This document shows, piece by piece, positions 1 through 45,808 of a stretch of DNA of 45,808 bases. Each line of letters opens with the position of its first letter. The stretch's first letter is position 1. The position numbers and the translations under genes were made by a program. The notes below the pieces were generated by a model, which had not been told where the DNA came from, did not search any database, and saw nothing but the letters and a program-made list of their open reading frames with translations. The DNA is from a virus: the IMG/VR virus record IMGVR_UViG_3300006737_000057, positions 1 through 45,808 of that record; one strand, given 5' to 3'.

Positions 1-1
1 A

Positions 2-835
2 GGGGTACCAGGTACTGCTGGAGCTAAAACAGTTATTGTAGTAGCAGCTTCTGCGCCAACTTTATATTACTATTGCACAGTTCACTCTGGCATGGGAGGC
101 CAAGCAAATACAAATGCAACTAACGGCTCTTCTGATTTTAGTGGCTCTATAATATCTACAGTATCGGCTAATACAACATCAGGCTTTAGTGTTGTTACTT
201 ATACAGAACCTTCAAGTGGTACTTTTACAGTTGGTCATGGTTTAGGTAGAGTACCTGCAATGATACTTTTAAAATGTCGTTCTGCAAGTGGAGAAAATGG
301 AGTCGTGTTTCATCAATCATTAGGAGCTGCTCCTACAACTCATGGAGTATATTTAAACTCAAGTGCTGCTAAATTTACAACAGGTTCTAATTGGTTAACT
401 GAAAATACTACAACAAGATTTGGTATAACTACTGGGCAAGTAACTCTTGCTTCAGCTGATTATGTAGCATATTGTTTTGCAGAAGTAGAAGGCTACAGTA
501 AATTTAATAGCTATACAGGTAATGGCTCTACTGATGGACCATTTATATACACAGAGTTTAGACCAGCTTTTCTTATGGTTAAGCGTTCAAGTACAACTGG
601 CGAATGGAGAATAATGGATTCTACAAGAACATCATATAATTGGACTTCTAATATACTATTTGCTGATTTTAATTCTGCTGAAAATACTTCTGAAGCAGAA
701 AGCACTTATGGCGTAGATTTATTAGCTAATGGTTTTAAAATTAGAGCTAGTCATGAGGCATATAATACTTCAGGTGAAACATACATATACATGGCATTTG
801 CCGAAAACCCTTTTAAAAACTCAAACGCCCGATAG
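2..835 (+). CDS. Tail fibre / tail-associated protein, 5'-truncated by the window edge
   Basis: The reading frame is open from base 2, so the ATG at 92 is internal and the true start lies outside the window. The visible 277 residues are rich in Ser, Thr, Gly and Asn, as in beta-structured fibre and receptor-binding proteins. Near the left edge is the string YYYCTVHSGMGG, which I recall from fibre-like proteins of uncultured marine phages. A middle section (GHGLGRVPAMILLK) resembles a beta-sandwich repeat, and a related section (EFRPAFLMVKR) follows about 90 residues later, suggesting two copies of one fold. The stop codon is nine bases before the next gene, which looks like a fibre-assembly protein. 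The fibre role is inferred from composition and position; host specificity cannot be read. Confidence 0.7.
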   Translation, partial: GVPGTAGAKTVIVVAASAPTLYYYCTVHSGMGGQANTNATNGSSDFSGSIISTVSANTTSGFSVVTYTEPSSGTFTVGHGLGRVPAMILLKCRSASGENGVVFHQSLGAAPTTHGVYLNSSAAKFTTGSNWLTENTTTRFGITTGQVTLASADYVAYCFAEVEGYSKFNSYTGNGSTDGPFIYTEFRPAFLMVKRSSTTGEWRIMDSTRTSYNWTSNILFADFNSAENTSEAESTYGVDLLANGFKIRASHEAYNTSGETYIYMAFAENPFKNSNAR

Positions 836-844
836 GAGAATATT

Positions 845-1384
845 ATGGCATATAAATTAAACGGGAAAACTCTTATTATGGATAGGGGGTTTTCACATAA
901 CGAAATACAATATCCTAGAAACTGGCTACAGTTATCTACTAAAGAAGATAGAGATGCTCTAGGTATTACATGGGAAGCAGACCCTGTAAGGGCTGATGAC
1001 AGATACTATTGGAATGGTGAGGTAGATAATCCTAAAGCTATGGAGGATAAAGATGAAAAAGATGAAGATGGTAATCAACTATATGTACAAAAATATAATC
1101 CAGAAACTGAAGCAATGGAAGATACTGAAGAAAAGTTAGTAACTAAAGGATTAAAATCGCAAAAAATTGCAGAAGTAAAACATACAGCAGGCACTTGTTT
1201 AGCTCAAACTGATTGGTATGTAACGCGTAAAATGGAAAGAGAAGTAGCTATACCTACAGACGTTGTTACAAAAAGAGCTCACGTAGTTGCTGAGTCAGAA
1301 AGATTAGAAACAGCTATTGCAGAAGCTGCAGATGTAGAAGCATTAATAGATGTAATGCAATCACAAAACTGGAGCAATAATTAA
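845..1384 (+). CDS. Tail fibre assembly-like protein (DUF4376-like C-terminus)
   Basis: This 179-residue acidic protein starts behind an AGGAG ribosome site and lies directly after the fibre gene. Its C-terminal third (LAQTDWYVTRKMER, then AIPTDVVTKR) resembles the C-terminal region of small tail-fibre assembly proteins, which pattern I associate with DUF4376-type chaperones. The N-terminal half (EIQYPRNWLQLS) resembles small baseplate or fibre-attached domains. A very acidic linker of Lys, Asp and Glu joins the halves. The likely job is folding or attachment of the fibre. It could instead be a minor virion protein. The stop overlaps the next start as TAATG, indicating translational coupling. 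Confidence 0.5.
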   Translation: MAYKLNGKTLIMDRGFSHNEIQYPRNWLQLSTKEDRDALGITWEADPVRADDRYYWNGEVDNPKAMEDKDEKDEDGNQLYVQKYNPETEAMEDTEEKLVTKGLKSQKIAEVKHTAGTCLAQTDWYVTRKMEREVAIPTDVVTKRAHVVAESERLETAIAEAADVEALIDVMQSQNWSNN

Positions 1385-1866
1385 TGTTATCAATTTTATC
1401 AGGAATACTAGGTTTTGCTACATCAGGGTTACCTAGTGTATTAAAGTTTTTTGAACAAAAGAATGACCAAAAACATGAACAAGAAATGGCTAAACTTGAA
1501 ATACAACGTGCTATGGAATTGGCAAAAGCTGGCTATGCGTCTCAAGAAAAAATTGAAGAGTTTAAAACTGACCAAGTTGAAATGGAAACGTATGCGGAAG
1601 AAAGAGTTGCGTTATACAAGCACGACGAAAAAGTTGCGGAAGGCGCGTCTACTTGGGTTATTAATCTCCGTGCTAGTGTTCGCCCCATTATCACCTATAT
1701 TTTTGTTTTTATTTTATTGGTGGTCGATTTCGTAGGATTATATTGGGCTATAAAGTCAGGACATAATTATGCAGAAGCTATGCATATAGTGTTTAGTAAT
1801 GAAGAAATGGCTATACTAGCATCTATTATTGGTTTTTGGTTTGGGTCTAGACATTGGGAAAAATAA
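1384..1866 (+). CDS. Holin (GTA-type three-transmembrane-like)
   Basis: The protein has 160 residues. It begins with a weakly hydrophobic segment (residues 1-22), continues with a charged helical stretch rich in Glu, Lys and Gln (25-85), and ends with two clear membrane segments near residues 103-122 and 141-155. The sequence ASTWVINLRASVRPIITY before the first of these is like the WxxxxRP-type entry of the GTA holin 3TM family. Holins permeabilise the inner membrane so that the endolysin can reach the peptidoglycan. The lysozyme gene starts immediately after the stop, which supports a lysis cassette. The family call is from pattern memory, but the membrane topology is directly visible. Confidence 0.65.
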   Translation: MLSILSGILGFATSGLPSVLKFFEQKNDQKHEQEMAKLEIQRAMELAKAGYASQEKIEEFKTDQVEMETYAEERVALYKHDEKVAEGASTWVINLRASVRPIITYIFVFILLVVDFVGLYWAIKSGHNYAEAMHIVFSNEEMAILASIIGFWFGSRHWEK

Positions 1867-2331
1867 GTGAATACATCGGAAAAGGGCCTAGCTCTTATAA
1901 AGTATTTTGAAGGAGTACGTGCAAGACCTTATAGATGTCCTGCTGGCTACTGGACTGTTGGTGTTGGTCACCTTATCACTCGTAATGCTGAGTTACCTGA
2001 TTCATGGAATCGTGAATTGGATTCTGATAAAATAAATGCACTGTTAAAAAAAGATTTAGAAAAATTTGAAAATGGAGTCCTTCGGTTATTACATCCTAAA
2101 CAACCAACACAATCTGAGTTTGATGCTCTTGTCAGCTTTAGCTTTAATCTTGGTTTGGGATGCTTTCAACGAAGTACAGTTCGTTCAGCGTTTAAGCGCG
2201 GTGATAAAAAAAGAGCTGGAGAAGTTCTTTTAAAATACTGTTATGCAGGGGGACGTAAACTTAAAGGATTAATTAGAAGACGATTAGCAGAACATACTAT
2301 GCTAATGACAAAGGAATCACATGCCTCTTAG
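1867..2331 (+). CDS. Endolysin, T4-type lysozyme (glycoside hydrolase 24)
   Basis: The protein has 154 residues, close to the usual length for phage lysozymes. The catalytic region reads FEGVRARPYRCPAGYWTVGVGH, which gives Glu15, Cys24 and Thr30 in E-x8-C-x5-T spacing. This is the Glu-Asp-Thr arrangement of T4 lysozyme with Cys in place of Asp, as in a known subgroup of P22/P21-like endolysins. It should cleave the peptidoglycan sugar backbone. The first 30 residues show no signal peptide or signal-anchor segment, so export probably depends on the preceding holin. The start is GTG, directly abutting the holin stop, with no strong ribosome site of its own, so translation is probably coupled. 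Confidence 0.88.
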   Translation: MNTSEKGLALIKYFEGVRARPYRCPAGYWTVGVGHLITRNAELPDSWNRELDSDKINALLKKDLEKFENGVLRLLHPKQPTQSEFDALVSFSFNLGLGCFQRSTVRSAFKRGDKKRAGEVLLKYCYAGGRKLKGLIRRRLAEHTMLMTKESHAS

Positions 2332-4504
2332 TAAATTAAGATTTAGACCAGGAATAAACCGAGACCGTACTGATTTAGCTCAGATGGGTGGATGGTATGA
2401 TGGTAATCTTGTGCGTTTTCGTGAGGGCTATCCTGAAAAATTAGGCGGCTGGCAAGCTGAAACTTTTGACAGATACGTTGGTGAAGCTACTAAACTCTTT
2501 GTTTATTCAACTGCAGATGGTGCAGAACTTGCAGGTTTAGCTACTACTAAAAAAGTATACGTTCGTGGTGGTACATCGCTTTATGACATTACTCCCATTC
2601 GAGCTACGTTTGTATCTACTGCTACCGATAACTGTTTTACTACCAACACTACCGCAGGCACAGAAGGTCAAGTTCTAGTTACCATAGTTGGTCACGGTGC
2701 AACTACAGGAGACTTTGTAACTTTTTCTGGCGCTGTTACTACTAATGGTATAACCGCTGCTCAACTTAATTTAAACTTTGAAGTTACTGTTTTAACCGCA
2801 GATACTTTTACCATTCAAACTGCGGGCACTGCTACGTCAGCTGGTACTGGCGGAGGCACAGGAATTACCGCAGCCTTTGAGATTAACATTGGTGCTGATT
2901 CTTCTGTTGCTGGTTATGGTTGGGGTGCGGGTACATGGAGTAGAGGAGCTTGGGGTTCAGGTGCAACAGTTCCTGCTATTGTATCTGTGCGTCTTATCTT
3001 TATGGATAACTTTAATAATGACCTTATATTTAATTTAAACAACGAGGGTCAAATTTTCTTTTGGCAATACGATGCCGCTTTTAGTAATCGGGCAGTATTA
3101 CTTAGTTCAATATCAGGTGCCATAGCAGTTCCTCAAAAAACAGAAATAACATTATTTGCACCAAGCGGGCATTTGTTGTGTTTAGGAGCTAGCGAGTTTT
3201 CTGAAGTTTTAATTGCTGGAAAAACAATTAGTTCTATTACCAGCACAAGTACAACAGCTACGGTAACTACAGGAAGTGCACACGGACTGTCTACTGGTGA
3301 TTATGTACTTTTATCTGGTCAAACTCCTACAGCTTACTCTGGTACTTATCAAATAATTGAAGTGCCTTCTACTACCACTTTTAAATATACGTTACCTGTA
3401 GCTACTACATCACCTGCTGGAACATCTGGCTCATACCAAAAAATAGTATATACAGGTGGCGCATTTAATCCTATGTTAATTAGATGGGCAGATGTTAATG
3501 CAGATGTTGGTCCTGTACCAGAAGTGTGGAACCCCACACTTGCTAATAGTGCAGGGTTTTTATTTGTTAAAGAAGGTTCTAAAATTGTTACCGCTGCTAA
3601 TGTGCGACAAGAAACGCTTGTTTGGACTGATACTTCGTTAAGCACTATACAATTTTTAGGTACAGCAGAAGTGTTCTCATTGCAGCTTTTATCTTCGGAC
3701 ACTAATATTATGGGACCTAACGCTTTTGCAAGTGTTAATAACAATATGTATTGGATGGGAACCGACAACTTCTTTGTATATGATGGTCGAGTTAATGTAC
3801 TTAAATGCCCATTGTTAAGATATGTATTTAGTGATATTAATAGAGAACAAGCACAGCTTGTATATGGTGGCACAAACAAAGAATTTAATGAAGTAATATG
3901 GTTCTATTGTTCTGGCGGAGTAACACCGTCAAATACTATTGACCGCTATGTAATATATAATTATCGTGATGACATTTGGTATTATGGACAATTAAACAGA
4001 ACTACATGGGTAGATGCAGGTATTAATACTTTCCCACTTGCTACTTCTGGAGGATATATATACTCACACGAGAATGGACCTAATGATGGTCAACCTTTAG
4101 GAGCAGCACCTTTAGCTATTAACTCATTTATTGAGTCTGCGTTTATGGATATAAATGAAGGTGAGTTTTATATGCTTACTAAACGAGTAATACCTGATGT
4201 AAACTTTGCTTCTTCAGAAACAATAGACCCAGTAACAGGAGCAACATTAACTCCAGCAGTAGATATGCAAGTAGCAGTTACTAAATTTCCAGGAGCAGCT
4301 ACTTCTACAACAGATGTAGCTGGAGCTACATTAACTCGTGGAGTAACTACATCTACTGCAACTATAGACCAATATACTAATCAAGTATTTATAAGAGCAA
4401 GAGGACGACAAATGAATTTTAAAATATCATCTAACACTGTAGGAACTCAATGGCAACTAGGTGATTCTGCAGTCGACGCTCAACCAGATGGATTAAGAGG
4501 ATAA
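2321..4504 (+). CDS. Large tail structural protein (portal-proximal or tail-hub, beta-rich)
   Basis: The 727-residue protein starts inside the end of the lysozyme gene behind AAGGAA. The opening (RFRPGINRDRTDLAQMGGWYDG, then LVRFREGYPEKLGGW) is typical of long beta-rich tail proteins in podovirus-like marine phages, some of which are compared with the P22 head-completion and tail-hub group. Two internal stretches (around residues 90-175 and 305-375) share the theme TTGDFVTFSGA / STGDYVLLSGQ, so a small beta domain seems to be repeated. The rest looks like beta-propeller blades. A tail tube, nozzle or hub role is inferred from size, composition and position; the exact part is not decidable here. 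Confidence 0.6.
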   Translation: MPLSKLRFRPGINRDRTDLAQMGGWYDGNLVRFREGYPEKLGGWQAETFDRYVGEATKLFVYSTADGAELAGLATTKKVYVRGGTSLYDITPIRATFVSTATDNCFTTNTTAGTEGQVLVTIVGHGATTGDFVTFSGAVTTNGITAAQLNLNFEVTVLTADTFTIQTAGTATSAGTGGGTGITAAFEINIGADSSVAGYGWGAGTWSRGAWGSGATVPAIVSVRLIFMDNFNNDLIFNLNNEGQIFFWQYDAAFSNRAVLLSSISGAIAVPQKTEITLFAPSGHLLCLGASEFSEVLIAGKTISSITSTSTTATVTTGSAHGLSTGDYVLLSGQTPTAYSGTYQIIEVPSTTTFKYTLPVATTSPAGTSGSYQKIVYTGGAFNPMLIRWADVNADVGPVPEVWNPTLANSAGFLFVKEGSKIVTAANVRQETLVWTDTSLSTIQFLGTAEVFSLQLLSSDTNIMGPNAFASVNNNMYWMGTDNFFVYDGRVNVLKCPLLRYVFSDINREQAQLVYGGTNKEFNEVIWFYCSGGVTPSNTIDRYVIYNYRDDIWYYGQLNRTTWVDAGINTFPLATSGGYIYSHENGPNDGQPLGAAPLAINSFIESAFMDINEGEFYMLTKRVIPDVNFASSETIDPVTGATLTPAVDMQVAVTKFPGAATSTTDVAGATLTRGVTTSTATIDQYTNQVFIRARGRQMNFKISSNTVGTQWQLGDSAVDAQPDGLRG

Positions 4505-4505
4505 T

Positions 4506-4688
4506 ATGGCACACGTTGTACAACCTAAAGCTCCTAATTTAGTTTTACCTCAAATAGAATATAGTGAAGACCAACAGAACCAATTGCAAAACCAACTTAG
4601 ACTATACTTTGCACAACTAGATAAGGCACACTTAGACGAAATAACTAACTTACACACTAACAATGTAATGCATTGGATGGGCATATAA
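4506..4688 (+). CDS. Small conserved virion-associated protein, function unknown
   Basis: This 60-residue, Gln- and Asn-rich helical protein has the motif QIEYSEDQQNQLQNQLRLYF. It starts two bases after the previous stop and its stop overlaps the next start (TAATG), so it belongs to the tail operon. Similar small ORFs follow the big tail protein in other marine phage genomes as I recall them. No enzymatic motif or membrane segment is visible. A minor structural or assembly role is inferred from position only. Confidence 0.6.
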   Translation: MAHVVQPKAPNLVLPQIEYSEDQQNQLQNQLRLYFAQLDKAHLDEITNLHTNNVMHWMGI

Positions 4689-5029
4689 TGGCTGGAGAGT
4701 TTCAAAATTTAACAGGGCTTAGATTAGCACAAGCGGCGGTCACTGCATCTGCAGCTATTGTGTATGAAACTCCTGCTAATACACGTACTTACATAAAAGA
4801 TATTATGGTAGCTAATACTACGGGCGGTTCACTTGATGTGCAAGTATATATTGTTGCAAGTGGAGGTGCAGCAGCTACTTCTAATGCGCTTATATATAAC
4901 AAAACAATAGCAACAAAAGAATATTTACAATGGTCAGGACTACAGATAACTAACCCTGGAGACACAATACAAGTTTTAGGTAGTTCAACAGGGCTTACTA
5001 TAACTATATCAGGGGCTGAAGCAGTATAA
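4688..5029 (+). CDS. Small beta-rich virion protein, function unknown
   Basis: I use the ATG at 4688, which overlaps the upstream stop as TAATG. An ATG at 4673 in the same frame would overlap the upstream gene further and adds only five residues. The product has 113 residues and is rich in Ala, Thr, Ile and Val in alternating patterns (TRTYIKDIMVANTTGG, NPGDTIQVLGSS), which suggests a compact beta-sandwich. Such proteins in phages are often decoration, spike-tip or fibre-attachment modules. It is followed by a 59-bp gap, the first real gap in this operon, which holds only an A/T-rich spacer and the next ribosome site. Confidence 0.6.
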   Translation: MAGEFQNLTGLRLAQAAVTASAAIVYETPANTRTYIKDIMVANTTGGSLDVQVYIVASGGAAATSNALIYNKTIATKEYLQWSGLQITNPGDTIQVLGSSTGLTITISGAEAV

Positions 5030-5088
5030 AACAGTTTATAACTAACACATTACATGATATTATACAACTTAATAAATAGGAATTAATT

Positions 5089-6360
5089 ATGGGTAGAGCG
5101 ATAGGAGCATTAGCACCAATAGCAGCTGGATTTGCATTTCCAGGATTTGGAACAGCAATGGGACTGGGAGCCGGAATAGGCGCTGGAGCTTTGACTGGAG
5201 CCGGTATTGCTGCATTGAGCGGAGAAGATATGCTAACAGGCGCTGTTTCAGGAGGTCTTGGTGGCTATGGTGGTGGAGGGTTTGCTAAAGCTGCAGACTC
5301 AGTAGCTGCAAAAGCTTTGGCTAACAATACAACTAATGCTGCTCTTAATCAAGGCACAAGTATGTTTAATAGAGTAACGGATTTAGGTACAGGTGCAGGA
5401 GTAAGTGCACCAATCTCTCAAGCAAACGTAGCTACAAAAGCAGGTATAGATACTTTAGCTCCTACAGTACAAGGAGGCGCTGGACCTAATATGGCTTTTG
5501 CTGCACCTCCCGACCCAACTTTTACAGAAACTATTTCAGAATCTTTAAGTGATACTGTTGGAGGATTAAAAGCAGACGCAGGACAAATTGGAAATAGATT
5601 TGATACAATAACTAACAACTTTAGCGACACAATGACTGCACTAGGCGATGGTAGTAAAACTGCAGGGTATGCAAAAGCAGGTCTTACCGCACTTCCTGTA
5701 GGAGTAGCAGCGCTTACTCCTGAAATTCAACCTTTTGAAAAAAATCCTAATGAATTATATGACCCGACTAGAAGATTAGATTTAAGTATGGATACTGGAA
5801 TTGATGAAGCTTTAGCAAGAGATTCAGGTTTAAGACTTCTTGCCAAAGGAGGGGACGTAGGTGGAGGTGTAACCGGAGAAGGTTTAGCTCCAGGAACTCC
5901 AGTTGCTGGAGCTATGGGAAGTGGTATGCACGACGGACATAGTCATGCAATGGGGACTTTTAGTGATATGGTTGCAATGGGTGTTCATCCAGCTAACGCA
6001 GCTGCTGAAGTAGGTATGGACCCAACTCCTTATTTAAAACTTGGTCCAGGAAGAATGTTTGAGCGTCCTACTTCAAGAAGTAGAGAATTAATGGCTACTG
6101 GAGGGTATTTAAACGGTGGTACATTAAAAGGTGATGGTATGAGTGATGATGTACCTGCTATGATAGATGGGACACAAAAAGCAGCGCTTTCTCAAGGTGA
6201 GTTTGTAGTACCCGCTGATGTAGTTAGTCATTTAGGTAATGGCTCATCTGACGCAGGTTCTAAACGTCTATATGGGATGATGGATAAAGTAAGAAAAGCA
6301 AGAACGGGAAATGAAAAACAAGGGAAACAAATTAATCCCGAAAGGTTTATGCCCAGTTAA
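5089..6360 (+). CDS. Gly/Ala-rich virion protein, probably internal or ejection protein
   Basis: The 423-residue protein begins with a long Gly/Ala-rich hydrophobic stretch (residues 1-65) that could insert into membrane. The middle is low in complexity and the C-terminus carries LSQGEFVVPADVVSHLGNGS followed by GSKRLYGMMDKVRKARTG. I recognise that C-terminal block from virion proteins of many marine podovirus-like phages. The gene lies in front of a GNAT-like protein and two further proteins of similar style, then the 2269-residue protein. This order resembles a T7-like internal-core cassette that is ejected with the DNA. The start has an AGGA ribosome site. The role is inferred from context. 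Confidence 0.6.
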   Translation: MGRAIGALAPIAAGFAFPGFGTAMGLGAGIGAGALTGAGIAALSGEDMLTGAVSGGLGGYGGGGFAKAADSVAAKALANNTTNAALNQGTSMFNRVTDLGTGAGVSAPISQANVATKAGIDTLAPTVQGGAGPNMAFAAPPDPTFTETISESLSDTVGGLKADAGQIGNRFDTITNNFSDTMTALGDGSKTAGYAKAGLTALPVGVAALTPEIQPFEKNPNELYDPTRRLDLSMDTGIDEALARDSGLRLLAKGGDVGGGVTGEGLAPGTPVAGAMGSGMHDGHSHAMGTFSDMVAMGVHPANAAAEVGMDPTPYLKLGPGRMFERPTSRSRELMATGGYLNGGTLKGDGMSDDVPAMIDGTQKAALSQGEFVVPADVVSHLGNGSSDAGSKRLYGMMDKVRKARTGNEKQGKQINPERFMPS

Positions 6361-6773
6361 TGAAAACAACTCTTGTTCCTAGGGAACATATTCCTGCAGT
6401 TTGGGAAAGTATTAAAGGATTTGCAGAACGGTGTGCTATATATACGTATGGTAGATTCACTGCAAGAGATATGTTAGAGGGTCTACTTACCAAAGACCAA
6501 CAATTATGGATTGCATTTGACAACGAAGCTATTCATGGTTTTTGGGTAACTGAAGTTGTAGTGTATCCTCAAATGAATGTATTAGCATTGCATTTTGTAG
6601 GTGGTAGAAGATTTAAAGAATGGTTACCTGATGGGTTTCCTAAACTACAAAAGTTTGCTAAAGAACTTGGTTGTAGCAAAATGGAATCATATGGCAGACC
6701 AGGTTGGGAAAAAATGTGGCAAGACCATGGATATAAAAAACAATTTGTATTTTACGAATTACCAGTGGAGTAA
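6360..6773 (+). CDS. GNAT-fold protein resembling phage internal virion protein A
   Basis: This 137-residue protein has the size and secondary-structure rhythm of a GNAT domain: an N-terminal helix, strands around QLWIAFDNEAIHGFWVTEV and LALHFVGGRRF, a helix through FPKLQKFAKELGC and a final strand (KKQFVFYEL). The usual acetyl-CoA loop (R/QxxGxG/A) is not convincing, so enzymatic activity is doubtful. T7 gp13 and its relatives are small proteins needed for virion assembly and are sometimes annotated as GNAT-like, and this gene has the matching place next to putative internal core genes. Its start overlaps the upstream stop as TAATG. Confidence 0.5.
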   Translation: MKTTLVPREHIPAVWESIKGFAERCAIYTYGRFTARDMLEGLLTKDQQLWIAFDNEAIHGFWVTEVVVYPQMNVLALHFVGGRRFKEWLPDGFPKLQKFAKELGCSKMESYGRPGWEKMWQDHGYKKQFVFYELPVE

Positions 6774-6778
6774 TATAA

Positions 6779-8068
6779 ATGTTGTTAAAACTAATACCTA
6801 ATAAATTAAAAGTATGGCTTATCAAACATCTTTATGCAGATATTGCAGATAAAGGTCGTATGGGCGATACTCGTCTGGCTCACATTAATGACTATGAAGC
6901 AGAACTCCTTAAATCAGTTGGTGGCTCTGGAACAATAAATCCAGCAACTGGGCTAGTTGAGTACGGAGGAGGCAAAGGTGGTGGTGGCGGTGGCGGCCCT
7001 ACAGAAACTAAATCTTATTCTTCTGATTTACCAGAGTATGCTAAACCATTTTATGAAGAAATGATGAAGCAGTCAGCTAAAGAAGTATATGATACAGATG
7101 CTTCAGGAAGGGTTACAGGAGTTAAAGGAGCTCCTATATATACTGGAGATAGATTAGCTGGGTTTACAGAAGACCAAAAAGGCGTACAAGCTGGACTAAG
7201 AGGTATGGCGCCTCGAAGTGAATTTGAAGAAGCTATCACTGATACTGAAACATTAACTGGACTAGGTACAGGTGCAGCTACTACTGGATTAACAGCAGCT
7301 GGAGCATATACTCCAGGTACATTAGACCGGTTAAGTATGGCTACTCCTGCTGAATTTGATGCAGCGGCAGCAGATAAATACATGGACCCTTACCAAGCTC
7401 GAGTTACTGAGTTATTAAAAAAAGAAGCTAGAAATGAAGCAGCTAGAGCAAAAGCTAAAAGAGGTATGGGAGCTATTAGTAGAGGTACTTTTGGTGGCGG
7501 TAGACAGGCATTAGTGGAAGGACAAGCAGATGCAGAAACTGCTGCTCTTTTAGCTAAAATTGATGCTCAGGGGTTAAAAGATTCTTATGGTTTTGCTGCA
7601 GACCAATTTCAAAAAGATAGAGCTGCAGGCATGACAGCAGAACAAGCCACATTAAAAGCTGATATGGACCGACGTGCTAGAATTCAACAAGGTGAACAGT
7701 TTGGTGCAGGACTACAAAAAGATTTAGGGTTAGCAGGGTTACAATATGGCTTAGCAGGAGCAGGACAAACGGCTGATATTACTGCAGCAGACCAAGATGC
7801 GGAATTAGAATTGATGCAAGCTAAAGCAGCTTCAGGCGCAGAACAACAAGCATTAAATCAAGAAGAAATGAATTTAGCCTTTCAAAGATTTATGGAAGGG
7901 GAAGATGCTAGAAAAAGAAATCTTGAGTTTCAATCAAACATACTGCGTGGTACTGCAGGTGCATTAGGTTCAACAAATACACAATACGCTCCCGCTCCAA
8001 GTTTAGCATCTCAAATTACCGGTATGGGTATTTCTGGACTTGGTTTATACAATGCGTTACGAGGTTAA
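6779..8068 (+). CDS. Virion structural protein, probable internal core component
   Basis: The 429-residue protein starts behind GGAG. The N-terminal 50 residues form a charged amphipathic region (LLKLIPNKLKVWLIKHLYAD) followed by GGSGTINPATGL and a poly-Gly run at residues 61-73. The centre has YTGDRLAGFTEDQK and a long Ala-, Arg- and Glu-rich helical section (about 200-390), likely coiled coil. The C-terminus is Gly-rich. The same architecture is familiar from proteins between tail genes and the giant ejection protein in marine podovirus-like genomes. No enzymatic motif is visible. Structural assignment rests on composition and neighbours. Confidence 0.6.
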   Translation: MLLKLIPNKLKVWLIKHLYADIADKGRMGDTRLAHINDYEAELLKSVGGSGTINPATGLVEYGGGKGGGGGGGPTETKSYSSDLPEYAKPFYEEMMKQSAKEVYDTDASGRVTGVKGAPIYTGDRLAGFTEDQKGVQAGLRGMAPRSEFEEAITDTETLTGLGTGAATTGLTAAGAYTPGTLDRLSMATPAEFDAAAADKYMDPYQARVTELLKKEARNEAARAKAKRGMGAISRGTFGGGRQALVEGQADAETAALLAKIDAQGLKDSYGFAADQFQKDRAAGMTAEQATLKADMDRRARIQQGEQFGAGLQKDLGLAGLQYGLAGAGQTADITAADQDAELELMQAKAASGAEQQALNQEEMNLAFQRFMEGEDARKRNLEFQSNILRGTAGALGSTNTQYAPAPSLASQITGMGISGLGLYNALRG

Positions 8069-8071
8069 ACT

Positions 8072-9457
8072 ATGAATATTATTCAACAACAGGAACTAGC
8101 TAGAAACTCAAGTGAACAGCAATTAATAAGTTTAGCTGAACAACCTAATCCTAGTATCATGCCCCCTTATCTAGTAACAAGTGAACTAATGCGTCGTAAG
8201 ACTGTACGCGATAAAATGGCTCAAGCTCCTCAACAAACTGTTTCTGAAGAAGTATTGACTAAAGCTATTCAAGATAATCAACCTATGGGTATAGGAGCAT
8301 TAACAAATCAAATACAGGCTCCAATGGTTCCTCAAGAAGAAGTAATGACAGAGTCAATTACAGAAACCGGAGTAGCTAATTTACCTGCACCAAACATAGG
8401 ACAGAACTATGCAGGTGGCGGTATTATAGGTTTTGCAAATGGTGGAACGGCTGTAGTTCCTTATACAGGTCCTGGAACAGCTATGGTTCCTTACACTTCA
8501 CCAGGAGGAGCTATGGTTCCTTACACTCCACCAGCAGCTCCAGCTCAACCAGGATTTTTTAATAAATTACTTAAAGGTGGGTTAGGTTTAGTTAAAAGAC
8601 ATCCTTATATAGCAGGCGGATTAGGAATAGCATCTATACTTGGGTTAACAGGTGATGACGAAGAAGAAGCACCTCCAATAGCACCTCTCCCAGAGTCAAT
8701 GTTTGTGGATACAACACCAGTAGACTATACTCCAAAAATAGATTTTAGTGGTATGACAATAGAAGATACAACAGCTTATGGAAACAAAATGATGGAAGAC
8801 CATAAAGCACGAATGGGAGTAGACCCTTTTGCTGCTAAACGTCAAGAAAAATTAGCTGCTTTAGAAGCAGATATTGGTGATTCTGATGATGCATTAAACA
8901 TGGCTCTTATACGAGGTGGTTTAGGTATGGCTTCAGGAGATTCTCAAAACTTTTTAACTAACTTAGCTTCAGGATTAACTGAAGGTGTTGATGCATATGT
9001 AGCTGAAGATGACAAACAAACTCAACAAGAAATGGATTTATTTGCACTACGAAGTGAAATAGCTGCAGCTGAAAGAGCTGAACAAATAGCTATTGCTACT
9101 ACAGGTACTAATAGTCAAGCTACCGCTGAAGCTAATAATAGAAAAGTAGAATTGAAAAAAATTGAGGTTGAACTTGGACAACAAGAAATTGATGCAAGAG
9201 TTGCTACATCAAGTAATAGCGCTGCTGTACAAGCTCAAAAAGCTATACTTGAAATAGAAGATATATTAAATAAAAACCCTATGTTTTCTATGGCTGCTAT
9301 GGACCCTAAAATAAAAGCGCTAAAAGATGCTGAAAGAGCAGAATTATATAGACTAAGAGGATTAGACCAACGTACTTTAAACATGGCTGCGGCAGGAATA
9401 TCTGGAGGTCAACAACCAATGTATCAAGGTTTCTCAGCAACTGAAATAGTAGAGTAA
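8072..9457 (+). CDS. Virion structural protein with internal VPYT repeats
   Basis: The 461-residue protein shows an N-terminal Gln-rich helix, then YAGGGIIGFANGGT, three tandem ten-residue units containing VPYT (about residues 127-156) and a short hydrophobic segment (HPYIAGGLGIASILGL, about 180-195) that could be membrane-active. A long helical Gln/Glu/Ala stretch follows (about 310-410). The motif GGxxGFANGG occurs in other large virion proteins of marine phages as I recall. It starts two codons behind the previous gene and ends seven bases before the giant gene, so the two are probably co-translated parts of one internal structure. Confidence 0.6.
   Translation: MNIIQQQELARNSSEQQLISLAEQPNPSIMPPYLVTSELMRRKTVRDKMAQAPQQTVSEEVLTKAIQDNQPMGIGALTNQIQAPMVPQEEVMTESITETGVANLPAPNIGQNYAGGGIIGFANGGTAVVPYTGPGTAMVPYTSPGGAMVPYTPPAAPAQPGFFNKLLKGGLGLVKRHPYIAGGLGIASILGLTGDDEEEAPPIAPLPESMFVDTTPVDYTPKIDFSGMTIEDTTAYGNKMMEDHKARMGVDPFAAKRQEKLAALEADIGDSDDALNMALIRGGLGMASGDSQNFLTNLASGLTEGVDAYVAEDDKQTQQEMDLFALRSEIAAAERAEQIAIATTGTNSQATAEANNRKVELKKIEVELGQQEIDARVATSSNSAAVQAQKAILEIEDILNKNPMFSMAAMDPKIKALKDAERAELYRLRGLDQRTLNMAAAGISGGQQPMYQGFSATEIVE
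8450..8539 (+). repeat. Three tandem 30-bp units within a virion gene
   Basis: The units at 8450-8479, 8480-8509 and 8510-8539 each encode ten residues containing VPYT. Units two and three are the most alike at their first 18 bases. The repeat keeps the frame and is probably a flexible Pro-rich linker. Confidence 0.85.
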
Positions 9458-9464
9458 ATTTATC

Positions 9465-12400
9465 ATGCCTATATTTGAAGTAACAAATCCTCAAGGCAAA
9501 AAATACCGAGTAAACGCTCCTGATGGGGCTACTCAAGATGATGCTATTCGTTATATAGCTTCCCAACAATCACAACCTCAACAACCAACAGACTTTGCTG
9601 CTAATCCTAGACAATTAAAAGAAGGAGAAGGTAGCGATTTCTTCCGTGGTATTGGTCAATATACTGACCAGTATGGCGGTATTATGGGTGGAGCTAAAAT
9701 GTTAGCTGGTAAACTTACTGGCTCTGATGATTTAATTGAATCTGGATTAAAACAATATAGAAAATCTGAAGCTGCTGTAGGTAAACGAGGAGTTAAAAAA
9801 ACCGATAGTTTTACTGGAGCATTAGATGAAGGTTTAGGAGCTGTACTTACTGAGTTTATACCATACATAGCAGGTCAAGGTGTAGGTATGATAGGAGAAG
9901 CTTTTCTTACTGCAGGCGCTGGAGCGTTAGTAGGTGGGGCAGCTGCTCCTGGTGTTGGAGCCGCTCCTGGTTTAGTAAGTGGTTTTATTGGTCGTAAATT
10001 TTTAAAAGACGGAATACTAGACGAAGCTAAAAAATTAAGTGGTACTGCTAGAAAAGAATTTCTTAGAAATGAAGTTGCAAAACAATTAGCTACAACAGAA
10101 GGTAGAGATTTAATTAAAAAAGGATTTAGTGACTTAGGTAAAACAAGTGGTTTAACCTACATGGCTGGTAAGTTTGGTGCAGGTGAAATAACCGGCAGAG
10201 CAGTTGATGAAGCACTAGCTGCTAATCCTGATTCTACAGACCAACTAGAAATAATTAAAGGTTTAAATACAGGTAAACTAGCCGCGTTAAGTGCTGGTCA
10301 CGCATTAGCTGATTACTTCTTCTTAAAAATTGGCTTAGGCTCATTAGATGCATTACCTACAGCTCAAGCAAATAGAGTAGCTGCTATCTTTACAAACATA
10401 GGAGTTACAGGATTAAAAGAAGCACCTATTGAAGCAGTGCAAACTTTACTAGAAAGAGAAGGTGCTAACTTACCACTGGCTAATAAAGAAGCTCTTGAAG
10501 AGTATGTCAATGCAGCTGCGGCTGGATTCTTTATGCCAATCATTCCTGCTACTGTAGGTGGAGTTAGAACCCCACTTACTACGGACCCTAAAGCAGAACC
10601 AGGGGATGCTACTCCTGATTCTTCTATACCAGTTACTGACCCCCCTCAAGATGGAAAAGCAACAGAAGAACAAAAACAAGCTGTAAGAGATGCTAACGCA
10701 GCTGCCGCTGGAACTGCAGCTGGTTCTAGTATAGCCGCTGCAAAACCAGACCCCCTTGCTATAGAAGACAAAGCTAAAGATGTTATAGCTTTACCTGACG
10801 AAACGGAAGCAGAAGAAACTCAAGATGTTATAGCTTTACCTGACGAAACAATAACAGAAACAGAAGCAGTGGTAGAAGAATCAGCTCCTGTACAAAGAGA
10901 TATGTTTGACAAAGATGAAATGAAAATTAAAAAGGGAGATAGTCTAGATGAAATGCTAGCTAAATCACCTGGAATGAGAGTGCTTTTAGAAAATAATTTA
11001 AAAGCAATAAAAGAAGAAAATGAAAAAAAAGCAAAAGAAGAACAAATACGGTTTTCTACCTTTATAAAAGAAATAAAAGAGGAAGATAGTTTAGAAGTTG
11101 TTAAAGCTAAAAACAAATTAGCAAAAGCACAAATTGCTCAAAAAGAAAAAGACAAAAAAGAAATTGACAAAGCAAACGAAAAAATAAATAAAGGTGAAAA
11201 ATTAAAAACATTTGATGAATTACCTGACACTATTACTAAAGAAGATGAAGCTGTATATAAAGCAAAAGAAGAATTAGAACAAGCAAAAGCTAGCCAAGCT
11301 GTAGAAATGTCAGGTGTTAAAAATATGGTTCAAGCAGAAAATGACGCTAGAACAGCTAGGGTTAAAGAAGCTTTAGAACAAAATAAAAGATTAGAAAAAG
11401 CAAGAGAAAAACAAACAGAAGAGTCTGTAGAATTTACAGGTCCAACACAAGATAGAGCTCAAGCTATAACTCGTGCAGGATTACCTTCTCAACCTCAAAC
11501 TCAAGAAGAAAGAGATTCACAAGTTAGAGCGCAAGATTATTATAACAAGATACTTAATGCACGAGAACAAAGAAGATTAGGTCCGCAAGAAATTTCTCCA
11601 AAAAGTAGAGTATTTAAAGAAGAAATAGGTCTTGACCTTACTGCAAAAGGACGAGTCCCAGCAACAAATAAAGCTAAACAAAATGCTCGTAAGTTTATAA
11701 AAAATAATAATTTAGAAAATACTCATGGAATTCAAGAAGTAAAAAATGATAACGGAGTTACAACCGCTGTTACTGTAGAAGAAAAAATAGAAGTACCTGA
11801 TATTTTAAATGCAAAAAATAAAGTCTTACAAAGAGAGTCCGGATATGAAAATTTAAGTAGTCTTATTTATTTAATGCAACCTAATGTAAACGCTAATAAT
11901 AATCAAGAATTAAGAAGTATTATAGAAAATAATATTCCTGGTAAACAATTTGAATATCTTACTAGAGATACAAAAGCTTTTGGAAAAGCATTAAATAAAA
12001 TAGCAGATAAAGTTAAACAAAAACAAGAAGAAGGTAAAAAAACAACTACAGAACAAGCAACAGAAAAAGCTAGAGAACTTTATGAAATATCATTAGATAA
12101 GGGTGCAGCAACTTATAACGTAACACCTGCAAGTGAATTGCAAGCAAGAGGCTATGCTAGAAAAGAAACAAGGTCTACAACACCTAGTGTTGCAAGGCAA
12201 GAAAAACTTTTTTATAAAAACAACCCAGTTGCTAGAAGAGCTTTACTAACAAAAAATACAGAACTTAATGCAGATTTAAGTGAAGCAGGAACAGCTACTA
12301 AAGCTTTAAAAATAATTGAAAATTTTGTTAAAAATTTAATAGGGGTAAACAAACAAGGTAAAACTGTTAAAAATAGAAAAAATAAATTTGGGTTTAGAAA

Positions 12401-15400
12401 TTTAGGTAATTTAACTCAAATGCAAAATGTATTAGCAGAAACGTTTGCTAACTTACCTGGATTAGATAAAACTAAATTTGTAGTAAGTAAGAAAATGAAG
12501 AAAGGGGTGAAGGGCACCTATAACACTAAGACAGATACTATTACTATCTCAGAACAAAACGCTACTCTTGAAACTATGTTTCATGAAATGACTCATGCTG
12601 CTACTACCAATGAACTTTCTAAACATGTAGATGTTAAAACAGGTGAAGCACTTACAGACACAGGTAGAAAATTAGTTAAAATACTTTCAGCTGCTAGAAC
12701 TGCAGATACTAAAGACAGGTTTAAAAATGAATTATCTAATATGGATGAGTTTGTAACTGAAGCTATAAATAACCCTACCTTCCAAAGATTTTTAGCAGAC
12801 CAAAAAAATGTATTACCCGCACCTCCTACAATACAAAAACTATGGGCTAACTTTGTAAATGCTGTGCAAGAAATGCTAGGAATGAATATTGAGTTCACTC
12901 TTCTTAATGATGTATTAGCTGTTGCTCCTAGTTTAATAGTTGGTTCTAATAAAACTGAACAAGGTAAGCAGCCTCAAAGAACCTTATATCAAAAAGAAAA
13001 CGCAACACTTCATAATGACCAAGCAAAACACAATAGACGCACAACCGGAAATATATTTAAAAAAATGTACGATGGCGTAAGAGATGCATGGGACGGAGGA
13101 GAAAGCACTTTTAATAATTTTGTTACTCAAGTACAAAACCAATCTCATAAAATTAAAAAGCTTCAAGAAAACATGGAGCGTGCAGGTTTATTAATAATAG
13201 CGGACGGCACCAATACTGATACATATAACGATATATATAACTCAATGGTGACATCATTTGGTAAAGCTTCTCTTTTAGTACGAGATGTATTGCAAACCCC
13301 CATGGAAAATTTTGGAGAAGCTCTTAGAGAATACAAAGAACTAACTGCAAAATTAGGGGAGAGTAAAGATTTATCTCAAGGTAAATTAGTTAATTACTTT
13401 ACTGCTCTTCATGAACCTGAAAGAAGGTTTATAAAGTATATGCAAAAAGTACCTTTAAGTAAAGAAGCATTTATAGAATTTACTGATTTAACCACAGGAC
13501 AAAAAAGAACTTTATCTCCTGCTGATGTTAGAGATGTAATATTTTCACAGATAGCAAGTAAAAAATTAACACCAGCTCAGCTTAAACAATACAGAACAGA
13601 TTTAGAAACTCTTACAAATGTGAATACCAGAATTGATGGTAAACCTACTATAGATAAATTAGATGGAGAGCCTTCTGATATAAAAACAGTTGATATAAAT
13701 GCTGATGAGTTTAAAGTAACTAAATTTTCTGCTCAAGAAGTACAAAACTTAAGAGATGAATATTTTGCGCTTCAAAGTAGCAACCCTGAAGTATGGAATG
13801 CTATACAAAAAATTAAAGATAACATGAAAACTATACAAGATTTAACTAAGCAGTTTAACAGAAACAGTAATTATGCTAGTGAATTATCTGACCAAGTAAT
13901 TGATTTTTATGGATGGGAAAACTATATTCCAATAAAAGGACAACAACAGTCAGGTGATAAAGCAGATTCACAATACGAAATAGATGGTGAAATGGTATCA
14001 GGAGATTTAAGAAGAATGGAGTCTTCATTTGAAGGTAATCTTGGAGAAGCAGAAAATCCTTTTATTCAAATACTTATAGATTCAACCACAGCTGCGCAAC
14101 GACAAGGCCGTCTTGGGTTAACACAAGCTATTAAAAACGCTATTCTTAACCCTATAAAATATACTGATAATGTTACAGGAAAAGAAATAGAAACAACTGC
14201 TATTAATGGTGAAGTCTTAGCAACTTACACTTTTGAACAAAGGTATGGTAAAGGACTAAACGAACAAGCAGCTGCAGATATGAAAAAACTTTTAAAAGAC
14301 AAAAAGAATCTTGTTCATTACAATGCTGACGGTAGTATGAATGTTCTTAGAATTAAAGATGACAGTATAAACGAAGCAATTAAAACTACTTACCAAGACC
14401 AAAATAAATTTATGGAAGTGTTAGGAGACGCTACTTCCTTTATAGGTCAAATGCATACTAGGTATAATTTATCTTTTGGAGTAACCAACTTTGTTCGTGA
14501 TTTCATTACAGCGGCTGGTATTATATCAGCAGAAAAAGGGTTTGGAACTTCAGCAAGTTTTCTTTCACAAATATCTGACCAAGTAGCAAGACGTGGTATG
14601 AAAGACTCAGCTAAAATGAGTTGGATGTATAGCCAAAATCAAATGGAGAAAATGAGAAAGTATGTTAATGATGAAAAAGCTAAAGGCAATACATACCCTG
14701 AAGATTACTTACAATATCTAGAACAAGGTGGAATGATAGCTTATTCAATGGGTCTTTCAACAGACAGAGCTTTTGAAAAATTAAACAAAACAATAGAAGT
14801 AACAAAGATAGCAAAAACAAAAGAACAGATTACAAGCTTCTTTGATGGGTATATGGCTACGTTTGAATTAGCTACTCGTGTAGCTGCGTATAGAACAATT
14901 AGAGATAATTATATTTCAAAAAACGCTCCAGGAATACCAAGAGACCAAGTGCCTGATAATATATTACAAGCTGCTAAAAGAGAAGGTACAGTTTATGCTA
15001 AACGTTTAGCTAACTTTGAAGAGATTGGAAAACAAGGACAAAACTTAGGTGCACTCTTTATGTTCTTCAGACCTAGTGCAACAGGTGCAGTTCGTTCAAT
15101 AGATGCTCTTTCTCCTGGTTTTGTATCTATGGAAAGTGCAGAAAGAACTTTACCAGATATTATTAAACGTAATCCTGAAGCACTAAATAACTGGAGAAAA
15201 GACTATCAAACTAGAGGTGAAACAGCTAGAGCTACTACCGCTGCTTTAGCAGGTGCAGGTGTAGCCCTTGTTTATCTATCTGCAATGTTGTCAGGAGATG
15301 ATGATGAAGGAAGAAATAGAATACTAACTGATGATTCTGCTAGATGGAATAGATACGCTAGGTTTGATATAAGTGGTATTACAGGCAGGAAAGGAGATGT

Positions 15401-16274
15401 ATTTCAAATACCGTTTGGTTTTGGAATGTCAGGAATTATGGCTATAGGTTCTCAGGTAGCATTAGCAGCTTCTTCTCAAGAAAACTCATTAGCTCATGGA
15501 GTAGGTAACATGGTAGAAATAACATTAGATTCGTTTTTACCGCTTCCAATATCAAGAATGAGTCCTATTGATAATCCTATGCAGTTTTTATTTACTTCTT
15601 TCATGCCAACAATAGCTAGACCGCCTTTAGAATATACTTTAAATTTAAACACTTTCGGGCAACCAATTTATAGAGGTAGTATTTATGGCTCTTCTCGTTT
15701 TGGAGATGCTTATGCAGGTGGTGATTCAGTTGGACAATTGTATAAAAATGCTTCAATAAATATGGCAGAATTAACTAATGGTGCAGTTGATGTATCTCCT
15801 AATACTATTGCTTTTTGGACTAATGCTTATGTGGATGGAGCAGCGAGATTAGTGTCAAATCTTACAGGATTAGGATATACTATAATGGGAGAAAAAGATT
15901 TTGAGGTTAAATATGATACTCAATTATTTAATAGTTTCTTTAGTAGAGTATCAGACATAGATGCTAGAGCTTATGCAAGAACTAAAAAAGAGGTAGATAA
16001 AACTAGGGCTCGTATTAATCTATTTAAAGACGTTAATGCAAAAGAATATTTAGACTATATGAAAGCTAATCCCTATGCTTTAGCTACTGTTACTTCTTTT
16101 GATAAAATGAATGCCCAGCTAAATAAGTTAAATGCTCAAGCAAATATTGTGCGTAGAACTCCTGGGTTAAGTCCTAAAGAAAGAAGAGAAAGATTAGACA
16201 TTATCAAACAATATCAATTAATGCTTAAGAAAGGAATAAGTGCGCAAATAGAATTTATGCAATCATACAACTAG
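9465..16274 (+). CDS. Giant polyvalent virion protein with HExxH metallopeptidase motif
   Basis: At 2269 residues this is by far the largest gene. It opens with a short module seen in other phage giants (VTNPQGKKYRVNAPDGAT). Residues about 130-185 and 340-365 are hydrophobic/Gly-rich. A long charged coiled-coil region spans about 400-700. Residues 1040-1044 read HEMTH, a zinc-metallopeptidase signature, followed about 50 residues later by MDEFVTEA, which could supply the third ligand. The C-terminal third includes FFRPSATGAVRSIDAL and a membrane-like helix (ALAGAGVALVYLSAML), matching my memory of large polyvalent-protein (LPD) domains. Being last in the internal-protein cassette, it is probably packaged and ejected with DNA. 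I find no lytic transglycosylase or RNA polymerase motif. Confidence 0.7.
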   Translation: MPIFEVTNPQGKKYRVNAPDGATQDDAIRYIASQQSQPQQPTDFAANPRQLKEGEGSDFFRGIGQYTDQYGGIMGGAKMLAGKLTGSDDLIESGLKQYRKSEAAVGKRGVKKTDSFTGALDEGLGAVLTEFIPYIAGQGVGMIGEAFLTAGAGALVGGAAAPGVGAAPGLVSGFIGRKFLKDGILDEAKKLSGTARKEFLRNEVAKQLATTEGRDLIKKGFSDLGKTSGLTYMAGKFGAGEITGRAVDEALAANPDSTDQLEIIKGLNTGKLAALSAGHALADYFFLKIGLGSLDALPTAQANRVAAIFTNIGVTGLKEAPIEAVQTLLEREGANLPLANKEALEEYVNAAAAGFFMPIIPATVGGVRTPLTTDPKAEPGDATPDSSIPVTDPPQDGKATEEQKQAVRDANAAAAGTAAGSSIAAAKPDPLAIEDKAKDVIALPDETEAEETQDVIALPDETITETEAVVEESAPVQRDMFDKDEMKIKKGDSLDEMLAKSPGMRVLLENNLKAIKEENEKKAKEEQIRFSTFIKEIKEEDSLEVVKAKNKLAKAQIAQKEKDKKEIDKANEKINKGEKLKTFDELPDTITKEDEAVYKAKEELEQAKASQAVEMSGVKNMVQAENDARTARVKEALEQNKRLEKAREKQTEESVEFTGPTQDRAQAITRAGLPSQPQTQEERDSQVRAQDYYNKILNAREQRRLGPQEISPKSRVFKEEIGLDLTAKGRVPATNKAKQNARKFIKNNNLENTHGIQEVKNDNGVTTAVTVEEKIEVPDILNAKNKVLQRESGYENLSSLIYLMQPNVNANNNQELRSIIENNIPGKQFEYLTRDTKAFGKALNKIADKVKQKQEEGKKTTTEQATEKARELYEISLDKGAATYNVTPASELQARGYARKETRSTTPSVARQEKLFYKNNPVARRALLTKNTELNADLSEAGTATKALKIIENFVKNLIGVNKQGKTVKNRKNKFGFRNLGNLTQMQNVLAETFANLPGLDKTKFVVSKKMKKGVKGTYNTKTDTITISEQNATLETMFHEMTHAATTNELSKHVDVKTGEALTDTGRKLVKILSAARTADTKDRFKNELSNMDEFVTEAINNPTFQRFLADQKNVLPAPPTIQKLWANFVNAVQEMLGMNIEFTLLNDVLAVAPSLIVGSNKTEQGKQPQRTLYQKENATLHNDQAKHNRRTTGNIFKKMYDGVRDAWDGGESTFNNFVTQVQNQSHKIKKLQENMERAGLLIIADGTNTDTYNDIYNSMVTSFGKASLLVRDVLQTPMENFGEALREYKELTAKLGESKDLSQGKLVNYFTALHEPERRFIKYMQKVPLSKEAFIEFTDLTTGQKRTLSPADVRDVIFSQIASKKLTPAQLKQYRTDLETLTNVNTRIDGKPTIDKLDGEPSDIKTVDINADEFKVTKFSAQEVQNLRDEYFALQSSNPEVWNAIQKIKDNMKTIQDLTKQFNRNSNYASELSDQVIDFYGWENYIPIKGQQQSGDKADSQYEIDGEMVSGDLRRMESSFEGNLGEAENPFIQILIDSTTAAQRQGRLGLTQAIKNAILNPIKYTDNVTGKEIETTAINGEVLATYTFEQRYGKGLNEQAAADMKKLLKDKKNLVHYNADGSMNVLRIKDDSINEAIKTTYQDQNKFMEVLGDATSFIGQMHTRYNLSFGVTNFVRDFITAAGIISAEKGFGTSASFLSQISDQVARRGMKDSAKMSWMYSQNQMEKMRKYVNDEKAKGNTYPEDYLQYLEQGGMIAYSMGLSTDRAFEKLNKTIEVTKIAKTKEQITSFFDGYMATFELATRVAAYRTIRDNYISKNAPGIPRDQVPDNILQAAKREGTVYAKRLANFEEIGKQGQNLGALFMFFRPSATGAVRSIDALSPGFVSMESAERTLPDIIKRNPEALNNWRKDYQTRGETARATTAALAGAGVALVYLSAMLSGDDDEGRNRILTDDSARWNRYARFDISGITGRKGDVFQIPFGFGMSGIMAIGSQVALAASSQENSLAHGVGNMVEITLDSFLPLPISRMSPIDNPMQFLFTSFMPTIARPPLEYTLNLNTFGQPIYRGSIYGSSRFGDAYAGGDSVGQLYKNASINMAELTNGAVDVSPNTIAFWTNAYVDGAARLVSNLTGLGYTIMGEKDFEVKYDTQLFNSFFSRVSDIDARAYARTKKEVDKTRARINLFKDVNAKEYLDYMKANPYALATVTSFDKMNAQLNKLNAQANIVRRTPGLSPKERRERLDIIKQYQLMLKKGISAQIEFMQSYN
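10777..10849 (+). repeat. Perfect 28-bp direct repeat inside the giant gene
   Basis: Identical copies lie at 10777-10804 and 10822-10849, in the same frame and 45 bp apart start to start. Each encodes DVIALPDET in an acidic linker. This looks like a recent in-frame duplication in a region tolerant of length change. Confidence 0.9.
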
Positions 16275-16283
16275 GAGAAAATT

Positions 16284-16457
16284 ATGGTAGATGATTTAAC
16301 AAACCTACAACTAGAAAAAGCTTTACAGTATTTATATTCTCCTACTACAAGCAGAATACCTGAAATTTTAAAAAGTTTAACTGCGACTCAATGGGCAGCG
16401 GTAGAACTTATTGCTACGCAACTTGAAGAAGAACGTGTAGTATCTACAGTACATTAA
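16284..16457 (+). CDS. Small helical protein closing the late operon
   Basis: This 57-residue ORF begins MVDDLTNLQLEKALQYL behind an AGGAGA ribosome site at 16274-16279, nine bases after the giant gene stops. The spacing and ribosome site argue that it is real. It has an amphipathic helix, a Pro-containing turn and a second Leu/Glu-rich helix, with no known motif. Its stop faces the stop of the leftward operon with one base between them, and no obvious bidirectional terminator hairpin is visible there. Confidence 0.65.
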   Translation: MVDDLTNLQLEKALQYLYSPTTSRIPEILKSLTATQWAAVELIATQLEEERVVSTVH

Positions 16458-16458
16458 A

Positions 16459-16659
16459 TTATTTTACTCTCCATACTTGAACTCCCATACAATTATTTTT
16501 TTGAGTAATAAAAGATTTAATTTTTACTTGAGCTCGTTTAGCTCCTGAATCAATAGCATAGATAAGAGGAGATGGCTTTAATGTAGGTATAAAAAAACTA
16601 TCTCCTATTTCCATATTTTCAAAAGGAAGCACCCACTCAGGCTCATTATGAAGCCTCAT
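16459..16659 (-). CDS. Small conserved phage protein (EIGDSFFIP motif), function unknown
   Basis: I chose the ATG at 16659 because AAGGAA stands eight bases before it. An ATG at 16683 would add eight residues but has no ribosome site. The 66 residues read as a short domain: an N-terminal LPFENMEIGDSFFIPTL strand-turn, a helix, and a C-terminal basic strand ending VQVWRVK. Proteins with a GDSFFhP...VRVWR pattern are common small phage ORFs next to replication genes, possibly nucleic-acid binding because of their basic end. It is the last gene of the long leftward operon and overlaps the primase-helicase end by 14 bases. Confidence 0.6.
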   Translation of the reverse strand: MRLHNEPEWVLPFENMEIGDSFFIPTLKPSPLIYAIDSGAKRAQVKIKSFITQKNNCMGVQVWRVK

Positions 16660-19468
16660 GATTTTGTTCCTTAAATATTTCATCTAAAAACTTGCTTGTA
16701 TTAATTTCAATAGTAGTTATTGAACTAAACCCTGTAGCAGGCTTCCATCCTGTGCCCATACGTTTTTTGCGGTCTTGTATTTTGTATCCTTTTTCTTTCA
16801 TCTTAAATATAAATTCATTAATACTAACTGCTTGGTTAGTTAAGTAATCTCTAAAATGTTTTTTCTCAATAAATACTTTAGACTCATCTAGTTCTGCTCG
16901 TATAACTAAATCGCTTCTAGGCTCCATTGTTACTTTGTTATCTTCTACAGCTAAGATTCCTGTTTGGTGTGCGTTGATGTATTCACCTAAGATACTTTCA
17001 TAGTCAATATCATTTACACGAGCAACATTGTCCTTGATATTAATAACTTCTCCTACTACTTTTTTATAAATTCTATCTAAATCTAAATCTACTATGCCTG
17101 CTTCAACAGCAACTTCGCCTGCAGTAAAAGTAGAAGCTATTAGGTTTTCATAAAAACGATAGGTAGTATCATCTCCAAAATCACTTTTAAATCTTTTGCT
17201 CCACTCTAGTATTCGAGACTCTATATGAGAAGCAGGCAACTTAAATAATGTTTGAATAAAGTCTATACCTGCCCACCCGTAGTTAGTGTTAAAAGGATTA
17301 AAAATATCCATACCTGTAGTCGGGTCATCTAAAAATATTTTAGGTTTTCTAACTGTAAACTCAACTAATCGAGCCACCTCCCCGCTTGCATTGTTTTTAT
17401 ATGTTTCTATTTTATTGTACAAAGAATGGTTAGAAGTAAAAATAGCAATCAAAGAAGCTGACATCTCATGCTCTCGCTCTGCATTAACTGAAGCTTGCAT
17501 ACGAATCTTTGCCTTACCATTAGATATTTTATGTATTAGATTAGATAAAGCTTTACCCTCAATGTTACCCACTTCATCTAAACCAAAAGGTATATTATGG
17601 AGTCCTAGGTATCTACCTGTCATAGCATTAGCGGTAGCGCCTCCTGACCCTATAACACTTAAATCAACAGGATTACCCCATATACTTAATGCAGAATTCA
17701 GGGCTCCTGTTTTACCTGACCCTGAGTCTGAGCTAGTAAGGGATACAGTTATACCGTTTGTAGAAGTATTATTCATTACAACAGACCCAAACCCTGTAAG
17801 CATAGTAAATGCATGTAGTTCTAAACTAGGTGTATTAAGTTTATTAGCAGAAAGTTTCCATAAATCGTAGTCACCTTCTGAAGAAAGATGTTTTGCAATC
17901 CCCTTACATAGTGGAGAAGTAGGACTGTGTGACATTTCCCCATTACTATTAATTTCTTTTTCTCCTATAACAAAAGCTTTTTTATCTTCTGTCCACCCCA
18001 TTTGCATTCTCATTATCTCAGCTTTATTTTTAGATATTAAATACTCTCCCCATGAATAAATGTAAGTCATTAAATATTTTCCTTGTTGGTTATTAGGGTT
18101 ATACAATATTCCCTCTCTAGTTATAGTGTCTCTAAATCTATCTACTGCATACAAACTCTTCATTGGTAGCATAAACTCCCTGTGTGGGTCATGAGGCGGG
18201 TGATATCGCATTAATAAACACTCCCCCTCTATAGCACTATATATTCTTTTAATTGGATAAAGGTCGTACTGACAAACCATTACAGGTTTCTTACGAGGTA
18301 AAGGTTGACCATCTTCATCATGCTCTTGTGGAGGTTGATAATATATACCACCCTCATTACCCCCGTAGACAAAAGGACTTAAATCTTTAGGTAACCCTAC
18401 CATTTTGTTATTGACTACCATCGGAGTGTTAGTAGAAACAGCTGGAATAAATTCTTTTCCTAACGCTAAAGGGTTAGTTATTTTTCCTTTGTGTTGACAG
18501 CCATCGCATCCTCCTGGATTAACTGTATTAAAAGAAGTGCAAGCATAAGGTTTATCTTGTGTCTGATTAGCTTTTCTTTCTGTGTCTTGTTTATTATATC
18601 CTGGGTGGTCTTCAGACATCATATGAATAGCTTCGTCCCTATCTTTACAGTGCTGAGCTATTGATAATCCTGCATACCACATAGGTTCTTCTAGAGTTTT
18701 AGCGTTAGTAATGATATGTTTTATTTGAGCACAGCCTTCTCCCTTTAAACTTTTCATTGCTATAGTCTTAAACACCGACTGAAAGTTATCAAGTTTTAAC
18801 GCTTTACGTTGCTCAGGTGTCAAAGGAGTTTTAGTATCCATTATAGATTCTAAGCTAACTTCAGCTTTACCTAAAAGGTCTACCCACCCTTGAAAAATAC
18901 ATTCTTCTTCTCCCCAAGAGATAACTTTAGTTGGAGAAGGAGGATTAGTTTTGTGATTAAAGGTATCAGGACTACGTAGTATACGAGCTAAATCAGCAGT
19001 TACTACAGGGTCAATTAAAAGTCCATTATCAAGACAGAAATCTTTAAACTTTTCAGCGTAAGGTTTCCATTCTTCTGCCTCTATATCTTTATCTAAAAAC
19101 CAATAAGCATGAACCCCTGTACCAGAATCTACTGTAGTAGGTGTAGGTAACTTATGATTAGTTACAAACTTGTTAAGAGATTCAATAGCGTCTTGCTTAC
19201 TATCATAGCCTTTCCCATCCCCTACATCTAAGTCTACAAAAAACGAACGTATGTGAGATGCCTTATCTGCTTTTCTACTATATCCGGTAAAGCTACTTAA
19301 AGCTACAAATACATTAGTATTCTGTTTGTTCTTAGCTTCAACAGTCGTAACTAAGTCATCTATACTTTCTACAAACTTATGATTAGTTTTTTTAGTAACA
19401 GGGTCTATATCTGCAACGCAATAGACTCCTTGCTTTGGCAAAGCTTTTTTGTAAAAGTCCTTAATCAT
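16646..19468 (-). CDS. Primase-helicase: AEP-type primase fused to DUF927/SF3-like ATPase
   Basis: The 940-residue protein carries two enzymes. The N-terminal third looks like an archaeo-eukaryotic primase: FFVDLDVG with Asp79 and Asp81, SGTGVHAYW with His120, and LRSPDTFNHK at 164-173. A Cys cluster (Cys310, Cys321, Cys324, with His326) could bind zinc between the modules. The C-terminal half has a Walker A, SDSGSGKT at 580-587, and a Walker B, GLDEV at 629-633, in the style of DUF927 helicases. It should open the origin and prime synthesis for the polymerase encoded upstream. It starts one base after the HTH gene. Family assignments are from motifs only. Confidence 0.82.
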   Translation of the reverse strand: MIKDFYKKALPKQGVYCVADIDPVTKKTNHKFVESIDDLVTTVEAKNKQNTNVFVALSSFTGYSRKADKASHIRSFFVDLDVGDGKGYDSKQDAIESLNKFVTNHKLPTPTTVDSGTGVHAYWFLDKDIEAEEWKPYAEKFKDFCLDNGLLIDPVVTADLARILRSPDTFNHKTNPPSPTKVISWGEEECIFQGWVDLLGKAEVSLESIMDTKTPLTPEQRKALKLDNFQSVFKTIAMKSLKGEGCAQIKHIITNAKTLEEPMWYAGLSIAQHCKDRDEAIHMMSEDHPGYNKQDTERKANQTQDKPYACTSFNTVNPGGCDGCQHKGKITNPLALGKEFIPAVSTNTPMVVNNKMVGLPKDLSPFVYGGNEGGIYYQPPQEHDEDGQPLPRKKPVMVCQYDLYPIKRIYSAIEGECLLMRYHPPHDPHREFMLPMKSLYAVDRFRDTITREGILYNPNNQQGKYLMTYIYSWGEYLISKNKAEIMRMQMGWTEDKKAFVIGEKEINSNGEMSHSPTSPLCKGIAKHLSSEGDYDLWKLSANKLNTPSLELHAFTMLTGFGSVVMNNTSTNGITVSLTSSDSGSGKTGALNSALSIWGNPVDLSVIGSGGATANAMTGRYLGLHNIPFGLDEVGNIEGKALSNLIHKISNGKAKIRMQASVNAEREHEMSASLIAIFTSNHSLYNKIETYKNNASGEVARLVEFTVRKPKIFLDDPTTGMDIFNPFNTNYGWAGIDFIQTLFKLPASHIESRILEWSKRFKSDFGDDTTYRFYENLIASTFTAGEVAVEAGIVDLDLDRIYKKVVGEVINIKDNVARVNDIDYESILGEYINAHQTGILAVEDNKVTMEPRSDLVIRAELDESKVFIEKKHFRDYLTNQAVSINEFIFKMKEKGYKIQDRKKRMGTGWKPATGFSSITTIEINTSKFLDEIFKEQNHEAS

Positions 19469-19469
19469 A

Positions 19470-19769
19470 TCAAGCTTCTTTACTTAAATAAGCCTTAGCT
19501 TTTTTAGCTGAAGCAACAGGTAACACACCTTTTTCTATATCAGTTTTAACCTCCTTAATAAATCGTTGAATTCTTATACAGTTTTTTTCAGCTATATAAT
19601 TACCTCTAAACCACCCATGAATTGTCATACGAGTAACATTAAAATAATTTGCTATGTATAGTGCAGGGAACTTAGCTTCTACACAAACTTTAGCTAATTG
19701 AATTCCTACTCTTTCATCATCTGCGGATTGAAGTCCTATTAAAAACTTATCACTATATGGTCTTGCCAT
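19470..19769 (-). CDS. Helix-turn-helix DNA-binding protein
   Basis: The 99-residue basic protein contains a clear helix-turn-helix: ALYIANYFNVTRMTIHGWFRG (about residues 36-56), where the second helix would read bases. The rest is helical. An AGGAG ribosome site precedes the ATG. It sits between an SSB-like pair and the primase-helicase, so it may be an origin-binding, helicase-loading or regulatory protein. It is one of only two HTH candidates in the window and is therefore a candidate reader of the ten palindromic sites, though nothing in the sequence proves this. Confidence 0.65.
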   Translation of the reverse strand: MARPYSDKFLIGLQSADDERVGIQLAKVCVEAKFPALYIANYFNVTRMTIHGWFRGNYIAEKNCIRIQRFIKEVKTDIEKGVLPVASAKKAKAYLSKEA

Positions 19770-19778
19770 TTTTATCTC

Positions 19779-20567
19779 CTATTTATTTTTCCATTTATCT
19801 ACAATGTTAGATACAGTTTTTTCTCTCTCAATATCTACATCAGTATTTTTTTGTGGAGTTTCTAAAAACACATCAAACTGTACAGTTGGTCTCTCTTCAT
19901 CATAATTAGATAAATTAACTTTAAGAACTGTAGCATTTTGTGCCTCTCGGGTTGCTGCTTGTTTTTTTAGTATTTCTAAATCTTCTTCGCTCACGGCAGC
20001 AAATGGCGAAAATAATACTTTTGGAATAGCCACGCTTTCATCGAATTGAAGTTTAGTTACTACGCGCCCTGCGCTCACATTATTATTAGCAAGCATTTGA
20101 ATATAAGGTCTAAAAGGATAGCGTCCATTAACCTCTTTTCCAAAACAAGACATAGCTGGAAGAACAAGCTGTAGTATATCACCATTTATATCATTGGCTA
20201 AAACCACAGCTATTCTCCAAGAAATTTTACACGCAGTTCCTATTCCATTATTGCCTGAACCTCGCACGCTATATTTGCATTGATAACAAGACTTAGCTTG
20301 TGCCACAGGAACTTCTTTATCTGCAGTCTTTGAATCATTTGACCAACATACGGGAGAAGCTATTTTCCCTGGTTGGTATGCCCCCTCATAATACGTTCGG
20401 GAAGCCGTGTGTGACATTTTAACTATCACAACATTCAAATGGTCATTTTTAACTTCAGCTACTTCTTCTGCCCCCACCATCTTTCTAAACTTTTTATCAT
20501 TTAAAGAGATTCGAATTGTAGGTTTAGATAACTCTCCTGCAACGGCTAATGTATCATCATCTACCAT
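19779..20567 (-). CDS. Conserved replication-cluster protein with Cys motif, function unknown
   Basis: The 262-residue protein has strands at the N-terminus (KPTIRISLNDKKFRKMVG) and a Cys-containing centre: CYQCKYS, then a further Cys 14 residues on in TACKISWRIAVVL, and CFGKEV later. This could be a small zinc site in an OB-like or beta-barrel fold. Its C-terminus is charged and ends in a segment (NIVDKWKNK) resembling the end of the SSB-like neighbour (DIINKWGTKD), so both may contact the same partner. Its start overlaps the SSB-like gene as TAATG. A role in single-strand DNA handling is inferred from that pairing. Confidence 0.5.
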   Translation of the reverse strand: MVDDDTLAVAGELSKPTIRISLNDKKFRKMVGAEEVAEVKNDHLNVVIVKMSHTASRTYYEGAYQPGKIASPVCWSNDSKTADKEVPVAQAKSCYQCKYSVRGSGNNGIGTACKISWRIAVVLANDINGDILQLVLPAMSCFGKEVNGRYPFRPYIQMLANNNVSAGRVVTKLQFDESVAIPKVLFSPFAAVSEEDLEILKKQAATREAQNATVLKVNLSNYDEERPTVQFDVFLETPQKNTDVDIEREKTVSNIVDKWKNK

Positions 20568-21265
20568 TAATCTTTAGTGCCCCATTTATTAATAATATCT
20601 GTAATATCATCTGACTTAGCTTCTTTATTACTAGATGGGTTTTGAAGTTTTGGCTCTTCAATAGTTTCAGTTGTGGTATTCACCGAAGATGTTTCTTCAG
20701 TTGGGAATGCTGCGGCGGCTGAAGCAGGTTCTTCTTGTACAAAGCCTCCCTCTACTTCTTCAAAACCGAAACGGTCAGCACTACCTGTACCACCCTCTAC
20801 ATATTCAATAACTTGAACAGCTCTAAGTCTCAAAGAAACTCCTGCGCCAATCAAAGGAACATAGTAAGGAGCTATCGAACCATTAACTCTAATCTCTGAC
20901 CCACCCCAGATGTTACTATCTTTCATAACATTGCCTTGAGCATCAAAGATTGCAGGGGGGTATATTGCTTTAGATTTAAACTTAATAATAATGTTACCTG
21001 TAGGTTTGCCATTATCATCTAACTCATCACTGTATGGAGGGTTAGCAGTTTTAATATCTTTACCCTTATTTTTCTTTGTTTCTTCTTTAAGATTCTGCGC
21101 AAAAGATTCATTAATTTGTTGTATGAGAGGTTTTGCATCTTCTTGAGACAAAATCAAATTGACTTTGTATTGCCCCTCTTCATCAAATTTAGTATCAGGT
21201 TTTGATAACCATGGGTATTGCGCTATTCCCTTGGGTGTTGTAAAAACGTTTGGTGCTTGTGCCAT
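20567..21265 (-). CDS. Single-stranded DNA-binding protein (DUF2815-like)
   Basis: The 232-residue protein fits the DUF2815 / T7 gp2.5-like group. It starts with VFTTPKGIAQYPWLSKPDTK, continues with YKVNLILSQEDAKPLIQQI and the strand-rich region IIIKFKSKAIYPPAIFDAQG, then WGGSEIRVNGSIAPYYV and a final strand VSLRLRAVQVIEYV. The last 70 residues are low-complexity and acidic, as expected for an SSB tail that recruits polymerase or helicase, although the extreme end is mixed in charge. It should coat template strands during replication and recombination. An AGGAG site precedes the start. The following gene seems to be its partner. Confidence 0.72.
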   Translation of the reverse strand: MAQAPNVFTTPKGIAQYPWLSKPDTKFDEEGQYKVNLILSQEDAKPLIQQINESFAQNLKEETKKNKGKDIKTANPPYSDELDDNGKPTGNIIIKFKSKAIYPPAIFDAQGNVMKDSNIWGGSEIRVNGSIAPYYVPLIGAGVSLRLRAVQVIEYVEGGTGSADRFGFEEVEGGFVQEEPASAAAAFPTEETSSVNTTTETIEEPKLQNPSSNKEAKSDDITDIINKWGTKD

Positions 21266-21276
21266 AATTAAATCTC

Positions 21277-21678
21277 CTATTTGGTTGGTTTACGTACAGT
21301 TACTTTAAACTCTCGCATACTACTAATGCCTGGGGGTAAGCCTTCATCTTCACGACCACTTAAAAACTCTTTGAAATTACTTTGGTGTATACGTTGTTGT
21401 AATAACTCAATAGCATCATTGTCCATCACATACCTTTTAAAGTTATCCCAATCTCCGCACACAAAGTTTTCTTTAGTGCTTTTAATTACCGTTCCTGCTC
21501 CAGTACGAATACTGTCAGCCCCAACTTCGTTACAAGAATTCAATAACACTTGCTCAATTTGGGCAAGGTCATTACTCAACTCCTTATCTTTTGCATCATG
21601 CTCTCTAGATAATTTGTCTCGTTCGTTGCGGATAGCTAAGTAAGTTTCTACCAAACTATCTAATTTCATATCACTCAT
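21277..21678 (-). CDS. Coiled-coil protein of the replication cluster, function unknown
   Basis: The 133-residue protein starts with a helical region rich in Glu, Asp, Lys and Arg (residues 8-50) and ends with LPPGISSMREFKVTVRKPTK. I have seen similar endings in phage proteins encoded beside SSB genes, but I cannot name the family. The ATG at 21678 follows GGAGATAGG and overlaps the helicase stop as ATGA. Its place between helicase and SSB suggests an accessory role in replication or recombination. Gp157-like nuclease-modulating proteins are an alternative because of similar coiled-coil structure. Confidence 0.5.
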   Translation of the reverse strand: MSDMKLDSLVETYLAIRNERDKLSREHDAKDKELSNDLAQIEQVLLNSCNEVGADSIRTGAGTVIKSTKENFVCGDWDNFKRYVMDNDAIELLQQRIHQSNFKEFLSGREDEGLPPGISSMREFKVTVRKPTK

Positions 21679-23249
21679 AGTCCTATCTCCTCTCTATATA
21701 AATCAACTAATGCTGTATGCGCATCTACTTTACCTCGTAGCATTGCATACATTCTTCTTTCAACATCAGACCCTTGTAGGTGAACCACAGTCATCTTGTG
21801 TTTCTGCCCTACTCTATCCATCCTTGCAATACATTGTAAGTAAACCTCTACACTCATTACAGGCGACCAAAACACAACTACATTTGCTCTAGTTAAAGTC
21901 ACCCCATGAGAAGCAGATTGAGGTTGTATTACAAAAACTCTAGGCTCATCTGATGTTTGAAACTCATTAATAATAGAAGCTCTGCGACTTGCAGACACAT
22001 CTCCATGAATCACTTCATTAGATATACCTTGTGTATCTAAAAACTTAGACACCACTTCAATGGTGTGTCTGTAAGGTACAAACACTAATACTTTTTGTTT
22101 TGTTTCTTCTATCACTTCACGTAACGCTGTTAACCTAGGTTTTATATCAAAAGTTATAACTTCTGAGTTATCTGTGTAAACTGCCCCTCCTGATATTTGT
22201 AACAATTTATTTAAACCCGCAGCCGCATTTACAGCAGTAATAGACTCTCCCGCAGTTTCAATTAACATTTGATTTTTTAATTCTTTATAATATTTTTCTG
22301 CTTGTTTAGTTAGCATCACATCTCTTGTTTGATACATGACTTCAGGTAAGTCTAGACATTCATCTTTAGCAAATCTAATAGCAGGTTGTAAAGCTTTGTA
22401 TACATCAGTTTTTGAAGTAGGACGAGGTAGCCATTTAAATCTAGACACTTGATACATTACTTTATCTCGCCATGCATTTTTAAATTTAGGAACTCTTTCA
22501 GGACGAATAAGTTTTGCTAACCCATAGGCATCTTCAGGCGACTGAGAAGCGGGAGTTCCCGTTAACATCCATACTCTAGTGCTGTGAAGTAATATACTCC
22601 TTAAAGTTTTCCACCGAGCGGTACTTGTAGATTTATAAGCGTTACATTCATCAATAACTATTAAATCAAAATTAGCTTTTTTTATAGCTTCTTTAACTAC
22701 ACCCACACCATCATAATTTATAATTACAAACTCGTAAGATGCATCAATAATGTCCTCTCTTTTTCTAGCACTACCATGGCAAACGGCAGAAGTTCTATGC
22801 ATGCAAGTGTTAAATATATCTCCTTGCCATGCAGAATACATTATAGATAAGGGACAAATTATAAGAACTCTTTTTATTTTTTTCTGTTCCATCAAATAAT
22901 CTGCCGCCCATAATACAGAAGAAGTTTTTCCTGTGCCTGCTTCATTAAAACAAAAGGCTCTTTTATTTATTGTCAAAAATTCAGTAGTATTAACTTGATG
23001 TTTAAAAGGGCTATATATTCCTGCCCATTGATAATCGCGTGAAACAGGTGAGGGAAGAGGTTTAGATAAATTAAGAGTAGAACTTAAACGAGTCATCTCA
23101 TCTAAACCCCAATGTATCAAAACACGAGAGACAGAATCTTTCTTTTCTATTAATTGACTTTTTTCTATATCAGACAATACTAGGTCAGCGGACTCATTTC
23201 TTAAGGTTATTTCTACTGCTTTATTATCAATCAGTTTCAATTTACACAT
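21675..23249 (-). CDS. SNF2-family DEAD/H helicase
   Basis: The 524-residue protein has a complete set of SF2 helicase motifs: Walker A EAGTGKT (103-109), DECN for motif II (200-203), LTGTP for motif III (229-233) and CIARMDRVGQ for motif VI (473-482), plus VLVFVPYRH for motif IV. The order and the RxxRxGQ end match the SNF2/Swi2 group of double-strand translocases. In phages such proteins act in replication, recombination or removal of bound proteins from DNA. It is the first gene after a strong sigma70-like promoter at 23275-23303. The size is that of the core helicase without extra domains. Confidence 0.87.
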   Translation of the reverse strand: MCKLKLIDNKAVEITLRNESADLVLSDIEKSQLIEKKDSVSRVLIHWGLDEMTRLSSTLNLSKPLPSPVSRDYQWAGIYSPFKHQVNTTEFLTINKRAFCFNEAGTGKTSSVLWAADYLMEQKKIKRVLIICPLSIMYSAWQGDIFNTCMHRTSAVCHGSARKREDIIDASYEFVIINYDGVGVVKEAIKKANFDLIVIDECNAYKSTSTARWKTLRSILLHSTRVWMLTGTPASQSPEDAYGLAKLIRPERVPKFKNAWRDKVMYQVSRFKWLPRPTSKTDVYKALQPAIRFAKDECLDLPEVMYQTRDVMLTKQAEKYYKELKNQMLIETAGESITAVNAAAGLNKLLQISGGAVYTDNSEVITFDIKPRLTALREVIEETKQKVLVFVPYRHTIEVVSKFLDTQGISNEVIHGDVSASRRASIINEFQTSDEPRVFVIQPQSASHGVTLTRANVVVFWSPVMSVEVYLQCIARMDRVGQKHKMTVVHLQGSDVERRMYAMLRGKVDAHTALVDLYREEIGL

Positions 23250-23274
23250 CTCTCTTTTCGTTGCTAGGAGATAT

Positions 23275-23303
23275 AGTATATTATAAGATTTTTAGAAAGT
23301 CAA
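23275..23303 (-). promoter_or_regulatory. Sigma70-type promoter upstream of the SNF2 helicase
   Basis: Reading the minus strand, TTGACT (23298-23303) and TATACT (23275-23280) are separated by 17 bases. The -10 end lies 26 bases before the helicase start, in a 70-bp gap that is one of the few in the leftward operon. This would give the helicase-to-primase genes their own host-driven transcript. Confidence 0.7.
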
Positions 23304-23319
23304 CTACTAATTTACTAAG

Positions 23320-23625
23320 TTATTTACCTGCTAAATACTGTCTGTTTTTAACGGAGCCATCTGAGTTTCTTTTGAAAGAACGGTTTTTAGATTTTGACTG
23401 AATAGTCACACCGTCTTTATTTTTACCACCTTTAGATAAAGGTTTTTTATGAGCTATATCTTTGCCCTCGCGTTTATCTGCTTTACCGTTTCCGTTTGCA
23501 TCTCTACCGTTAGCATCCATTTTATTACGAGCGCGTTGACGTTCCATGCGGTTTGCATGTTCGCCTCTTGCTTTTTGTTGTTTATATTCTTTTTTATAAG
23601 GTCTAGGTTTATTTACGTAGGGCAT
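23320..23625 (-). CDS. Small highly basic protein with HNH-like remnant
   Basis: The 101-residue protein is rich in Lys, Arg, Asn and Gly. A central DANGNGKADKREGKDIAHKK runs into PLSKGGKNKDG, which resembles the DxDHxxPxSxGG core of HNH nucleases but with AH in place of DH, so catalysis is doubtful. Its basic charge suggests nucleic-acid binding. It overlaps the HNH gene upstream by 17 bases. A T7-like gp5.x or nucleoid-type protein is another possibility. The stop is followed by the helicase promoter region. Confidence 0.5.
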   Translation of the reverse strand: MPYVNKPRPYKKEYKQQKARGEHANRMERQRARNKMDANGRDANGNGKADKREGKDIAHKKPLSKGGKNKDGVTIQSKSKNRSFKRNSDGSVKNRQYLAGK

Positions 23626-24043
23626 ATTTAGCTACCTTTTTACACCATTTAATAAAATCAGGCACACTTAAATCATGCCTAAATGAGTTTACAGCTCTGC
23701 AAACTAACTGAACGTTCTCCTTATTATACTCTCCTCCCGCAATTATTCTATCTATACTTGCGTTAGTTTTTACATTTAATCCTCTTACTTTTTTACAAGT
23801 TAATCTTGTTCCTGACAACGCACATTTACCTTTTTGTTTATACAAAATTTCAACTAACTCTTGAGCGGTAAGGTCTCCTTTTTTCTTCGATAACAAATGT
23901 TTAAAATACAGATGCCAATTGCCTGATAATCTTATATATTTTTTATTTGCTTTATTAATTTTTCCACATTCGGCTGAACAACATAAATATTTTGGGTGAT
24001 GAGTTTTAAATTCTTTATTGCATATTATGCAATTTACCTCCAT
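23609..24043 (-). CDS. HNH-type endonuclease with N-terminal zinc finger
   Basis: The 144-residue protein begins with a four-Cys finger (CIICNKEF...CCSAEC, residues 5-26). The C-terminal half has CALSGTRL, then ASIDRIIAGGEYNKENVQLVCRAVNSFR, which follows the HNH scheme of an Asp/His-like core strand, the Asn of YNKENVQLV and a final helix. The usual first His appears to be replaced by the IDR strand, as in some small phage HNH variants. It could be a homing-type or recombination nuclease. It sits between the RecB-like nuclease and the basic HNH-like protein, so DNA processing genes are clustered here. Confidence 0.65.
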   Translation of the reverse strand: MEVNCIICNKEFKTHHPKYLCCSAECGKINKANKKYIRLSGNWHLYFKHLLSKKKGDLTAQELVEILYKQKGKCALSGTRLTCKKVRGLNVKTNASIDRIIAGGEYNKENVQLVCRAVNSFRHDLSVPDFIKWCKKVAKYALRK

Positions 24044-24702
24044 TTTCTAGGTTTCCAATGTTTACAACTATCAACTGAACACCACCCACACAAAGGAGTA
24101 GGGTTTGCTTCCCACACATCTGTATCATATGAATTTTCAAGTCTTTTTAAAGGTTGATTAAACATAGCCCAAGACTTGTCCATATCTTTTCTATAATATT
24201 CTTCACTTACAAAACTATTCTTCATCACAAATAGCAGCCCAGCTTTTATTTTAAGTACGTCAGGATAATATGTGAATACCATTAAAGACATTAGTCTTAA
24301 CTGCTTTGGGTCAGGATATTTATTACTACCTGTTTTGTAATCTATAATCCAAGCATGAGTGCCATCTACAATAACTAAATCAGCTATCCCTCTTACCCAT
24401 CTATCTTTGCTATTAAAATCACAAGGAGTTTTATTATAAGTAAGCGCCATTTCAAGCTCAGGGTATTTATCTCCAGGAATATCAATTAATTTATCTACCA
24501 TTCCTTTAAATCGTTGATAATTTTTAGCTAACTCAACACCGTCTCTTACATAATTTTCTAAAGCAGTATGCACTTCTTTACCATATATCATGGCTTCGTT
24601 TTCTTTTACAATATAGTTTTTAAGAACTCTTATTTCATGGTATTGTTTTGGACAGTTTTGATACTGTTTAAGTGATGAGTAACTCCATGTAAAGTCAGCC
24701 AC
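24034..24702 (-). CDS. RecB/Cas4-like PD-(D/E)XK exonuclease with probable Fe-S cluster
   Basis: The 222-residue protein starts with GTG (the TAG of the preceding small gene overlaps it). WSYSSLKQYQNCPKQY is the typical N-terminus of RecB-family nucleases of the PDDEXK_1 type. GIADLVIVDGTHAWIIDYKTG (about residues 106-126) holds the Asp and DYK catalytic residues. One Cys near residue 17 and a C-terminal group CGWCSVDSC are placed as in AddB and Cas4, where they bind a 4Fe-4S cluster. It should degrade DNA ends, supporting recombination or host DNA breakdown. It overlaps the HNH gene start by ten bases. Confidence 0.82.
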   Translation of the reverse strand: MADFTWSYSSLKQYQNCPKQYHEIRVLKNYIVKENEAMIYGKEVHTALENYVRDGVELAKNYQRFKGMVDKLIDIPGDKYPELEMALTYNKTPCDFNSKDRWVRGIADLVIVDGTHAWIIDYKTGSNKYPDPKQLRLMSLMVFTYYPDVLKIKAGLLFVMKNSFVSEEYYRKDMDKSWAMFNQPLKRLENSYDTDVWEANPTPLCGWCSVDSCKHWKPRKWR

Positions 24703-24842
24703 TATCTTCCTTGCCCACGATACTTTTTAAAAGAAGCTCGAAAGCTTTTATTCATTGTGGAAGTTTTAGGAACTCTTCCTCCTTGGCTCGTTCGTTTATG
24801 CACAGGTTCTCTTACTTGTTCTGTTTGTTTTAACCTAGCCAT
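24702..24842 (-). CDS. Small basic protein (46 residues), function unknown
   Basis: This ORF fills the space between two genes: MARLKQTEQVREPVHKRTSQ, then PKTSTMNKSFRASFKKYR near the end. It overlaps the upstream gene by eight bases and its TAG overlaps the GTG of the nuclease gene, which argues for coupled translation. The NKxFRxSFKKYRGQG pattern is one I associate with very small phage proteins beside Cas4/RecB-like nucleases. The net charge is strongly positive. No function can be assigned. Confidence 0.6.
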   Translation of the reverse strand: MARLKQTEQVREPVHKRTSQGGRVPKTSTMNKSFRASFKKYRGQGR

Positions 24843-25107
24843 TACAATTCCTTTTTAATTTACATGGAGAGTGTGAATCATAATATCTTATAGTATTATT
24901 CTTCATATCAATAGACCTAATTTTAGTATCTTTAGGAAGATAAATATATTCTCGAAGCATACATTTAGATGCTACGACATCAGGTCTGTGTAGTGTCATC
25001 CACAAATGAGCAATGTCACAAGATTCAAAATTGCCTTGATATTCCCATTCATCTATTACAGGGTTGGTACTAATTACTAATACAAATAAAAAGTTAACAG
25101 TCTCCAT
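24835..25107 (-). CDS. Hypothetical protein with hydrophobic N-terminus
   Basis: The ATG at 25107 gives 90 residues and is preceded, 14 bases away, by GGAGG. A start at 25131 would have no ribosome site and overlap the polymerase gene further. The first 13 residues (METVNFLFVLVIS) form a short hydrophobic stretch that might be a signal or anchor. The body includes two Cys and ends KLKRNCNG. It overlaps the end of the DNA polymerase by 14 bases. I recognise no family. Confidence 0.5.
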   Translation of the reverse strand: METVNFLFVLVISTNPVIDEWEYQGNFESCDIAHLWMTLHRPDVVASKCMLREYIYLPKDTKIRSIDMKNNTIRYYDSHSPCKLKRNCNG

Positions 25108-26965
25108 AATTATCAGCGTAGCCTCCTTCACATGTTATAGGTAAGTCTTTACCCCACGTTGGAGGTACAGACATCTTTTCCATCATAAAATCTAAAGCTT
25201 CTTGCGATTTATTCTTAGGTGCTACACACACTATAGCATCATGAACTGTAAGGATGGCCCGGTACTGAGCAGAGATAGCTAACATTTGTTCTCCTATAAC
25301 AATTCTAGCTAAAGCTTGTACGACGTTTTCCACAACAGAACCGCCCCAAATTGTAACTTTTCCTCTTCTTGACTTATAAACGAACTCACTGCGAGCCCCT
25401 GACACGTCTTTCTCAAGCTCGGGGTACCTCAGGTATAGGCTATTTGGTAGTTGAATTCCTTCTTTAGTTACTTTTAAAACTTTATGTTTGCCTAAATAGT
25501 ATGGCTCTTTTCCATCTCGCCATGATGCTATATCTTCTAATGCGCGGTCACATTCGCTCCACAAATTAATAACTTCATGGTTTAGTTGACGATACACTTT
25601 AACTAAATTTTGACATTCTATATCAGATAGCTTAGCACTAGGAGGTTGAGTTTCTAAAGTATGTTGTAGCTTACGCCACCCTGTACCATATCCTAATCCT
25701 AATATACAAGTCTTACCCACAAACCGTTCTGTTTTATTTCTTTTGTCTATTTTTTTGTTGTATACTTTTGACGCAAAGTTTGAGTATACGTCTTCACCTT
25801 TTCTAAATTGTTCTACCACATCTTTTTGCCCCGCTAACCAAACTAATATACGAGCTTCGATTTGTGAAGAGTCTACATTTAATATAACGTGGTCATCAGG
25901 TGGAAGTATGGCATTTTTTAAAGCTTTCTTTTTTACGTCACGACTTGGTAAGTTTTGAAAGTTTACTTTGTCTGTACCTGCCCACCGCCCTGTGTGAGCA
26001 CCATAATATTTAAGTGGTATAGGAAGTAGTCCTTTGTTGCGTGCACCTATGTCTATAAATCTTTCGATACGAGATTCTTCCATGGTAGACTTTGTTCCTA
26101 ACCTTACTGCACATAGCTCTTGTATAAAACTATCTTCGTGTTCACATAATGCTATAAAACCCAAATCATTTTTAGCCAAAGCATAAGTTTGTTTGCCTGT
26201 TACAGGAGATTCTTTTAATGGTGTTTCTACTCCCAATTCTTCTAACAAATCAGCAAACTGATTGTTGCTTGCTAATTTCTTTCTAACTTCTTCCTCGGTA
26301 TCACACTTTAATTTATTCATTAATGTACCCAACAAAGTTTTCTTTTCAGTTTTAACTTCATCAAGTCTTGTTACAAGAAGTCCATCATCTACTTTTAACA
26401 AAGGTTGAATAAACATTCTTAATGTTAAATCTATAAGGCGAAACTCATCAGCAGGAAATAAGGGTTGTAGTTTTGTAAATAGTTTTGCAGTCAGTTCTAC
26501 ATCATTTTTACAGTATTCTCCGTATCTGTGTAGTTCATGAGGTAAAAAATCTTCTAATCTTTTTCCTTTTGCATCTAAAACTTCTTTACCTTTTTCCCCT
26601 AGTTGATACATAGCAGCCAGATGACCTAAGGAACCTCCGACATTTAATCCGTGTATAGCACGAGCCATAGACAAAGTATCAATATATACCTCAGGAACTA
26701 TATCAAAAATCCACGCAAGAATAGTCCCATCAAATTGCATATTGTGAGCAACAAGACCACATTCATGTATCTTGTATTTGTCTAAAACTTCTTTTAATTC
26801 TTCATGAGTTCCTGAATACCATTTAGTAGAGCAGTCGTCTACTTTAATAGCGAACCCAATCACTTGAAACTGAGCGTCTCGAATGTAATGCTCAGTGGTA
26901 TATTTTTTTAGCCCATAGCCTGTATCATAAAATGTTTCAAAGTCTATGGTGACAATATGTTTCAT
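25094..26965 (-). CDS. polA: DNA polymerase I (family A) with 3'-5' exonuclease
   Basis: The 623-residue protein has both domains. Exonuclease: VTIDFETF with Asp8 and Glu10, HNMQFDG with Asn75 and Asp79, and YCKNDVEL with Asp155. Polymerase: motif A NVDSSQIEAR (Asp365, Glu370), motif B RFVGKTCILGLGYG (Arg414, Lys418, Tyr426) and motif C TVHDAIV (Asp576). There is no 5' nuclease domain, as in T7-like replicative enzymes. The residue matching E. coli Phe762 is Leu422, and the acidic residue after the motif C Asp is Ala577 rather than Glu. This should be the phage replicase, working with the primase-helicase and SSB encoded downstream. Its start overlaps the previous gene end by four bases. Confidence 0.93.
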   Translation of the reverse strand: MKHIVTIDFETFYDTGYGLKKYTTEHYIRDAQFQVIGFAIKVDDCSTKWYSGTHEELKEVLDKYKIHECGLVAHNMQFDGTILAWIFDIVPEVYIDTLSMARAIHGLNVGGSLGHLAAMYQLGEKGKEVLDAKGKRLEDFLPHELHRYGEYCKNDVELTAKLFTKLQPLFPADEFRLIDLTLRMFIQPLLKVDDGLLVTRLDEVKTEKKTLLGTLMNKLKCDTEEEVRKKLASNNQFADLLEELGVETPLKESPVTGKQTYALAKNDLGFIALCEHEDSFIQELCAVRLGTKSTMEESRIERFIDIGARNKGLLPIPLKYYGAHTGRWAGTDKVNFQNLPSRDVKKKALKNAILPPDDHVILNVDSSQIEARILVWLAGQKDVVEQFRKGEDVYSNFASKVYNKKIDKRNKTERFVGKTCILGLGYGTGWRKLQHTLETQPPSAKLSDIECQNLVKVYRQLNHEVINLWSECDRALEDIASWRDGKEPYYLGKHKVLKVTKEGIQLPNSLYLRYPELEKDVSGARSEFVYKSRRGKVTIWGGSVVENVVQALARIVIGEQMLAISAQYRAILTVHDAIVCVAPKNKSQEALDFMMEKMSVPPTWGKDLPITCEGGYADNYGDC

Positions 26966-27198
26966 TCCTTAAATTTCCATCGTTGAGTACCTTGCTTAAC
27001 TATCACATCATCAAATGTAGTCCAATTTTTATCTTTATTTTTTAATGTTTCTTCATATTCTTTAGTTAAATAATGTATAGCGTCTTGTAAAACATCTAAC
27101 TTAATAATATATGAATCAAGTTTTTTATAGGCAGATAAAAATTTAGGTCTTACTTCATTACCCTTTATGTGATAACTTAAGGTTATTAATTGTTGCAT
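26962..27198 (-). CDS. Small helical hypothetical protein upstream of DNA polymerase
   Basis: The 78-residue protein is mostly helical, with KLDVLQDAIHYLTKEYEETL as its strongest amphipathic helix. It starts behind GAGAGG, overlapping the previous stop as TAATG, and its own stop overlaps the polymerase start as ATGA. The tight coupling suggests expression at a level linked to the polymerase. No recognised domain. A polymerase-binding or regulatory helix bundle is possible but only a guess. Confidence 0.5.
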   Translation of the reverse strand: MQQLITLSYHIKGNEVRPKFLSAYKKLDSYIIKLDVLQDAIHYLTKEYEETLKNKDKNWTTFDDVIVKQGTQRWKFKE

Positions 27199-27338
27199 TA
27201 TTTTTTCCTCTCTTTCTGATTTTTACATAATCCTTTTAAATCTCTTGTATGTGTACACCACCATTTTTCATAGAAAAACTTTGCTGGACTTCCACACACA
27301 TGGCACACTCTTTTAGTTTTATTATAGTTTGTTGGCAT
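27198..27338 (-). CDS. Small zinc-finger-like protein
   Basis: Starting at the ATG at 27338 gives 46 residues: MPTNYNKTKRVCHVCGSPAK, then a Trp-Trp-Cys and a His/Cys ending. The CHVCGS and CTHTRDLKGLC spacing suggests a CxxC...CxH/C zinc site. An upstream ATG at 27449 exists in the same frame, but that region overlaps the neighbour by more than 100 bases in another frame and is probably noncoding for this product. The ribosome site is weak. It lies in a run of three small Cys-rich or HTH proteins. Confidence 0.45.
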   Translation of the reverse strand: MPTNYNKTKRVCHVCGSPAKFFYEKWWCTHTRDLKGLCKNQKERKK

Positions 27339-27516
27339 AAAGAGTATGTTCGTCTCGACATTCAGCTGAACACCACCGTCTTTTATTTTTAATAGGTTTA
27401 CCACACCAAATACATTTGCCCGTATTGTTTTCTTCAATAGATATGTCAATACTTTTTAAAGTAGCATCTAATTGCTTTTGAACTTCATCATTAGCTATAT
27501 CTATTTCATCAGCCAT
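27322..27516 (-). CDS. TraR/DksA-type C4 zinc-finger protein
   Basis: The 64-residue protein has an acidic helical first half (MADEIDIANDEVQKQLDATL) and a C-terminal finger CIWCGKP...RRWCSAECRDEH, the CxxCG-x(n)-CxxxC pattern of phage-borne TraR/DksA proteins. Family members bind in the RNA polymerase secondary channel and alter host promoter choice, though many tiny phage versions are untested. AAAGGA precedes the start, which overlaps the upstream stop as TAATG. A role in takeover of host transcription is inference from the family. Confidence 0.65.
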   Translation of the reverse strand: MADEIDIANDEVQKQLDATLKSIDISIEENNTGKCIWCGKPIKNKRRWCSAECRDEHTLYANKL

Positions 27517-27734
27517 TAATAAAATCCTTTACCCCACGGAGTAGATTTTGTTCTTTGTTTATCTGTCATTTTAGGTGGTAGTTTTAACAATCCATCTTTT
27601 TCCCATCTTTCTAATATTGAAACTGTACACCCCGCATACAAAGCTACTCGCGCTCTTGATACTTCTGGTTTTTTAATCATGTAGTCTTTGGCTCTTTGTA
27701 ACATAGTTTCTTTTTCTTTCTTTGAATATGACAC
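27516..27734 (-). CDS. Small HTH protein
   Basis: The GTG at 27734 follows AAAGGA by eight bases and gives 72 residues. The segment VSRARVALYAGCTVSILERWEKDGLLKLPP is a helix-turn-helix with a trailing basic turn, similar to MerR/excisionase-like or transposase-type small HTHs. It is therefore a DNA-binding candidate and, with the protein at 19470-19769, one of two possible readers of the palindromic sites. It is closer to them (0.5 kb from the nearest). The DNA target is not visible. Confidence 0.6.
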   Translation of the reverse strand: MSYSKKEKETMLQRAKDYMIKKPEVSRARVALYAGCTVSILERWEKDGLLKLPPKMTDKQRTKSTPWGKGFY

Positions 27735-27781
27735 TCGTAATCCTTTTTAAATTTGGCGTTCTAGGTAACCTATACCAGTTA

Positions 27782-28039
27782 CTAATCCTCACATGAACCA
27801 CCTATACAATGTTTTCCATGCAAAATTTCATCAGCAATTTCATCTGACATTTGTTGTCGTTCTGCATTATTAATTTCTTGCTCTATTTTTTTAACTGAGT
27901 CTGTTCTTAAAAATATTTTTAACTCATCTATGATTGACTCAATATCCTCTACCCGTTCATCACCCATTGAGTGTTGGTTTAATAACTCTACATAATGTGT
28001 GAGGTAACGCTTTAGTCTACTAAATAGTTCATCACTCAT
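27782..28039 (-). CDS. Hypothetical helical protein
   Basis: The 85 residues are acidic and nearly all helical (DERVEDIESIIDELKIFLRT, then a second helix), ending with Cys-containing CIGGSCED. It starts behind AAAGGAG, twelve bases before the ATG, and overlaps the DUF3310 gene end by eight bases. A 47-bp gap to the next gene carries a small hairpin-capable stretch (GTAAC / GTTAC arms). No family recognised. Confidence 0.5.
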   Translation of the reverse strand: MSDELFSRLKRYLTHYVELLNQHSMGDERVEDIESIIDELKIFLRTDSVKKIEQEINNAERQQMSDEIADEILHGKHCIGGSCED

Positions 28040-28313
28040 AATATTTATTCTCCTTTAAAAATTCTTCTAGCTTTTGTGCATACCACCTAAGTTTTCCCGC
28101 GTCATTGATTTCGTCCTCGGTAGAACCTTTTAATCCTAAGCGGGTATTGTATTTCATGATAGTGCCTTTAAGATACCCTTTGTACTCTTGGTCTGTTAGT
28201 TTAGCACGAATGACCTTAATTGTCTCTATACCTTTTTTATAATGTGGGGGGTTTTCTACTATATCTTTTTGATTGGTACTGTGTGAAGTACACACAGTGT
28301 CATTTGAACTCAT
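28032..28313 (-). CDS. DUF3310-family protein
   Basis: The 93-residue protein matches the DUF3310 pattern: NPPHYKKGIETIKVIRA, LTDQEYKGYLKGTIMKYNTR, and GKLRWYAQKLEE. The family is frequent in phage early operons, sometimes fused to nucleotide-metabolism enzymes, and its function is not established. Unusually, codons for residues 6-12 overlap one of the ten palindromic sites (28280-28296). The start has only a weak AAAGAA ribosome site. It follows the VRR-NUC gene with a ten-base gap. Confidence 0.78.
   Translation of the reverse strand: MSSNDTVCTSHSTNQKDIVENPPHYKKGIETIKVIRAKLTDQEYKGYLKGTIMKYNTRLGLKGSTEDEINDAGKLRWYAQKLEEFLKENKYYE
28280..28296. promoter_or_regulatory. Palindromic site 1 (TGTGTG-AAGTA-CACACA)
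   Basis: Arms extend to ACTGTGTG/CACACAGT. It is the innermost copy and the only one lying fully inside a coding region, the first codons of the DUF3310 gene. Confidence 0.75.
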
Positions 28314-28323
28314 TGTATTTTCT

Positions 28324-28611
28324 TTATTGTAGTTGTTGTAACAACGACTCTAACATGTCTACGTTAAGTTCGTCAATTACTATTGAGAATCCTTGAGCAG
28401 TTTGAATATCTTTGAGGTGTTTCTTTTGAAGTGCGGTAGGTTTTCCTCCGTTGGCTTTGCACTCTATACCAATAAATTTACCTTTATAACAAGCAAGTAT
28501 ATCAGGTACTCCGTTAGCACCATAGCCTCCCGTTGCGGGCATGCAGTGATATGCACCTAGCTTATCTAATACTTTCTTTACTTTTACCTTTACTTTTTTC
28601 TCGGGTGTCAC
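28324..28611 (-). CDS. VRR-NUC domain nuclease
   Basis: The GTG at 28611 gives 95 residues. The sequence has the VRR-NUC core: GAYHCMPATGGYGANGVPDI and then CYKGKFIGIECKANGGKPTA, containing the PD and ExK residues of the PD-(D/E)XK fold, followed by a helix with Gln and Lys (LQKKHLKDIQ). Small stand-alone VRR-NUC proteins are common in phages and are structure-specific or Holliday-junction-type nucleases in related cases. The start is inside the end of the upstream gene, with AGGT before it. It fits the recombination theme of this operon. Confidence 0.85.
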   Translation of the reverse strand: MTPEKKVKVKVKKVLDKLGAYHCMPATGGYGANGVPDILACYKGKFIGIECKANGGKPTALQKKHLKDIQTAQGFSIVIDELNVDMLESLLQQLQ

Positions 28612-29035
28612 TATCTTTACCTAGTAGAGAGCTATATTCTTTTTTAGATAAAGGCACTATATACCAACCGTTTTCTATTTTAAACCCTAATTCTAATTTA
28701 TCTTCTTTGTCTTGCCATGATTCTTTTGGGTGATTGGTATGGACAAAATTACTTGGAAAGAAACCGCGCGATAAATATACGAGGCGCTTAAGTAAGTCAG
28801 ATAGATTAGTAAATATTATGTGGTGATAAGATTCTGTTACATCTATATTAATAATTTTTGTGAGTAGAAAAGGGGGAAGGGTGTCAGGTGTATACCTCCT
28901 AGTATAGTTTTTTGTGGGTAGGTGGCACACATAATAAGAGTTTTCTTTTGAGACGGGAACTAAGATATTCCCGTCCTCAAAATCTTCATAAAGTTCAGAC
29001 GTCAAATTTAAGAATCCATTGTTGCTTCCATGCAT
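28562..29035 (-). CDS. Hypothetical protein
   Basis: The 157-residue ORF overlaps the upstream gene by 41 bases and the VRR-NUC gene by 50 bases, which is more than usual here, and its ATG has no clear ribosome site, so the start is uncertain. A Tyr/Pro-rich front half (THPLPTK-like region) leads to a C-terminus with GFKIENGWYIVPLSKKEY and a basic tail rich in Lys and Ser. I recognise no domain. An N-terminus further in is possible. Confidence 0.45.
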   Translation of the reverse strand: MHGSNNGFLNLTSELYEDFEDGNILVPVSKENSYYVCHLPTKNYTRRYTPDTLPPFLLTKIINIDVTESYHHIIFTNLSDLLKRLVYLSRGFFPSNFVHTNHPKESWQDKEDKLELGFKIENGWYIVPLSKKEYSSLLGKDSDTREKSKGKSKESIR

Positions 29036-30020
29036 AACTTGCCATGGATTTAGGGTTTGTGTACAAACTTACTACTTCTAAGTCTTGTAAGTATCTAGTT
29101 TGTTCGCCTAAAGTGTAAGGTGCATGACACTTATCTATAAGGTAACTTTCTACTAACTCGTCCCGCAAAGTATTAATGTTTAGTAAAGTAGGTATTAGTT
29201 TATCAGACTCAGGATAATCTTCAACTTCCTCATATGCTTTCAAAGTAAATTCTTTTGTTGTAGGATTACCTTTACCAATATAATGAAAGTCTGTTATTCT
29301 ATCTTTACCAATAATCCAAAAGTTTGACGCTAATAACTTTTCTTGGTTATCTTTTTGTCTTACCTTAAACGCTATTGCTTCATTTCGACCATCAAGTTTA
29401 TCTTTAAAATACTTTAAGTTTTCAGCGTCAAGTATAGTTTTTTTAGGGTTAAAGAAAGCGTCTAAAAGTATATGTCCTTGTTCAGAATTTAAAGAAGTAC
29501 CATTTTCTTTTTGCCAATGGTCATTATCTCCTCCCTCAATATTTTTTAAGTTTTCTTTGACATTACTTTCAGACGTAATTTTACTCATATCTAGAAAACC
29601 TTTTGAGGTTGCAGAAAACGGAACTTGCTCATCTTCTCTACGTTTTTGTATTGAAGAAACTAACTTTCTAAGTGTGGTGGACTTCACATAATTGTCAGCA
29701 TATCGTCTTTTCCATGGTTGCAAACACTCAGTAGATACAAAGACAAATCTTTGTGGTTCCATATCTGAATCTATTAAGATTGCACCCACAGGAATACCAT
29801 TTTCATTTCCTATGGCATACCCCATTTCTTCAACACTATGTCTTTCTTTTGCGGGGTGTACATTATAGGGTTGAATTATGTAAGCATTTTCATCATCATC
29901 TTTAGCCCAAACTACTTCGCTAAGCACTACCCAATTAAACTTAAAGTTAAGTTCTTTGATTAGTGGTTCAAATTCCCAATGAATTTTCAAAGGTTTAGTT
30001 CCATATACTAAATTACTCAT
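28995..30020 (-). CDS. Hypothetical protein, early gene behind palindromic site 2
   Basis: The 341-residue protein is charged, with many aromatic residues (WKRRYADNY, FDFHYIG-like strands) and a low-complexity Asn/Glu stretch near residues 150-185. No catalytic motif is evident. The ATG lies 20 bases after site 2, with a purine-rich GAGAGGAGAA in between serving as ribosome site. The gene is on the border of the operator-rich region and its base composition is still AT-rich. I do not recognise it. Confidence 0.55.
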   Translation of the reverse strand: MSNLVYGTKPLKIHWEFEPLIKELNFKFNWVVLSEVVWAKDDDENAYIIQPYNVHPAKERHSVEEMGYAIGNENGIPVGAILIDSDMEPQRFVFVSTECLQPWKRRYADNYVKSTTLRKLVSSIQKRREDEQVPFSATSKGFLDMSKITSESNVKENLKNIEGGDNDHWQKENGTSLNSEQGHILLDAFFNPKKTILDAENLKYFKDKLDGRNEAIAFKVRQKDNQEKLLASNFWIIGKDRITDFHYIGKGNPTTKEFTLKAYEEVEDYPESDKLIPTLLNINTLRDELVESYLIDKCHAPYTLGEQTRYLQDLEVVSLYTNPKSMASYAWKQQWILKFDV

Positions 30021-30039
30021 TACATTCTCCTCTCGTTAA

Positions 30040-30056
30040 TGTGTGATGTTCACACA
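30040..30056. promoter_or_regulatory. Palindromic site 2 (TGTGTG-ATGTT-CACACA)
   Basis: It covers the stop codon of the upstream gene (30050-30052) and stands 20 bases before the ATG at 30020. Counting the outer spacer bases, the arms are TGTGTGA/TCACACA with a three-base centre. Confidence 0.8.
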
Positions 30057-30919
30057 GTTTGGTTTGTGTTTAGTCTGTTTGCTTCAAATTTTACTCGTAA
30101 GTTTTTGTTACGAGGTATTCTCCCCTCTGACCATGGTATTATTTCGTCATCATATATACCCTCTTTTTCATAATAAAATTTTCTAAGGTATGATAGTCCG
30201 TAATTAATAATTTTATTTTTTTCTTGGTCATCAAAATCTATTAGTCCACTTCTACCATTTGCAATGATAAGAAAAAGTACCTGTTCATAGGGCGAAAGTT
30301 TATTAAGTGTTGCCTCTACATCAAGAGAGTCAAACTTATGTATGACTTCATGATATTCTTTTCGTATAGATTCTACATCTTGCCTCAATGCTTCGCGGTC
30401 AGTATTTTGTAGCCATTGTTTTGCCAAGATAATATTATCTTTATACTTCACACGAATTTTATACTCTTGTTTCTTATCTATCTTAGAAACGTGAATACTG
30501 TAATATGAATCAGGACATGGTTTTTGATTAGCTAAATCTAATTTCATATGTTGTGATACGTGGTATTCATTACTGTTACTATCTAAGTATCTATCTTTAC
30601 CATTCTCCTTATAGACACGCCATATAAATCCTAGCTTGGCTCTACACCAACATATGTATCCGTTACCGTCAAATATTGTTTGATTAAGTACAGTCATATC
30701 TGTGGAATATAAATCCATGCTACCTCTAGTCCACTCAAATAAATCTCCTCTGTGTATAGCACCTATCTCTTTCCCGTAACAATACAGTACAAACTTATCA
30801 TCTCCGTCGGGCATAAAATACTTATGCCCGTGACTCCTTTTATACAACGGATATTCGTTTGGTCTTGCTCGGTATGGTTTTTGCGTTTTTACAATTTGAA
30901 CTAAGTCATTAAACATCAT
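30050..30919 (-). CDS. Hypothetical protein
   Basis: I place the start at the ATG at 30919 because AAGGAG stands seven bases in front of it. In-frame ATGs further upstream would overlap the neighbouring gene. The 289 residues include many Tyr, Trp and Lys (YKRSHGHKYFMPDGDDKFVLYC, then GYICWCRAKLGFIWRVY), which suggests a beta-rich front half, and a helical end (SPYEQVLFLIIANGRSGLIDF). Not recognised. A few alternating strands with His and Cys could indicate a metal site, but no pattern is firm. Confidence 0.5.
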   Translation of the reverse strand: MMFNDLVQIVKTQKPYRARPNEYPLYKRSHGHKYFMPDGDDKFVLYCYGKEIGAIHRGDLFEWTRGSMDLYSTDMTVLNQTIFDGNGYICWCRAKLGFIWRVYKENGKDRYLDSNSNEYHVSQHMKLDLANQKPCPDSYYSIHVSKIDKKQEYKIRVKYKDNIILAKQWLQNTDREALRQDVESIRKEYHEVIHKFDSLDVEATLNKLSPYEQVLFLIIANGRSGLIDFDDQEKNKIINYGLSYLRKFYYEKEGIYDDEIIPWSEGRIPRNKNLRVKFEANRLNTNQTV

Positions 30920-31163
30920 TTTCATTCTCCTTAAATCTATTTGATTCGTTTGTTTTATGATTATACTCAGACACTTCTGTTTGAGTATCATCTCCATATT
31001 CAGTCCATTTAGTAATTAAATGTCCTCCGTCATCTTCACTAAGTTCAATGGCATTGTTGGCTCCAATCTCTTCAACTTCTTCTCTAGTCAACAACTCATT
31101 ACTCTTAATTTTTACAACTCTTACATCTACCGATTGCTCGGTATAATAATAGATATACTTCAT
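30909..31163 (-). CDS. Small acidic hypothetical protein
   Basis: The 84-residue protein opens with YIYYYTEQSVDVRVVKIKS, a likely beta hairpin, and becomes acidic and polar (SEDDGGHLITKWTEYGDD). AAGGAG precedes the start. Stop and start of neighbours overlap (ATGA upstream, eleven bases downstream), so it is part of one coupled set of small genes at 30.9-31.7 kb. No family recognised. Confidence 0.5.
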   Translation of the reverse strand: MKYIYYYTEQSVDVRVVKIKSNELLTREEVEEIGANNAIELSEDDGGHLITKWTEYGDDTQTEVSEYNHKTNESNRFKENENDV

Positions 31164-31375
31164 TTCTTTTTCTCCTTATGGTTTAAATCAATACAAAATA
31201 CAGGTGGTTCTACTTTTACAAACACGCTATTGTTCGGACTTATAGACTCTAGTAGAAACCCTTTCTTTGCATGGCAGTGATACACTTTCTCGGGTTGAAA
31301 TATAGTGAAATACATCAACGCGATTACCATACTAATTGCCACGCCAACTAAAAAACTTGCGACTAGCTTAATCAT
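31160..31375 (-). CDS. Small membrane protein
   Basis: The 71 residues start MIKLVASFLVGVAISMVIAL, one transmembrane helix running to about residue 27, followed by a basic/polar region of about 45 residues with two Cys and a C-terminal KEKKK. The topology would put the tail outside or inside depending on the helix orientation, which is not clear. It overlaps the 51-residue gene upstream by eight bases. In an early operon such a protein might block superinfection or touch host envelope systems, but this is conjecture. Confidence 0.55.
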   Translation of the reverse strand: MIKLVASFLVGVAISMVIALMYFTIFQPEKVYHCHAKKGFLLESISPNNSVFVKVEPPVFCIDLNHKEKKK

Positions 31376-31523
31376 AAGTGTTCTCCTCTACTGTTATTTC
31401 TACATCAATTGGTTCGCCCCAACTCATATGATTTCTTACGCGGTGTTCAGCTTCATCTTTATTGGTAGCCTTTACTTCAATCGGTTCGTACTCTTGCTTA
31501 ACATAAACAACAAAATTTTTCAT
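31368..31523 (-). CDS. Small hypothetical protein (51 residues)
   Basis: The ORF starts at 31523 behind AGGAGA with a seven-base spacer. It reads MKNFVVYVKQEYEPIEVKAT, then EAEHRVRNHMSWGEPIDVEI, a probable beta-alpha-beta mini domain with an acidic end. The start overlaps the upstream stop as ATGA, and the stop overlaps the membrane-protein start. These features make it a real gene although it is very short. Confidence 0.6.
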   Translation of the reverse strand: MKNFVVYVKQEYEPIEVKATNKDEAEHRVRNHMSWGEPIDVEITVEENTYD

Positions 31524-31654
31524 TGCATATTCTCCTTTGAAATTTCATAAACATTTGATTCAACTTCATGGTCATCTAGGGCATTGACCACACTATCGAA
31601 TGTGGTCTTGTCCCCATTTTTTACTACAACTAAAAACATCATTTCCGTGTCCAT
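31520..31654 (-). CDS. Small acidic hypothetical protein (44 residues)
   Basis: The ORF reads MDTEMMFLVVVKNGDKTTFD and continues NALDDHEVESNVYEI. GGAGA stands eight bases before the ATG, and palindromic site 3 lies 21 bases upstream, the same distance as at the MoxR gene. It is the first gene after the VWA gene, coupled by ATGA to the next ORF. The sequence looks like a beta-alpha-beta mini domain, similar in style to the following 51-residue protein. No function is assignable. Confidence 0.6.
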   Translation of the reverse strand: MDTEMMFLVVVKNGDKTTFDSVVNALDDHEVESNVYEISKENMQ

Positions 31655-31674
31655 ACCAGTTCTCCATTTGCGAC

Positions 31675-31691
31675 TGTGTGTGATTCACACA
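31675..31691. promoter_or_regulatory. Palindromic site 3 (TGTGTG-TGATT-CACACA)
   Basis: It covers the stop codon of the VWA gene (31685-31687) and lies 21 bases before the ATG at 31654. The spacer is the least symmetric of the set. Confidence 0.8.
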
Positions 31692-32878
31692 TAGTCTTGT
31701 TTGACAACAGTGCCACTACTTGGAACATACTGCTCGGTGTCAGTCACTACCCATAGAGTTTTAGTGTCTATGTCCCAACGTGGTTTGTCCCAAAAGTAAC
31801 CGTCAGTAAAAACAATCACCCCCTCTGCATTAATCTTCTTCTCATTAATGTAGTCGGCGATACATTGCGCTTCAGTTCCTCCACCCCCTTGAGGCTTGAG
31901 AAGTTTTACAATGTCTTGATAGTCTGAGGTAAATATTTGTTCGCCATGTACCTGTGTATCCCACCAAAGAATTCTTACTTTGTCAGGCGTACAGGTTTCA
32001 CATATGCTCGCCACCTCAGACGCAAAAGAGGATAGTTCCTTCTCACCAATAGAGCCTGACGTATCAATAGCTACCACCAATTCGCCCACAGTATCATTCT
32101 CGGTGCTTGGCAAATAAATATCATCAGCAAGGTATCGTTTATTGAACCTCCGCCATGTGTATTCTTCTGCCCCCTTTGTAACAGACATCACAAAATCTTT
32201 AAGCACCACTTTCCAATCTATCCTTGGCGCAAGTGTGTCCTCTATTGCCCGAGGGGTTTTATTGCCAAACCTACCCGCAATTAGTTTCCCCTCTCGCAAA
32301 GCTTTATCCACTTCTTTATCAAATGCTTTCTGCTCTTCACCTGTCATGGGTTTAGGTTTACTGTGTTGGTCTTGAGATTCTCCGTCACCATTACCAAATC
32401 CATGGTCGTCAAGGGTTTCAAGGTTAGGTTGTTTTCCCTCCTCTTGTTGTTTCTTCAGGTCACGTATGACTTGATTGACTGACCAATTGTGATACTTAGC
32501 GTCATACAGTCCGCCCTCAGGTAAGTGACAATGTTCCTTATCCTCAAAACTCATGATAATATCGTTGACCACATAATCAGCCGAGGCATTGACAAGTTCA
32601 GGGTTATCTTTGAACAAATCTTTGAACCGAGATACATGCTTGAGAGCAACATGTAAATTCTCATGCATGATTAGTCCACGAAACTCAGCGTCAGTAAGCT
32701 TGGAACAAAACTCTCTACCATATACTTTATCAATACCGTCTGTGTATGCAGTCGGACAGTTATCATCTGCAATTCTACTTTTACCCATCATGAAAATGCC
32801 TGAGTAAAATGCAGTTTCAGGGTGCCTCATCAACAATACATGAGAGCGTTTCAATCTATCTTCAAGGCGTTTAGCCAT
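31685..32878 (-). CDS. HExxH metallopeptidase-like / VWA protein (DUF2201-type)
   Basis: The 397-residue protein has two parts. Residues 66-77 read FRGLIMHENLHV, an HExxH-type zinc motif (His72, Glu73, His76) in a DUF2201/CobT-like N-terminal region, with ADYVVNDII downstream. After a Gln/Lys/Asp-rich linker (about 140-200) comes a von Willebrand A domain: VVAIDTSGS with Asp272 and Ser274/Ser276, GGGGTEA with Thr335, and VFTDG with Asp359, a complete MIDAS set. Such proteins partner with MoxR-type AAA ATPases, here encoded by the preceding gene. The pair resembles RavA-ViaA-like and CobN-accessory systems. The target is unknown. Site 4 lies 26 bases before the start. Confidence 0.85.
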   Translation of the reverse strand: MAKRLEDRLKRSHVLLMRHPETAFYSGIFMMGKSRIADDNCPTAYTDGIDKVYGREFCSKLTDAEFRGLIMHENLHVALKHVSRFKDLFKDNPELVNASADYVVNDIIMSFEDKEHCHLPEGGLYDAKYHNWSVNQVIRDLKKQQEEGKQPNLETLDDHGFGNGDGESQDQHSKPKPMTGEEQKAFDKEVDKALREGKLIAGRFGNKTPRAIEDTLAPRIDWKVVLKDFVMSVTKGAEEYTWRRFNKRYLADDIYLPSTENDTVGELVVAIDTSGSIGEKELSSFASEVASICETCTPDKVRILWWDTQVHGEQIFTSDYQDIVKLLKPQGGGGTEAQCIADYINEKKINAEGVIVFTDGYFWDKPRWDIDTKTLWVVTDTEQYVPSSGTVVKQDYV

Positions 32879-32903
32879 AATAATCTCCTAGTATAAATGG
32901 CAG

Positions 32904-32920
32904 TGTGTGAAGTTCACACA
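32904..32920. promoter_or_regulatory. Palindromic site 4 (TGTGTG-AAGTT-CACACA)
   Basis: It lies in the 56-bp gap between the MoxR gene stop and the VWA gene start, 26 bases before the ATG. Arms extend to GTGTGTG/CACACAC. Confidence 0.8.
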
Positions 32921-32934
32921 CCACCGATTGAAAG

Positions 32935-33999
32935 TTATAGTTCAGTTAAGATAACCGCGTTGTCAATCTGCCACTTCTTGATAGTGTCGTTGTACATGGC
33001 AAGTTTACGAGTACGCTTTCCTTTCAACATCATAGTGAAGAACACCGCTTGCATTTCTTCAGCTTCATATCTCTTCACATAGGTCATAGCTTTTGTGACT
33101 GTGTCATTAGTATCCACTTTGTCGACTAGCATGAATACAGTCATAAGCTGAGCAGAGATACTTTCGGGAACGGCTACCTCTGTGGGTTTGTTGAGAATTT
33201 GTTCATAAGAGGGTATCTCTTTTTCTGTTTCCATAAGTGCAGTCATGTCAGCGCTTGCACTTTGTCCAATCGTACCCGCCAATGCACAAGCGGTGGCGTT
33301 CACACCTAACACATCTCTGTTCTCAAGTATCACACTGGACTTCGCCAACGAGCGGGGCGACGCGTATGATAGCTGAGGATTCTTAGGGTTGAAGATATAA
33401 GGATTCTCTGTATCTTCACTATCCAAATAGCTATTCAAACATCTAGGGAACATGTGAACAAAGGCGCGAATCAATGGGTGTACCCCATTGTCCGTTGCCC
33501 ATGGTAGCCAAATGTCCGCGTTAGGTTTCTCCATTCTCATCATACAAACTCGGTTACCCGCGTGAGCAAGCATTGTATCTCCGACTCCGTCTGATTGATT
33601 GTTTGAAGTACCAAAGACAATCGAACCCTCGGGTAATTGCCTATCACCAACACACCGCTCAAGCATGAGCCTTGTGAATATCACTTGTAACATCTTCGGT
33701 GCCTTCATAAACTCATCAAGCAGTATAACTTTTGGTTTGTTGCTATCAAGTTTGAATATTGAACCCACATAGTTCTCCAAAGATTTTGAAGTATGATTAG
33801 GAATAGTCATTGCAATGTCAGACATATCCATAACAGGACAGTCAACATAGACATAGTCATAACTGTCACCCATGTCATGCTCAATCATTTTGAGCAAGGA
33901 AGTTTTCCCACACCCAGGTTCCGACTGAATAATCGGTGTTAGTTCTTTTCCAATAGTTGGAATAGTAGTTCTTAGTTCGTTAATTGTTGCTGAATACAT
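32935..33999 (-). CDS. MoxR-type AAA+ ATPase
   Basis: The 354-residue protein has Walker A EPGCGKTS (27-34), Walker B VILLDEF (91-97) and a sensor-1-like stretch FGTSNNQ (129-135), in the spacing usual for the MoxR/CbbQ group. The Walker A region lies close to the N-terminus, so there is no extra N-terminal domain, and the C-terminal 150 residues are helical. ATPases of this group remodel partner proteins together with VWA proteins, and the VWA gene is next in the operon. The gene has its own palindromic site (5), 21 bases before the start. Confidence 0.88.
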   Translation of the reverse strand: MYSATINELRTTIPTIGKELTPIIQSEPGCGKTSLLKMIEHDMGDSYDYVYVDCPVMDMSDIAMTIPNHTSKSLENYVGSIFKLDSNKPKVILLDEFMKAPKMLQVIFTRLMLERCVGDRQLPEGSIVFGTSNNQSDGVGDTMLAHAGNRVCMMRMEKPNADIWLPWATDNGVHPLIRAFVHMFPRCLNSYLDSEDTENPYIFNPKNPQLSYASPRSLAKSSVILENRDVLGVNATACALAGTIGQSASADMTALMETEKEIPSYEQILNKPTEVAVPESISAQLMTVFMLVDKVDTNDTVTKAMTYVKRYEAEEMQAVFFTMMLKGKRTRKLAMYNDTIKKWQIDNAVILTEL

Positions 34000-34019
34000 A
34001 GTGTATCTCCAATAGTTAA

Positions 34020-34036
34020 TGTGTGAACATCACACA
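34020..34036. promoter_or_regulatory. Palindromic site 5 (TGTGTG-AACAT-CACACA)
   Basis: It lies in the 40-bp gap between the DUF3150-like gene and the MoxR gene, 21 bases before the MoxR ATG. Arms extend to ATGTGTG/CACACAT. On the minus strand it is followed by TTAAC, as at sites 2 and 10. Confidence 0.82.
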
Positions 34037-34039
34037 TGA

Positions 34040-34951
34040 TTAAATGAACTTGCTTAGAATATCGTCTACTTTGCTTTTAACCTCATGACGCTCGGCGTCA
34101 CTCTCTTGCAAAGTTGCGGTATCCACGTTTTTTAGTACATCTTGCAAAGACTTACTTGCCTTAACGACTTTGTCAGACAATTCGTTTTTTACAGGTTGAA
34201 ACTCTTTGAAGTTTTTACACATCTCTTGTGCTGACTTGAGCGTGCTTTCATAGATTTTCCCTTTCTTGTAAACGACTTCTCCTTTGTCATTAATTGCCTC
34301 TTGAACCTCACACCCCTTTGAAATTCTCTGAAGAATATCGGTGATTCGGGTTTTTTGTGTATGTAATACATTGTCTACAATCTCCCTAGTCTGTTGTTCA
34401 TAGTTAGTTTTCAAATCCTCTGCAATGGCTTGAGATATGTTGCACCTAAAGTCATGCTCGGGTACTTCTGCCACACTTAGTCGCATGCGATACATTCTTC
34501 GCACCTCCTCCACATTGGGATAATCTTCTTCGTTGTACATATCCCCATGTTCAAACTTCATGTTACTTTTGATAGTGTCATACTGCCCACAAAAATCATC
34601 TACAAGTTTATTGAACGTCTGTTCATGTTCCTTGTATTGTGCTGACCACTCCTCAAGTTGTAGTGAGGGTAAAAGGTATTGTGTTTTACTCCACTGATAC
34701 GCGCTACCCACTAACCACTTACGGATGTGTTCCTGATAGTTCTTGATACTTTTGTGTATCGGATTGCCCGATAAAAGATTTTTTACAAATCGACCTGATT
34801 GCTCAGTCGCTTTCTTACCTGTTGTTACTTCATTAGATATACCAATGTCAGTTTTAGTCGCTGACCATGTGTGCATATCTATACTTACTAGCATTGCTGA
34901 GGTTGATAGTGAAATCAAATGCTCAGGTTGTTTCAACATTTCGTCATGCAT
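34040..34951 (-). CDS. DUF3150-like helical protein, partner of MoxR/VWA module
   Basis: The start is taken at the ATG at 34951 (GAGAGG ribosome site); the longer frame to 35005 would run into site 6. The 303 residues are helical, starting HLISLSTSAMLVSIDMHTWS, with WLVGSAYQWSKTQYLLPSLQ in the middle and VPEHDFRCNISQAIAEDL near residues 170-187. This matches the general pattern of DUF3150 proteins, which I recall as neighbours of MoxR ATPase and VWA genes in phages. It is probably the substrate or adaptor in the module. The family name is the least certain of the three; the association is supported by tandem order with shared operator sites. Confidence 0.6.
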   Translation of the reverse strand: MHDEMLKQPEHLISLSTSAMLVSIDMHTWSATKTDIGISNEVTTGKKATEQSGRFVKNLLSGNPIHKSIKNYQEHIRKWLVGSAYQWSKTQYLLPSLQLEEWSAQYKEHEQTFNKLVDDFCGQYDTIKSNMKFEHGDMYNEEDYPNVEEVRRMYRMRLSVAEVPEHDFRCNISQAIAEDLKTNYEQQTREIVDNVLHTQKTRITDILQRISKGCEVQEAINDKGEVVYKKGKIYESTLKSAQEMCKNFKEFQPVKNELSDKVVKASKSLQDVLKNVDTATLQESDAERHEVKSKVDDILSKFI

Positions 34952-34991
34952 GATAATTACCTCTCTATTATTAAGTTTAAAAAAGTGACAG

Positions 34992-35008
34992 TGTGTGTGG
35001 TTCACACA
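34992..35008. promoter_or_regulatory. Palindromic site 6 (TGTGTG-TGGTT-CACACA)
   Basis: This is the best dyad of the set, with nine-base perfect arms (CAGTGTGTG / CACACACTG, 34989-35011). It lies 41 bases before the DUF3150-like start and 16 bases after the stop of the 43-residue ORF. Confidence 0.85.
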
Positions 35009-35023
35009 CTGCCATACGACAAG

Positions 35024-35155
35024 TTACCTACTGTCCTCCTCTTGTTGTTGTTGATATTCAACCAAACTTGTCTGTTCTTCAACATCAAGTCGGTCACTCT
35101 CAGGCACGACCACGCGCTTGTTCTCTGTTAGTTCTTTTCTCCAATCTTTACTCAT
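35024..35155 (-). CDS. Small charged protein (43 residues)
   Basis: The ORF reads MSKDWRKELTENKRVVVPES, then a Glu/Gln-rich end. GGAGG stands nine bases before its ATG, which overlaps the upstream stop as ATGA. The C-terminal QQQQEED run suggests a coil. Its place after the zinc-ribbon gene and before site 6 makes it part of the same transcript. No family recognised. Confidence 0.6.
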   Translation of the reverse strand: MSKDWRKELTENKRVVVPESDRLDVEEQTSLVEYQQQQEEDSR

Positions 35156-35352
35156 TTGATAATACCTCCTTTGTTATTAATACCTTTCAAATCTTCAAGT
35201 CTTGTGAATACCATATAGTTACTCTTGTGCATGGGCGCAATGGTATGTTTCACTTTCCGTGCTTCAATCTCGCCACACGTTGTACACGTATCAAAGCCTA
35301 GCGCCTTGCGACCACTAGGTATATGCTCTGCACATCTAACACAATTTGCCAT
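35152..35352 (-). CDS. Small zinc-ribbon protein
   Basis: I use the ATG at 35352 (ribosome site GAGAGG) rather than a longer frame that would cross site 7. The 66 residues begin MANCVRCAEHIPSGRKALGF and continue with CTTCGE, a two-CxxC zinc ribbon, then APMHKSNYMVFTRLEDLKGI. Similar short ribbons with HKSNYxV are common in phage early operons. Binding to host RNA polymerase or to another host enzyme is conceivable but not shown. It is the first gene after the sigma70 promoter at 35452-35480. Confidence 0.65.
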   Translation of the reverse strand: MANCVRCAEHIPSGRKALGFDTCTTCGEIEARKVKHTIAPMHKSNYMVFTRLEDLKGINNKGGIIK

Positions 35353-35380
35353 AACAATATCCTCTCTGTAAAAATGAAAC

Positions 35381-35397
35381 TGTGTGAAAGACACACA
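35381..35397. promoter_or_regulatory. Palindromic site 7 (TGTGTG-AAAGA-CACACA)
   Basis: Arms extend to ACTGTGTG/CACACAGT. It lies 29 bases before the ATG at 35352, in the leader of the transcript expected from the promoter at 35452-35480. Confidence 0.82.
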
Positions 35398-35451
35398 GTA
35401 CCAAATGGAAAAACACAAAAGAAATAGCGTAATTCTCCACCTGATAATAAT

Positions 35452-35480
35452 AGTATAGCATTACTTAACTAATAATTCAA
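35452..35480 (-). promoter_or_regulatory. Sigma70-type promoter for the zinc-ribbon/DUF3150/MoxR/VWA genes
   Basis: On the minus strand TTGAAT (35475-35480) and TATACT (35452-35457) are 17 bases apart, and the bases TGC directly before the -10 give an extended -10. Transcription would start near 35445 and pass through site 7 into the genes from 35352 leftward. Confidence 0.72.
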
Positions 35481-35538
35481 GTTCTGGAAAACGATAGTTC
35501 GACAGGGTAATAGGTGAATAGCACCCGCCATAGATTGA

Positions 35539-35610
35539 CCTAAATAGTATCTTTAAGTAGCACACCATGAATCGTACCTTTTCTAGCGCAAGCCCTAAAT
35601 AGTACCTTTA
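35539..35610. repeat. Pair of 17-bp direct repeats plus GTACCTT copies
   Basis: CCTAAATAGTATCTTTA (35539-35555) and CCTAAATAGTACCTTTA (35594-35610) differ at one base and are 55 bp apart. Two further copies of ATCGTACCTT lie at 35571-35580 and 35660-35669. This may be a protein-binding array. Confidence 0.7.
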
Positions 35611-35751
35611 TTTCAATAAGCAAAACAAATCATAAAAAAGCTTACTTTTAGGTTAATTTATCGTACCTTCGCGCTCATGCTCTTGGGTGTATGCCACCTT
35701 TTTAGTATACGAGGGCTATCCATTTGGCTGGCTGAGATGGTCAATCCGCGG

Positions 35752-35796
35752 TGTTCTGTTCCAAACAGGGGTATACTTTACTAATAGAACAGAACA
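35752..35796. repeat. Inverted repeat TGTTCTGTTC / GAACAGAACA
   Basis: Ten-base perfect arms (35752-35761, 35787-35796) enclose 25 bases that contain GTATACTTTAC. It is one of three dyads built on GTTCC/GGAAC-like sequence in the control region. Confidence 0.75.
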
Positions 35797-35866
35797 AAGG
35801 TTTTGCTAAAGTGTAAGTGCTTGTATTCTCTAGTTATATTATATTGTTATTATAGTTATTATTAGT

Positions 35867-36005
35867 TTTGTTCCAATGTTCCAATGATTTTATAGGGCGA
35901 TTCCTGAGAGTGTAATATAAGTTGCACCGCGAAAAAGGTTCTCTTGATGAGTAACTTTTTCTAAACTTCAGACACCCTTGGAATTCATTGGAACATTGGA
36001 ACAAA
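35867..36005. repeat. Perfect 21-bp inverted repeat made of TTCCAATG units
   Basis: The arms are at 35867-35887 and 35985-36005, perfect over 21 bases and separated by 97 bases. Each arm contains the eight-base unit TTCCAATG twice in tandem (once per strand sense). Two tandem half-sites per arm suit a dimeric protein or origin-binding iterons. Confidence 0.88.
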
Positions 36006-36036
36006 GTCTTGAACCCTAGGTAAACATTGAGTTTTC

Positions 36037-36068
36037 TTGTTCCAAACACACAGAATATTCTGGAACAA
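36037..36068. repeat. Inverted repeat TTGTTCCA / TGGAACAA around CAGAATATTCTG
   Basis: Eight-base arms (36037-36044, 36061-36068) surround a region that contains the perfect 12-base palindrome CAGAATATTCTG (36051-36062). It is the third GTTCC/GGAAC dyad of the control region. Confidence 0.75.
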
Positions 36069-36166
36069 ACTACACTTTACTTATGGAACGCTTAGGTTAT
36101 CTTCCTGCCATCTGGAGTCCCGTTGTAACCTAGAAAGTTCTTAGGTGCTAAGCACTTAAGATGTAC

Positions 36167-36183
36167 TGTGTGATGTTCACACA
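36167..36183. promoter_or_regulatory. Palindromic site 8 (TGTGTG-ATGTT-CACACA)
   Basis: Arms extend to ACTGTGTG/CACACAGT. It lies in the control region, not directly before a gene, with site 9 about 170 bp to the right. Confidence 0.82.
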
Positions 36184-36217
36184 GTTTCAAATGACTTCCT
36201 AAGTTTACCGAACGTTT

Positions 36218-36234
36218 GGGGCGCAGAGCGCCCC
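36218..36234. other. GC-rich hairpin GGGGCGC-AGA-GCGCCCC
   Basis: A perfect seven-base stem with a three-base loop, followed by a second possible stem (CCCGAG...CTCGGG, 36232-36248). No T-run follows on either strand, so it is not a simple terminator. It may structure the leader RNA of a leftward transcript. Confidence 0.6.
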
Positions 36235-36242
36235 GAGGCTCT

Positions 36243-36392
36243 CTCGGGACGGAACTGGTATACCATATGGAAGCGTAGGCTAGGACGTTGATTGGAAAAG
36301 TCGAACGTGTAAAAGCTAGGGGGTTTCAAATGGTAATGTGTGAACATCACACACCAAGGCGCTCGCGAGTTCCTCGGGTCGGAACTGGTATA
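36243..36392. repeat. 20-bp direct repeat CTCGGG-CGGAACTGGTATA, two copies
   Basis: Copies at 36243-36262 and 36373-36392 match at 19 of 20 bases and are 130 bp apart. Each lies 20-60 bp to the right of a palindromic site (8 and 9). On the minus strand the unit starts TATACC, so it may contribute a -10-like element to each site. Confidence 0.72.
36337..36353. promoter_or_regulatory. Palindromic site 9 (TGTGTG-AACAT-CACACA)
   Basis: It has the same spacer as site 5. It lies between the 20-bp repeats and 54 bases downstream (in minus-strand sense) of the terminator, so it could act on transcripts that begin in the control region. Confidence 0.8.
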
Positions 36393-36406
36393 GTAAAACG
36401 GAGACC

Positions 36407-36432
36407 AAAAAAAAGGCAGACCGAAGTCTGCC
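36407..36432 (-). terminator. Intrinsic terminator with TTCG tetraloop
   Basis: On the minus strand GGCAGAC-TTCG-GTCTGCC (36415-36432) is a perfect seven-base stem with a stable UUCG loop, directly followed by eight T (36407-36414). It lies six bases after the stop of the gene at 36439-36615 and would end transcripts from the right-hand promoter before the control region. Confidence 0.9.
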
Positions 36433-36438
36433 GATTTT

Positions 36439-36615
36439 CTACTTCTCAGGTACGAAAGTAATAGCACCCGCGTAGTGCATAGCACTCACCAAATCTTTCA
36501 GGTGTGCGCGGTGGCGCTCGCGAGTTTCGTCGTTGGCTTCATTAGCTATCATTAATATTAATGAACCAACTTTATGTTGCAACTGAGCCGTATCTTTTTC
36601 GTTGAGTAATTGCAT
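36439..36615 (-). CDS. Small helical hypothetical protein
   Basis: I use the ATG at 36615, preceded by GGAG at seven bases; the longer frame to 36702 overlaps a hairpin leader and lacks support. The 58 residues are helical (MQLLNEKDTAQLQHKVGSLI, then ETRERHRAHLKDLVSAMHYA), ending in FVPEK. It is followed by the intrinsic terminator, so it is the last gene of the short rightmost leftward operon. A 14-base string, GGCGCTCGCGAGTT, in this gene (36513-36526) is repeated at 36358-36371 in the control region. Confidence 0.6.
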   Translation of the reverse strand: MQLLNEKDTAQLQHKVGSLILMIANEANDETRERHRAHLKDLVSAMHYAGAITFVPEK

Positions 36616-36653
36616 AGCAATCTCCATAGAAAAGTTTATAATAAGTGAAGCGA

Positions 36654-36701
36654 GGGGCTTGCGCCCCCCGTCCACGTGGTCGTGCAAGTAAGTTACTTGC
36701 A
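36654..36701. other. Structured gap: GNRA-loop hairpin and perfect palindrome
   Basis: On the minus strand GGGGC-GCAA-GCCCC (36654-36667) has a GNRA-type loop. Next to it TGCAAGTAA-C-TTACTTGCA (36683-36701) is a perfect nine-base-arm palindrome that covers the stop of the upstream gene. The two could modulate translation or partial termination between the two genes. Confidence 0.65.
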
Positions 36702-37511
36702 AGACTTCTCTATCAGGGCGATACCCTGATTGAAGTCTTTAGTCTGCTGAGCAGACCATTTGAAACCATTGTCAACAGATAGGTTACGTCTTTTAACAAT
36801 GGCTGATACCATTTTCGGAATTGCGTCCGTAATGACATCAGGGGCAGAAGCCACGTTCGAAGCTACACCGCAAGCTCTTTTCAAAGCCTTTGTAAGGGCA
36901 GTTCGCAAATCGCGAGTCTTACCTTTTTTGTAGTCCCCAAAAGCTTTTCGAACAGGTTGTACGTGTTCATGCTTTGAACGTGCGTACTTGTCATACTCAG
37001 GAGCCTTAGGATTCCTAGCACCCTTAGTATTCCACCCTTCAAATTCACTTCGAGTGAAAGCCATGCAACTTACTGCATTAGTAGTGAGATATACTTCCTC
37101 ACCCCCTTTTGCGGGCATAAGGTTGCCCTTAGCACCTTTGGTAAGGCGCTGAACCTCAGGAACATCGCCCTTACTTACTTTGACCTCGTAGTTCAGGTCA
37201 TAAGCAAGCGCAAGAGAATTAATGAAGCGCTTCTCGTAGGCTTTGTCCTTAAGCAGATTAGAGAATAATCCCTTAATCTGGTCTGCATACCACGTAGGCT
37301 TCCGGTCTTTTGGTTTCGTATCGTGGTACGATGCAGGCATGAAAGGCAAAAACAGCTCCAGTAAATCACCTGCGTTGTTTGCTACTTTGTCGCCCAGTGT
37401 AGCCTGAGTTTGGACAAGATTGTCCGCTTCGGTTGGTACATTATGTACCACGGTTACCGCGTCAGTGACGGCGGTATCCAAGGGTTTACTATTAGGGACG
37501 GATTTGTCCAT
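36693..37511 (-). CDS. First leftward early gene, hypothetical protein
   Basis: The start at 37511 has AGGAGA seven bases upstream and gives 272 residues; a longer frame to 37556 is not supported. The protein is basic with Lys- and Ala-rich helices: PTWYADQIKGLFSNLLKDKA, then a loop with KGAKGNLMPAKGGEEVYLTT, and a basic stretch ARSKHEHVQPVRKAFGDYKK. No known domain. Being the first gene of the leftward set, next to the divergent promoter region and site 10, it is a candidate early regulator or host-takeover protein. Its G+C content is well above that of the genes to the left. Confidence 0.6.
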   Translation of the reverse strand: MDKSVPNSKPLDTAVTDAVTVVHNVPTEADNLVQTQATLGDKVANNAGDLLELFLPFMPASYHDTKPKDRKPTWYADQIKGLFSNLLKDKAYEKRFINSLALAYDLNYEVKVSKGDVPEVQRLTKGAKGNLMPAKGGEEVYLTTNAVSCMAFTRSEFEGWNTKGARNPKAPEYDKYARSKHEHVQPVRKAFGDYKKGKTRDLRTALTKALKRACGVASNVASAPDVITDAIPKMVSAIVKRRNLSVDNGFKWSAQQTKDFNQGIALIEKSCK

Positions 37512-37603
37512 AATAATTCTCCTAACGTGCGCATGTAGCCTATATGCGAAGTGCATATATAATAACTACATACTGACCAACATTGTTTCGTTGACTTAAT
37601 ATA

Positions 37604-37631
37604 AGTATGGCATAGATTGACTAATTGTAAA
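37604..37631 (-). promoter_or_regulatory. Possible sigma70-type promoter for the first leftward gene
   Basis: On the minus strand TTTACA (37626-37631) and CATACT (37604-37609) are 16 bases apart, and TGC before the -10 gives an extended -10. The start would be near 37597, leaving an 86-base leader before the ATG at 37511. Weaker than the other two promoters. Confidence 0.42.
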
Positions 37632-37661
37632 ATTTTTGGGACCTTTTCGTCCATATGGAAC

Positions 37662-37678
37662 TGTGTGAAGTACACACA
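37662..37678. promoter_or_regulatory. Palindromic site 10 (TGTGTG-AAGTA-CACACA)
   Basis: This outermost copy lies 151 bases before the first leftward gene and about 70 bases upstream of the possible transcription start, an upstream position unlike sites 2-7. It is 20 bases from the G-quadruplex motif. Confidence 0.8.
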
Positions 37679-37697
37679 TTAACTTTACATATTCCAA

Positions 37698-37716
37698 CCC
37701 TACCCCCTACCCACCC
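37698..37716 (-). other. G-quadruplex motif
   Basis: On the minus strand the order is GGG-T-GGG-TA-GGGGG-TA-GGG, four G-runs with loops of one or two bases, typical for a stable intramolecular quadruplex. It is conspicuous in AT-rich DNA and stands beside site 10 in the divergent region. Confidence 0.8.
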
Positions 37717-37843
37717 ACGCATATAAAAACAGGAGTCACATACATACACACACACTTATATCTGCACAAATAATCCCACCAATTTTCAAATACCCCCCGG
37801 TCACTTTACTAATTCCTAAATAAAAAAATTTTCTGCAAAAAAA

Positions 37844-37864
37844 TACCAAAAATCTTGGTAAAAT
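37844..37864 (+). promoter_or_regulatory. TACCAA/TTGGTA dyad with extended -10 (TGGTAAAAT)
   Basis: The arms TACCAA (37844-37849) and TTGGTA (37855-37860) are five bases apart and the right arm merges with TGG-TAAAAT (37856-37864). No good -35 box is in place. This is a possible late rightward promoter with an overlapping operator, about 130 bases before the small terminase gene. Confidence 0.4.
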
Positions 37865-37869
37865 AGAGT

Positions 37870-37941
37870 ATGGAAAATATATCTATATACACAGCGTTCT
37901 TTCTAATGGCTCTTGCTTATTGCCTTTCTTTAATTAGTTAG
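37870..37941 (+). CDS. Possible 23-residue membrane peptide
   Basis: The ORF encodes MENISIYTAFFLMALAYCLS and three more residues. Residues 8-22 would span a membrane. There is no ribosome site of note, so it may simply be leader sequence. It is recorded because it is the only hydrophobic micro-ORF directly before the packaging genes. Confidence 0.22.
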   Translation: MENISIYTAFFLMALAYCLSLIS

Positions 37942-37993
37942 TTATACTTCAAACCATAGCTGCACATTAATTATCAAAGGTATACAGCGACCC

Positions 37994-38563
37994 ATGTCAA
38001 AAAGTAATCAAACGGTAGTAGTACCGCATATAGAAGAAAACATCCCGTTACCCAAAAACGCAAAAGAAGCATTGCCCGACATGACTGTGGCAGAAGAAAT
38101 AAAAGCGAGGACTAACACTATTAAAATGCTATCTGATATTACAGATGAAGTTATAGAACCAACCACTGAAGATATAGAGAAAGCAGAGTCTTTAGCTCAA
38201 GAAATGATGACCAACCCAGAAATACGTCCTGAGTTTGATAATTACCCTAATGAGACAATGGCATACCTTGCAGGAATGGTAGCCCAGACTAACTGCATGT
38301 TAGTAAAAGACATGGCGGATTTTAAACTTCATGTTCTTAACCGCGCTGTACAAGAAGCAGAGACTGCAAAATCTTCACGAGAACGTTTAGCTGCATTACG
38401 TATGATAGGAGAAATAGATGGAGTTGATGCATTTAAAAAGAAAACAGAAATTACACACATTAATAAAACTGGAGAGGAATTAGAAAAAGAACTATTAAAA
38501 ACTATTGAAGAGTTAAAGGGTAAAGTTATTGAGGGTGACCACGAGATACTAGACGATGATTAG
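37994..38563 (+). CDS. terS: Terminase small subunit (probable)
   Basis: The 189-residue acidic protein has helices in the centre (DMADFKLHVLNRAVQEAETA, then ERLAALRMIGEIDGVDAFKK) and a coiled-coil C-terminus ending EGDHEILDDD. No clear HTH is visible. The gene lies directly before TerL and overlaps it by eight bases, the usual place and linkage of the small terminase, which recognises phage DNA and feeds it to the large subunit. The role is based on position and size (TerS are commonly 140-190 residues). Confidence 0.68.
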   Translation: MSKSNQTVVVPHIEENIPLPKNAKEALPDMTVAEEIKARTNTIKMLSDITDEVIEPTTEDIEKAESLAQEMMTNPEIRPEFDNYPNETMAYLAGMVAQTNCMLVKDMADFKLHVLNRAVQEAETAKSSRERLAALRMIGEIDGVDAFKKKTEITHINKTGEELEKELLKTIEELKGKVIEGDHEILDDD

Positions 38564-40082
38564 CCAACAAGACTTAGACTTATTGCAAAAATCTTTACCC
38601 CATATGTCAGAGAGTGACAGAAGAAAAAATTTACTATTACTACAACAATACAAAAAAGAACTTACACAGAAAAAGGGGAAAGCAAAATTCTTAGATTTTA
38701 TAAAACACGTATATCCAGATTACAAAGTAGGAGCACACCATGCCAAACTCGCTAAACTCTTTGAAGAAATCGCTCAGGGCAAACGCAAAAGAGTTATCGT
38801 TAACATTGCCCCTCGACATGGAAAGTCGGAGCTTATTTCCTATCTGGCGCCAGCCTGGTATTTGGGTAATCATCCTGCTAAAAAAGTTATCATGGCATCT
38901 CACACTGCTGACCTTGCGGTTAATTTTGGTCGTCGAGTCCGAAATCTTGTGGGTTCAGACCCGTATAAGGACATCTTCCCTGAGATTAACCTTCAAGCGG
39001 ACAGTAAATCGGCTTCAAGATGGGGCACAAACTTTAACGGTGAATATTTTGCAATCGGTGTTGGCGGTGCTTTGGCTGGTAGGGGTGCCGACCTTTTCAT
39101 TATTGATGACCCGCACTCAGAACAAGATGCAAAACTGGGTAAATCGGATGTTTTCTTACCAGCTTGGGAATGGTTTCAGTCCGGTCCGCTTCAGCGTCTT
39201 ATGCCTGGTGGTGCTATTATTGTTGTTATGACCCGATGGTCTAAATTAGACCTTACTGGACAGATAATTAATCAAATGGTTAAGCAAGAAGGAGTAGATG
39301 ATTGGGAAGTTGTTGAATTTCCAGCTATTTTAGAAGATAAACGCGGAGAAGAAGTACCGCTTTGGCCAGAGTTCTGGCCTTTAGAAGAATTACAGTCAAG
39401 ACGAGCAGCTTTGGACGTAAGATATTGGAACGCACAGTATTTACAGAACCCAACATCGGAAGAAGGTGCGTTAATTAAGCGAGAATGGTGGAATATTTGG
39501 GAAGAAGAAGACCCACCAGCTTGTGAATTTATAATAATGAGCTTAGATGCTGCACAAGAAGCTAATAATAGAGCCGATTACAACGCATTGACAACATGGG
39601 GCGTCTTTTTTGACGAGGAGACTAATAATTACGCTATAATATTACTTAATGCGATAAAACAACGACTAGAATTTCCAGAGTTAAAACAACTTTGTATAGA
39701 AGAATACAGAGAACAGGAACCTGACGCGTTTATAGTAGAGAAAAAGTCTAATGGTGCTGCACTTTACCAAGAGTTTAGACGTATGGGGATTCCAGTAGGA
39801 GAGTTTACCCCTGGAAAAGGGCAAGATAAGATAAGTAGAGTAAATGCAGTATCAGATTTGTTTAGTGGGGGCGTTGTATGGGCTCCTGATAGACGATGGG
39901 CAAATGAAGTAATTGAAGAATGTAATGATTTTCCGTCAGGCGCTAACGATGACTTGGTGGACGCAACAACTTTAGCACTTGCTAGGTTTAGGCAGGGCGG
40001 ATTTATTCGCTTGCCAAGTGACGAAGAAGATGATATACAGATGTATAGAGGTCATAACCAGAAAAAATATTACGCAATGTAA
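38556..40082 (+). CDS. terL: Terminase large subunit
   Basis: The 508-residue protein contains the packaging ATPase and nuclease. Walker A is NIAPRHGKSEL with Lys90, Walker B LFIIDDPH with Asp184 and Asp185, and a coupling motif VVMTRWS follows near residue 225. The nuclease half has SLDAAQE with Asp331, IVEKKSNG with Glu395 and ANDDLVDA with Asp465/466/469, as in the Terminase_6N/C type. The protein cuts concatemers and drives DNA into the prohead through the portal encoded next. The start codon overlaps the small-subunit gene. Confidence 0.95.
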   Translation: MISQQDLDLLQKSLPHMSESDRRKNLLLLQQYKKELTQKKGKAKFLDFIKHVYPDYKVGAHHAKLAKLFEEIAQGKRKRVIVNIAPRHGKSELISYLAPAWYLGNHPAKKVIMASHTADLAVNFGRRVRNLVGSDPYKDIFPEINLQADSKSASRWGTNFNGEYFAIGVGGALAGRGADLFIIDDPHSEQDAKLGKSDVFLPAWEWFQSGPLQRLMPGGAIIVVMTRWSKLDLTGQIINQMVKQEGVDDWEVVEFPAILEDKRGEEVPLWPEFWPLEELQSRRAALDVRYWNAQYLQNPTSEEGALIKREWWNIWEEEDPPACEFIIMSLDAAQEANNRADYNALTTWGVFFDEETNNYAIILLNAIKQRLEFPELKQLCIEEYREQEPDAFIVEKKSNGAALYQEFRRMGIPVGEFTPGKGQDKISRVNAVSDLFSGGVVWAPDRRWANEVIEECNDFPSGANDDLVDATTLALARFRQGGFIRLPSDEEDDIQMYRGHNQKKYYAM

Positions 40083-40096
40083 TTTAAGGAAAAATA

Positions 40097-42679
40097 ATGG
40101 CAGATATAGATAAGGGATTATATGCAGCTCCAGTAGGAGTTGAAAAAATGGCTGAGTCAGAAGAAGCTATTGAAATAGAAATAGAAGACCCAGAAAAAGT
40201 TACGATTGGTATTGGTGATGCTGAAATTGTTATTGACCCTGACGCTATGGCTGATGATGAGTTTAATAAAAACTTAGCTGAAGAATTAGATGAACAATAT
40301 ATGGCTGAATTATCTTCTGATTTACTTGAAGATTTTACTAATGACCTTAATTCACGAAAAGACTGGCTAGAAACATATGTTGATGGCTTAGAACTACTTG
40401 GTCTTAAAATTGAAGAACGCACCGAACCGTGGGAAGGTGCATGTGCTGTATATCACCCGCTTCTTTCTGAAGCATTAGTTAAATTCCAAGCTGAAACTAT
40501 GATGGAGACCTTTCCAGCTGCAGGCCCTGTAAAGACTTCTATTATTGGTAAAGAAACAGACGAGTGTATTAAAGCAGCAGCTCGTGTGCAAGAGAATATG
40601 AATTATCAACTCATGGATAAAATGCCAGAGTACCGACCAGAGCATGAAAGAATGTTATGGGGGTTAGGTTTAGCAGGTAATGCATTTAAAAAAGTTTATT
40701 ATGACCCAGCACTAGAACGTCAAGTATCTATCTTTGTACCAGCTGAAGATATGGTGGTACCTTATGGTGCATCTAACTTAGAAACAGCTGAACGTGTAAC
40801 GCATGTTATGCGTAAAACTAAACAAGAGATTCACAATTTACAAGAGATGGGTTTCTATCGTGATACCGAGTTAGGTGAGCCAAGCTATGACTTAGATGAG
40901 GTAGAAAAAAAGATAGCGGAACAAATGGGTTTTGATGCTACTAATGATGACCGATATAAAATATTAGAAATGAATGTCAACCTTGACTTAGAAGGTTATG
41001 AAGATAAAGACGGTAATCGAAAAACAGGAATAGCACTTCCGTATGTTGTAACCGTCGATAAAGGCACTTCAGAGATTTTAGCTATTAGACGTAATTGGAA
41101 TCAAGATGATAGTATGAAAAAGCGTAGAGAACATTTTGTTCACTATGGTTATATTCCTGGTTTTGGATTTTATTGCTTTGGCTTAATACACCTAATTGGT
41201 GGGTTTTCAAAATCAGGCACAATGTTATTAAGACAGTTAGTAGACGCAGGTACATTATCAAATCTCCCAGGTGGTTTCAAAGCGAGAGGCTTACGTATCA
41301 AAGGCGACGATACTCCAATTGCTCCAGCTGAATGGCGTGATGTAGATGCACCAGCTGGTACCATACGTGATAACTTAATGCCTCTTCCATATAAAGAGCC
41401 TAGCCAAGTGCTTGCTGCTTTGATGGATAAAATTATTGACGAAGGCAGACGTTTTGCTTCTGCTGCAGATATGAAAGTATCTGATATGTCAGCTAACTCT
41501 CCAGTAGGTTCTACACTTGCTATATTAGAACGAACACTAAAAGTAATGTCAGCAGTTAATGCTCGTATTTATTATGCAATGAAAAAAGAGTTTGGTCTAC
41601 TTAAAACTTTGATAAGGGACTACACTGACCCTAATTATCAATATGACCCTTCAACAGGAACACCAGGAGCTAAACAAGTAGATTATGATAAGGTACAACT
41701 AATTCCTGTAGCGGACCCAAATGCTGCAACCATGGCTCAGAAAGTTGTACAGTATCAAGCAGTTATGCAAATGGCACAGCAAAATCCTGATATATACGAT
41801 TTACCAGAACTTAACCGTCAAATGTTAGACGTGTTAGGTGTTAAGAACGCAAGTAAACTTATACCAGATGAAGATGATGTTAAACAGTTAGACCCTGTAT
41901 CAGAAAATATGAATATTATTAATGGCAAACCAGTCAAAGCATTTCTTGACCAAGACCATGAAGCACATATTGCAGTTCACATGGCGTTTGCCGAAGACCC
42001 TAAAATTAAACAGTTAGTAGGGCAAAGTCAAAAAGCAGGAATGATTGTAGCAGCTATGGAATCACATGTTGCAGAACATATAGCTTTCCAATATAGAAAA
42101 GAAATTGAAAAACAATTAGGTGTGCCGCTTCCGCCAATTGATGAACCATTACCGCCAAGTGTAGAAAATGAAATAGCTCAACTTTCAGCAGCTGGCGCAG
42201 AAAAACTTTTACAAGCTAATAAAGCTGAGGAGCAACAACAAAAAGCTCAACAACAAGAACAAGACCCAATAATTCAAATGCAAAAAGAAGAGCTTCAAAT
42301 TAAAAAACAAGAAACTCAAGTTAAAGCGCAAAAAATTATGGCTGATATTGAGTTAGATAAAGCTAAGTTAGAACTTGATAAACAAAAAGCTACTGTTGAA
42401 GTACAACGAGATGTTATGCTTGAGCAAGCTAGACTTACTTCGCAAGAAACTATTGCTGGAGCTCAGATTGGAGCTAAAGCAGAGATGGAGCAAAAACAAA
42501 TAAACACTAAAGAAGTTTTAGAAGGTGCAAAATTGGGAGCGGCAGCAGTTAATAAACAAAAAGATATTAACTTACGCGAAAAAGAATCTAAGGTTCGTAA
42601 TGAAACTACTGCACATGTGCAAAAGTTAAAAGACGAAACTGAGATAAAAGAAACTAAAGATGAGGATAACACTAACTAA
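40097..42679 (+). CDS. Portal protein
   Basis: The 860-residue protein fits a P22-like portal. The N-terminal 60 residues are acidic; the body includes RKDWLETYVDGLELLGLKIE, EPWEGACAVYHPLLSEALVK and a stem/wing section with LPGGFKARGLRIKGDDTPIAP and PAGTIRDNLMPLPYKEPSQV. The last 170 residues are a Gln/Lys/Glu coiled coil (about 680-850), longer than needed for the core and comparable with the barrel extension of P22 portal. It forms the dodecameric ring at one capsid vertex. The AAGGA ribosome site and the position after TerL support the call. Confidence 0.88.
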   Translation: MADIDKGLYAAPVGVEKMAESEEAIEIEIEDPEKVTIGIGDAEIVIDPDAMADDEFNKNLAEELDEQYMAELSSDLLEDFTNDLNSRKDWLETYVDGLELLGLKIEERTEPWEGACAVYHPLLSEALVKFQAETMMETFPAAGPVKTSIIGKETDECIKAAARVQENMNYQLMDKMPEYRPEHERMLWGLGLAGNAFKKVYYDPALERQVSIFVPAEDMVVPYGASNLETAERVTHVMRKTKQEIHNLQEMGFYRDTELGEPSYDLDEVEKKIAEQMGFDATNDDRYKILEMNVNLDLEGYEDKDGNRKTGIALPYVVTVDKGTSEILAIRRNWNQDDSMKKRREHFVHYGYIPGFGFYCFGLIHLIGGFSKSGTMLLRQLVDAGTLSNLPGGFKARGLRIKGDDTPIAPAEWRDVDAPAGTIRDNLMPLPYKEPSQVLAALMDKIIDEGRRFASAADMKVSDMSANSPVGSTLAILERTLKVMSAVNARIYYAMKKEFGLLKTLIRDYTDPNYQYDPSTGTPGAKQVDYDKVQLIPVADPNAATMAQKVVQYQAVMQMAQQNPDIYDLPELNRQMLDVLGVKNASKLIPDEDDVKQLDPVSENMNIINGKPVKAFLDQDHEAHIAVHMAFAEDPKIKQLVGQSQKAGMIVAAMESHVAEHIAFQYRKEIEKQLGVPLPPIDEPLPPSVENEIAQLSAAGAEKLLQANKAEEQQQKAQQQEQDPIIQMQKEELQIKKQETQVKAQKIMADIELDKAKLELDKQKATVEVQRDVMLEQARLTSQETIAGAQIGAKAEMEQKQINTKEVLEGAKLGAAAVNKQKDINLREKESKVRNETTAHVQKLKDETEIKETKDEDNTN

Positions 42680-42693
42680 TATAAAGGATTAAC

Positions 42694-42945
42694 ATGGCAG
42701 AGAAAGAAACGCTTATGCTTTTATCCAGCCAGATAAAAGAAAGACGCAACGAAATAACAGAAGATATGGCTAGAGGGGGTGCAGACCTTGGAGGTTATCA
42801 ACATGCATGTGGACAGGTTAGAGGATTTGATACAGTTCAAATGATGATTTCTGATATGCTGGTAGTGCACAAAAAAGAAGAAGAAACTTTTGAAAGTAGC
42901 CCTACAGATAATGTAGTTACTATGGATAAAGGGGATAAGAAATGA
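42694..42945 (+). CDS. Small hypothetical protein in the head operon
   Basis: The 83-residue protein is helical at first (LLSSQIKERRNEITEDMARG), then GGYQHACGQVRGFDTVQMMI and a charged C-terminus. It overlaps the co-chaperonin gene by four bases (ATGA). It may be a head assembly or decoration factor, inferred only from its place between portal and co-chaperonin. I do not recognise the family. Confidence 0.5.
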   Translation: MAEKETLMLLSSQIKERRNEITEDMARGGADLGGYQHACGQVRGFDTVQMMISDMLVVHKKEEETFESSPTDNVVTMDKGDKK

Positions 42946-43427
42946 GTATAGACCCTAATATTGAAAGTGACTACCTTTTAGCTACACCAGATAAAACTAT
43001 AGTAAACTCTGGTGGCAAGCCAATTAAAAAACCCAAAAACACAACTACCACTGATGGTAAAAAAGTAAGTGAAGATGAAGCATTAGCTAAACTTACTACC
43101 CAACTTCCTGATGTCAAAGGCTATCGTATTTTATGTATGGTACCTGAAGCAGATGAAAAGTATGAAAGTGGTCTTATTAAATCAGATTCTGTAAGACAAA
43201 TACAAGAGCACTCAACGGTTGTTTTATTTGTTATGCAGCTAGGAGATTTAGCTTATCAAGATGAAGCTAGGTTTCCGTCAGGTGCTTGGTGTAAAGAAGG
43301 TGACTTCGTTATAACTCGTGCCTATTCAGGAACTAGAATTAAAATCCACGGAAAAGAATTCCGCATTATTAACGACGATACCGTAGAAGCAGTGGTCGAT
43401 GACCCACGTGGATACGAACGCGCATAG
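42942..43427 (+). CDS. GroES-like co-chaperonin (Cpn10 fold)
   Basis: The 161-residue protein has a poorly ordered N-terminal extension of about 55 residues and then a Cpn10-like barrel: GYRILCMVPEADEKYESGLI (60-79), a flexible loop (80-90), VLFVMQLGDLAY (94-105), KEGDFVITRAYSGTRIKIHG (118-137) and EFRIINDDTVEAVVDDP (139-155). This follows the GroES order of a mobile loop after the first strand pair and the GDxVhhxxYxGxxhxhxGxEhhhhxxDDhhAhh end. It would work with the host GroEL, perhaps to fold the capsid protein. T4 gp31 is a known phage example of such a replacement. Confidence 0.72.
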   Translation: MSIDPNIESDYLLATPDKTIVNSGGKPIKKPKNTTTTDGKKVSEDEALAKLTTQLPDVKGYRILCMVPEADEKYESGLIKSDSVRQIQEHSTVVLFVMQLGDLAYQDEARFPSGAWCKEGDFVITRAYSGTRIKIHGKEFRIINDDTVEAVVDDPRGYERA

Positions 43428-43436
43428 GAGATTAGC

Positions 43437-44471
43437 ATGGCAGAGATAGTTAATGAAATACCCGAAGAGTTAGAAATGGAAGGAGAAGAAGTTGAAGTAG
43501 ATTTAGAAGCCAGCAAAAAAGAAAGTGATGGTAAAAAATCTACTGCGGATGTAGAACGTGTAGAAACTGAAAAACCTAAACAAGAAGAATTAGCTTTAGA
43601 AGTTGAAGATGATACTCCTATTGAAGACCAAGGAAAAGAACCTTTACCTAAAGAAATGGTTGAGGAATTAGAAAAAGATTCTTTAGAAGATTATTCTGAA
43701 CGTGTTAAACAACGTATGGCTCAACTTAAAAAAGTATGGCACGACGAAAGACGTGCTAAAGAAGAAGCGGCGCGTGAAAAAGAAGAAGCTATTGCTTACG
43801 CACAAAAAGTGTATGAGCAAAATAAAAAACTTCAAACTACTTTAAGTACAGGCGAAGAAGACTATCTTAAAACATTAGTAACTGCTTCTGAAAATGAACT
43901 TAAAATAGCTAAAAGAGATTATAGAGAAGCTTATGATGCTGGTGATACTGATAAAATAGTTGAAGCTCAAGGAGCTATGAATAGTGCTCAACTTAAATTA
44001 TCTCAAGCACAAGCTTTAAAACCACAATATACTTCACAAAAGCAGGAAAATAGTGTAGAGTCTAATCAACAACCAGTACGTCCTGCAGTACCAAAACCAG
44101 ACGCTAAAGCTCAGGCTTGGCAAGCAAACAATACTTGGTTTGGTAAAGATGAAGAAATGACTTCATTAGCATTAGGACTACATGAAAAACTTGTTAGAAA
44201 TGGGATAGACCCCACTTCTGACGCATACTACCGTCGTATAGATGAAACGATGCAAAAACGATTCCCTGAAAATTTTGGGGATAATTCGTTGGAACCGGAA
44301 GAAAAACCCGCCCAACGCAAACCTTCGAATGTAGTTGCACCGGCAACGCGAAGTACCGCGCCAAAAAAAGTACGCCTAAGTAAGACACAAGTTGCTTTTG
44401 CTAAAAAGCTTAAGTTAACACCGGAGCAATATGCACGAGAAATGATTAAATTGGAGAACGCAAATGGATAA
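43437..44471 (+). CDS. Capsid scaffolding protein (probable)
   Basis: The 344 residues are highly charged and lack a hydrophobic core. The first 90 are very acidic, residues 95-190 form a long coiled coil (ERVKQRMAQLKKVWHDERRA and onwards) and the C-terminus has KVRLSKTQVAFAKKLKLTPE, a basic helix-turn-helix like the coat-binding end of scaffolds. The position, between co-chaperonin and coat genes, is typical. Scaffold guides prohead assembly and leaves before or during packaging. The AGGAG ribosome site precedes the start. It overlaps the next gene by eight bases. Confidence 0.75.
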   Translation: MAEIVNEIPEELEMEGEEVEVDLEASKKESDGKKSTADVERVETEKPKQEELALEVEDDTPIEDQGKEPLPKEMVEELEKDSLEDYSERVKQRMAQLKKVWHDERRAKEEAAREKEEAIAYAQKVYEQNKKLQTTLSTGEEDYLKTLVTASENELKIAKRDYREAYDAGDTDKIVEAQGAMNSAQLKLSQAQALKPQYTSQKQENSVESNQQPVRPAVPKPDAKAQAWQANNTWFGKDEEMTSLALGLHEKLVRNGIDPTSDAYYRRIDETMQKRFPENFGDNSLEPEEKPAQRKPSNVVAPATRSTAPKKVRLSKTQVAFAKKLKLTPEQYAREMIKLENANG

Positions 44472-44916
44472 GGTAAAAAGAGAATCAAGAGAAACAGAAG
44501 TAAGACAAGACGAAGCGAAAAAATGGCAACCTGCCTCACTCCTTCCGGAGTTCAAAAAACAACCGGGATGGGCGTATCGTTGGGTTAGAGTTTCTTTACT
44601 TAATGAAGCCGATAACATGAACGTCTCTTCAAAAATGCGTGAAGGCTGGGAACCGGTAAAGCATTCGGAACACCCAGAAGTCATAATACAGGCAGACCCC
44701 AATAGCCAATATAAAGAAGGCATAGAAGTTGGAGGTCTATTACTTTGTAAAGCTCCTCAAGAAATGATGGACCAAAGAAAAGCTTATGTGAATGAAAAAA
44801 CACGAGCTCAGACTGAAGCAGTAGATGCGCAATACATGAATCAAAGTGACCCACGTATGCCTAAATTTGCTGAAGGTCAAGAAAATGGTCGAAGTTTTGG
44901 AAAGGGGAAAAAATAA
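44464..44916 (+). CDS. Head-operon protein of unknown function
   Basis: The 150-residue protein begins KVKRESRETEVRQDEAKKWQ, then PGWAYRWVRVSLLNEADNMN, which resembles a small beta-alpha domain with many aromatic residues, followed by VIIQADPNSQYKEGIEVGGL and a Gln-, Lys- and Gly-rich C-terminus. I recall similar proteins immediately before the coat genes of marine podovirus-like phages. A role in prohead maturation or decoration is possible, without direct evidence. Its start overlaps the scaffold gene. Confidence 0.5.
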   Translation: MDKVKRESRETEVRQDEAKKWQPASLLPEFKKQPGWAYRWVRVSLLNEADNMNVSSKMREGWEPVKHSEHPEVIIQADPNSQYKEGIEVGGLLLCKAPQEMMDQRKAYVNEKTRAQTEAVDAQYMNQSDPRMPKFAEGQENGRSFGKGKK

Positions 44917-44931
44917 ATAGGAGAAACAATC

Positions 44932-45537
44932 ATGGCGACTACAGCTAGTCCTTACGGACTTAAAGCAGTAAACCATATAGGCGGAACTCCATATGCGGGT
45001 TCTACACGTCTATTACCGATTGCTTCTGGATACGGAACTAACATATTTAATGGCTCGGTTGTTCAAATCGTAGCCGCAGGAACTATCGAAATTGTTACAG
45101 ATTTAGGTAACAATGCTGACCAATTCCCTGCTGGTGTTATTGGTGTTTTTGTAGGTTGTACTTACACAGACCCAAATCTAGGCACAGTAGTGTTTAGAAA
45201 TAACTACCCAACAGGTACAGTGGCAGACGATATTAAAGCATATGTTATCGATGACCCAGATGTAATCTTTCAGGCACAGGCGGACGGTGCAGTTACACAA
45301 GCTGACTTAGGTCAGAATACTAACTTCGCAGCAGTGCAATCTACAACTACAGGCGATACTACAAATGGTAACTCCAACACTGCAGTATCTTCAACAACAG
45401 CTACGACAAGCACTATTGCTTTCCGTATTGTTGACTTTGTAGATGGTCCAAAATCAACCGTGGGTGATGCATTTACAGACTTACTAATTAAGTTTAATGG
45501 TACAAATCATTCATATAACAACCCAACTGGAATCTAA
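44932..45537 (+). CDS. Probable head decoration or minor capsid protein
   Basis: The 201 residues are Thr-, Ala-, Gly- and Asn-rich with a beta pattern, starting with SPYGLKAVNHIGGTPYAGST and continuing NGSVVQIVAAGTIEIVTDLG, then VIGVFVGCTYTDPNLGTVVF. A Thr/Ser-rich linker lies near residues 140-160. Such proteins beside coat genes act as decoration or cement proteins on the capsid surface in several phages. The AGGAG site and spacing to the coat gene support the operon. The functional call is from pattern and position. Confidence 0.6.
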   Translation: MATTASPYGLKAVNHIGGTPYAGSTRLLPIASGYGTNIFNGSVVQIVAAGTIEIVTDLGNNADQFPAGVIGVFVGCTYTDPNLGTVVFRNNYPTGTVADDIKAYVIDDPDVIFQAQADGAVTQADLGQNTNFAAVQSTTTGDTTNGNSNTAVSSTTATTSTIAFRIVDFVDGPKSTVGDAFTDLLIKFNGTNHSYNNPTGI

Positions 45538-45553
45538 TTAAGGAGAAATTATT

Positions 45554-45808
45554 ATGGCAATTTCAAGAGCCCAGCTCCTTAAGGAGCTATTACCAGGACT
45601 TAACGCTTTATTTGGTTTAGAGTATGAAAAATATGGCGAAGAGCATAAAGAACTTTATGAGACTGAGTCTTCAGACCGTTCTTTTGAAGAAGAAACAAAA
45701 CTAGCAGGCTTTGCAGGTGCACCTCTGAAAAATGAGGGAGCAGCGATTGCGTATGACAACGCACAAGAAGCTTTTACAGCTAGATATAATCACGTAACAA
45801 TTGCTTTA
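45554..45808 (+). CDS. Major capsid protein, 3'-truncated by the window edge
   Basis: Only the first 85 residues are present. They start MAISRAQLLKELLPGLNALF and continue with LEYEKYGEEHKELYETESSD and LAGFAGAPLKNEGAAIAYDN, the N-arm and first part of an HK97-fold coat as found in marine podovirus-like phages. AGGAGA lies eight bases before the ATG. The gene follows scaffold and decoration genes, so the coat call is firm despite truncation. The rest of the gene is outside the window. Confidence 0.82.
   Translation, partial: MAISRAQLLKELLPGLNALFGLEYEKYGEEHKELYETESSDRSFEEETKLAGFAGAPLKNEGAAIAYDNAQEAFTARYNHVTIAL

Follow-up and report, generated by a model that had tools for sequence, protein, structure and literature searches.

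Probable palindromic operators in the early region

The window, a 45,808-nucleotide stretch of marine phage DNA covering positions 1 to 45,808 of IMG/VR record IMGVR_UViG_3300006737_000057, raises the question of why a short palindrome recurs along a leftward early operon and which protein recognizes it. The original prediction listed ten copies of TGTGTG-N5-CACACA. An exact search recovered all ten, between 28.28 and 37.68 kb of the 45.8-kb record, and there are zero further exact copies elsewhere in it. Allowing up to two mismatches gave 15 matches in the whole record compared to 1.5 expected, a count reached in 0 of 100 shuffled sequences. A control motif, the palindrome reversed and left uncomplemented, had no matches in the record. 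Five of the ten sites have 7-bp arms and a 3-bp center (TGTGTGA-N3-TCACACA), and a C...G pair outside the arms extends the palindrome in three sites. The sites, which carry no strand assignment, and the associated genes are as follows.

28032-28313, DUF3310-like NPPHY protein, carries site 1
28280..28296, operator site 1, within the codons for the N terminus of ORF 28032-28313
30040..30056, operator site 2, overlaps the stop of 30050-30997, 19 nt ahead of the 28995-30020 start
31675..31691, operator site 3, overlaps the stop of the VWA gene 31685-32878
31685..32878, minus strand, VWA / DUF2201 protein (phrog_1314), downstream of site 4
32904..32920, operator site 4, between the AAA ATPase stop and the VWA start
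32935..33999, minus strand, MoxR-like AAA ATPase (phrog_1297), downstream of site 5
34020..34036, operator site 5, between the DUF3150-like gene and the AAA ATPase gene
34040..34952, minus strand, DUF3150-like protein, downstream of site 6
34992..35008, operator site 6, upstream of the DUF3150-like gene (ATG 34952)
35152..35354, minus strand, small Cys-rich (zinc-finger-like) protein, downstream of site 7
35381..35397, operator site 7, upstream of the zinc-finger-like gene
36167..36183, operator site 8, non-coding leader
36337..36353, operator site 9, non-coding leader, past a terminator-like hairpin at 36432-36415
36693..37511, minus strand, REG, candidate operator-binding regulator of 272 aa, first gene of the leftward early operon (start at 37511 picked from its ribosome-binding site)
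37662..37678, operator site 10, divergent region, upstream of the REG gene

Sites 2-7 precede minus-strand starts by about 19-41 nt, as anticipated. Site 1 lies 17 nt past the start of its ORF and encodes ...D-TVCTSHS-T.... A promoter-like TTGAAT-N17-TATACT at 35480-35452 places site 7 at about +48, and site 10 is about 30 bp upstream of the -35 element in the best promoter-like sequence before the REG gene. The (A/T)TGGnA flank described alongside the left arm amounts to no more than a weak CCATTTG-like tendency running outward, and no result here rests on it.

Relatives carry other palindromes at the same positions

The AAA ATPase was used as the anchor for finding relatives, and 80 of the 351 ATPase relatives were examined. 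These are metagenomic viral contigs; one named cyanophage, Synechococcus phage MinM2, has a similar site set with the palindrome GGTTCA-N3-TGAACC. Most of the 80 have their own repeated palindrome with a sequence unlike that of the window, in 4-11 copies per relative compared to 1-2 in shuffled sequence. There are about 15-20 palindrome types, exemplified by CCTGACA-N3-TGTCAGG, CGTGGGA-N2-TCCCACG and TTCGACA-N2-TGTCGAA, and TGTAGTGA-N2-TCACTACA is a further palindrome besides the second of these and the TGTGTGA-N3-TCACACA of the window. No such repeat was seen in the parts read of the pelagiphages HTVC027P, HTVC023P and 023Pt_psg01 or of DSL-LC04, all of which share the terminase, and none was found in L008, L011, L012, L081 and L093, which have a gene at the REG position; this last result counts against REG as the binder. 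A scan of the genome contigs for host matches returned none.

The palindromes of the relatives likewise lie in the early module, often in gaps equivalent to those of the window; many relatives have a different palindrome in the site-5 gap before the ATPase gene. ATPase identity is about 65-97% between phages whose operator types share few letters. Within the close clade G008, G012, G022, G013 and G019, different operators stand at the same positions. At six sites paired between G008 and G012, the flanks are 65-93% identical and the operators 61-72%. For G012 and G022, which have an operator in common, the figure is 83-100%. Sites in coding sequence (the VWA gene and a 145-aa gene) likewise keep their position and change their sequence, so their placement does not depend on a promoter or ribosome-binding site. 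Conservation at orthologous gaps and compensated arm changes, both named in the original prediction as comparisons that could refute it, came out strongly in its favor. Because close relatives retain the sequence around a site but not the palindrome itself, even within genes, these sequence comparisons are best read as indicating sequence-specific DNA operators rather than leader hairpins.

The sites favor the ends of genes, where 74 of 157 lie compared to 14% of control positions, and 113 of the 157 have a ribosome-binding site and start codon downstream at a median of 22 nt, compared to 46% of random positions. Sigma-70-like promoters lie ahead of several sites, and where a gap has its own promoter the site falls at about +45, inside the 5' UTR. 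The arms are invariant and the centers variable within a genome. In many phages the centers favor one orientation with respect to transcription, so the two halves of a site may not be equivalent in function.

RNA hairpins in leaders or spacers, acting alone or protein-bound on translation, processing or termination, would account for the downstream starts, the 5' UTR location, the orientation bias and the few window sites that score as terminator-like. The fairly uniform distance to the start codon is the pattern expected of an RNA element and counts against reading the sites as REG operators. However, nearly half of the random positions also have a start in range, and invariant stems with variable loops are the opposite of known hairpin operators. 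Among sites with one mismatch, G-U pairs are not overrepresented on the transcript strand (4 G-U, 10 A-C, 9 other), some sites are in the middle of coding sequence, and site 10 precedes the best candidate for the REG promoter. T-runs are absent downstream of the sites, and intrinsic terminators were rejected on this ground. The hairpin alternative, which the original prediction had kept in play, is thus disfavored, and we regard it as unlikely.

A hypervariable protein follows operator type

The two HTH proteins originally nominated as binders were rejected. The protein encoded at 19470-19769 is present in 21 of 22 relatives; its recognition helix hardly varies, and phages with different operators encode copies that are 98-100% identical. 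Members of the 27516-27734 family from such phages share about 80% identity, and the family was not found in G012. The REG family is hypervariable and follows operator identity. REG is homologous in 14 of 14 phage pairs with an identical operator, and an identical operator occurs in 0 of 277 pairs lacking REG homology (Mantel test for REG and operator, 0/2000). G008 and G012 have ATPases that are 96% alike, unrelated REG proteins and different operators. Scans by operator group returned REG as the only or nearly only operator-following protein of at least 60 aa. Operator type is correlated with the VWA and DUF3150 proteins as well, VWA almost equaling REG, and the same test could not exclude the large virion protein as an operator-follower because of its high variability. 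The predictions of a dispersed operator network and of a single phage-encoded regulator are supported.

REG members are usually basic (median pI 9.3), and that of G004 is acidic (pI 5.2). REG matched nothing in Pfam or PHROG and has no detectable HTH. A fold search with the L028-class REG model (pLDDT 84) found nothing below E = 0.001 in PDB or BFVD; the AlphaFold model of the window REG was left out of this search because of its low confidence (pLDDT 63). The window REG connects weakly with the other family members (one profile search gave E = 6e-6, hhalign 27%), and when used as the query its sole match was L148, a fragment of the same phage. The lack of an HTH or fold match, the acidic G004 member, this weak link and the correlation of other early proteins with the operator count against REG as the binder.

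These data suggest an unrecognized, fast-changing gene-control system, and a literature search found no description of one like it. The chances are about even that REG represents a new DNA-binding family with a new fold, in which specificity changes wholly between close relatives and all of its 6-12 sites in a genome, some of them coding, are rewritten in step, in a stoperator-like arrangement that evolved independently of HTH repressors. If REG is the binder, it would define a DNA-recognition family without a known relative, and the phages would supply a ready-made set of about 15-20 cognate protein-site pairs for decoding specificity. The evolutionary question is how a ten-site network and its regulator switch specificity together.

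Proposed mechanism

We think it probable that a single phage-encoded regulator, most likely REG, recognizes the palindromes as double-stranded DNA operators, and that these serve to shut down the early operon in the manner of stoperators. REG would be produced early, and its own gene has an upstream site. The two-fold symmetry of the sites makes a REG dimer probable, and the dimer would fill the sites, about one per gene, in gaps, leaders and some coding sequence. Bound REG would then block elongating host RNA polymerase and some promoters, turning the early operon off.

REG or another protein might instead bind the sites for segregation, condensation, packaging or replication timing, as at parS or in a nucleoid. 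Dispersed double-stranded palindromes at about one per kb, partly intragenic, fit such a role, as do the 21 sites of MinM2, some of which are outside the early operon. The sites of the window and the relatives are confined to the early operon, though, their gene-end enrichment does not fit, and none of the window proteins put through Pfam and PHROG scans was ParB-like, which makes this role quite improbable. There is little reason to prefer a different factor, whether a regulator supplied by the host or a phage protein from an unlinked gene. REG binding is a candidate activity only, and single TGTGTGA-N3-TCACACA palindromes are present in dozens of other viral contigs, but a shared host regulator would not explain why close relatives differ in operator type, and among the phage proteins REG alone, or almost alone, tracks that type. 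CRP-like host control was rejected on the same difference between close relatives.

N4 virion RNA polymerase uses hairpin promoters, short inverted repeats with a loop of about 3 nt upstream of early genes. Hairpin promoters of this kind for an injected polymerase are very improbable here: the 7-bp stem, 3-base loop and location about 20 nt ahead of early genes are similar, and a 2269-aa virion protein (9465-16274) differs greatly from one relative to the next, but this protein matched nothing in PHROG, in PDB or among RNA-polymerase Pfam families and lacks an HD[SAG] motif, PF00940 was found in 0 of 21 records (the control was silent too), separate sigma-70-like promoters precede several sites, some sites are intragenic, and the loop letters are not conserved.

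Comparison with known regulatory systems

In the cluster A mycobacteriophages (L5, Bxb1, Trixie), the stoperator consensus of each phage correlates with repressor distance (PMC6550527). The analogy with stoperators drawn in the original prediction is supported. Both systems have dispersed, near-identical sites along transcribed genes and mostly off promoters, a site consensus that covaries with one phage protein (Rep there, the candidate repressor REG here), and some orientation bias. They differ in that 4-12 sites are confined to the early operon here, compared to 20-30 stoperators genome-wide, and in that these are 14-20-bp palindromes with a partial orientation bias in their centers, whereas stoperators are asymmetric 13-bp sites in one orientation. 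Operator divergence is much wider here than in L5-type stoperators. Rep is an HTH immunity repressor, and REG has neither a detectable HTH nor a fold match. No integrase was found in 21 records, which may be fragments.

Lambdoid CI and Cro are HTH proteins that act at a few operators clustered at two promoters. The present system shares with them palindromic operators near an early promoter and specificity that shifts between phages, but its sites are numerous, single and spread across about 10 kb, and its candidate regulator lacks a detectable HTH. CRP sites (TGTGA-N6-TCACA) have the TGTGA/TCACA letters in common with the window phage only. The distinction from CRP made in the original prediction stands, as the window sites have N3 spacing and 7-bp arms and the relatives have unrelated letters at the same positions. 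In MinM2, from which REG is absent by profile search, the first early gene, MM2_92, is a purely positional candidate for the regulator.

Palindromes in the early module

The ten TGTGTG-N5-CACACA palindromes of the original prediction are all exact, and there are no further ones in the 45,808-base record. Allowing up to two mismatches gave 15 matches versus 1.5 expected, and 0 of 100 shuffles reached 15. All sites, numbered 1 to 10 by position, lie within 28,280–37,678, the leftward early module, which contains the gene for a candidate operator-binding regulator (REG), a leader, zinc-finger-like, DUF3150-like, MoxR-like AAA ATPase and VWA/DUF2201 genes, and further small genes. Elsewhere the record is that of a tailed phage, carrying genes for terminase, portal, and DNA replication.

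Site 1: within the N-terminal codons of ORF 28032–28313
Sites 2–7: each in a gap bounded by a stop codon and the following ribosome-binding site
Sites 8 and 9: non-coding leader
Site 10: upstream of REG
36693–37511, minus strand: REG, 272 aa, first gene of the leftward operon
32935–33999, minus strand: MoxR-like AAA ATPase

Three viral contigs whose ATPase is distant (29%), L151, L159, and L191, one of them 64 kb long, also have several copies of the letters TGTGTGA-N3-TCACACA, possibly by convergence.

Operator letters change together

Eighty viral contigs were fetched with the AAA ATPase, and exact 6+6-base palindromes were counted per contig with shuffled sequences as the control. Most contigs have a single palindrome type in 4–11 copies, compared to 1 or 2 in shuffled sequences. 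The types, in a list that is not exhaustive, include CCTGACA-N3, CCTGTCA-N3, CGTGGGA-N2, TTCGACA-N2, CCTAGAA-N2, TCCGTGA-N2, TGTAGTGA-N2, CGTCGT-N6, TCCCGT-N6, TGTATCG-N4, AATCGGG-N4, TGTCGAA-N4, CGTTACA-N2, TGTACAA-N2, and AAGCGT-N8. Where larger contig parts were read, the palindromes are restricted to one ~10-kb stretch. Many relatives have a palindrome with other letters at the equivalent spot upstream of the ATPase, and target genes recur across relatives. Thus, arm changes are compensated, as the original prediction required, and occur in all copies of a genome together. No repeated palindrome was found in the relatives L008, L011, L012, L081, and L093, which do have a gene at the REG position; either their sites have degenerated or the network has been lost. 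The isolate Synechococcus phage MinM2 (L018, L094; OQ594354) has the same MoxR/DUF3150/VWA module and 21 copies of GGTTCA-N3-TGAACC, late region included. REG was not detected in MinM2 by profile, and its first early gene, MM2_92, is a candidate by position.

Five close relatives (G008, G012, G022, G013, and G019) have four operator types, and the G008 ATPase is 84–96% identical to those of the others. Their sites have equal positions and similar flanks, but different operator letters. At six paired G008–G012 sites, flanks are 65–93% identical and operators 61–72%; the corresponding figure for G012–G022, which share an operator, is 83–100%. Two shared positions lie within conserved coding sequence (the VWA gene and a 145-aa gene), and 14 of the 122 sites checked are inside conserved ORFs. 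This replacement at fixed positions, coding sequence included, indicates that the DNA letters of every site are under selection, even at the expense of the encoded peptide.

REG follows the operator

The first leftward-operon gene encodes a 190–303 aa protein at an equivalent position in nearly all relatives with that part on the contig. REG is so variable that easily detected homologues are mostly confined to phages whose operators are identical or alike. REGs are homologous in 14/14 identical-operator pairs, and none of the 277 pairs lacking REG homology has an identical operator. The G002 and L054 REGs are 48% identical, and the operators of these two phages have 57% of conserved half-site letters in common. 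REG similarity correlates with the operator (0.39; Mantel permutation, 0 of 2000), as does that of the ATPase, DUF3150, and VWA proteins (0.23–0.37). Stronger evidence for REG than these correlations comes from the operator swap among the close relatives and from scanning all ORFs. In four operator groups, REG was the sole follower of type among the ORFs compared; in larger contigs a few small ORFs also passed, with two virion proteins for G004/G009. A 2269-aa virion protein of the window (9465–16274; LPD38 domain) is very divergent even among otherwise close relatives.

The HTH proteins originally proposed as regulators (19470–19769 and 27516–27734) were set aside, both being alike across different operator types. 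The first, present in 21/22 relatives, has a nearly constant recognition helix and is 98–100% identical between G008 and G012/G022 despite their different operators. The second was not found in G012.

Profile comparison connects the REG subfamilies, and the window REG matches the profile of the other members (E = 6e-6). No fitting family was found in Pfam or PHROG. The helical L028-class model (pLDDT 84) includes a small sheet and a long helix, and had no match in PDB or BFVD; the low-confidence window REG model has its elements in the same order. REG members are mostly basic.

Proposed mode of action

The sequence patterns place double-stranded DNA operators well ahead of RNA elements. A fairly constant distance from site to start codon, and a location at about +45, inside the leader, in gaps with a sigma-70-like promoter, would suit RNA elements. 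However, stems are invariant and centres variable, one-mismatch sites have 4 G-U versus 10 A-C, there is no T-run at the sites, some sites are within coding sequence, and site 10 is upstream of the best REG promoter candidate. In several phages one centre orientation predominates, which a purely symmetric site does not need.

The geometry makes it unlikely that the sites activate the adjacent gene, since they fall downstream of the promoter but upstream of the start codon, or within genes. DNA operators would instead block elongating polymerase and occlude leader promoters, which fits every position. Since REG is first in the operon and has an upstream site, early shut-off with negative feedback would be the simplest scheme.

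Cluster A stoperators are dispersed, mostly away from promoters, and their motif distance correlates with repressor distance (PMC6550527). The sites described here are also dispersed and may work alike. They are not classed as a cluster A system because they are palindromic, fewer, and in the early operon only, and the candidate protein was unrelated in the tests made. No description of this system was found in the literature searched, whose coverage excludes most subscription journals.

Leader elements

Independent of operator type, the leaders of many relatives contain 2–4 copies of a second conserved non-coding element, GA(T/A)ACCAGTT, with ATGTGTCGTCG often following. A terminator-like stretch usually comes directly before the element, and an operator often lies downstream. 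The element's complement is similar to the ribosome-binding site GGAGAACTGGTATG preceding a few genes. About 50–60 nt upstream of operators lie sigma-70-like promoters whose spacer is conserved (TTGACT-TATTAGTAAACTTATGG-TATAAT), including ones ahead of the zinc-finger-like and DUF3150-like genes.

36243–36262 and 36373–36392, minus strand: GA(T/A)ACCAGTT element, also in G001–G016 leaders
35480–35452: sigma-70-like promoter, also in L063, G009, L054, L010, G004, and others
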